Shown piece after piece: positions 1 through 34,787 of a stretch of 34,787 bases of DNA. The position numbers and the translations under genes are program-made. Each line of letters opens with the position of its first letter. Position 1 is the first letter of the stretch. Below the pieces are notes generated by a model that worked only from the letters and a program-made list of their open reading frames with translations, did no database searches and was not told the origin of the DNA. Origin of the DNA: Bryobacterales bacterium (lineage in GTDB: Bacteria > Acidobacteriota > Terriglobia > Bryobacterales > Bryobacteraceae). Location: assembly GCA_003167255.1 (NCBI GenBank), contig PMTR01000189.1, positions 1 through 34,787 of the forward strand, given 5' to 3'.

Positions 1-473
1 ATAACCATTGGGTCAAGATCGGATCGAACACCTATTCCTGCATCGAGGGATCGCTGAACAGCGCGGGTGTCGCGAGCAACGTCGCCGCCCAGATCAATGC
101 CTCCGATCCAAATTGCTCCTGCACCACGGGAGGCGCCTATGGCAACGAGATCTTCATTTCGCTGAGGTCCGGTGAGTACGGCCCTGTGGCGGTGTCTAGC
201 TCCGACGGCTCTGGGGGCGCCACGCTGTCGAACTACCAGCACTGGGTGAAGATCGGCAGCGTCACGTATTCCTGCTATGAAGGATCGCTGAACAGCGCGC
301 AGATAGCGGCCAACGTCGCGGCGCAGATCAACGCTTCCGACCTAAACTGCACGGCCACGGTGGGAGGTCAGTACAACAACGAGATCCTGATTACGCTGAA
401 GGCCGGCGTCGCTGGCCCAATTGCGGTGTCGAGTTCGGATGGCTCCGCGGCTGCATCGCTGACGCAAGGTACG
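1..473 (+). repeat. Tandem 234-bp (78-residue) coding repeat
   Basis: Two in-frame copies lie at about 6-239 and 240-473, with a period of exactly 234 bp judged by the HWVKIGS motif (codons at 6 and 240). Shared blocks are HWVKIGS, EGSLNSA, NVAAQINASD and AVSSSDGS. The copies differ at scattered positions, so they are old enough to have diverged. A weaker third unit follows from about 474 (ATILNNIANQING). The first copy reaches the window edge, so more units may lie upstream. Confidence 0.85.
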
Positions 474-2777
474 GATGCCGCCACCATCCTGAACAACATC
501 GCCAACCAGATCAACGGAACGAACTGGGTGCTGAACGGCCCCGCCGTGCTCGCCGCCGCAGTGGTGTTGCCGAACCAGTTGGTCGTTACGGCCGCGCCGG
601 GTGCCGACGGCAACATGGTTGCGCTCTACCAGACCGACAACAACAGCAGCAGCCGTCTGTACTTCACCGCGAGCAACTGGAACCTGTCCGGCGGCTCATC
701 GGATAACGTCTCGTGGCACGTACACATCGATTTCACCGCTCTCGGCTGGAGCAGCGTGGATAAGGTGTGGTGGACCATCGCTCCGGCGCTCCCGAACAGC
801 CAGGCGTACCCGTCCACTGAGTGGAAGATGGTGGTCACCAACTGGACCGTGACCAGCAATCCCGCCAACAAGCGTGCTTTCAAGGTGGCTGGGCCCGGTT
901 CGGTCCGCATCGAGGAAGACAGCACCTGGGTCACCACGTCGGGATACTGGGAGCCAGCCCCCGACAACGACCCTGTCAACGGTGCGTTCGCCTTCTGGAG
1001 CCAGGGACGCGCGATCCGCGCGGCGGCTTCCGGTGCCAGCGTCACCGTCGAGACGCACTGCCAGTACACCCACGATATCTACGTCGGCACGCGCCTCGAC
1101 ACCACCTGCGGCATTGTGACCGCCACTCTGGACGGCGGCGCGCCGGTAACGCTCGACTGTTATTACCCCACCGCCTCAACTTCCCAGACTCGACGCCTGC
1201 TCTTCTCCGGCGTGGCAGCAGGGCAGCACAAGGTCGTAATCACGCTTTCGGGCAATAAGAACGCGTCGAGCCAGGGCTGGTATTTCTATTTCGATTTCCT
1301 CGAATGCGCGGTCGCGACCGACGTCCCCGATCCGGTGGTGACGACTACCGCCGTGGCGGTGGCCACCGACTTCGACACGGACAACACCTACAAGCTGTCG
1401 CCGCAGAGGTTGGTGTGGAACATTCAGAAGCTCGGGCTGCTCGGCGAGATCGACCACTACTGCGGCGTCTTCTGGTGGAAGCAGTCGGTGGCGTCCAGTC
1501 CCGCGTACCCCACATGCACGGTCACGTTCTCCGGCAATTGGAACGACCAGGATGTCGTCTGGCTACACATCGGCGCCTCGGCTGTTGGCAAGACGGTGTT
1601 CGGGGGACAGGACAGCAGCAATACCATCGCGCGGCATTTCGCCAATTTCATCAACGCGATCTTCGACGGCGTCTGGGCCTCGGTCTCCGGCAGCGTGCTG
1701 ACGATCACTTCCCATTCGTTCGCGAGCGGCTGGCAGTATCACGTCTACACGGAACTGCCCGCGTCCAATACTGGCAGTGGCCACGCCGCCGTGACCGGCG
1801 ACATGCAAGGTGGCACGTATGGCGTGAAGTGGGTGATCGATCCAACCCAGACGCCAGTGCTCAACCGGGCGTTCCGCGACTGGAACTCGGATTTCTTCAG
1901 CCTCCTCAAGGCGAACGGCATGAGCGCCGTCTGCTCCTTCTCGCAGGAACTGGTGCAGCCGCCGGACAATCCCACTGCCGGCGCGGTGTGGGTTCAGCGC
2001 TTCCCCGACGGCACGGCGGTGGAGACTGCCACGGGATTCGGCACGTTGAACAGTTCGCAGGTTGCTTTCACTTCCGGGCCGCAGAACTACATGGGACAGG
2101 CCTTCGCCGCGATGGCGGCACTGATGCTGGCGGCGGGCCTGACGCCCAAACTCCAGTTTGGTGAAATCCTCTGGTGGTTCCTGGCGAACGCGTCCGGGAT
2201 GGCGTTTCACGACGCGGACACGCAGGCCGCCGCACAGTCGGCGCTCGGCCGCGCGCTGGCGACCTTCCACACGCCGAACGACGATCCCTCGGTCAACACC
2301 TACGCCGATGCGAACTTTCTCCGGACGCGCCTGTACAACTACGTGGCCGCCATCCAGAGCTATGTCCTGTCGCAATGCCCATCGGCCATCTTCGAACTGC
2401 TGTGGCCGATGGACGTGAACGACCCAGACAACTGCAAGCTGCTGCGGTATATCAACCTGCCGTCGCAGTGGGAGGCGCGCTCAGGCTCTGGCTTCGACAC
2501 GTTCCTCATCGAGGGCTACCAGTACCCGGGCATCAACCACAACCTGGATCAGGCAACCCGATGCGCGCAGTACCCGTGGAAGGAACTCGCCTGGGACCAG
2601 GCCCACTGCCGTTACCTGATGGGCATCTACTACGGCACCTGGCCATGGCTGAGGGAGTTCGTGAATGCCAACCGTCTCGGGCTGCCGGCCATCAAGCTCT
2701 GGGCCTACGACCATCTGTGCTTGTACGGATGGCCAATACCCCTGCCCACGAGTGACGACCGATCGTTTATCTACTAA
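1..2777 (+). CDS. Large phage tail-type protein, 5' end cut by window edge
   Basis: The reading frame is already open at base 3 and runs to TAA at 2775-2777, so the gene starts before the window; about 925 residues are visible. The first part is built from tandem copies of a 78-residue beta-rich unit (see the repeat entry). More diverged copies of the same style (an I-A-x-x-I-N helix followed by a V-x-A / L-T-I strand) can be seen further in. The C-terminal ~330 residues are rich in Trp, Tyr and Pro, with segments such as FGEILWWF and FDTFLIEGYQYPG that resemble a glycoside-hydrolase-like TIM barrel. The position directly upstream of an endolysin fits a tail tip, baseplate or receptor-contact protein. 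No close family is recognised, so the tail role is inferred from context and architecture. Confidence 0.6.
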   Translation, partial: NHWVKIGSNTYSCIEGSLNSAGVASNVAAQINASDPNCSCTTGGAYGNEIFISLRSGEYGPVAVSSSDGSGGATLSNYQHWVKIGSVTYSCYEGSLNSAQIAANVAAQINASDLNCTATVGGQYNNEILITLKAGVAGPIAVSSSDGSAAASLTQGTDAATILNNIANQINGTNWVLNGPAVLAAAVVLPNQLVVTAAPGADGNMVALYQTDNNSSSRLYFTASNWNLSGGSSDNVSWHVHIDFTALGWSSVDKVWWTIAPALPNSQAYPSTEWKMVVTNWTVTSNPANKRAFKVAGPGSVRIEEDSTWVTTSGYWEPAPDNDPVNGAFAFWSQGRAIRAAASGASVTVETHCQYTHDIYVGTRLDTTCGIVTATLDGGAPVTLDCYYPTASTSQTRRLLFSGVAAGQHKVVITLSGNKNASSQGWYFYFDFLECAVATDVPDPVVTTTAVAVATDFDTDNTYKLSPQRLVWNIQKLGLLGEIDHYCGVFWWKQSVASSPAYPTCTVTFSGNWNDQDVVWLHIGASAVGKTVFGGQDSSNTIARHFANFINAIFDGVWASVSGSVLTITSHSFASGWQYHVYTELPASNTGSGHAAVTGDMQGGTYGVKWVIDPTQTPVLNRAFRDWNSDFFSLLKANGMSAVCSFSQELVQPPDNPTAGAVWVQRFPDGTAVETATGFGTLNSSQVAFTSGPQNYMGQAFAAMAALMLAAGLTPKLQFGEILWWFLANASGMAFHDADTQAAAQSALGRALATFHTPNDDPSVNTYADANFLRTRLYNYVAAIQSYVLSQCPSAIFELLWPMDVNDPDNCKLLRYINLPSQWEARSGSGFDTFLIEGYQYPGINHNLDQATRCAQYPWKELAWDQAHCRYLMGIYYGTWPWLREFVNANRLGLPAIKLWAYDHLCLYGWPIPLPTSDDRSFIY

Positions 2778-2800
2778 TCCCAAACAAAAAGAGGTGACAA

Positions 2801-3289
2801 ATGGAAGACCGCAATGCGCGGCTTCAGGAAGTCGCGCGCATAGCCGTCGCGCTGCAAGCCCAGACCGGGTGCCCGGCGCAGTTGATGATTGCGCAATGGG
2901 CAGTCGAGTCGCAGTGGGGCGCCAAGCCTGCGGGCCACGCCAACTACTTCGGGGTCAAGATGGCTGAGCGGCACAAACTCTGCTGCACGGTAACCACCCG
3001 CGAGGTAATTCACGGCGAGTCCAAGATGATGGACTTGAGTTTCGCCGACTATCCGTCCCTCGCCGATTCCTGCAAGGACTATGCGTGGCTGATCACGCAG
3101 GGCGCGCCGTACAAGGCCGCTTGGGCGAAGTATCAGGCCAGCCACGATCTGCATAGTCTGATTGCGGCGGTCGCCAGTACGTATGCCACCGATCCTCATT
3201 ACGCCACGATGGTGTCCCTGATAGCCTGCCAGGAAAACGTGGCGCAGGCTATCGTTGGCGCGCGCCAGGAGGCCACCCATGTTGCTTAG
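2801..3289 (+). CDS. Glucosaminidase-type endolysin (FlgJ/GH73-like)
   Basis: A 162-residue protein with the fold signature of bacterial N-acetylglucosaminidases: AQWAVESQWG around residues 31-40 with E36 as the likely catalytic acid, then NYFGVK at 48-53, where the family usually has N-L-F-G-I-K. The central part (FADYPSLADSCKDYAWLI) and the later YATDPHYATMV also match the FlgJ C-terminal domain pattern. It should cut the glycan strands of peptidoglycan during lysis. No signal peptide is seen, so release would depend on a holin. The start has a clear ribosome site, GAGGTG at 2791-2796. The 3' end overlaps the next gene by 11 bases. Function is quite secure; the exact bond cut is inferred. 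Confidence 0.85.
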   Translation: MEDRNARLQEVARIAVALQAQTGCPAQLMIAQWAVESQWGAKPAGHANYFGVKMAERHKLCCTVTTREVIHGESKMMDLSFADYPSLADSCKDYAWLITQGAPYKAAWAKYQASHDLHSLIAAVASTYATDPHYATMVSLIACQENVAQAIVGARQEATHVA

Positions 3290-4034
3290 GCTGAAGGCGG
3301 CGTTGTTTTGCGCCCTGTTGGCGGCCCTGACCGGGGTGACAGTACAGGCTATCCTCCTCCTCCACGCCGCAACGGGGGCTGCGCGTGCGTTGCCGGGGGC
3401 CGTTTCTGCCGAGCTCCAGACCACTCGGACGGCGGTGCTGGCGCAGGTGGCCGCCGCGCGTGGCGACCTGACCGGCCAGATCCAGTCCGCGCGCAAAGAC
3501 CTGCTGGTCCGCACGGAGCGTCAGGTGGCGGATCTCCGGACTGACGTGATTGGCGAAGTGGCGCAGATCCGCACCACGGCCGACCGGCGCGTCGGTGACA
3601 CGCTCGGACGCGTGGATACCGCCCTCGGCAAGATCGAGGAGGTGCGCGGCGACCTGAAGCCAAGCCTTGACCACGCCGCCAGCGTCGCGAAACAGGTGGA
3701 TGACGCGGCGCCCTTGTTCCTCGACTGTGAGTTCAACCCGGACTGCTTCTTTAACCGGTACGTCGGCGCCTCGAAGGGCATCGAGCGCGCGGCCCTGAAC
3801 TTCGGCCAAATGACGGCGGATGTCCGGACCGCATTGCCCACGGCCATTACCACGTGGCAGGGCATCGGCACGAACGTGGGCGGGATCACCGCTAACGTCA
3901 ACCAGCTCACGAAACCACGCTGGTACGACCGGCTGCTCGGCTATGGCCTGAACGGGGTCGTCATCTACCGCAATCTGAACCCCGTAACCAACCTGACCGT
4001 GAAGGGCGCGCAGATCATCTCTTCGCGTCCGTAA
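3279..4034 (+). CDS. Membrane-anchored coiled-coil protein, possible lysis accessory
   Basis: 251 residues. The ATG at 3279 is chosen because AGGAGG lies at 3267-3272; an in-frame TTG at 3255 has no such site. Residues ~6-30 form one hydrophobic segment, probably an N-terminal membrane anchor. It is followed by ~100 residues of Ala/Arg/Gln/Glu-rich helix with heptad character, likely a long coiled coil. A Cys-containing stretch (LDCEFNPDCFFNRY) lies near the middle, followed by a more globular end. The gene sits between the endolysin and a secreted protein and overlaps the endolysin stop, so it may act in lysis (spanin-like) or in the envelope. No family is recognised. Confidence 0.6.
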   Translation: MLLRLKAALFCALLAALTGVTVQAILLLHAATGAARALPGAVSAELQTTRTAVLAQVAAARGDLTGQIQSARKDLLVRTERQVADLRTDVIGEVAQIRTTADRRVGDTLGRVDTALGKIEEVRGDLKPSLDHAASVAKQVDDAAPLFLDCEFNPDCFFNRYVGASKGIERAALNFGQMTADVRTALPTAITTWQGIGTNVGGITANVNQLTKPRWYDRLLGYGLNGVVIYRNLNPVTNLTVKGAQIISSRP

Positions 4035-4052
4035 AGGAGCCAATCGATAACC

Positions 4053-4850
4053 ATGCGAACCGCTATTCTTCTCCTCTGCTCGTGCGTATTGGCGGCGCAG
4101 ACCTCGACGATCACCGGGACGTTTACCGACGCTGCTGGTGACCGGCTCTCTGGCTCGTGTTCGATCCAGGCCGTGGGTCCGTTTAGCGCGGCCACGGGCT
4201 GGCGGGTGATCGGCGCGCAGATGACCGTGAAGTTCACCAACGGCCAGTTCTTCGCGACTGTAGCGCCCACGGATAGTGCCACGCCATCCGGCCAGTACTA
4301 CAAAGTGACCTGCGCGGTTCCGGACCAAACCATGAATGGGCGGGCCATCGCGAAGTTCTCCTGGGGACCGCGATATTGGTTGGTCCCGACCAACGCGGCC
4401 GCGATGGATGTAGGAACGGTGGAGCTGACGGCGCCGCCGTCCAGCCCGTCTTGGACCGTTCTGTGGCAGCAGATGGCGCAGAACGGCGCGCAGGTTGGAC
4501 AAGCACCGCTGTGGACCGGATCCGCTTGGCAGCCTGGGTTCATGAGTGCCACTCTCCCGTTCACTGTGCCACCACAAGACGGCCAGTACATGCGATGGAA
4601 TGCCGCCCAATCCGCGTGGCAACCGGTGTCGTTCGTCGATCAGGAAGTCCTTGGCGGCTTGATTAACGGAAGCAATCCTGTCTTTTCGCTCTCCAATGCG
4701 CCATCGCCGCCTGGCGGGCTGGTGCTCTTTCGTAACGGGCTGGCTCAGATGGCCGGCCAAGACTACACACTGGCCGGTAACGCGATTACCTTCGTCACGG
4801 CAGCGATACCACAGTCTGGCGACACGCTACTGGCGTGGTATCGCTATTGA
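4053..4850 (+). CDS. Secreted protein with phage tail-type C-terminal module
   Basis: 265 residues. The N-terminus (MRTAILLLCSCVLAAQ) is a signal peptide, possibly with a lipoprotein-like Cys. It is followed by STITGTFTDAAGD, which resembles the carboxypeptidase-regulatory-like start of many acidobacterial exported proteins. The C-terminal ~80 residues have the pattern common in phage tail and fibre proteins: GLVLFRNGLAQMAGQDYTL, then NAITF, then a P-x-S-G-D-x-L-x-x-x-Y ending. AAGGAG at 4034-4039 provides a ribosome site, although the spacing is long. A signal peptide is odd for a virion part, so the product may sit on the lysogen surface. Function unknown. Confidence 0.6.
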   Translation: MRTAILLLCSCVLAAQTSTITGTFTDAAGDRLSGSCSIQAVGPFSAATGWRVIGAQMTVKFTNGQFFATVAPTDSATPSGQYYKVTCAVPDQTMNGRAIAKFSWGPRYWLVPTNAAAMDVGTVELTAPPSSPSWTVLWQQMAQNGAQVGQAPLWTGSAWQPGFMSATLPFTVPPQDGQYMRWNAAQSAWQPVSFVDQEVLGGLINGSNPVFSLSNAPSPPGGLVLFRNGLAQMAGQDYTLAGNAITFVTAAIPQSGDTLLAWYRY

Positions 4851-4859
4851 GACTGGCAG

Positions 4860-5741
4860 ATGCCCAGAGGCCATACCACGATCATTACTCCCCAGCAGGA
4901 CGAAATCATTCGCAAGTGTTGGGAGCACAATGCGTACGGGCACCATGCCGCCAAGCGTGCGGCCCAATTGTCCGGGCTTTCACTCGATGTTGTCCAGCGC
5001 CGCGCTACGCAGCTTGGTCTCACATTCACGCGCGAGCGCTATCGGTGGACTGAGCCTGAGTTGAAGGTGGTGGAGCAGAATGCGCACCTCTCACTGGATA
5101 CGATCCAGAAAAAGTTACGGCGAGGCGTCTCGCCGCCGGGCGTGAAGCGGACTCGCGCGGCCATCGCCAGCCAGATCCACTGCCAGCGATTCCGGACCAA
5201 CATGGATGGCCTGAATCACGGACCGCTAGCTGATGCGCTGGGCATCAGTCCTTACCGGCTACGCCACTTGCGGAATGGAAACTCCATCACAGCCCACCGG
5301 TTGGAATCACTGCGCCAAGCGTGCGGTTACGTGGAAGAGATCGAAGACGATAATCGGCGCTGGTTTTATCAGAACGACGACATTGTCCGCTTCTTGTTTG
5401 CATGCCGTGGGGAAGTGGATCTCAGGAAGGTGAACCAAACATGGTTGATGGCACTGCTGGAGCCGTACATCACGCTCTTCCAACTCACGCCGAAGGAAGT
5501 TCGGCTTGCGGAGAGGGAGCGTACGAAACTGGCGCAGCGCCGCCGGAGGAAGCGGTCGGGCAAGACGATTCGATCTACACCTACGTCCCGCCCAATTCGC
5601 CCGGGAATACTCGGAGAAGCGGTCGTAGCCGCGATTCGAGCCGGAAAACCGATACTCACGCGGGCACCGGGGCCAAACGAAAGTCACACCAATGGCGATC
5701 CCGGCTTTCTTCCAATAAACACAAATACTGGAACGACATAG
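4860..5741 (+). CDS. Putative DNA-binding protein (multiple HTH-like segments)
   Basis: 293 residues, starting 9 bases after the previous stop. The N-terminal ~90 residues contain two SANT/HTH-like three-helix units (around YGHHAAKRAAQLSGLSLDVV and RWTEPELKVVEQNAHLSLDTI). A further helix-turn-helix pattern follows at about residues 122-160 (PLADALGISPYRLRHLRNG). The C-terminus is very basic (AQRRRRKRSGK), then low-complexity. This looks like a phage regulator or a DNA-packaging/transcription accessory protein rather than an enzyme. Its place between tail/lysis genes and small membrane proteins would suit a late-gene regulator, but nothing proves this. The start has only a weak ribosome site. 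Confidence 0.5.
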   Translation: MPRGHTTIITPQQDEIIRKCWEHNAYGHHAAKRAAQLSGLSLDVVQRRATQLGLTFTRERYRWTEPELKVVEQNAHLSLDTIQKKLRRGVSPPGVKRTRAAIASQIHCQRFRTNMDGLNHGPLADALGISPYRLRHLRNGNSITAHRLESLRQACGYVEEIEDDNRRWFYQNDDIVRFLFACRGEVDLRKVNQTWLMALLEPYITLFQLTPKEVRLAERERTKLAQRRRRKRSGKTIRSTPTSRPIRPGILGEAVVAAIRAGKPILTRAPGPNESHTNGDPGFLPINTNTGTT

Positions 5742-5934
5742 AGGCAGAGTGGCGACGGCAGCGTGAGCTTGAAAGGCGGGAGCATCGCAGCGACGTCGCA
5801 TTCCGGTTCCCCATCTTCTGGGCCTGCTGGCGATCACAGTGTCGCCTAGCCTATCACCGGCCATACCGCTAAGCACTGAGCCAAATACAGAACCGCGCCC
5901 GGCGGTCTCCGGGCAGAAACAGGAGAAAACTCGA
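5742..5934. other. Short non-coding gap or degenerate coding tail
   Basis: About 190 bases between the DNA-binding protein and the next small gene. One frame stays open to 5872 and is rich in charged residues (WRRQRELERREH), but it has no credible start or ribosome site of its own and overlaps the preceding gene in another frame. It may be a frameshifted old tail of that gene. No promoter or terminator is evident. Confidence 0.3.
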
Positions 5935-6279
5935 ATGATTACACTCCAGAAGGCTGAGCACGCGATTGCGAGCGTGGCTCATGACCTCGTGAAAGTCGCG
6001 CGGGCCGTCGTGCCCGTGCTCCAGAAAGTGCAAAGCCAGGAGGCGACCGTCGAAGCGCTGACTTCCCTGGTCGACCCCAATGCCGTCAACATCGAGCGCG
6101 CGGCCTTCGCCGTCCTCGGCAAGGTCTGCGTGGCGATCACCGATGCCGGCAACGCGGCTGCCGCGAACGGGATCAACGTGCAGCTCGATGCCCAGGAGAT
6201 CGGGGATTTGAAGTCCATCGCCGCGTACCTCCAGCAACTGACCAAAAGTACGGTCATTGCCGCACCCGCCAAGGCGTAG
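5935..6279 (+). CDS. Small helical phage protein of unknown function
   Basis: 114 residues, almost all predicted helix, with no membrane segment and no Cys pairs. The ATG at 5935 is preferred over upstream in-frame starts because AGGAGA lies at 5921-5926. The following small membrane gene begins 4 bases after its stop, so the three genes 5935-6829 form one unit. Composition (Ala/Val-rich, a few acidic residues) is typical of small structural or lysis-associated phage proteins. No family is recognised. Confidence 0.6.
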   Translation: MITLQKAEHAIASVAHDLVKVARAVVPVLQKVQSQEATVEALTSLVDPNAVNIERAAFAVLGKVCVAITDAGNAAAANGINVQLDAQEIGDLKSIAAYLQQLTKSTVIAAPAKA

Positions 6280-6283
6280 TGCC

Positions 6284-6463
6284 GTGCAGAATCGGGTGGA
6301 TTGGCTCGATACCGGGGGCGGCCACATCGTGGCCGCCTTCCTGGTCTTTCTGGTGGGCGTGGGGCTGCTCCTCGCCCGTGTAGACGTGGGAAAGGAAATC
6401 GTAGTCGGTGCTCTGGCGAGTCTTTGGACATCGCTACGGAATGCGAAGCGAGAGGGGCAATAA
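6284..6463 (+). CDS. Small one-span membrane protein, holin candidate
   Basis: 59 residues from GTG at 6284, with AAGGCG at 6271-6276 as a likely ribosome site; the gene begins 4 bases after the preceding stop. A hydrophobic segment (HIVAAFLVFLVGVGLLLA) spans about residues 14-31, followed by a short charged tail ending RNAKREGQ. Size, single span and basic C-terminus fit a small holin or holin-like protein, and the endolysin at 2801 needs one. The next gene starts directly after its stop (TAA then ATG). The holin role is inferred from context only. Confidence 0.5.
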   Translation: MQNRVDWLDTGGGHIVAAFLVFLVGVGLLLARVDVGKEIVVGALASLWTSLRNAKREGQ

Positions 6464-6829
6464 ATGGAAAAGGAAATCGCGATTGATGAGCATCAATTTC
6501 GCCTCGGCGTGGTGGAGTCGCTCGCCAGGCTGGAGACCCTGGCACAATCCACGGACGACCACCTTGCGCGGTTGAACGGGACGGTCGCCCGGCACGAGGA
6601 TCGCCTGCAGGCGTTGCAGCAGAGCTTGGGGCAACACCAGATGGACTGCCCGATTCGGGGTGAGGTTGAAAACCTGAAAGCCGCGGTGCTGACAGAGCAG
6701 GTCGAAACCCGGACGACTTCCGCGTGGTGGCACAGGCTGTCCCCGCTGATCTGGCTCGCGGTCGGTGGTCTTGTGGCTCTGTTCTTGCTTCACGCCGATC
6801 AACTGTTGCGGGTGTTTTCGAAGCCATAA
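6464..6829 (+). CDS. Coiled-coil protein with C-terminal membrane span (XhlA-like)
   Basis: 121 residues. The first ~90 are a charged, heptad-like helix (LARLETLAQSTDDHLARLNG and on). A single hydrophobic span at about residues 94-112 (LIWLAVGGLVALFLL) follows, with a short basic tail. Coiled coil plus C-terminal anchor is the layout of XhlA-type haemolysin/holin accessory proteins of phages. It is immediately adjacent to the putative holin. It is the last gene before a hairpin that may end the late operon. Confidence 0.5.
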   Translation: MEKEIAIDEHQFRLGVVESLARLETLAQSTDDHLARLNGTVARHEDRLQALQQSLGQHQMDCPIRGEVENLKAAVLTEQVETRTTSAWWHRLSPLIWLAVGGLVALFLLHADQLLRVFSKP

Positions 6830-6938
6830 GGGCCAAGCACTTCCAATTCTCCGTGGGTCTGGCCGGCCAGCAATTCCACGGACTCACCGACAGCACACTA
6901 CGGGCACGGCCCTGCCTAAATTCCGTTGCGCATGATGC

Positions 6939-6964
6939 ATTCGCTTTGGCGAATTTCTTATTTT
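6939..6964 (+). terminator. Likely rho-independent terminator of the late/lysis operon
   Basis: ATTCGC (6939-6944), loop TTTG, GCGAAT (6949-6954), then the T-rich run TTTCTTATTTT. The stem is only 6 bp with half GC, so it is modest, but it lies about 110 bases after the last lysis gene and just before the control region. Confidence 0.45.
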
Positions 6965-7009
6965 GAATTACAGCTACAAAACTCTTTTTTTATAAGAAAT
7001 ATTTCTTAT
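6953..7009. promoter_or_regulatory. Operator-like sites: 18-bp palindrome plus one half-site
   Basis: ATAAGAAATATTTCTTAT at 6992-7009 is a perfect 18-bp palindrome. Its half-site ATTTCTTAT occurs again at 6953-6961, with 39 bases between. Repeated half-sites beside a phage early promoter are typical of repressor or Cro-type operators. The small HTH protein encoded at 7231 is a candidate ligand. Confidence 0.45.
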
Positions 7010-7102
7010 CGAGACAACTATTTGCGCGAAATTGGCCTAGTTCACTCTCTCGCAACCCCTTGACCGATTAGGTGCATCCGGTTATTTTTCAACTTGTAGC
7101 TG
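6971..7102. repeat. Spaced 9-bp inverted repeat around the control region
   Basis: CAGCTACAA at 6971-6979 and its reverse complement TTGTAGCTG at 7094-7102 flank the palindrome's right side and the promoter. The two arms are 114 bases apart, which would suit two sites for one dimeric protein bound across the promoter. Chance is not excluded for 9 bp. Confidence 0.3.
7060..7088 (+). promoter_or_regulatory. Sigma-70-type promoter for the early/replication operon
   Basis: TTGACC at 7060-7065 (5 of 6 bases match the -35 consensus), a 17-base spacer, then TATTTT at 7083-7088. It points toward the small HTH gene at 7231 and the tightly linked replication genes. The leader between promoter and first gene is about 135 bases. 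Confidence 0.55.
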
Positions 7103-7230
7103 AAAAGTAACAGCGCTTCAGAAGGCGTTTCGCACCAAAGCAGGAAGCAACCGCAGTCCGAAGATTTATATGAGAATTCAGCGTTAGAAGCCAGAAGTGT
7201 CTTCAGAGGTTAGGACAGGACAAAAACTGC

Positions 7231-7440
7231 ATGAGAAAGGCATACAGCAAAGCTGCGCCCAAACGGGCGAAGCGGACAAATCGCGACCATTGCGGCGTCC
7301 CGCAACTGGCGGCGAAGCTCTCCGGCAGATCGCTCTCGACGGTGTATGCGGTGATCTATGGGCGCGTGAAATCGGCCTGCGTTGAGCAGTGGATCAAGAA
7401 AGCCGAACGCATGTTAGAGCAAAGGGAGCAGGTGGCGTGA
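7231..7440 (+). CDS. Small helix-turn-helix protein (Cro/repressor-like candidate)
   Basis: 69 residues with a basic N-terminus followed by one HTH unit: VPQLAAKLSGRSLSTVYAVI and then YGRVKSACVEQWIKKAE. The turn S-x-S-T-V-Y-x-V and the G-R-V-K-S hinge resemble LacI- or Cro-type DNA-binding heads, here without any effector domain. It is the first gene after the control region, so it may regulate the early promoter. Its TGA overlaps the GTG of the helicase gene (GTGA). The start is plain ATG; the ribosome site is weak. Confidence 0.6.
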   Translation: MRKAYSKAAPKRAKRTNRDHCGVPQLAAKLSGRSLSTVYAVIYGRVKSACVEQWIKKAERMLEQREQVA

Positions 7441-9119
7441 ACACCCTGGTCCAGATCGCGTCCGGCCGCATCGTCGTGCGGCCATCCCTCGGTGACCTGC
7501 TGACGTGCTCCCGGTTGGGTGGTAAGTGGGAAAGCGGCACGCGAGCCTGGACGTTCCCCGCCACGGAGCATTACGCAAAGCTACTCCAGCGCAGGCTCAG
7601 GGCGATAGCCGCCTCTGACTCGGAGGCCTTCGACCAGCTCATCATGCCGCAGGTTGTGCAGATACAAAAGCCCGAGCGGTCCACCGAAACCCCAGTAGCG
7701 ATGCCCGCACCTGTTGCCCCTCCAGAACCCGGAGTGATCGTTCCCGATGGCATGCTCACACAGCCCTGGCGGCATCAGAGGGCGGCATTCAAATTCTGCC
7801 TCGATAAGTTCGCCGCCGGCATGCGCGGGATTCTACTGGCGATGGGCATGGGCACGGGGAAAAGCCTCGTGGCTTGCATGCTGGTTCTCGGACTACTTGC
7901 CCGCCGGATCCTGATCGCCTGCCCGCTACGGGTGGTCCCCGTCTGGATTACGCAGTTTGAGCGGCACGTGGGCGCCCCAGTCGTAATCGTGGCACTCGAT
8001 GAGGAAGCTGGATCGGTTGCACAGAAGCAGGAGATGGCTGCCGAGAAGATGCGCCTTGCGGAGGCGCGTGGCGTGCCGTTCATCGCCGTGATCAATTACG
8101 ACTCGGCATGGCGCGATCCGTTCGCAGCGTGGGCCGAGAAGATCAAGTGGGATCTGGTGATCGCCGATGAGGTCCATCGCATCAAGGCTCCAGGTGGCAA
8201 GGCATCGCTCTTCTTCAAGCGGCTCCGGAAAGTCGCGGCTTACCGCATCGGGTTGAGCGGCACGCCCATGCCACATAGCCCCCTGGACACGTATGGGCCG
8301 TTCCGCTTTCTCGATATCACGATTTACGGACCGTCGTTCAGCGCCCACCGGCAGAAATTCGCCGTCATGGGCGGTTACCAGAAAAAGCAGATTACCGGCT
8401 TTCAAAACCTCGATGAGTTGGAGCGGTTGATGAGCCGCATCACGTTCCGGGTCGGGAAGGAAGTACTTGAACTGCCCCCCGAGACCACAGTCACTTACTA
8501 CTGTGAATTGACCGGCGAAGCGGCGCGGATATACCGCGACCTGGACAAGGATTTCGTCGCCGGTGTGCGCGAGGGAACGATCACGGCGCAAAACGCAATG
8601 GTGAAAGTACTACGTCTGGAGCAAGTAACCGGCGGCTGCGTCCCGACCGACGACGGCGTGGAAGTGCGGATCGATTCCGCAAAGCTCCACCTGCTCGCCG
8701 ACACCTTGGAGGATATCGGCAATGAGGAGCCAGTGGCCGTTTTCTGCTGGTTCCACGCGGACCTGGATGGCGTGCATGAGGCGTGCCAGAAACTGGGCCT
8801 CCGGAGCATGGAGCTTTCGGGGCGGCGCGACGAACTGAAGCGTTGGCAGGAAGGAGAGGCCCAGGTGCTCGCTGTGCAGATTCAGGCGGGCGGTGAGGGC
8901 GTGGACTTCACGCGCGCCCGGTACTCGATCTTTTTCTCGGTGGGTTACTCGCTCGGGAAATATGAGCAGGCGAAAGCCCGCGTACATCGGCCTGGTCAGA
9001 CCAGGCCAGTCCAGCACATTCACCTGGTGGCGAGGAACACGGTGGATGTGAAGATCATGCGCGCCCTGGAACGGCGCGCGGAAATCGTCGAAGCGATCCT
9101 CGCGGAAATCAAAAACTAG
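7437..9119 (+). CDS. SNF2-type phage DEAD/DEAH helicase
   Basis: 560 residues from GTG at 7437, which overlaps the upstream stop and has AGGGAG in front. Residues 1-60 look like a small HARP-like or DNA-binding lead-in (YAKLLQRRL). Motif I is GMGTGKS at 137-143, motif II DEVH at 244-247, and motif III-like SGTPMPH at 274-280. The C-terminal RecA domain ends with QAKARVHRPGQT, the SNF2 motif VI. The length suits the compact phage helicases used in replication or recombination rather than chromatin remodellers. It is the first large gene of the early operon. ATP-driven DNA translocase activity is well supported; the exact role is inferred. Confidence 0.85.
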   Translation: MNTLVQIASGRIVVRPSLGDLLTCSRLGGKWESGTRAWTFPATEHYAKLLQRRLRAIAASDSEAFDQLIMPQVVQIQKPERSTETPVAMPAPVAPPEPGVIVPDGMLTQPWRHQRAAFKFCLDKFAAGMRGILLAMGMGTGKSLVACMLVLGLLARRILIACPLRVVPVWITQFERHVGAPVVIVALDEEAGSVAQKQEMAAEKMRLAEARGVPFIAVINYDSAWRDPFAAWAEKIKWDLVIADEVHRIKAPGGKASLFFKRLRKVAAYRIGLSGTPMPHSPLDTYGPFRFLDITIYGPSFSAHRQKFAVMGGYQKKQITGFQNLDELERLMSRITFRVGKEVLELPPETTVTYYCELTGEAARIYRDLDKDFVAGVREGTITAQNAMVKVLRLEQVTGGCVPTDDGVEVRIDSAKLHLLADTLEDIGNEEPVAVFCWFHADLDGVHEACQKLGLRSMELSGRRDELKRWQEGEAQVLAVQIQAGGEGVDFTRARYSIFFSVGYSLGKYEQAKARVHRPGQTRPVQHIHLVARNTVDVKIMRALERRAEIVEAILAEIKN

Positions 9120-9154
9120 CCAGCAGACAGTAACGGCAGAACGGAGAAACGGCC

Positions 9155-9625
9155 ATGAACATGGAACCGCTCAGGGAATTTGTGTCCCTGGAGACGCGCA
9201 AGAGGGAATTAGACGCAGAGCTCAAGGCTACCAAGCAGAGACTCGATGAGCTGGAAGAGATCATCATCCCGATGTTCATCGAGGCGGGCGTGCCGGGGAT
9301 GGACGTCAAGGCCGAGGGCGCAACCACTCGCTACCTGTCCATCTATCAGGATGTGTACGCCAGCCCGCTCAACGACCGCGGTGAAGTCGTTGACGCACTG
9401 AAGGAATCGGAGCTTGGCCAGTATGTCGCCGAGAACTACAACGCCAACTCGCTCACGGCTCTGGTGCGCGAGACATGGAAGGAATTGCGCGAAACCGCCA
9501 GCAGGGAGAAGCGGGTCGTTTCGGAGGGTGATCTCCGTGCCGCGCTCCCGGCGCCGCTCGGCGCCGCACTGAAGGTCTCCCTGGTTTTCAAACTCAGCAG
9601 TACCAAAAGCAGCAAAAACGCATAG
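9155..9625 (+). CDS. Phage early protein of unknown function, coiled-coil N-terminus
   Basis: 156 residues. The N-terminal ~45 residues are a strongly charged helix (RKRELDAELKATKQRLDELE) and probably dimerise. A compact alpha/beta part follows (AEGATTRYLSIYQDVYASP) with a C-terminal helix region. Similar short proteins often sit beside phage recombination and ssDNA-binding genes. It lies between the helicase and a Cys-containing protein, 8 bases before the latter. Ribosome site GGAG lies before ATG at 9155; an in-frame ATG at 9161 is also possible. Function unknown. Confidence 0.6.
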   Translation: MNMEPLREFVSLETRKRELDAELKATKQRLDELEEIIIPMFIEAGVPGMDVKAEGATTRYLSIYQDVYASPLNDRGEVVDALKESELGQYVAENYNANSLTALVRETWKELRETASREKRVVSEGDLRAALPAPLGAALKVSLVFKLSSTKSSKNA

Positions 9626-9633
9626 GAGAAACC

Positions 9634-10347
9634 ATGTCGCAGGAACTTACAAGGATTGCCCCGGCGCCACACGCTCTGACGGTGTCGGAAGAAGAAGCGC
9701 GGGCGGTGCAGGAGGCGTTTGCCGTCAACATCGCGTCCGGCAGTATCACTGAATTCGATCTGCCCCGCATTAAGCCGGTGAACGGCGAGGCCCTGTGGAA
9801 GATCCCGACCCTCGAAGGGCACGAGACCGCGCAGTCCATCGAGGGTGTGATCGCCTTTGCGCGGGACACGCGGGCATATTACCCCGGCAAGGAGATCAAG
9901 AACCAGCCGCCCGACTGCTCGTCGCTCGATGGCGTCACGGGCATCGCGAAAGCGGGCCTCAGTCTGGGCGGGGAGTGCGTGAAGTGCCCGATGGCCCAGT
10001 GGGATTCGAACCACGAGACCGGCGCCCAGGCCTGCAAGCAGGCAAAGCAGTTGTTCATGCTCCGCGGCACTTCGATGTTTCTCGAAGTGGTCAGCCTGCC
10101 GCCGACCAGCTTGAAATCGGTGCGCCAGTTCTTTCTGAAGCTCGTCACGCAGGGCATCCAGTACTACCAATGCATCGTCCGGATCGACCTAGTGGAAGCC
10201 AAAAACGCGCAGCAGCAGGTTTACGGCAAGGCCGCCATGAAGTTCGTGCGGAAGCTGTCGGCCGATGAAATCGCGCGGGCGTCGGAATTCCGGGCCCTGG
10301 CGGAATCGATCTCCGGGCGCGTTTCACCCGGCGCGGCCGCGGAATGA
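9634..10347 (+). CDS. Phage early protein with putative zinc site
   Basis: 237 residues, ribosome site AGGAGA just upstream. Four Cys in a metal-site-like spacing: C95 (QPPDCSSLDG), C115 and C118 (GGECVKCPMAQW), C134 (ACKQ). This pattern, together with the surrounding acidic and aromatic residues, is seen in phage proteins encoded next to helicases and primases. A role in ssDNA binding or replication is possible but not shown. The C-terminal third is helical and ends in an Ala/Gly-rich tail. It closes the first part of the early operon and is followed by a hairpin. Confidence 0.55.
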   Translation: MSQELTRIAPAPHALTVSEEEARAVQEAFAVNIASGSITEFDLPRIKPVNGEALWKIPTLEGHETAQSIEGVIAFARDTRAYYPGKEIKNQPPDCSSLDGVTGIAKAGLSLGGECVKCPMAQWDSNHETGAQACKQAKQLFMLRGTSMFLEVVSLPPTSLKSVRQFFLKLVTQGIQYYQCIVRIDLVEAKNAQQQVYGKAAMKFVRKLSADEIARASEFRALAESISGRVSPGAAAE

Positions 10348-10380
10348 GGATCCGTGATCGCGTGGCGAAGTAGACGACGC

Positions 10381-10410
10381 GGGAGTCGGTTGGTTCGCTA
10401 ACCGACTCCC
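10381..10410. promoter_or_regulatory. Strong intergenic hairpin, 11-bp perfect stem
   Basis: GGGAGTCGGTT (10381-10391), loop GGTTCGCT, AACCGACTCCC (10400-10410), all paired. No T-run follows on either strand, so a classical terminator is unlikely. It sits in the 128-base gap between two early genes and could act as an mRNA processing site, an RNA stabiliser or a protein-binding site. Confidence 0.55.
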
Positions 10411-10475
10411 CGCCAACCGGGAAGCCCCATGGACACCAACAATTCCAGCACACCGAAGCTTCCGGAGGCGAAGGA

Positions 10476-11357
10476 ATGAGCACAGTCCTTAAGATCGACG
10501 ATATTCGAACGGACGGCGGCACACAGCCGCGTACATCCATCGATTACCAAGCCGTCCAGGATTACGCCGATGCGATGGCCGATGGCGCAAAGTTTCCGCC
10601 GGTAATTGTGTTCTACGACGGAACGGACTACTGGCTGGCCGACGGCTTCCACCGTGTCCAAGCGGCGTTGGTAGCTGGCCGCGCCGAGATCGCTGGCGAG
10701 GTCCACCAGGGCACATTAGAGGATGCGCAGTGGCATAGCTTTGGCGCAAACAAGGCTAACGGAATCCGCCGCGATAACAGGGACAAGCAGAGGGCTGTCC
10801 GAGCGGCGCTCACCCATCCGAAGTCGCAGGGCCTGAGCGACAGTGCAATCGCCCGGCATGTCGGCGTCGATCATGTTACGGTCGCCAGGCACCGGGAGAA
10901 GCTCACGGCATCTTGTGAAATTCACAAGATAGAAACGCGCACTGCCTCGCGCGGCGGCACGACTTACCAGATCAATACCGCCAATATCGGCAGGGAGAAA
11001 CAGCAGCCGACAGTCTTTACCTGCCCCACTTGCGGAGACGTGTTCTCCGCTGAAGTATGGCACTGCGCCACGTGTGGCCACCACTGGCCTACGCACCAAA
11101 CCCAATGCGGCAATTGCCGGCGGGAGCATTCCGGCGTTCCTGTGCCACCGTCCGAGACCGCCCCGGACAACTCCGACCGTTTGGCTGCGGAGTGGGCCCT
11201 GCGCGTGTACCGTGCGTGTGCGGAAATCACCGCCTGTCAACTCACCGCGAAGAATCTCGCGGCGAGTATTCGACGCAGCGATAGCGGTGAGCGACTGAAA
11301 AAACAACTGGAGACTACGAATGAATTCATCGAAACCGTCCTCGCAGATCTCGCTTGA
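10476..11357 (+). CDS. ParB-like protein with HTH and zinc ribbons
   Basis: 293 residues. Residues 1-75 form a ParB/sulfiredoxin-type domain: TQPRTSID at 16-23 and ADGFHR at 55-60, the conserved nucleotide-binding motif. Residues ~119-140 are a helix-turn-helix (LSDSAIARHVGVDHVTVARH). A Cys-rich part follows with CPTC at 183-186, CATC at 197-200 and CGNC at 211-214, likely zinc ribbons. It resembles phage ParB-type regulators or nucleases rather than a chromosome-partition protein, as no ParA gene is near. The ribosome site is GGAGG upstream of 10476. The end overlaps the next ParB-like gene by 38 bases. Confidence 0.7.
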   Translation: MSTVLKIDDIRTDGGTQPRTSIDYQAVQDYADAMADGAKFPPVIVFYDGTDYWLADGFHRVQAALVAGRAEIAGEVHQGTLEDAQWHSFGANKANGIRRDNRDKQRAVRAALTHPKSQGLSDSAIARHVGVDHVTVARHREKLTASCEIHKIETRTASRGGTTYQINTANIGREKQQPTVFTCPTCGDVFSAEVWHCATCGHHWPTHQTQCGNCRREHSGVPVPPSETAPDNSDRLAAEWALRVYRACAEITACQLTAKNLAASIRRSDSGERLKKQLETTNEFIETVLADLA

Positions 11358-12207
11358 TCTGCTGAATCAAGACAATCTCGATTCGCTGCTTGGGGCCACC
11401 ACTCCCATCCGTATTCGGATGTTGATCGCACCAGCGATCGCAAGGCACTGGCTGGAGGCCACGAATAAGAAGAATCGGAAACCGACCGATGGGCACTGGC
11501 TGGAGATCGCCATCGATATGGAACAGGGGCGATGGAAGTACAACGGCGGCGCGATCCGGTTCGGCAGCGATGGCGTACTCCTGGACGGCCAGCACCGCTT
11601 GCTGGCGTGCGTTGAGGCCAATGTGCCGTTCGACACCGACGTGATCTTCGGACTCAATCCCGACTGCCTCGACACCATCGACACCGACGTGTTGCCCCGC
11701 ACGGCTGCGCACGTGGCGCAGATGGAAGGCGTCGAGAACGCAACTGGCTCGTCGGCTCTGGCGTTCTTGCTTCTCGTGCATGAGAAGCACGGGATTCACC
11801 GCGTCCAGAACGTGGATTGTAAGCCCACCAAGACCGAGGTCATAGCTCGGGCCAAAGCCGACCCACGTATTGCGGCGATTGCCGGGCGTTCCACGGGCTG
11901 GTCACGGAGGCTTGTCCAGCCCCGCGTCGTGGGGTTCTGCTATTACCTGTTCAGCCAGCAGGACCTGGACCTCGCCGAGCGGTTCTTCGCCGAACTTGCG
12001 GACGGCGCGAATCTGTCAAAACGCAGTCCGGTTTACCAACTTCGCCACCGCTTGTGGCAGAACTCCACCGCCAAAGCAAAGCTCCCGTTAAAGGAGATCG
12101 TAGCCATCTTCTTCAAGGCGTGGATTGCATACCGCGAGGGCAGGCCGATTCAAGTCCTCGTGTGGCGGTCCGGCGGGAACAGTCCAGAACCGTTTCCCGA
12201 GATCTGA
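11320..12207 (+). CDS. Second ParB-like phage protein (DGQHR family)
   Basis: 295 residues. Residues 89-96 read DGQHRLLA, the hallmark of a ParB-like domain type common in phages, with GGAIRF just before it. The rest is mostly helical and unlike the preceding ParB-like protein, so the two are not a simple duplication. The start lies inside the upstream gene (38-base overlap), with GGAG at 11309-11312. Such proteins are thought to act as nucleases or DNA/nucleotide-binding factors in phage replication; no specific role can be read from the sequence. Confidence 0.65.
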   Translation: MNSSKPSSQISLDLLNQDNLDSLLGATTPIRIRMLIAPAIARHWLEATNKKNRKPTDGHWLEIAIDMEQGRWKYNGGAIRFGSDGVLLDGQHRLLACVEANVPFDTDVIFGLNPDCLDTIDTDVLPRTAAHVAQMEGVENATGSSALAFLLLVHEKHGIHRVQNVDCKPTKTEVIARAKADPRIAAIAGRSTGWSRRLVQPRVVGFCYYLFSQQDLDLAERFFAELADGANLSKRSPVYQLRHRLWQNSTAKAKLPLKEIVAIFFKAWIAYREGRPIQVLVWRSGGNSPEPFPEI

Positions 12208-12215
12208 GGCGAGCC

Positions 12216-12368
12216 ATGACCCTCCTGAAGTGGCTCTGTCTTCACACCTGGGGATTCCCGCGCCGTTGGCCCGTGTTTGAGGGCAAACGCAATGTGGACG
12301 TGCAAACCTGCGCGAAATGCGGCGTGCGCCGGGTGTCGGTTGTGCAATTCGGGCGTAGCGAACAATGA
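12216..12368 (+). CDS. Small protein with Cys pair (zinc-knuckle-like)
   Basis: 50 residues from ATG at 12216, 8 bases after the preceding stop and one base before the sigma-factor gene. The N-terminal CLHTW and later TCAKCGVRR could form one metal site. Tiny proteins of this layout are frequent in phage early operons. An upstream in-frame start would overlap the ParB-like gene and is not needed. Function unknown. Confidence 0.5.
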   Translation: MTLLKWLCLHTWGFPRRWPVFEGKRNVDVQTCAKCGVRRVSVVQFGRSEQ

Positions 12369-12369
12369 A

Positions 12370-12981
12370 ATGGGCACACAACAACTTGTAATTGAACATC
12401 TCGGGCTCGCTGCCAACATCGCGGGCAATATGTCGAAGCGGCTGCCACGCCACCTCGATTCCCACGATATCCACCAGGATGCGCGGCTCGGCCTGATGTA
12501 CGCCGCAGCGCGGTACGACGCCCGGAAGAACGTTCCGTTCGGCACCTATGCGCGTCGGCGCATTGGCGGCGCGGTCATGGATGGCCTGCGCCGGAACGAT
12601 CACCTGTCCCGCTGCGCGCGGGCACGCGCAAGGGCCGAAGGCGCTGAGCCGCCCGCGGAACCGCTGCCCCTGATCTTTCCGGACCAGATTCCCGGCGTCC
12701 TGGAGGCGCCCGACCACTACGCGGCGGCCGCAGAATGCCGGCGCCTCCTGTGTGCCGCGATTGAGACCCTGCCGGCGCGATTACGCGTTGTGCTCGACGC
12801 TTACTACCACGGCGGCCAGACCATGCGCGCGATCGGGGAGCGCCTGGGCATCAGCGAGGGTCGCGTATCGCAGATCCACGCCCGCGCGCTGCGCCTGTTG
12901 CGCGGGTACTTCGCAGTGCGGGGTTTCACGTCCAGCATTCACTTCGCGATACAGGAAGGCGTGCCGGCGGTGCGGTTGTGA
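12370..12981 (+). CDS. Phage-encoded sigma-70 family factor (FliA-like)
   Basis: 203 residues from ATG at 12370; upstream in-frame codons overlap the Cys-pair gene and do not resemble a sigma factor. Region 2 spans about residues 28-80: DIHQDARLGLMYAAARYD, then PFGTYARRRIGGAVMDGLRR, very like FliA/SigB-type factors. Region 4 is at about 125-178, with the HTH MRAIGERLGISEGRVSQIH. Regions 1.1 and most of 3 are missing. It should redirect host RNA polymerase, most likely to the phage late genes. Its stop overlaps the GTG of the VRR-NUC gene. The family is secure; its promoter targets are unknown. Confidence 0.85.
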   Translation: MGTQQLVIEHLGLAANIAGNMSKRLPRHLDSHDIHQDARLGLMYAAARYDARKNVPFGTYARRRIGGAVMDGLRRNDHLSRCARARARAEGAEPPAEPLPLIFPDQIPGVLEAPDHYAAAAECRRLLCAAIETLPARLRVVLDAYYHGGQTMRAIGERLGISEGRVSQIHARALRLLRGYFAVRGFTSSIHFAIQEGVPAVRL

Positions 12982-13397
12982 GGCGGCAGCCGGTGCTGGA
13001 GAAAGCCGTCGTGGGAAGGATCACAGCGGCGCTGAGGAGACTCCCCGGCGTTGTGGTCCGGAAGCGTCACGGCACCGTCATGGGTTTGGCCGGCGACCCG
13101 GATTTGTACGGGAGCATCAACGGCCGCCACTTCGAGATTGAAGTGAAGCGCCCCAACGATCCTTCCTCGCAGTTGACGAAGCTCCAGACGGAGCGGTTGC
13201 TGGAGTGGAAGATCGCCGGAGCCATTACCGGCGTTGCGCGGTCAACCGATGACGCACTGGCAATCCTGGGCTTGAAGCGGCCGCCGGCGCCGGTTTGGAT
13301 CTGCGCCGGGTGCCAACAGTACAGGTGGCAAAGCGACGAGCCACCCGCCCGCTGCCCCAACTGTGGCCACATCCACTTCGACCGGGAGGCAGCGTGA
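12978..13397 (+). CDS. VRR-NUC nuclease with C-terminal zinc ribbon
   Basis: 139 residues from GTG at 12978 (GTGA overlap). The VRR-NUC core is visible: GDPDLYG at 39-45, then HFEIEVKRP at 51-59 with the E55-x-K57 catalytic pair, and Q70 in a following helix. This PD-(D/E)xK subfamily cuts branched or flapped DNA and is common in phage replication operons, where it can serve as a resolvase. The tail carries WICAGC and ARCPNCGH, a probable zinc ribbon not found in the minimal phage versions. Translation is coupled to genes on both sides. Confidence 0.8.
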   Translation: MRRQPVLEKAVVGRITAALRRLPGVVVRKRHGTVMGLAGDPDLYGSINGRHFEIEVKRPNDPSSQLTKLQTERLLEWKIAGAITGVARSTDDALAILGLKRPPAPVWICAGCQQYRWQSDEPPARCPNCGHIHFDREAA

Positions 13398-13615
13398 AGC
13401 GCAAAACGGTTCACGTCTTCGGCGCGGGTGAGTTTGCCCTGGCCTTCAGCGTCTGCCGGTTTCTGAAGCACCACGGCGTCGACGCCGTCATCGTGACCAA
13501 GCACGCCGTCCAAGTCCATCCCGACCAGGACCAAAAGGCGGCCGCCGTGCTGCCTGCTTACAAATGGGGATGGGACCGCCCGCCTCGGACCGCAGCGCCG
13601 GAGGTGTCGGCGTGA
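13394..13615 (+). CDS. Small phage protein of unknown function
   Basis: 73 residues from GTG at 13394, overlapping the VRR-NUC stop as GTGA. It begins VHVFGAGEFALAFSVCRFL, a short Rossmann-like beta-loop-helix start, but is too short for a full nucleotide-binding domain. The end is Pro/Ala-rich. The coupling on both sides supports it as a real gene. No family is recognised. Confidence 0.5.
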   Translation: MKRKTVHVFGAGEFALAFSVCRFLKHHGVDAVIVTKHAVQVHPDQDQKAAAVLPAYKWGWDRPPRTAAPEVSA

Positions 13616-13659
13616 CTCCCCACGTGCTCACCGGCAATCTTCGGGCGGCGACGGCATGA
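13612..13659 (+). CDS. 15-codon mini-ORF linking two genes by GTGA and ATGA
   Basis: GTG at 13612 overlaps the TGA of the preceding gene, and the ORF's own TGA (13657-13659) overlaps the ATG of the next gene at 13656. The predicted peptide is MTPHVLTGNLRAATA. The exact double overlap suggests it could carry ribosomes across the gap by re-initiation, like the other coupled junctions of the operon. It may have no product function. Confidence 0.3.
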   Translation: MTPHVLTGNLRAATA

Positions 13660-13955
13660 TTCGGACGCCGAAGCAGTTGGGCGAAGGATTCGCCAGGGAT
13701 CTCCTCGAAATGGGCGTGATCGACGACAGTGGCTGGACGACCGCGGCTGACGTCATTGCCACCGCCATTGTGGAGGACCGGCTTCAATCGCGCCGCGACG
13801 CAAGGGATACCCCGGCCCGCGATGTTGCTCGCGCTTTGATGGAGGCGGGTATCATCGCGCGCATCCATCTGGGGGAGGCGGCAGACTTGGTCGCGGTCGG
13901 CATCGCCTCCGACCGCCATCTCAAGCCGCGCAGCGAGGAGGACACGCTTCCGTGA
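13656..13955 (+). CDS. Small phage protein of unknown function
   Basis: 99 residues, ATG at 13656. It contains two similar halves: an F-A-R-D-L-L-E-M-G-V-I-D segment near the start and V-A-R-A-L-M-E-A-G-I-I-A in the middle, each followed by an A-A-D-x-(I/V)-A-x-(A/G)-I helix. This looks like an internal duplication of a helical unit. Its TGA overlaps the GTG of the radical SAM gene (13952). Function unknown. Confidence 0.55.
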   Translation: MIRTPKQLGEGFARDLLEMGVIDDSGWTTAADVIATAIVEDRLQSRRDARDTPARDVARALMEAGIIARIHLGEAADLVAVGIASDRHLKPRSEEDTLP

Positions 13956-14926
13956 ACGTGCTCCTTATTCAGATCGACGGCAAGCTTCCTAACCTCGCGC
14001 TCATGCGGATTGCGGCGCACCACCGCGAACGCGGAGACCGCGTCGAGCTCCGGCATGGGAACGACTTCGGCGGTCTCTTCGACGAGCCGTTCGAGCACGT
14101 CTACGCCAGCACGATCTTCGAGAGCAGCCGCCCGCTTGCGTACCGGGTCCTTGCCACGTACCCCGATGCGGTCGTCGGCGGCACCGGATGGGACCTCGTC
14201 CGGCGGCTCGAAGACATCGGAGTCACCACCGGCAATCTGGATTACTCCATCTATCCTGAGTACCGGCGGAGCATCGGGTTCGCAATGCGCGGCTGCCGCC
14301 TCCAGTGCCCATTTTGCGTTGTGCCCACGAAAGAAGGGCGCGCCCGCGCGGAGAGTACCATCGCGGAAATCTGGCGTGGCGATCCGTGGCCCCGCGAGGT
14401 GGTACTGCTCGATAACGATTTCTTTGGCAATCCGCAGTGGTGCGTCCGCCTCACGGAGATGCGCGATGGCCGGTTCAAGGTCTGCTTCACGCAGGGAATC
14501 AATGCCCGCATCCTGACATCGGAGCAGGCCGAGGGGATCGCATCCGTCGATTACCGCGACTCGGAGATGAGCAAACGGAGGCTCTACACGGCGTGGGACA
14601 ACTCCCGCGATGAGGCGCGGTTCTTCGCCGGGCTCGAGCTGCTGTGCAAGAACGGAGTGCGCCCACGCCATCTGCTCGTGTACATGCTGATTGGCTTCGC
14701 GCCTGGCGAGACCCATGCGGACCGGGATTACCGCCGGCGCCAGCTCCGCGAGTTTGGCGCACTTCCGTACCCGATGCCTTTTCGCCGCACGCGCGAACTG
14801 GTCGGGTTCCAGAGGTGGGTGGTTGGCGCCTACGACAAGCGAGTGCCTTGGGAATATTGGCGGCGTGCGGAATACGAGCCCCGCCGCCTGCGCCTGTGGC
14901 AGGAAGAGATGACGGGAGTCTTGTGA
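13952..14926 (+). CDS. Phage radical SAM protein with cobalamin-binding-like N-terminus
   Basis: 324 residues from GTG at 13952. Residues 1-100 (NVLLIQIDGKLPNLALMRI, then HHRERGDRVEL) have the Rossmann-type start of B12-binding radical SAM enzymes. The iron-sulfur motif is at 115-122: C115-RLQ-C119-PF-C122, the canonical C-x3-C-x2-C. A TIM-barrel-like part follows (VVLLDNDFFGN, then FTQGINARIL). It should bind a 4Fe-4S cluster and S-adenosylmethionine and start a radical reaction; the substrate cannot be told. Modification of phage nucleotide, tRNA or protein is possible. It overlaps its neighbours by 4 and 1 bases in the early operon. Confidence 0.75.
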   Translation: MNVLLIQIDGKLPNLALMRIAAHHRERGDRVELRHGNDFGGLFDEPFEHVYASTIFESSRPLAYRVLATYPDAVVGGTGWDLVRRLEDIGVTTGNLDYSIYPEYRRSIGFAMRGCRLQCPFCVVPTKEGRARAESTIAEIWRGDPWPREVVLLDNDFFGNPQWCVRLTEMRDGRFKVCFTQGINARILTSEQAEGIASVDYRDSEMSKRRLYTAWDNSRDEARFFAGLELLCKNGVRPRHLLVYMLIGFAPGETHADRDYRRRQLREFGALPYPMPFRRTRELVGFQRWVVGAYDKRVPWEYWRRAEYEPRRLRLWQEEMTGVL

Positions 14927-15414
14927 TGGACTTGGCGTACGGACGCGAAGCCTTACGCCGCCTACGCGAGCAGCAGGAGGCGGCGGTGCGGGAGCCGATG
15001 CAGCCGTCGCTACTGGAGCAGATTCCTCCGGACGCGCCGATGGACGATGCCACGATCACCGTCTGGAACGGCGAGCGGTTTGTGGCGTACGAGAAGTGGC
15101 TGGCGAGGGCGCCCGTCGCGGTCGAATGCACGCCGCCGGACAAAGCCGCGATTCCCGCCGACACCGGCTGCCTGACCGGAGATTGCTCCCTCCGTGTCTG
15201 GTTGGTCCGCGACGGCGACCGCTGGTCCATGTTTGCCGGATCGCGAGCCGCGCACGCTCGGCGGAAGGATTTCGTATCGCCGTATCTGGAGCATGCGATT
15301 CGGACGGCAGAGCAATGGTATGGCGTGCCCAGCGGCGGGTGGCGCACGGAAACGGGACGTGCTGGAACGGGAAAGGCAGACCAAGGTGAAGCGGCGGGAA
15401 ACGATCTGCCATAA
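14926..15414 (+). CDS. Phage protein of unknown function
   Basis: 162 residues from ATG at 14926, which overlaps the TGA of the radical SAM gene (TGATG). The N-terminus is helical and charged (LRRLREQQEAAVREP), the middle alpha/beta (ITVWNGERFVAYEKWL), and a C-x4-C pair is present (GCLTGDCS). The end is Gly-rich and overlaps the next gene by 29 bases. No family is recognised. Confidence 0.5.
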   Translation: MDLAYGREALRRLREQQEAAVREPMQPSLLEQIPPDAPMDDATITVWNGERFVAYEKWLARAPVAVECTPPDKAAIPADTGCLTGDCSLRVWLVRDGDRWSMFAGSRAAHARRKDFVSPYLEHAIRTAEQWYGVPSGGWRTETGRAGTGKADQGEAAGNDLP

Positions 15415-15979
15415 CGACTCCGGGGATGACCGCAACAGGAGGTTACCAGCACGGTACTTCCTGACCTACACCGGCAAGCATGTCCACTCGCTCTCTCCCC
15501 ACCCGGAGGAGATCGACATTGACGACGTGGCGCATTCGCTATCGCAGATGTGCCGGTTCCTGGGGCACACGGATGGCTTCTACAGCGTCGGTCAGCACTC
15601 GGTACTGGTGAGCGAACTGGTTCCGGCCCAGGACGCCTTGTGGGGGCTTATGCACGATGCCAGCGAAGCGTATCTCTGCGATCTGCCCGCACCCATAAAG
15701 CGCGACCCGGAAATGGGCATTTACCGGATCGCGGAAGACCGGCTCATGCTGGCGGTCTGCCAGAAATTCGGCCTGCAGCCGGAAATGCCCAAGTCGGTAA
15801 TGCTGGCGGATAAGCTCCTGCTGGCCACAGAATTCCGCGACGTGACCACGGTGGACGATCTCGACTGGATCATTGCGGAGTGCGGCGTCGCGCCCTCGGA
15901 ACACCTCCTCATCCACCCATGGCCGCCCTGCGTCGCGGAGGAACGGTTTTTGCGCCGTTTCTGGAATCTCACAAGATGA
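15386..15979 (+). CDS. HD-domain phosphohydrolase (YfbR-like)
   Basis: 197 residues from GTG at 15386. The phage/YfbR-type pattern is clear: TYTGKHVHSLSPHPEEIDI, then DVAHSLSQMCRFLGH, H71 in VGQHSVLV, and the H90-D91 pair in LMHDASEAYLCDLP. The H...HD...D layout binds a divalent metal. Relatives are 5'-deoxynucleotidases or other nucleotide phosphohydrolases, so a role in the infected cell's dNTP pool is likely. It starts inside the preceding gene, and its TGA overlaps the ATG of the primase gene (ATGA). Family sure, substrate inferred. Confidence 0.8.
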   Translation: MKRRETICHNDSGDDRNRRLPARYFLTYTGKHVHSLSPHPEEIDIDDVAHSLSQMCRFLGHTDGFYSVGQHSVLVSELVPAQDALWGLMHDASEAYLCDLPAPIKRDPEMGIYRIAEDRLMLAVCQKFGLQPEMPKSVMLADKLLLATEFRDVTTVDDLDWIIAECGVAPSEHLLIHPWPPCVAEERFLRRFWNLTR

Positions 15980-17805
15980 CGCCGCACGATTTCCTCAACC
16001 TCCTTTGGCAGTACAAGCCGGAGGAACAATATGTTCTGCTGTGGACGCTGCAGGACAAGCGGTCGCATTGGTTCCAGGATGTAAGGAAAGCTGCGGACTT
16101 TGCCGGCAACTGCAACGGCCACGACGTGTACGTCGGTATGGGACTTTCAAGAACAGATCACGGTCCCGCCCGACGCTGCACGTCGGATGAGATCGCGGGC
16201 ATCACCGGCTTCGGCGGCGACTTCGATCTCAGGTCGGCGGCGCACGGCACCAAGCCGCTTCCGGCGACGATTGAGGACGCGCTCTCGATCATTCCCGCCT
16301 CGATGACTCCGACCATCGTCGTCGCCACCGGCAATGGCGCGCACGCATGGTGGCTCTTCAAGGAACCGTACATCTTCGATTCGGAAGAGGATCGTAAGGA
16401 CGTGGCGCGCCTCGTCGCGCGCTGGCATACGATGCTCAGGCTCAATGCGGCGGCGCGCGGCTGGGCATACGACCGGCTGTCGGACCTGGCGCGCATTCTG
16501 CGCATCCCCGGCACCCAGAACCACAAGGATCCGGCTCATCCGAAGGACGTGACGGTCCACAGCACCACGGATCGCCGGTACAACCTGTCCGATTTCGAGG
16601 AAGTCCTGGACGCGGCCAACATCCCCGATTTGGAGGCACAGGAAAAGGCGTCGCGCGAGTGGGCAGAGCGGTTCAAAGACACGCCTCTGGTGATCGACTT
16701 GAACGCTCGCATCCCGGAGGACTTGCTGCAGCGATGGATGGACGGCAGCGCGGTGGGTGAGCAGACCGCCATGAAGTTCCGGAACACGTGGCTGCGCCTG
16801 CGCCACGATCTCAAGGACCAGAGCAACTCCGGGTACGATATGGCGCTCGCCGACTTCGGTGTCGATGCCGGCCTGACGGAACAGCAGATCGTCAATCTGA
16901 TCATCCATAACCGTGCGCATCACGGGCGGGCCCAGGCGAAGCGCCTGGAGTACTTCCAACGGACCATTGCAAAGGCGAACTACCGGATCGGCGGCATCGA
17001 CTCACCGCTTCCGGCGCAGCCCGCGCCTGCGGCGGCGTCTACTGAGCGCGCAGCCACGCCTGGCAGTCCCGAAACGCCGCGCCAGACCGGCCCCGACGCG
17101 CCACAGGGCGCGTCCGTTGCGCCGGAGGAGGATCGGGCGGCTTCACCGGCGGCTCTCGACTCCGCCGCTAAAGTGCTGTTGACCGAGCGGATTTCCCTCG
17201 CGTTGGGAGTCCCGATCCAACGCCTCATAAAGATCGATGGCAAGGAGCCTCAGTACCGGATGGAATTGTGCGACGGGCGCAAGATCGAGTTCGCCCACGT
17301 AGGCAAGCTCATTGCTCAAGAGTCAGTCCGCATGGCGATCGCCGCAACGGTGGGCAAGATCATTCCGAAAATCAAGGCGAAACACTGGGAACAGATCTCC
17401 CAGGCGATGCTGGATGCCTGCTTCGTCGAAGAAGCCACGGAGGAGGTGGAGTGGGAAGGCGCGGCGCGCATGTATCTCCAGAGCTATTTGTCGGAGACGA
17501 ACTTCATTCCGTCCATCGAAGGGCAGCGGGTCCAGGACCGGAGAAAGCCGATGCTGCTGAATGGACTGATCTCGATCTGCGCGTCGGACTTCCAGATCTA
17601 CGTCAACAAAACGACTTTCCAGAACCTGTCCGTCAAGATGATCACGGGGATGCTGTCAGCACTGGGCGCCAGGACGGCGAAGGTCCGCGGGGCAGGCAAG
17701 GGGAAGAGTAAGGACCAGCGCCGGTGGGTGCTGCCCGAGTCAGAATTCGACCCGGATGAATACAAACAGCAAGGTCACGAGGGAGCCGCCGATGTCGTCC
17801 ACTGA
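15976..17805 (+). CDS. AEP-type primase (PrimPol), phage replication
   Basis: 609 residues. Archaeo-eukaryotic primase motifs are all seen: D82-F-D84 in GFGGDFDLRS (metal-binding D-x-D), ATGNGAH at 117-123 (the S/T-G-x-G-x-H motif) with WWLF after it, and D170 in DLARILRIPGTQNHK. A Pro/Ala-rich linker lies at about residues 350-395. The C-terminal part (SICASDFQIYV, LGARTAKVRG) resembles the winged-helix end of D5-like primase-helicases, but no Walker A motif is present, so the helicase module seems absent. Helicase function may come from the overlapping UvrD-like gene. It primes phage DNA synthesis. Confidence 0.8.
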   Translation: MTPHDFLNLLWQYKPEEQYVLLWTLQDKRSHWFQDVRKAADFAGNCNGHDVYVGMGLSRTDHGPARRCTSDEIAGITGFGGDFDLRSAAHGTKPLPATIEDALSIIPASMTPTIVVATGNGAHAWWLFKEPYIFDSEEDRKDVARLVARWHTMLRLNAAARGWAYDRLSDLARILRIPGTQNHKDPAHPKDVTVHSTTDRRYNLSDFEEVLDAANIPDLEAQEKASREWAERFKDTPLVIDLNARIPEDLLQRWMDGSAVGEQTAMKFRNTWLRLRHDLKDQSNSGYDMALADFGVDAGLTEQQIVNLIIHNRAHHGRAQAKRLEYFQRTIAKANYRIGGIDSPLPAQPAPAAASTERAATPGSPETPRQTGPDAPQGASVAPEEDRAASPAALDSAAKVLLTERISLALGVPIQRLIKIDGKEPQYRMELCDGRKIEFAHVGKLIAQESVRMAIAATVGKIIPKIKAKHWEQISQAMLDACFVEEATEEVEWEGAARMYLQSYLSETNFIPSIEGQRVQDRRKPMLLNGLISICASDFQIYVNKTTFQNLSVKMITGMLSALGARTAKVRGAGKGKSKDQRRWVLPESEFDPDEYKQQGHEGAADVVH

Positions 17806-19489
17806 GCAACTGGCAGCGGGCAGCCTCGAGGAAATCGGCCGGCGCGACCACGAGGTCACCTCTGAGTACCGGATCTTCGGCCCACCGGGCACGGGCAAGA
17901 CAACCAACCTGACCCGGCAGATCCGGCGCGCGGTGGAACGCTACGGCGCGGATTCAGTCCTCGTCACATCGTTCTCGCGCACTGCGGCCGCAGAACTGGC
18001 CGGACGCGATCTCCCGATTGGGAACGACCGCGTCGGCACGCTGCACTCGCATTGCTGGCATGCGCTGGGCGGCCCGGAAATCGCCGAGGCCAACGTGGAC
18101 GAATGGAACAGCGACAACCCTTCGCTCCCAATCACGCCGGCCCGGAAGCAGCACAAGCTCGATGGAGAAGAGTCGGTGGACGAAGATTCCGAAGCGGAGA
18201 AGGACGGCGATACCGAACTACAAAGGTTGAGCCGGTTCCGCGGTCTGATGCTCCCACCGGAACTGTGGCCGAAGACGGTGGCCGAATTCGCGCAGCGGTG
18301 GACGGAGTATAAGCGGGAAAACGGGCTGCTCGACTTCACGGATCTGATTGAGATATCCCTCCGCGAAGTTGCCCTGGCGCCGCATAACCCCTCCGTGATT
18401 TTCGCGGATGAGGCGCAGGATTTGAACCGGATGCAGTTGTCGCTGGTCCGGAAGTGGGGCGAGCGCGGGAACTATTTCATTGTGGCGGGCGACGATGACC
18501 AGACCATCTACACTTTCACGGGAGCCACGCCCGATGCTTTTCTCGATCCCGACATTCCGGACGACCACAAGATCATCCTGAAGCAGAGCTACCGCGTGCC
18601 GCGCGCCGTGCATCGGTTTGCAGAGTCCCTCATCCACCAGGTCACTCGGCGGCAGGAAAAGGAATATCTGCCGCGCCCAGAGGACGGCGCGCTCGACCGC
18701 CTGTCGCGCGACGGATACAAGCGGCCCGAGTTCGCTATCCTCAGCAGCGCCGTCGAACACTTGGAGCATGGCAAAACGGTCATGTTCCTGACAGCCTGCG
18801 CTTACATGCTCAAGCCGCTAGTGGCGGTCCTGCGCAAACAAGGCATTCCATTCCACAATCCGTACCGCAAGAGCAATGGCTACTGGAACCCGCTGCGTAC
18901 CGGAAAGCGCGGGTCAACGGTGAACCGGATCCTCGCGCTCCTGGCTGGCCACCCAGATTACGGCGACGGCCACCATCCATGGACCCATGGCGATCTGGCG
19001 ATGTGGGCAGAGGTGCTGCAGTCGAAGGGTATTCTGCGGCACGGGGCTAAGAAGAAGCTCAGTCAATACGATATCGCCCAAACCGCAACGGTAGAGCGTC
19101 TCGACGAGATCTTCGAACCGGCTGCGCTCGAATCGCTGATGGCTGCGTGGGACGGCAGCTACCGCGACCTGCTGGAGTGGTGGCGCACGCGCCTGACGGC
19201 CGATGTTGGCGCTCGGGTCCAGTTTCCCGCCCAGGTCGCCGCCATTCGCGGCCCGGGTGGCCTGGCGCAGACGCCGCAGGTCATGGTCGGCACGATCCAC
19301 TCCGTCAAGGGTGGCCAGGCCGATGTTGTTTATTTATTCCCCGACCTGAGCCAGGCGGGCGACGCCCAGTACGCGCGTGGCGGCGCGGCGCGCGATTCGG
19401 TGATCCGGCAGTTCTATGTGGGATCAACTCGGGCGCGGGAAAAGCTCTATATCTGCGGGCGCGAGTCGGCGCTTGCCGTGTCTCTCTGA
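17792..19489 (+). CDS. UvrD/Rep-like superfamily 1 helicase
   Basis: 565 residues from ATG at 17792, preferred over ATG 17756 because GAGGGAG lies at 17779-17785. It overlaps the primase gene by 14 bases. Walker A is GPPGTGKTT at 30-38, motif Ia TSFSRTAAAEL, motif II DEAQD at 206-210, motif III GDDDQTIY at 233-240, motif V GTIHSVKGGQADVV and motif VI QFYVGSTRAREKLYI near the end. An acidic insert (residues ~124-139) replaces part of domain 1B. It should unwind DNA 3' to 5' at the phage fork or during recombination. Family certain; pairing with the primase is inferred from the overlap. Confidence 0.85.
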   Translation: MSSTEQLAAGSLEEIGRRDHEVTSEYRIFGPPGTGKTTNLTRQIRRAVERYGADSVLVTSFSRTAAAELAGRDLPIGNDRVGTLHSHCWHALGGPEIAEANVDEWNSDNPSLPITPARKQHKLDGEESVDEDSEAEKDGDTELQRLSRFRGLMLPPELWPKTVAEFAQRWTEYKRENGLLDFTDLIEISLREVALAPHNPSVIFADEAQDLNRMQLSLVRKWGERGNYFIVAGDDDQTIYTFTGATPDAFLDPDIPDDHKIILKQSYRVPRAVHRFAESLIHQVTRRQEKEYLPRPEDGALDRLSRDGYKRPEFAILSSAVEHLEHGKTVMFLTACAYMLKPLVAVLRKQGIPFHNPYRKSNGYWNPLRTGKRGSTVNRILALLAGHPDYGDGHHPWTHGDLAMWAEVLQSKGILRHGAKKKLSQYDIAQTATVERLDEIFEPAALESLMAAWDGSYRDLLEWWRTRLTADVGARVQFPAQVAAIRGPGGLAQTPQVMVGTIHSVKGGQADVVYLFPDLSQAGDAQYARGGAARDSVIRQFYVGSTRAREKLYICGRESALAVSL

Positions 19490-19511
19490 TTCGAACGATT
19501 GGTCATAGCTT

Positions 19512-19748
19512 ATGTCCGATGAAAATGGTAACCGGCCATCTAACAGGATGTCGGTAGACGAGATCGCCCGCCGCCTCGATATCGGCCGGCTGGCGGTGTA
19601 CGCGATGCTGGAGCAGGGCATTCTCCCCGGCATCCGGTTGGGCCGGCGATGGATCGTCACGCGGCACGCCTACGAAGAATGGGAGCGGACCTGCGGCATG
19701 CGGACCGGACCTGGACTTCAAAACGAACCCGAGGTAAGGGTTCACTGA
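19512..19748 (+). CDS. Excisionase-like HTH protein
   Basis: 78 residues with a MerR/excisionase-type HTH_17 unit at about residues 12-58: SVDEIARRLDIGRLAVYAML, then GILPGIRLGRRWIV and YEEWER. This is the usual small DNA-binding partner encoded beside phage integrases, directing excision or acting as a regulator. The TGA shares a base with the ATG of the integrase gene (TGATG), so the two are translated together. Confidence 0.75.
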   Translation: MSDENGNRPSNRMSVDEIARRLDIGRLAVYAMLEQGILPGIRLGRRWIVTRHAYEEWERTCGMRTGPGLQNEPEVRVH

Positions 19749-20956
19749 TGTCGGTCCACAAACGCAAACGCAAGGGTAAGATCACGTGGCTGTACAAGTT
19801 CGACGGGCCAGGATCGACCCGCGATAATCGGCGTATTGTCAGGGGATTTGGTTTCGCCACCAAGGGCGCGGCACAGGACGCCGAGGCAAAGCGGCGAATA
19901 GACGAAGAGCAAGAATTCGCGATGGCGAAGGCTGGCGTCGGCGTGGCGGCCGAGCCTCCGAAGACGCTCTCGACCCTGCTGGAGGAGTTTTTCCGGCAAC
20001 ACGCGGAAAAGAAGCTGGCGCCCAAGACGATCGAGCGATACCACGAGCAAGCGGCGTGCCTCCACCCCGATCTCCTGGCAATGCGGCTCACGGACATCAC
20101 GCCGCTTCATCTGAGCAGAGAATGGAACCGGCTGCTGGAATCGGGCGGCCACCATCGCAAGACCAAAAAGCCGCGCCCGCTGGCGGCTAAGACCGTCCGC
20201 AGCATCGCGGGCGTTGTGTCGAGCGCCTTCAGACGTGCGGAACTTTGGGGCTTGGTCACCAGCAATCCGGTAAGGCGCAGCGAACCGCCGGTTGCAAAGA
20301 AGCACGAAGGACTAGCGTTGATGCCCGCGGAGCAAGCACGGCTGGTCGAGTCCGCGACGGGCCCCTGGTGCCTGCCGATGTTCCTGGATTTGTCGGCCGC
20401 GACCGGCGCGCGCCGCGGCGAGATCCTGGCGCTGCGCTGGTCCGACATCCGGGACGGTTGCGCATTTATTGATCGGTCGCTGACACAGACGAAAGAGGTC
20501 CTGCTCTTCAAAAGCACCAAATCCGGAAGGCCACGGCGAATCGAGCTTCCGGGTTCGGCCTTGACGGCACTGGACGCCCACCGGCAACGCCAGGACGAAT
20601 TCCGCAGGAAGTTCGGTCCCGATTACCGCACAGACCTGAATTTGATATTCGCGAATCCCGATGGCACACTGCTGAAGCCCGATTCGATTTCCGCGTCGGT
20701 GTCGCTGCTCTGCCGGAAGCTGGGCTTGCCCAAAGGCGCCAGCCTCCACACGCTCCGCCACAGCCACGCGTCGGTCCTGCTGGCAGACGGCGTGGATCTG
20801 GCGACCGTGTCGGAGCGGCTGGGCCACTCGTCCGTCCGCGTGACTGCCGAAATCTACAGCCACGCGATGCGCGGGCGTGACCAGGAAGCCGCCCGGCGGT
20901 GGGACGAGTTGATGGGCCGCACTTCGCAGGAGCGCCCCAAGGTTCCGGTAAACTAA
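19748..20956 (+). CDS. int: Tyrosine-type phage integrase
   Basis: 402 residues from ATG at 19748. The N-terminal ~70 residues form an arm-type DNA-binding part (GKITWLYKFDG), then a SAM-like core-binding domain (LAPKTIERYHEQ). The catalytic residues are all present: R222 in ATGARRGEILALRW, K258 in the STKSGRPR hairpin, H334 and R337 in HTLRHSH, H360 in RLGHSS and Y370 in AEIYSHA. It should insert and excise the element at an att site. It is transcribed rightward at the right end of the phage genes, away from the late genes. Its target is not shown directly; tRNA-Glu at 31.9 kb is a candidate. Confidence 0.9.
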   Translation: MSVHKRKRKGKITWLYKFDGPGSTRDNRRIVRGFGFATKGAAQDAEAKRRIDEEQEFAMAKAGVGVAAEPPKTLSTLLEEFFRQHAEKKLAPKTIERYHEQAACLHPDLLAMRLTDITPLHLSREWNRLLESGGHHRKTKKPRPLAAKTVRSIAGVVSSAFRRAELWGLVTSNPVRRSEPPVAKKHEGLALMPAEQARLVESATGPWCLPMFLDLSAATGARRGEILALRWSDIRDGCAFIDRSLTQTKEVLLFKSTKSGRPRRIELPGSALTALDAHRQRQDEFRRKFGPDYRTDLNLIFANPDGTLLKPDSISASVSLLCRKLGLPKGASLHTLRHSHASVLLADGVDLATVSERLGHSSVRVTAEIYSHAMRGRDQEAARRWDELMGRTSQERPKVPVN

Positions 20957-20964
20957 TCCTCTAT

Positions 20965-21180
20965 ATGGGCGATCAACCGATCAGCGAAGAAGTGCGTCTG
21001 GCCCTGAACCTCTCGGCCGCGTTCACTGCGACGCGCGAGAACATCGGTTTGGATTACGCGCGGAAGAAGTATGGCCACGAACCGGTCAGCGACTATTGGG
21101 TCGCCGTGGCGCGCATGGTGATCGAGGACCTGATCATGCGTCCTGGACGGCTCCCACGCACTCCCCCCACAATTCAGTGA
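20965..21180 (+). CDS. Small protein of unknown function after the integrase
   Basis: 71 residues, ATG at 20965, 8 bases after the integrase stop. It is mostly helical: SEEVRLALNLSAAFTATREN, then a Tyr-rich middle (YARKKYGHEPVSDYW) and a hydrophobic helix. No ribosome site stands out. It may be the last gene of the integrase unit, or belong to the flanking island. No family is recognised. Confidence 0.45.
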   Translation: MGDQPISEEVRLALNLSAAFTATRENIGLDYARKKYGHEPVSDYWVAVARMVIEDLIMRPGRLPRTPPTIQ

Positions 21181-21307
21181 TTCTGGCCAGCGGAATCCCC
21201 CTCCGCCACCCAATCAAGACAATTAAATCGTCTACAATTCCGCAGCGCCGCTATGGTGGACGCCCTTCTCCTGGCGTCGATGGAGTATTCTGAAGGGTCG
21301 AGAGCCG
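21181..21307 (+). promoter_or_regulatory. Gap before the defence genes, possible promoter
   Basis: TACAAT at 21233-21238 is a fair -10 element within the only AT-rich patch (AATTAAATCGTCTACAATT) between the integrase unit and the AAA ATPase gene. No good -35 lies 16-18 bases upstream. No hairpin terminator and no copy of the tRNA-Glu end were found here. Confidence 0.3.
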
Positions 21308-22345
21308 GTGTGGCAAATGGCGAGGGCAGACCTTCTTAAGAAGCTATTCACGGGGTACCAACGCCGCGACGATCAGGCGTTCAAGCAGGCCGCCGAGGAG
21401 CTAATCGTCGAAGAGCGTAAGAAGCAACACTCGATTCTCGCGAATGAACTGGAACGAATTTTGCGAAACGGTCACTCAGAACAGGGCACGCTGAAACGGC
21501 TAGTCCCAATGGAGCCGGGTCCGACGGATTCCGAACGCAGAATGGCACTGCTCGAGGTGCGCCAGCCCCAGCGATACATGGACGACCTCGTGCTGGAGCC
21601 TCCGGTTCGCTGTGCGGTAGACCGCGTACTGCGTGAGTTTCGGGAATGGGACGTCCTGGAAGCAAACGGCCTAGTCCCGATCCGCCGCGTCATCTTTTGT
21701 GGTCCATCGGGTTGCGGCAAGACCGCCATGGCTGAAGCAATGTCGGCCGAACTGGCAATTCCCATGTTGTACGTCCGCTTCGATGCCGTGGTGTCGTCTT
21801 TGCTGGGAGAGACCGCCGCGAACCTGCGCAAGGTTTTCGAATACGCGAGGCGCGGCCAGTGGGTGTTGTTTTTTGATGAATTCGATGCCATTGGCCGCTC
21901 GCGCGACGATACCACCGAGCACGGCGAGATTAAGCGTGTGCTCAACTCATTTCTGCAGATCGTGGACAATTTCGATGGCCGTTCCCTCGTTATCGCCGCG
22001 ACCAATTTCGAACAGGTGCTGGACCCGGCCGTCTGGCGGCGCTTCGATGAGACCATTCGCTTCGAACGGCCTCAGGAATCCCAACTGAAGCTCCTGGCGA
22101 GGAAGCGTCTTAACCCGGTGAGTTCCACTGACGCCCAAATAGATCGAATCGCTGCAGCCTTCTCTGGTTCTTCATATGCGGATGCCGAGCGCGCATGCCT
22201 CGACATTCGAAAAGCGTGCGTGCTACGCAACAGCCGACAAGTTACTGACTCCGACGTGGAGGATGCTCTCGCGCGGCACGCATATCGCCAGTCCGTTCTG
22301 CGGAAAGCTTCGGCATCTGACGCGCCGACCGTAGATCGCGACTGA
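21308..22345 (+). CDS. ietA: AAA+ ATPase of an IetAS-like defence pair
   Basis: 345 residues from GTG at 21308 (ATG at 21317 also possible). Walker A is GPSGCGKT at 132-139, Walker B LFFDEFD at 187-193, sensor 1 ATN at 231-233, and an arginine-finger-like WRRFDE at 243-248. This is the FtsH/Vps4-like AAA type with a helical lead-in of ~95 residues. It is followed after 5 bases by a subtilisin-like protease, the gene pair described as IetAS in Agrobacterium Ti-plasmid stability and later listed among anti-phage systems. The ATPase is thought to hold the protease in check or deliver its substrates. The pairing is seen; the mechanism here is inferred. Confidence 0.8.
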   Translation: MWQMARADLLKKLFTGYQRRDDQAFKQAAEELIVEERKKQHSILANELERILRNGHSEQGTLKRLVPMEPGPTDSERRMALLEVRQPQRYMDDLVLEPPVRCAVDRVLREFREWDVLEANGLVPIRRVIFCGPSGCGKTAMAEAMSAELAIPMLYVRFDAVVSSLLGETAANLRKVFEYARRGQWVLFFDEFDAIGRSRDDTTEHGEIKRVLNSFLQIVDNFDGRSLVIAATNFEQVLDPAVWRRFDETIRFERPQESQLKLLARKRLNPVSSTDAQIDRIAAAFSGSSYADAERACLDIRKACVLRNSRQVTDSDVEDALARHAYRQSVLRKASASDAPTVDRD

Positions 22346-22350
22346 CATCG

Positions 22351-24852
22351 ATGGCACTCATTCCTGGCGACGGTGAATTCCCGCATATCGAGATAGAGCG
22401 ACAGCCCGACGAACCGGAGCGTAGGAGGAGACGGCCCTTTTTCCCTCCAGTCCCGACGCCTCCGGATCGGGGTGAACACGCCGCGACCCTGACAAACCAG
22501 ACGACCCAGGCGGTCCGGGAAACGGCACAGCGACGGGAATCTGTCGGGATCGATCCAAACCGCCTAGTGGTTTTGGAATTCAACACGGTCAACTACGACA
22601 CTCGCGATGACTTCGTCGAAAGATTTCACGCCCAGGTCGTAGATGAGAGCGTTTCCGAGGAAGCCGACCAGACGCGTGTCCGGACGGTTGTGCAGTTCCC
22701 GAGTGAAGCCGCCATTCGAGGGTTTCAACGCGAGATTGCGGCCTATCGGGGTGAACCGGTGGCGCAACCGGTCCTCCCACCGAAGGGTCGAGAGAAGTTC
22801 TTTGATTCCCTCCAGCAGGTCAGGAGCGTCTCCCGCGAGGATCGGATGGGGAGGCGCATCAAGACGGAAGGCTTCCCCCAAGCTGACCCGTTCTACCTCG
22901 ATGTGGACCTGTGGCGGCCCGAGGACGACGGTAGCGCTCGCGAAGTGCTTGCGGAGTTTCGGGCTACTTGCCAACGGGCCGGCTGCCGAGTCACGGACGA
23001 AGTGCGCACCGCCAGCCTATTGCTTGTGAAGGTGCAGGCGACCAGGGCATTCGCCGAACAACTGCTCGGGATCGACCTCGTCGCCCGCGTAGACCTGCCG
23101 CCGCATGTGGCAGCAGGATACACGCGCTTCTTTGAGGACTTTCCACCGCTCGATCAGGGTCAACAACCGGACGAAAGCGACCCAATGCTATGCGTCGTGG
23201 ATAGTGGCGTCGTTTCCGGTCATCCATTTCTGAGGAATTGGGTAGTTGCGGAGCGCGACTTCGATACCGGCGAGAATACCGAGGTAGACCAGAACGGCCA
23301 CGGTACCTCGGTCGCAGGGCTTGCCGTGTACGGCGACATCGCGAACTGTATCGAGACTGGGCAGTGGAACCCAAAGGTTCGAATTTGCTCGGCGAAGGTG
23401 CTTCGAAACGAAGAGAACCCGATAGATCCAAGCCGGCCGCGAGCCGTCTTCCCGGATCAGAACCGAATCGAACACACGATTGAAGATGCCATTCGCCACT
23501 TTCACGATGAGTGGGGCTGCCGGGTGTTCAACCTTTCTGTTGGTGACGACCTGGCGCCTTACGAAGACGGTCGTCAGTTCCCGTGGGCCGAGAAGCTGGA
23601 CGAACTCGCGCGGGAACTGGACATCGTCATTGTCGTCGCCGCCGGCAATCGGTATCCCGAGATGCCTGAAGCCAATGGAGCCTTGGTGGATATTCAGCGG
23701 GCCGTCCGAGATCAGGTGCTGACTGCGGATCATCGGGTTTGCAACCCAGGTACGGCGGCGCTTGCGGTGACCGTTGGTTCAATCGCGCGTAACGACTCCA
23801 TGGCCGTCCAACTCGTGGGTAGGATCCTGCGTATTCCGGATGCAGTTCCTGGCGCGCCACGGGGCGGCCCCAGTCCATTCACCCGCACCGGCCCTGGATG
23901 TAGTTATCGCCGGGACAACCAGAGCATCAAGCCCGAGTTCGCTGACTACGGGGGCAATTACGCGCTGCAGCGGATGGGAGCCGAGGGATTTCGTTGGAAC
24001 GACTGGCACTTCCTGGTCGGAGAGCCGACAATCATCCGCGAACAAGATGGGCGGTTCATCGGCAGCAGGACCGGCACGTCATTCTCCTGCCCGCATGTGG
24101 CTCATGCGGCCGCCCTTGCGGAACGGAGTCTGGAAGGCCTGTTTGGTGCCCCGGCTTCCGCGAATGCGGTACGTGCATTGGTGGCAAGCACTGCCAGAAC
24201 CCCGGCTTGCGGCGAGGAATGGCTTGTGGATGAAGATACCGCGCTCAGGTTCGTCGGATACGGCCAGCCGCGACTCGATCGCTTCGTCTGGTCGTCGGAA
24301 CAATCCGTCCAACTGGTTACCGAGGCGGAACTTGAAGAAGACAAACTTCATTTCTATCGGATTCCGGTGCCGCCGTCGTTCTTGTCCACAAAGGGAGCCC
24401 GCGGAATTACGGTCGCGCTCGCTTACGACCCGCCGGTCCGATCCAGTCGGAAAGAGTATCTGGCGCGGACAATGTTTGTGGATGTGCTGCAAGGCCTGAC
24501 CACGCAGGAAGTCGCGCTCTACAGGTCCAGGTTTCTGGGTGCAGGCCAGCCACCTTCACCGCCCAGCGGCGCCGCGCTCGGCTTCAGACCGCCCTGCACC
24601 GCTCCGCAGTGGTCGACACTTCAAGTCCGGCGGATTGAATGGGCTCGCGCGCCGCGTTTCAGGACTGATACCGATGGGAATCAGAATCTGCATGTGGTGG
24701 TTGGATGCCAAAGGCGATTCCCGACGGGGCTGGACACCAGACAACGTTATGGTCTCGTGATCAACTTCTGGCATGCTGGCGAGGGAGTGCGGATCTATCA
24801 GGAGTTAAGGGCGCTGATCCGGCAAGTGGTCAGAGTACGCGTGCAGCCCTGA
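22351..24852 (+). CDS. ietS: S8 subtilisin-like serine protease of the IetAS-like pair
   Basis: 833 residues. The first ~275 are a family-specific N-terminal region with an Arg-rich patch (ERRRRR), with no signal peptide, so it acts in the cytoplasm. The catalytic triad is complete: D284 in CVVDSGV, H317 in NGHGTSVAG and S577 in GTGTSFSCPHVA-type context (RTGTSFSC), with oxyanion N433 in AAGN. A ~250-residue C-terminal domain follows. It probably kills or stalls the cell, or cuts phage proteins, when triggered. The gene starts 5 bases after the ATPase stop, so the two form an operon. Confidence 0.85.
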   Translation: MALIPGDGEFPHIEIERQPDEPERRRRRPFFPPVPTPPDRGEHAATLTNQTTQAVRETAQRRESVGIDPNRLVVLEFNTVNYDTRDDFVERFHAQVVDESVSEEADQTRVRTVVQFPSEAAIRGFQREIAAYRGEPVAQPVLPPKGREKFFDSLQQVRSVSREDRMGRRIKTEGFPQADPFYLDVDLWRPEDDGSAREVLAEFRATCQRAGCRVTDEVRTASLLLVKVQATRAFAEQLLGIDLVARVDLPPHVAAGYTRFFEDFPPLDQGQQPDESDPMLCVVDSGVVSGHPFLRNWVVAERDFDTGENTEVDQNGHGTSVAGLAVYGDIANCIETGQWNPKVRICSAKVLRNEENPIDPSRPRAVFPDQNRIEHTIEDAIRHFHDEWGCRVFNLSVGDDLAPYEDGRQFPWAEKLDELARELDIVIVVAAGNRYPEMPEANGALVDIQRAVRDQVLTADHRVCNPGTAALAVTVGSIARNDSMAVQLVGRILRIPDAVPGAPRGGPSPFTRTGPGCSYRRDNQSIKPEFADYGGNYALQRMGAEGFRWNDWHFLVGEPTIIREQDGRFIGSRTGTSFSCPHVAHAAALAERSLEGLFGAPASANAVRALVASTARTPACGEEWLVDEDTALRFVGYGQPRLDRFVWSSEQSVQLVTEAELEEDKLHFYRIPVPPSFLSTKGARGITVALAYDPPVRSSRKEYLARTMFVDVLQGLTTQEVALYRSRFLGAGQPPSPPSGAALGFRPPCTAPQWSTLQVRRIEWARAPRFRTDTDGNQNLHVVVGCQRRFPTGLDTRQRYGLVINFWHAGEGVRIYQELRALIRQVVRVRVQP

Positions 24853-24871
24853 TCCGTCCAAACACTTCTCC

Positions 24872-25021
24872 TCAGCGTGCCACTTGTGGACGCATTGCCA
24901 TTGGATTCAAATGGATATTCTGCAAGGTTAACTCTGCAGCGCTTTGTAAGGCGCTCGTGCGGGAGGGGTGAGAGGGTTGTGCGCGGCGCAACAGAGCGTT
25001 GGAATCGATTAGGACGCTCAT
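24872..25021 (-). pseudogene. Truncated PIN-domain toxin (VapC-like remnant)
   Basis: On the - strand, ATG at 25021-25019 overlaps the TGA of the antitoxin gene (ATGA) exactly as in intact VapBC operons. The frame reads MSVLIDSNALLRRAQPSHP, a typical VapC start with the first catalytic Asp (D6), but it stops after 49 codons; VapC proteins have about 130-150. The end (LQNIHLNPMAMRP) resembles the conserved Q-N-x-x-E-F-W-x-V-A-T-R-P segment brought forward by an internal deletion. The later acidic residues of the active site are lost, so no toxin activity is expected. Confidence 0.7.
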
Positions 25022-25266
25022 TTAGCCGCGCGGTCGCCGTGAATGCTTTCGCGGCTGATTGCTTCATCCGTAAGCGGGGAAGTATTCGGGAATCGCTTTG
25101 CGGACTCGATCCAAGCAGCCGCCCGTTCCTGCGGACTCAAGGAATGAGGACGCACCGTGTTTTCAACCATCGCAAGGATATACTGTTCCAGGGACATTCC
25201 GCTGGCGCTCGCCAAAGCGAGAAGACCCGCGTGCATTTCTGGTTTGAGATCGAGCGTGATGGTCAT
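25018..25266 (-). CDS. Ribbon-helix-helix antitoxin (VapB-like), intact
   Basis: 82 residues on the - strand. The N-terminus MTITLDLKPEMHAGLLALA followed by SGMSLEQYILAMV is a ribbon-helix-helix DNA-binding unit. The C-terminus (SPLTDEAISRESIHGDR) is the toxin-binding tail seen in many VapB proteins. It overlaps the truncated PIN gene by 4 bases. The antitoxin is full length while the toxin is not, so it may survive as a repressor or as an anti-addiction leftover. Opposite strand to the IetAS pair; the gap to the latter is 165 bases. Confidence 0.7.
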   Translation of the reverse strand: MTITLDLKPEMHAGLLALASASGMSLEQYILAMVENTVRPHSLSPQERAAAWIESAKRFPNTSPLTDEAISRESIHGDRAAK

Positions 25267-25370
25267 GCGGACCCCACACCTTCAGCTTAACTGAACCGCG
25301 CGGCGACCGAGTCCGACCTCGACACCGCGAGCGCGATCTATAATCCGGATTTGCTTGGGCCCCTGAGAGG

Positions 25371-25793
25371 CTACCGAACAATCCTCGATCTTTTATCACG
25401 TTTCCAGAGCTTGTCCTCGGCGAGCGACGGCATGAGATAGTTCTCCAAAAAGCGGTCGTCGATCTGCCGAAGTTCCCGGTACCCGAGGCCCACCAAAACC
25501 CCGATCATCCGCGTGTCCCGCACCTTTGCGGCCTTTTCCGGGTCCACCTCTCGCGCTTGCTGGTACTCCTCGTCGATCTCGATCAGAACCTGCTTCTTCT
25601 CGTCAAACTCCGTCAATCGCAGCTTCTGTCCGCTGAGATCCTGGATTTGGCGAATCAAACTCAGGATGCGGACCCACTGGCAGACGTGCTCCTTGCCGAG
25701 CTTTAGCTCCTTGGGCGACCGGGACGCCGCCCAGCGCAAATCGAGCGCGATCTGCTCGTGCGTCCGGTTGTAACGAGTGTTGAGTTCCTCCAC
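25371..25793 (-). pseudogene. C-terminal fragment of an unidentified protein, possibly ParB-like
   Basis: 140 codons on the - strand ending with TAG at 25371. The frame has no natural start: it is open upstream of GTG 25793 for a few codons (LQQLLF) and then runs into the helicase fragment on the other strand. The segment FVEELNTRYNRTHEQIALDL loosely resembles the end of a ParB-like domain, followed by a helical, charged region (DEKKQVLIEIDEEYQQARE). Its 5' part is probably missing. Identity uncertain; a short intact gene cannot be ruled out. Confidence 0.4.
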
Positions 25794-25796
25794 GAA

Positions 25797-26393
25797 GAGG
25801 AGTTGCTGCAGATGATCGAACGCAACGTCGAGGCGGGACGCAAGACCTTGATCTGGTCGAATTTCGTCCGCAACCTCGAAACATTGGAACGTATGTTACA
25901 GCGATATCGGCCGGCGCTGATCCATGGCGGCATTCCCTCTGAGATCAGCGACGCATCCGCTCCCCGCACTCGTGAGGCCGAACTGGCCCGCTTCCGAACG
26001 GACGACGCCTGCCAGGTCCTGCTAGCCAATCCCGCAGCAACCAGCGAGGGCGTCAGCCTGCATGACGTGTGCCACGATGCGATCTATCTGGAGCGGACGT
26101 TCAACGCGGGTCAGTATTTGCAGAGCATCGACCGCATTCACCGCTTGGGGATGTCGCCTGATCAGGACACCCAGATCACCTTCCTGGTCATGACCAATAC
26201 TATCGACGAGGTCGTGGACGGCAGGGTCCGGGAAAAAGCAGAGCGCCTCGGAGACATGCTGAACGATCCGGACATCGTGACGATGGCACTCCCGGACGAT
26301 GAAGACTACGGTCCCGCCATCGACTCGGAGGCGGACATCGCCGCGCTGTTCGCTCACCTGAGAGGCGGAGAGGGTGATGCACCCGCCCGATGA
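25797..26393 (+). pseudogene. C-terminal half of an SNF2-type helicase, 5' part missing
   Basis: About 199 codons are open, with recognisable helicase sequence from EELLQMIERNVEAGRKTLIW. It includes motif IV-V parts (LLANPAATSEGVSL) and motif VI (YLQSIDRIHRLG), the second RecA domain of an SNF2/SF2 helicase. The whole first domain (Walker A and DEAH box) is absent. An open frame with GTG at 25758 exists, but those codons look like the antisense of the neighbouring fragment. A product could not hydrolyse ATP. It ends inside the overlap with the DUF3883-like gene, so the original order was helicase, nuclease, methyltransferase. Confidence 0.7.
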
Positions 26394-27288
26394 ACCCCTC
26401 GCGGGTCTGCCGACCATTCATCTGCTCCGAGCGGCACTTGTCGCCGCGTCGGTGTGCGATGCCGCCGGCGTAGAAACCGCCGTCGTCCACCAATCGTATC
26501 TGAGGCTGCCCACTGGCGGGATATATCACAGCGAGGACCTGGTGAAAGGTGAACGCCTGTTACTCCAGTGCGGGCTGCTCACCTCACAGGGAACCGTCCT
26601 GTACCCTTCCGAACAACTCCGCGCCTTGCGCGGGTTGCCACCGGATGAAGCGTCGCAGGTCCTGCTGGTTCTCGCAGCGCAGCAATCGCCACCGCTGTGG
26701 CTGCACTGTGCCGTTCGCAACGATGCCGTCTGGTCGGAACTCATCTCCGACGGAGACGAGCAAGTACTCTGCGACGTGATTCCCGATCCCGACCAGCGGG
26801 AAGCGTTTTTGCTGGCACTGGCAAACCGTTTCCTGAGCGATACCGCGAGGCAGTTGGGCGAACTGGGCGAATGCGCTGTAGTCGACCGCAGCCGGCAGGA
26901 GTTGACACAGGTCGGGCGAGGCGATCTTGCGACGTTGGTGCAACGCGTCAGCCTGATTTCCGATCAACTGGGGTACGACGTCGTCGCGCCGACGCTCCAC
27001 GGCAGGCCGCGCCGCATGGAAGTGAAGACTACGGGCAGAGCCTCGCAAACCCACTTCGAGGTATACCTCAGCCGCAACGAAGCGGCGGTCGCCTTGCGCG
27101 ATCCTTCTTGGGCACTGGTGCTGTGCCAGGCGTGCGATTCTTCCCGCGCGGAGGTTATCGGCTGGTGCCGCGCGGAGGCATTTTCAACCATGCTACCCTC
27201 TGACCAGCATCCGAATGGACGATGGATACAAGTTAGGCTCCAGCTCGATTCCGGAACTTTGAATGAAGGCCTTCCGCCGTATGAATAA
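26377..27288 (+). CDS. DUF3883-like (NOV) nuclease-type protein
   Basis: 303 residues from ATG at 26377, with GGAGAGG at 26367-26373; GTG 26374 is the alternative. It overlaps the helicase fragment by 17 bases and the methyltransferase by 26. The C-terminal ~140 residues follow the DUF3883 pattern: GELGECAVVDRSRQEL, D-L-A-x-L-V-x-R-V-S, D201 in LGYDVVAP, E215-V-K217 in RRMEVKTTG, then VYLSRNEAAVAL. The D...E-x-K arrangement suggests a PD-(D/E)xK nuclease fold. The N-terminal half is helical and unknown. In defence loci this family accompanies SNF2 helicases and methyltransferases, so a restriction role is likely. Confidence 0.65.
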   Translation: MHPPDEPLAGLPTIHLLRAALVAASVCDAAGVETAVVHQSYLRLPTGGIYHSEDLVKGERLLLQCGLLTSQGTVLYPSEQLRALRGLPPDEASQVLLVLAAQQSPPLWLHCAVRNDAVWSELISDGDEQVLCDVIPDPDQREAFLLALANRFLSDTARQLGELGECAVVDRSRQELTQVGRGDLATLVQRVSLISDQLGYDVVAPTLHGRPRRMEVKTTGRASQTHFEVYLSRNEAAVALRDPSWALVLCQACDSSRAEVIGWCRAEAFSTMLPSDQHPNGRWIQVRLQLDSGTLNEGLPPYE

Positions 27289-29278
27289 GCTGGCATCGAA
27301 GTCCCCGCGGACTGAGATTGCGCGCAACAGCGAGGAACCCGAAGTGAAACGGCCGAACAGTGTCCTGGAGCGCTTCGACGCAGGTGCCATCAGCCTCCGC
27401 GCGGCGAAAGAAGTGCGCAACCGCGAGGTCCACCTGCCACCGGTTTCGGTGTACCGGTGGTGGGCGCGGCGCACGGAGGCCGTATTTGGCGGAATTCTGG
27501 ACGCGTTTTTCGTGGATCGGCCAGGACCGGGTCTGGTAGTGGACCCTTTTTGCGGGGGTGGGGTGATCCCGCTGGCCGCGGCCATTCGGGGACATCACCT
27601 GTACGCGCAGGACCTGAATCCCTGGGCCATGCAGGGTCTCTCGGGAATGCTGCGGCTGCCGAGTCCGGACGAAATCCAGCAGCTCACGAAACAGCTTGAG
27701 GAGGCCGCGGAACCGCTGCTTCGATCCGCCTATGCCACCACCTTCTCCGACGGTGAACAGGCGACGATCTCGCACACGTTCCGGGTCGCAAGCGCCAAGT
27801 GCTCCGACTGCGGAGCCCGCAGCCGCCTGTTTCCCCATGCCATGGTCTCGCTCCTGACGCGGAAAGAGCGGGGCCGACCGGAGGCGATTCTCAGCTGTCC
27901 CCGGGGCCACTTGTTCTACGGGAAAACGGGGGCGATGACCCGCTGCCGGGAATGCGGTCTCCAGACCGATCCGGACGCGGAATACACCACCGAACGAACC
28001 GTGGTGTGCCCGCAGTGTCGGCATGCCGAGAAGCTGCAGAGGCGAGCCACAAATGGCGACTGGCAGTGGGAAGTCGTCTTAGTCGAACGAACGGCGCGCG
28101 GGCGGCGCGAATTGGCGCTGGCGACCCCTGAGGAGGTCCGGCAGGCGGAAAGTCCGCGGTGGAAACCGAAGCTTACCCTCGGCCGCATACCGGACGGCCA
28201 GGAAACCAAGGTGCTCCTGCGGCACGGCTTTCAGTACTGGCAGGATCTCTACCCGGCCCGCCAGCGGGCCGTTATGGAGGGCCTTCTAGCGATGTCCGAA
28301 ACGGTGGCACCAGATGAGCGAGCCCAAAACGCACTGCGCATGGCGATCTACGGTTCGGCAGAGATGGCAGGCTTACTCTCGCGCTGGGACCGCTGGTATC
28401 TCAAGAGCTACGAGGCGATGGCAGGCCACCGTTTCAATTTCACGACGCTTCCGGCTGAACCGAACGTTTGGGGGGCGGTGAGGAGCGGGCGGGGCACCGT
28501 CACTCGGCGCCTGGCGCTGTTCGCCAAAGCCTCCGCGTGGCTTCAGGAAAGAGCTGCGGGCTCACTCACGGTCTTGGGACCGGTTCCCGCGACAACACCC
28601 CGAAAGGCAATTCCGAAAGGCGTTGACGCGTACTTGGTGGAAGGCAGCTCGGAAAAGATGAGCTTGCCCTCCGGGTCAGCCGATCTGGTGTTGACCGATC
28701 CGCCATATCACGACGACGTCCAGTACGACGAGCTGTCCCTGCCGCTTCGCGCCTGGTCCCGGCTCTCGACTGAGAAGCTCATCAACGAAGCCGTGGTCAA
28801 TTCCACGAACGGCTTTTCCACTGGGTCCCACGGCTACCGGGATCTCCTGTCCCGGATCTTCCGGGAGTGCCAGCGCATACTCAAGCCAACTGGCCGCCTG
28901 ATCCTCAGTTACGCCAACCGCCAGCCGGAGGCGTGGATCGACCTCTTCGCTGCACTCGAAGTCGCGGGTTTCTGGGGCGTGAATTACGCGATCGTGCACA
29001 GCGAAAATGAAACCGATCACGCCAAACGCGGCATCCGCGCCTGTGCGCTCGACCTGATGATGGAGCTGTCGCCGCACCCAACGCCGGCACCCCGCCTTCG
29101 ATCGAAAGTAACTGCCAGCGGGCCGGAAGCGGATTACCTGAGGACCGTGGGCGACATGTGTCTCGAAATCGGACGCCTCCAGAGCGGCTGGCATGTTTCT
29201 TTTGCGCAGGCCCTCAAGGCGACGCCGTTCCTGTGCGGTCCAATGCGCAGCGCCGGCGCAAAGCCTGCGGCGACATAA
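27263..29278 (+). CDS. DUF1156-like DNA methyltransferase with zinc-ribbon insert
   Basis: 671 residues from ATG at 27263. RWWARR at 65-70 precedes the AdoMet site DPFCGGGVIPLAA at 94-106 and D117-L-N-P. The catalytic motif D479-P-P-Y482 (TDPPYHDDVQYDELS) lies late, as in adenine/N4-cytosine methyltransferases of the DUF1156 group. Between them, around residues 170-260, are several C-x2-C pairs (KCSDCG, RCRECG, VCPQCR), a large zinc-ribbon insert. It overlaps the nuclease gene, so the modification and cutting genes are one operon. Without the helicase's ATPase half, it may act as a solitary methyltransferase. Confidence 0.75.
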   Translation: MKAFRRMNKLASKSPRTEIARNSEEPEVKRPNSVLERFDAGAISLRAAKEVRNREVHLPPVSVYRWWARRTEAVFGGILDAFFVDRPGPGLVVDPFCGGGVIPLAAAIRGHHLYAQDLNPWAMQGLSGMLRLPSPDEIQQLTKQLEEAAEPLLRSAYATTFSDGEQATISHTFRVASAKCSDCGARSRLFPHAMVSLLTRKERGRPEAILSCPRGHLFYGKTGAMTRCRECGLQTDPDAEYTTERTVVCPQCRHAEKLQRRATNGDWQWEVVLVERTARGRRELALATPEEVRQAESPRWKPKLTLGRIPDGQETKVLLRHGFQYWQDLYPARQRAVMEGLLAMSETVAPDERAQNALRMAIYGSAEMAGLLSRWDRWYLKSYEAMAGHRFNFTTLPAEPNVWGAVRSGRGTVTRRLALFAKASAWLQERAAGSLTVLGPVPATTPRKAIPKGVDAYLVEGSSEKMSLPSGSADLVLTDPPYHDDVQYDELSLPLRAWSRLSTEKLINEAVVNSTNGFSTGSHGYRDLLSRIFRECQRILKPTGRLILSYANRQPEAWIDLFAALEVAGFWGVNYAIVHSENETDHAKRGIRACALDLMMELSPHPTPAPRLRSKVTASGPEADYLRTVGDMCLEIGRLQSGWHVSFAQALKATPFLCGPMRSAGAKPAAT

Positions 29279-29292
29279 AACCCCGGCGGGGC
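29279..29292 (-). terminator. Short hairpin between convergent genes
   Basis: Read on the - strand, just after the AIPR stop: CCCC, loop GCC, GGGG, then TTTTA. The 4-bp all-GC stem plus U-run is a weak intrinsic terminator for the - strand gene. The convergent methyltransferase gene ends only 15 bases away. Confidence 0.4.
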
Positions 29293-29293
29293 T

Positions 29294-31408
29294 TCAGCGC
29301 AGATCCGGCAAGGACTCCATAAAGGTCACGCCCTCGGGTTTCCAGATGCGATCCAACCCCTTCCGGGAGTCCACTTCCCACACGCGGCGTTTGAAGTCTG
29401 CGGCGATGTCGCGGCGCAGCAAAACCGTCCGTATCCTTGAGGTGGACAGAAGCGCGGTGCGTCGGTCCTCCCAGAATTGAGCGGCCACGTACTTCAGCAT
29501 GCAGAATATCCTCGCGAAGATCGCGTCTTTTGAGAGCTCACCACCCTTGGCGGCAGCCAGCGCGATGTCCCGCATCTCCCCGGTTGCGAGAAACGGCTCG
29601 ATCTCGGGCCGGTGAAGGATCGCTGAGCACAGCGACGCTTCCAGCGGTCCGTACCGTCGCGCCAGGATGTGCGATGCGACCTCCAGCAAAAGCTCCTTCA
29701 TGTTCGCCATCAGGCGCCAGGTCTGGTAAGTCAGATTGTCGCCCAGGAATTGTTCCTGCACCGACGGCGGGCTGGTCACGCTCCCGCCGGCCTTTTGAAG
29801 CTTGCCGGCCCGCACGCCTTCGTCCAAGGCTTCTTCCCGGTACCGCTGCGCCGAGGGAACGAAGTTGCGAACGAACTGCCAGAGCGCGTACGCCAGCATG
29901 AACTGGGAGGCCTCGCCCTGGACGGTTTTCAAGGTGTGGCGGCGTCCGGCATCGAAATCGGTGTTGCGCGCGAAGAGATTCCAGTGGTGTTCCGTCGGGC
30001 TCATGCCAAACGCGAGTTGGTACACCTCTGGGTCGGAGAAATAGTGGGTCACCCGATCACCGGCGAGGTCGGCAAAACCGATGAGCGCCAACCAGGCCTT
30101 CGCCGCCTCCTGGTTGTCGACCACGCGGCCTTTGCGCTTGTGCGCGTCAGGCCGGAAGTCCACGGCGCTGAAGCCCACGACCTGCTTGAAGAACCGCCCT
30201 CCCTCATCTGTCAGCGATTCCCACTCGCTCTCTTTCACCTGCAGGAACCACCGAGGCGTCATGGAGGCGAAGCCTGAACGCAGCACCCGCTGCTCCCGGC
30301 CGTTGGCCTTGAGATTGCGAGGGTGCATCGGGTTTTGGTTGTTGGTGGCCTGGACCACCTTTGCCACGAAGTCTGCATCGCTGGTGTTGATGACCTTTAC
30401 CTGCACTAGGCACTCGTGCTCCAGTTGTTCTCGGGTGACGTCGTTTCCAGTCACCGCGTTGTATATCGACTTCACCGTCTGGAGCCCATTGACGATCTGG
30501 GGCCCGGTGAGGTGGATGCAATTCTGCTTGTCGCGCACACTGTACGTCTTGGAGACGACGATCAGGCCGTTGTTGTAGTGGTGAAAGTGACGGCGGGTCT
30601 TCTGGTGCTGGAGCGAGCGCAAGATGTCGCCGTTGATCGAGGAGTTGCGCACCTCGTAGCGCAGGTTCAGATCGAACAGACGCCAGCCGTATTTCTTGAA
30701 TCCGTCCAGGAGATCGGCGGCGTTGGTGAGGAAGTAGCAGTAGTCGTGCGCGCGAAGGATTCCGATGTCGGCGGAGTAGCGCAGGTCCAATTGAATCTCA
30801 CCGGACTGATGGGCGGTGCCGACGAGGAATTCGTCCGCGAGGTCGGCGATCTGTTGCAGGAGAATACGGACCCCGGTCCGCTCGTAATCGAGCTTGAGCT
30901 GGGCAAAGGCGGCTTTGGCTCGATCGTTGAGAGCCCCGTAGACGATCAGGAAGAACACCAGTTCGAAATCGTCCTGGTTCCGATCGGCACTGATGCGGGC
31001 GCGCAAATCCTGCAGGCGGTCATTCGCCGTCTTGTCGGAATTCTCCAGCAGGTATTGCAGCGCCGTTCGGCACTCCTGAAGGGCGGAGGGACCGAAGGCC
31101 CGGACTTCTCCGGGGTGGGCTTCGAGCCAGTCCCGTTCGGGAGCCCGGCACTGGACGACGTGATAGGTGCGGTCCCGACAGGAATAGAAGGCAAGGCCCA
31201 AATCATCCTTGCCGTAGGCGCTGATGGTGCTCGCGGAAGTGCCGAGCGAGTACTTCCCCATGCAATACACCTGGAACCCCTCGCGGAAGTCCCCTACTTC
31301 GGGATTCTCGCGGACGAGTTCGTCGATCTGGCGTTCAAGGAGGTCGATGCCTTTCGTGTCTTCGATGGTTCCAGGCTGCATGGCGCTATTGTACTTGCCA
31401 TACATCAA
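29294..31408 (-). CDS. AIPR-family abortive infection protein
   Basis: 704 residues on the - strand. Family signature motifs lie in the middle: FHHYNNGLIVVSK, then GPQIVNGLQTVKSIYNAV, VQVKVINTSDADFVAKVVQA and TNNQNPM. These match the AIPR (abortive infection phage resistance) family, known from phage resistance of Gram-positive and other bacteria. The C-terminal ~300 residues are helical and less conserved. The start is uncertain (ATG at 31408, 31405 or 31381). It stands alone, convergent with the methyltransferase, so it may be an independent defence gene. The biochemical activity of the family is not established here. Confidence 0.8.
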   Translation of the reverse strand: MMYGKYNSAMQPGTIEDTKGIDLLERQIDELVRENPEVGDFREGFQVYCMGKYSLGTSASTISAYGKDDLGLAFYSCRDRTYHVVQCRAPERDWLEAHPGEVRAFGPSALQECRTALQYLLENSDKTANDRLQDLRARISADRNQDDFELVFFLIVYGALNDRAKAAFAQLKLDYERTGVRILLQQIADLADEFLVGTAHQSGEIQLDLRYSADIGILRAHDYCYFLTNAADLLDGFKKYGWRLFDLNLRYEVRNSSINGDILRSLQHQKTRRHFHHYNNGLIVVSKTYSVRDKQNCIHLTGPQIVNGLQTVKSIYNAVTGNDVTREQLEHECLVQVKVINTSDADFVAKVVQATNNQNPMHPRNLKANGREQRVLRSGFASMTPRWFLQVKESEWESLTDEGGRFFKQVVGFSAVDFRPDAHKRKGRVVDNQEAAKAWLALIGFADLAGDRVTHYFSDPEVYQLAFGMSPTEHHWNLFARNTDFDAGRRHTLKTVQGEASQFMLAYALWQFVRNFVPSAQRYREEALDEGVRAGKLQKAGGSVTSPPSVQEQFLGDNLTYQTWRLMANMKELLLEVASHILARRYGPLEASLCSAILHRPEIEPFLATGEMRDIALAAAKGGELSKDAIFARIFCMLKYVAAQFWEDRRTALLSTSRIRTVLLRRDIAADFKRRVWEVDSRKGLDRIWKPEGVTFMESLPDLR

Positions 31409-31895
31409 TAGCAGGGAACGAGAGCGGCATTGGCGTGATCTGGCCGCGCCGCCCGTGGGGCGTCGATTGGAACCACGCTAACGGGAAACGAGCCCGCCAT
31501 CGAAGACCGCGATTCCGCTCTGCTCAATCCGGCGGCGCGCCACCAGAAGGCATTCGCCGAGCGGTCCGCGTCCGCCTTATGCTACCTGCCGGTCGACGCG
31601 GCGGAGATCGCCGGTCCCCAAGACCATGATAACGGTGACGCTACGACGACGCCCACTCGCGGCCGAAGCCTCTGGCCAAGGCTGGCGGCCACACGTCCAG
31701 GCCGCGGCACACCGGCGCAACGTGCGCGCCCCCTGCGCGAACGGTGGCGCGGTCTTCGCCAACTTGCCCGTCCTGCTAGCGCCGCGCCGGCGCGCGAACG
31801 AGGCCGAAACTTCGGTGCATTTTGGGGTCTGTTTTTGCTGGAGCGCTGCGCGTGGTCGCCCGTGGTCTCCCACGGCCCCTAACTCTATGAAAACT
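31409..31895. other. Non-coding boundary region next to tRNA-Glu
   Basis: 487 bases without a credible gene. One + strand frame is open from about 31,438 to 31,883 but has no ATG, GTG or TTG start and no family look. The region holds the tRNA-like 21-bp repeat at 31,476 and a 6-bp hairpin (CCGTGG TCTC CCACGG, 31860-31875). Its right edge is the 3' end of tRNA-Glu. It may be the remnant of an earlier integration. Confidence 0.5.
31476..31496 (-). repeat. Near-copy of the tRNA-Glu T-arm/3' region (candidate att)
   Basis: 21 bases match 31902-31922, inside tRNA-Glu, at 19 positions and in the same orientation: CGCTAACGGGAA, one mismatch (A for T), CGA, one mismatch (G for A), CCCG. The match does not extend on either side. 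A copy of the tRNA 3' part 426 bp from the gene, on the island side, is what an att repeat of a tRNA-targeting integrase looks like. Confidence 0.55.
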
Positions 31896-31970
31896 TGGTA
31901 GCGCTAACGGGAATCGAACCCGTATTTAAGCCTTGAGAGGGCTCTGTCCTAACCGTTAGACGATAGCGCC
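31896..31970 (-). tRNA. tRNA-Glu (anticodon CTC), CCA encoded
   Basis: Read on the - strand from 31970. The acceptor stem GGCGCTA pairs with TAGCGCT (one G-T pair). The D arm has TCTAACGGTTAGGA, the anticodon loop is CTCTCAA with anticodon CTC between GAGCC and GGCTT, and the T arm is CGGGTTCGATTCCCG. Discriminator A is followed by an encoded CCA (31896-31898). The 3' end points to the defence island and prophage, the usual arrangement for integrated elements. Confidence 0.95.
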
Positions 31971-31982
31971 ACGGGTGCTTCC

Positions 31983-31991
31983 ATTCTACCA
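31983..31991 (-). promoter_or_regulatory. Extended -10 element for tRNA-Glu
   Basis: On the - strand, TGGTAGAAT, a TG-n-TAGAAT extended -10, ends 12 bases before the tRNA 5' end. The -35 region (GC-rich) has no consensus, which an extended -10 can compensate. Confidence 0.45.
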
Positions 31992-32032
31992 AACCCACCG
32001 GTCGCCTCGCGCCGCGCCATAATGAGAGTGCA

Positions 32033-33697
32033 ATGCGCCGATGGCTACCCCTCAGCCTCCTCTGCCTCCTGCCGTCTCTCGCGATGGCGGACCGTTGGGT
32101 GCGCTATACTTCCGGGCCCTTCGAGGTCCTCACCGACGCCGGCGAGCGCGCGGGACAGGAAACCATGGTCCGCTTCGAAGAGTTCCGCCATTCGCTCGGC
32201 GTCATCGTCGGCGAAGAGGATCTCGCTACACCGCAACCCGTTCGCATCCTCGTTTTTAAGAACGCCCAGGGCTGGACCTCGCCCGCGCCGCTCACCAAGT
32301 GCCGCGACCGCTATGCCATCGTGCTCTCCGAAAAAGGCCCGACGCCGCCCGCGGTCTACGGCGAACTCGCCCGCTTGCTGCTCGACTCGAACACCAATCG
32401 CATGCCGGCCGCGTTCGAGCACGGGCTGATCGAGTTCTTCTCCACCTTCCAGATCAGCGGAATTCATATCACGGTGGGCGCGCCGCCGCCCCAGCCCGAT
32501 CTCGATTTCGCGCGCATCCATCTGCTGGTGGCCGCTCCGGAATACTTCGGCAAGCTTCGCGTGCTGCTCTACAACCTGCGCAAGGGCGTGGATGACGATC
32601 CGGCTTATCACAACGCATTCGGCAAGAGCGCCGCCGAAGTGGAGGCCCAGGCCAGGCGGCACTTCGCCGCGCGCCAGTTTCCCACCACTACGATTTCCAG
32701 CCGTCCTATGGCGCCCGACGACTTCCACGAGAAGCCCATCTCCGATGCCGATGTGCGTCTGGCGCGCGCCGATCTTCTGGCCGGCCCGCAATCGGCCGTC
32801 GAGTATCAAAGCCTGCTCCGCGATCACCTCAAGATTCCCGAATCGGAAGAAGGCCTCGGCCTGCTGGCTCTGCGCGATCGTCACGATTCCGAGGCCCGCG
32901 CGCATTTCTCGGCCGCCATGGAAGCCGGCGCCAAGAGCCCGCGATGCTTCATCGAATACGCGCGCTTGGAGCCCGATAATGAAAAGGCCCGGCAGGCTCT
33001 GCTGCGCGCCGCCGGCATCAACCCCAAGCTCGACGAACCGTTCGCCATGCTGGCGGCGCGCGACACCGATCCGCGCCAGCGACTGGCGGATTGGAAAAAC
33101 GCCGCCGAGCGCAATCCCCGCAATGCCTCCTATTGGCAGGCGCTGGCGGAATGCTACCTGGCGGACCGCAATTTCACCGAAGCCGCCAAAGCCTGGCGCG
33201 AGGCCGAGCAGGCCGCCGCCGATCCGGCCAAGCGCGAGCAGATGCGGCAAGCGCGCCTCGCTGTGGAAGGCCAGCGCCTGGATTACGAAGCCGCCGAAAA
33301 ACAGCGCCGCGCCGACGAGGAAGCCCGCGAGATCGCCCAACTCCAGGCCAACGCACGCGCCGAACTCCACGCCGCCGAAGCCAAGATCAACGGTAACGCC
33401 AAGCCCGATCCCAAGGCCGTCCCCTGGTGGGACGGCGCCCTACCTTCCGGTAAAATCACCGGCACGCTCAAACAGGTGGATTGCCTCGGCAAACAGGCCC
33501 GCCTGGTGGTAGAAGGCGCGGACCACAAAACCGTCAAACTGCTGGTCGACCCCGCGCAGGTCTTCGTGGCCGGCGGCGGCCAGTTGAACCTGGGATGCGG
33601 CGTGCAGAAACCGCGCCGTGTCGCCATCGAGTATTTCCCCAAGCCCAACGCCAAGCTGGCTACCGCGGGCGACGTGGCCACCATCGAGTTCCAGTGA
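32033..33697 (+). CDS. Secreted repeat protein, peptidase-MA-like with TPR-type region
   Basis: 554 residues. A signal peptide (MRRWLPLSLLCLLPSLAMA) leads to a ~190-residue domain (YTSGPFEVLTDAGERAGQE) that resembles the gluzincin-like (peptidase MA) domains of acidobacterial proteins. Its metal motif is degenerate (FEHGLIEFFS instead of H-E-x-x-H), so it is probably not an active protease. Residues ~240-420 carry helical repeats of TPR type (YWQALAECYLADRNFTEAAKAW), then a charged coiled coil and a C-terminal beta domain. Probable cell-envelope scaffold. Its TGA overlaps the GTG of the transporter gene. Host chromosomal gene, not part of the island. Confidence 0.7.
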   Translation: MRRWLPLSLLCLLPSLAMADRWVRYTSGPFEVLTDAGERAGQETMVRFEEFRHSLGVIVGEEDLATPQPVRILVFKNAQGWTSPAPLTKCRDRYAIVLSEKGPTPPAVYGELARLLLDSNTNRMPAAFEHGLIEFFSTFQISGIHITVGAPPPQPDLDFARIHLLVAAPEYFGKLRVLLYNLRKGVDDDPAYHNAFGKSAAEVEAQARRHFAARQFPTTTISSRPMAPDDFHEKPISDADVRLARADLLAGPQSAVEYQSLLRDHLKIPESEEGLGLLALRDRHDSEARAHFSAAMEAGAKSPRCFIEYARLEPDNEKARQALLRAAGINPKLDEPFAMLAARDTDPRQRLADWKNAAERNPRNASYWQALAECYLADRNFTEAAKAWREAEQAAADPAKREQMRQARLAVEGQRLDYEAAEKQRRADEEAREIAQLQANARAELHAAEAKINGNAKPDPKAVPWWDGALPSGKITGTLKQVDCLGKQARLVVEGADHKTVKLLVDPAQVFVAGGGQLNLGCGVQKPRRVAIEYFPKPNAKLATAGDVATIEFQ

Positions 33698-34787
33698 TCG
33701 ACGCCAACCGTGCGGCGCGCTTCCGTTGGCTCCTGCTGGCGGTCTTCGTGCTTTCCTCCGCTATCAACTATCTCGACCGCCAGGCGCTCGCCACGCTGGC
33801 CCCGCTGGTGCGCGCGGAGTTTCATCTCTCGCGCGCGGAGTACGGCTGGATCCTCGGCGTCTTCTCCATCACCTACGCCCTCAGCGCACCTCTGGCGGGA
33901 ATGCTCACCGATCGCATCGGCCTCAACCGCGCCGCCAGCCTGGCCATCGGCGTCTGGTCATGCGCGGGAATCGCCACCGGGTTCACGCGCGGATTGGGCA
34001 GCCTGCTCGGGTGCCGCGCCGTCCTTGGCGCAGCAGAGGCCGGCGGAATCCCCGCGGCCGGCAAGGCTATCCATCTTTATCTGCGCCCGCCGGAACGCGC
34101 GCTCGGCAACGCCGTCAACCAGGCCGGCGTCAGCCTTGGCGCCATCCTCGCCCCGCCCCTGGCCACCTGGATTGCGCTGCGGAGCGGATGGCGCCACGCG
34201 TTCATCTTCACCGGAATCCTCGGCCTCGTGTGGATTCCCGTGTGGAACTGGGCGGCTCGCCGCGTGCCCGCCGCCGCACCCGCTCCGGCACAAACCGGCG
34301 CCGCCGGGATTCTGCGCGACCGCCGCTTGTGGGCCTTCGTCGCGGCCAACGCGCTCAGCATGGTGGGCTATTCGCTCTGGACCAACTGGACCACGCAATA
34401 TTTAGTGGATGCGCACTCGCTCACCGTCCGGCAAGCCGCGTGGTACGCCTGGATTCCGCCATTCGTCGCCATGGGCGGCGGCTTCGCCGGCGGATGGCTC
34501 TCATTGCGCATCATGCGCGGCGGAACGCCCGCCGCTGCCGCGCGGTTCCGCGTCTGTTTCGCCGCGGCGTTGGTTTCACTTGTCACCGCCGCGATCCCCG
34601 CGGCGCCTACCCCAGCCTGGGCCATCGCCGGAATTTCGATCAGCTTCTTCGCCGTTTCGGCGTTCAGCGTGAACACCTATACGCTGCCGCTCGATACCTT
34701 CGGCGCCGAACGCGCTGCATTTGCCGTCTCCATGCTGGTGGCTTCCTACGGCGCCGCGCAGTTAGTGATCTCGCCGGCCTTCGGCGC
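33694..34787 (+). CDS. MFS transporter, ACS-like family, 3' end cut by window edge
   Basis: The frame from GTG at 33694 (overlapping the preceding TGA as GTGA) is open to the last base, 364 codons. The first membrane span is followed by SAINYLDRQALATLAPL, the hallmark of the anion:cation symporter (ACS) branch of the major facilitator superfamily, and by the loop 2-3 motif GMLTDRIGLNRA. About ten hydrophobic spans are visible (e.g. YGWILGVFSITYALSAPLAG). Members import sugar acids such as hexuronates or glucarate; the substrate here is unknown. Coupled to the upstream secreted protein. Confidence 0.8.
   Translation, partial: MIDANRAARFRWLLLAVFVLSSAINYLDRQALATLAPLVRAEFHLSRAEYGWILGVFSITYALSAPLAGMLTDRIGLNRAASLAIGVWSCAGIATGFTRGLGSLLGCRAVLGAAEAGGIPAAGKAIHLYLRPPERALGNAVNQAGVSLGAILAPPLATWIALRSGWRHAFIFTGILGLVWIPVWNWAARRVPAAAPAPAQTGAAGILRDRRLWAFVAANALSMVGYSLWTNWTTQYLVDAHSLTVRQAAWYAWIPPFVAMGGGFAGGWLSLRIMRGGTPAAAARFRVCFAAALVSLVTAAIPAAPTPAWAIAGISISFFAVSAFSVNTYTLPLDTFGAERAAFAVSMLVASYGAAQLVISPAFG

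Follow-up and report, generated by a model that had tools for sequence, protein, structure and literature searches.

In the genome of a soil acidobacterium of the order Bryobacterales, predicted defence genes lie between a phage integrase gene and a tRNA-Glu gene, which raises the question of whether they belong to the prophage as cargo or form a separate island stacked beside it. We analysed a stretch of 34,787 nucleotides (the window), which is the start of contig C17 of a 7.35-Mb genome in 200 contigs. The contig begins at window base 1, and thus the prophage's other end lies outside the window. Comparison with related elements makes it very probable that the defence genes are prophage cargo, held within the att boundaries in a variable pocket between the integrase gene and the tRNA-side att arm. 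The dormant virus in this host therefore appears to carry roughly 10 kb of putative antiviral genes within its own boundaries.

Gene order across the window

The features are given below by coordinates and strand. For genes outside the window, the caller was trained on the codon use of the window genes, and its scores are not independent evidence for those genes.

3–2777, plus: phage gene that encodes a non-contractile tail sheath TIM-barrel domain and starts beyond the contig edge (PF23845, 9.4e-22; phrog_6040, of unknown function, 6.9e-25)
2801–3289, plus: endolysin (phrog_3513, 1e-28)
7437–9119, plus: SNF2-type phage DNA helicase (phrog_62, 5.4e-116; 65% identity in G189 and G218 phage loci)
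10476–11357, plus: ParB-like phage protein (phrog_1033, 3.8e-20)
15919–17805, plus: phage DNA polymerase/primase (phrog_2478, 2.8e-20)
17756–19489, plus: phage UvrD-like helicase (PF00580, 5.1e-23; 67–72% in L115, L152, L157, L167, L168 and L173)
19548–19748, plus: excisionase-like protein, 66 aa, directly 5′ of the integrase (phrog_66, 1.5e-5)
19748–20956, plus: tyrosine integrase (PF00589, 1.1e-18; catalytic motifs located)
20965–21180, plus: 71-aa integrase-associated ORF, forming the pocket's conserved shoulder on the left (relatives have homologues next to the integrase)
21317–22345, plus: IetA, AAA ATPase (PADLOC PDLC02196, 2.7e-93; Walker motifs)
22351–24852, plus: IetS, subtilisin-like peptidase (PADLOC PDLC02198, 7.7e-106; catalytic D, H and S motifs)
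25371–25793, minus: ParB-like protein, inverted internal fragment (70% to the inside of a 449-aa L169 protein, opposite orientation)
25758–26393, plus: helicase remnant, C-terminal domain only (Helicase_C, 5.1e-10; 85% to the C-terminal third of a 616-aa L169 helicase)
26374–27288, plus: NOV_C/DUF3883 protein (PF13020, 4.6e-6; PDC-S36, 3.7e-19)
27263–29278, plus: DNA methyltransferase (PF01555, 1.1e-6; DPPY and motif I; 65% in G228)
29294–31405, minus: AIPR/AbiU-like protein (PF10592, 7.3e-25; AbiU, 2.7e-29; 72% in G228)
31476–31496, plus: decayed tRNA-Glu 3′-end core, matching at 19 of 21 positions (100 shuffles gave no such match)
31792–31895, plus: att arm with two 10-bp repeats, the right conserved shoulder (homology to L009 and L103; arm-and-core model)
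31896–31919, plus: 24-bp attachment core, the tRNA-Glu 3′ end
31896–31970, minus: tRNA-Glu (ctc), 3′ end facing the defence genes (ARAGORN)
32033–33697, plus: chromosomal flank gene (orthologues beside tRNA-Glu in relatives)

By its predicted content the element is not a phage satellite, with a tail-sheath domain and an endolysin both present. In SaPI and PICI elements, accessory genes adjoin int or att; the window element resembles them in having such genes near its ends and differs in its tail-sheath and endolysin genes. Its polymerase/primase is found in 23 of the 237 family genomes, own genome counted (1e-40). Window positions 3–3204 match the end of another contig of the same genome (G000 C142, L164) at 85% over 3.2 kb, a second prophage-like tail region, and for window bases 1–600 that contig end is the sole match beyond the window itself (92%). 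C17 starts and C142 ends at this shared sequence, possibly at an assembly break.

An excisionase-like gene also precedes the integrase in many of the compared relatives. The 71-aa ORF, for which neither Pfam nor PHROG gave a match, has homologues adjoining the integrase in L103 (two frames), L111, L150, L157 and L096. The integrase has its catalytic residues and the core lies in a tRNA 3′ end, the combination that marks a tRNA-integrating tyrosine recombinase.

The cargo proper occupies roughly 21.2–31.8 kb. Its left part is an IetAS pair, in which an AAA ATPase and an S8 peptidase are adjacent and match most of both PADLOC models, as in known IetAS systems; here the pair sits within a prophage pocket, as predicted from sequence. 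IetS matches subtilisins among solved structures. Beyond a stretch without a called gene follows a broken module, a complete copy of which is found in genome G228 (L169:5600–13815). There, the ParB-like protein has 449 aa and the helicase 616 aa; a DUF3883 protein accompanies them, and the methyltransferase and the AIPR protein, the latter encoded on the other strand, have 694 aa each. An SMODS cyclase and an M78-peptidase/HTH protein are encoded nearby, and the 18-kb stretch has no window-type integrase. The name ParB-like for the 449-aa protein is our own reading; Pfam and PADLOC gave no match for it, and neither the full-length protein nor AIPR has a relative among solved structures. The methyltransferase occurs in 2 of the 237 family genomes at 1e-40 (own and G228) and, at 1e-30, in 3 of 396 phylum genomes (own and two at 27–28% identity). 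The complete set of five genes in L169 is a possible undescribed defence system.

In the window, the ParB-like piece is inverted (25417–25804 matches L169 6498–6111) and the helicase is without about its first 420 residues, the ATPase half included. Because this module is broken, the ten kilobases amount to one intact-looking system, IetAS, and one partial system. An earlier note, made from the letters of this DNA, had placed ten kilobases of defence genes between the integrase and the tRNA-Glu att site. The placement is borne out, since IetAS (21317–24852) and the second module (25371–31405) are bracketed by these landmarks with the phage genes to the left; the right half of the interval is to be described as a broken module.

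The att arm and the boundary of the element

The 24-bp core occurs five times in the window's own genome (up to 3 mismatches allowed, all copies exact), once in a tRNA and four times outside tRNAs, and a reversed-core control gave none. The four copies outside tRNAs have arm-like flanks; none is linked to the prophage, inside which the contig starts. With up to 2 mismatches, the core is present in 88 of the 101 family genomes searched (own counted), several of them multi-copy, and the reversed control was again zero. A 6.7-Mb contig of G009 carries three same-strand cores within 13 kb, of which the last alone lies in a tRNA. Together, the five own-genome cores, the 88 of 101 genomes and the G009 triple identify tRNA-Glu as a site of both integration and stacking.

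The earlier note also proposed listing what lies between integrase and tRNA in relatives. We compared 26 loci whose integrases share 50% identity or more with that of the window, including the window and L009 from the same genome. Integrases below 50% and fragments are outside this set, as are three full-length integrases at or above 50% (G274 C671, G249 C429 and G233 C39); L123–L136 are repeats of genome loci already counted, and L083 belongs to a different family within the same taxonomic order. Twenty-two of the 25 related loci in the integrase alignment come from Acidobacteria/Acidobacteriia/Terriglobia/Bryobacterales/Bryobacteraceae/Sulfopaludibacter MAGs, and the other three are weak matches from other groups.

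In the commonest arrangement, seen in 11 of the 26 loci, a same-strand core lies 54–97 bp past the integrase end; seven of these cores are in tRNA-Glu and four are not (L085, L106, L108 and L117). Seven loci have a distance above 1 kb: the window (10943 bp, or 10.9 kb), L103 (8372), L009 (6715), L115 (3070), L119 (2185), L122 (2141) and L118 (1293), and all of their cores except that of L009 sit in tRNA-Glu. The other eight have no same-strand core in the 1.2–18.2 kb of downstream sequence examined; in three of them (L109, L111 and L113) a core lies on the opposite strand.

Loci outside this count add further cases. Three with integrases of 37–42% identity (L086, L088 and L097) are of the adjacent type (82–92 bp). 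Among the uncounted fragments L137–L144, a same-strand core lies 543 (L142), 83 (L143) and 797 bp (L144) downstream, and L137–L141 have none. Twelve IMG/VR loci, excluded from the 26, were scanned: a same-strand core follows the integrase in L154 (82 bp), L158 (462 bp) and L160 (70 bp; 41% identity), an opposite-strand core is found in L157 and L159, L152 has only an upstream core, and no core was found in L150, L151, L153, L155, L156 or L161. Three of the six whole IMG/VR records (L150, L151, L152, L155, L157 and L159) contain the core. Two close integrases speak neither way, as the available sequence of L150 (71%) and of the fragment L139 (78%) contains no core. Across counted and uncounted loci alike, opposite-strand cores 0.2–5.8 kb downstream of the integrase in L109, L111, L113, L157 and L159 look as if the integrase segment had been inverted relative to the att site.

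The adjacent-type loci reveal what normally links integrase to core, namely an arm in which a 10-bp repeat occurs twice in tandem. Specifically, 17 of 19 arms match in at least 8 of 9 bases at an offset of 10, and no other offset between 6 and 17 gives this for more than 2 of 19. The repeat letters vary between elements but are alike in the two repeats of one element, the pattern expected of paired binding sites, and such co-changing letters (for example, window 31848–31895) suggest a shifting arm specificity of the integrase.

In the window this arm adjoins the tRNA. Positions of roughly 31836–31895 are homologous to the spacer between integrase stop and core in G046, G113, G134 and others; the blastn arm spans include the tRNA, and those for L083, L085, L115, L118, L119 and L122 start only at 31875–31889. 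When arm and core were modelled together from 18 elements, with the window left out, a single strong site emerged at 31848–31919 (58.5 bits). The next best was the decayed core at 31476, between the AIPR gene and the arm (6.0 bits, E 0.46, no arm beside it), and there was nothing beside the integrase. Likewise, neither the model nor scans allowing up to 6 mismatches found an att repeat near 21.2 kb, where a boundary between prophage and island would fall.

Arm and integrase also vary together. Across 19 elements, arm similarity and integrase similarity are correlated (Spearman rho 0.48, a value reached by 1 of 2,000 permutations), and for arm and integrase alike the nearest partner of the window is L103. 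The closest integrases with a core in reach are those of L103 and L009 (73% and 71%), and both loci show the same split between integrase and arm around unrelated cargo. DNA homology between the window and L103 stops at 21180 and resumes at 31829 (89% over 31829–31993, a span that includes the tRNA); with L009, it resumes at 31792 (74% over 31792–31922). None of the window cargo genes is common to L103 or L009.

An arm that has moved to the tRNA, that is absent beside the integrase and that is split off in the same way in L103 and L009 places the defence genes inside the element. The likely role that had been given to the tRNA as att site is upheld, as the core follows the integrase through the shared arm in relatives. 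Between the two possibilities first raised, cargo is favoured over stacking.

Pocket contents and carriers among relatives

The pocket lies between the integrase with its 71-aa ORF and the arm with its core, and its content varies as in a hotspot: the seven gaps above 1 kb differ from one another, and eleven loci have no gap cargo. PADLOC defence-gene matches are present in three of the seven gaps (window, L119 and L122), which is a plain count and no measure of enrichment. The L122 gap holds a TIR gene and a RES gene, and that of L119 one TIR protein. In L009 the gap contains a HATPase, a HATPase-receiver, a small protein and a TCAD9 protein (below the Pfam cut-off, with a weak PADLOC match), by domain content a likely conflict system; the accessible portion of PMC7159879, on ternary conflict systems, does not use the word TCAD. 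The L103 gap has no defence genes and carries a second tyrosine recombinase, pieces of an IS91-type transposase and a serine recombinase. The L118 gap has only small ORFs, which were left out of the family searches. Two proteins of 296 and 211 aa in the L115 gap (L115:4245–5792) belong to no known Pfam or PADLOC family and gave only chance-level matches to solved structures; located in the pocket of a related prophage, they are candidates for unknown defence genes.

Family searches also covered some proteins of the no-core loci L105, L113, L104, L110 and L109, and did not extend to L107, L111 and L116. They identified an HD-CE/HATPase gene in L113, respiratory complex I genes in L110 and a primase-like gene in L104, and no known family for the L109 protein searched. 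Separately, L105:7629–14226 holds a complete Wadjet JetABCD operon beginning 273 bp past a 67% integrase, with no core found downstream.

One prophage, in G189, shares the window's backbone (SNF2 helicase 65%, polymerase 55%, UvrD 72%, excisionase 71%, integrase 63%), and its integrase is followed by 3070 bp of other genes and then tRNA-Glu. Elsewhere the carriers differ. Left of the L103 integrase there is no window phage gene except an excisionase remnant, and contig C161 of the window's own genome was ruled out as the same phage, only the integrase being shared and no other gene at 1e-5. C161 and L103 have nothing but the integrase module in common with the window, and so integrase and arm pass from one backbone to another. 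At the tRNA-Glu of G001, of the same genus (flank gene 96–97%), the 2.7 kb left of the core have no homologue of a window gene.

The C161 segment (6756–80402; L008, L011–L013 and L009) spans 73.6 kb between two cores outside tRNAs. It carries a polysaccharide-export gene, a beta-propeller protein and an erythromycin-esterase-like gene, and ends in an integrase, HATPase/TCAD9 genes and a core. This integrase can be aligned with that of the window from residue 63–71 onwards only. The segment looks like a non-phage island, or several, as the integrase remnant at 25391 would allow. In G001 C45 (L093:2348–10100), a core of the same arm type lies 146 bp beyond the end of HmaC (E 0) and a TmtA-like gene; in L171 there is no window-type integrase upstream of the HmaC and TmtA-like genes.

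Origin of the arrangement and its meaning

Our preferred reading implies a simple course of events. Integration at the tRNA-Glu 3′ end, as the comparison supports, would leave arm and core against the tRNA, and comparison places 1.3–10.9 kb of putative cargo between integrase and arm in the window and six further loci. Recombination of both cores by the integrase should then release everything between them, cargo included, as one circle. Counted against this reading are the unseen second att site at the prophage's unassembled other end, the decayed core at 31476, the eight of 26 loci without a same-strand core, and the occurrence of integrase and arm on other backbones.

Some of these points bear on history alone. 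Tandem elements with related integrases may have been fused by deletion into what is one unit today, an origin that agrees with the cargo reading on the present state and that we regard as possible, though well short of probable. Such a fusion accounts for the decayed core, the further cores, the truncated cargo genes and the shared integrase on unrelated backbones. However, no intermediate with both integrases and the lost core between them was seen, and the arm matches that of the closest relative of the present integrase.

A stronger departure holds that an island entered tRNA-Glu first and the prophage then inserted beside it, the boundary att repeat having since been lost, so that prophage and island are adjacent but separate. 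Stacking does occur at this site, as the own-genome cores and the G009 triple indicate; the decayed core, possibly left behind by an earlier stacked insertion, keeps a stacked origin in contention; and the right-hand module exists in G228 apart from a window-type integrase. The earlier note had specified what would count for such neighbours, namely relatives in which the prophage ends at about 21.2 kb with an att repeat of its own and the defence genes occur without it. This is partly seen, in the att core that directly follows the integrase in relatives and in the right cargo half in G228, but the window's own prophage has no att repeat at 21.2 kb. Moreover, neighbours would require the loss of an arm and core beside the integrase as well as of the island's own integrase, a tRNA arm that matches the integrase's best partner element by chance, and a like history in L103 and L009. 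We therefore consider independent neighbours improbable. There is also little to recommend the view that the whole interval has decayed, with integrase and cargo as relics that neither move nor protect, which the missing helicase ATPase half and the inverted ParB-like piece would suit, because the frames of integrase, IetA, IetS, methyltransferase and AIPR are open and the catalytic motifs of the first four are kept.

Prophage defence hotspots are already known, and the window is probably one in a new position. As far as the available parts of the published descriptions go, the P4 hotspot has variable defence genes between psu and int, one in Vibrionaceae prophages has cI and the integrase as its borders, and one in Bacillus lies close to the integrase. 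Like these, the window belongs to a temperate element in which predicted defence genes, flanked by two conserved landmarks, vary and turn over strongly from one relative to the next. Those hotspots span roughly 1–5 kb between conserved genes, whereas the present putative one reaches up to 10.6 kb from integrase to att arm, in acidobacterial phages. The accessible portion of PMC10121019 describes E. coli tRNA hotspots with defence-carrying mobile islands, where tRNA genes likewise hold different defence-bearing elements in each strain; unlike there, prophages and apparently non-phage elements here share one integrase type, one arm type and one tRNA. PMC5900883 describes acidobacterial prophages, and its accessible portion does not mention an integrase-to-att cargo arrangement. 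Literature searches by title returned nothing on integrase-to-att cargo, AIPR with DUF3883, IetAS, or arm sites at tRNA-Glu.

A bolder proposal, which we offer tentatively and doubt will hold in every part, is that the Bryobacteraceae integrase and arm form a portable frame of phages and non-phage islands, whose pocket would be refilled, mostly with defence genes, as elements stack at tRNA-Glu and are then fused by deletion, and that the rare ParB/helicase/DUF3883/methyltransferase/AIPR module is a defence system of its own. In practical terms, the integrase stop and the att arm provide an anchor pair with which defence genes can be sought in genomes of acidobacteria and in soil viromes; relatives with this integrase type carry TIR, TIR and RES, or HATPase/TCAD9 genes directly between integrase and core. 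For the host, the lysogenic phage would confer protection through IetAS, and a protective role of AIPR and methyltransferase is doubtful because their module has lost the helicase ATPase half. More broadly, the arrangement suggests how phage-borne defence may be swapped without touching the phage core.
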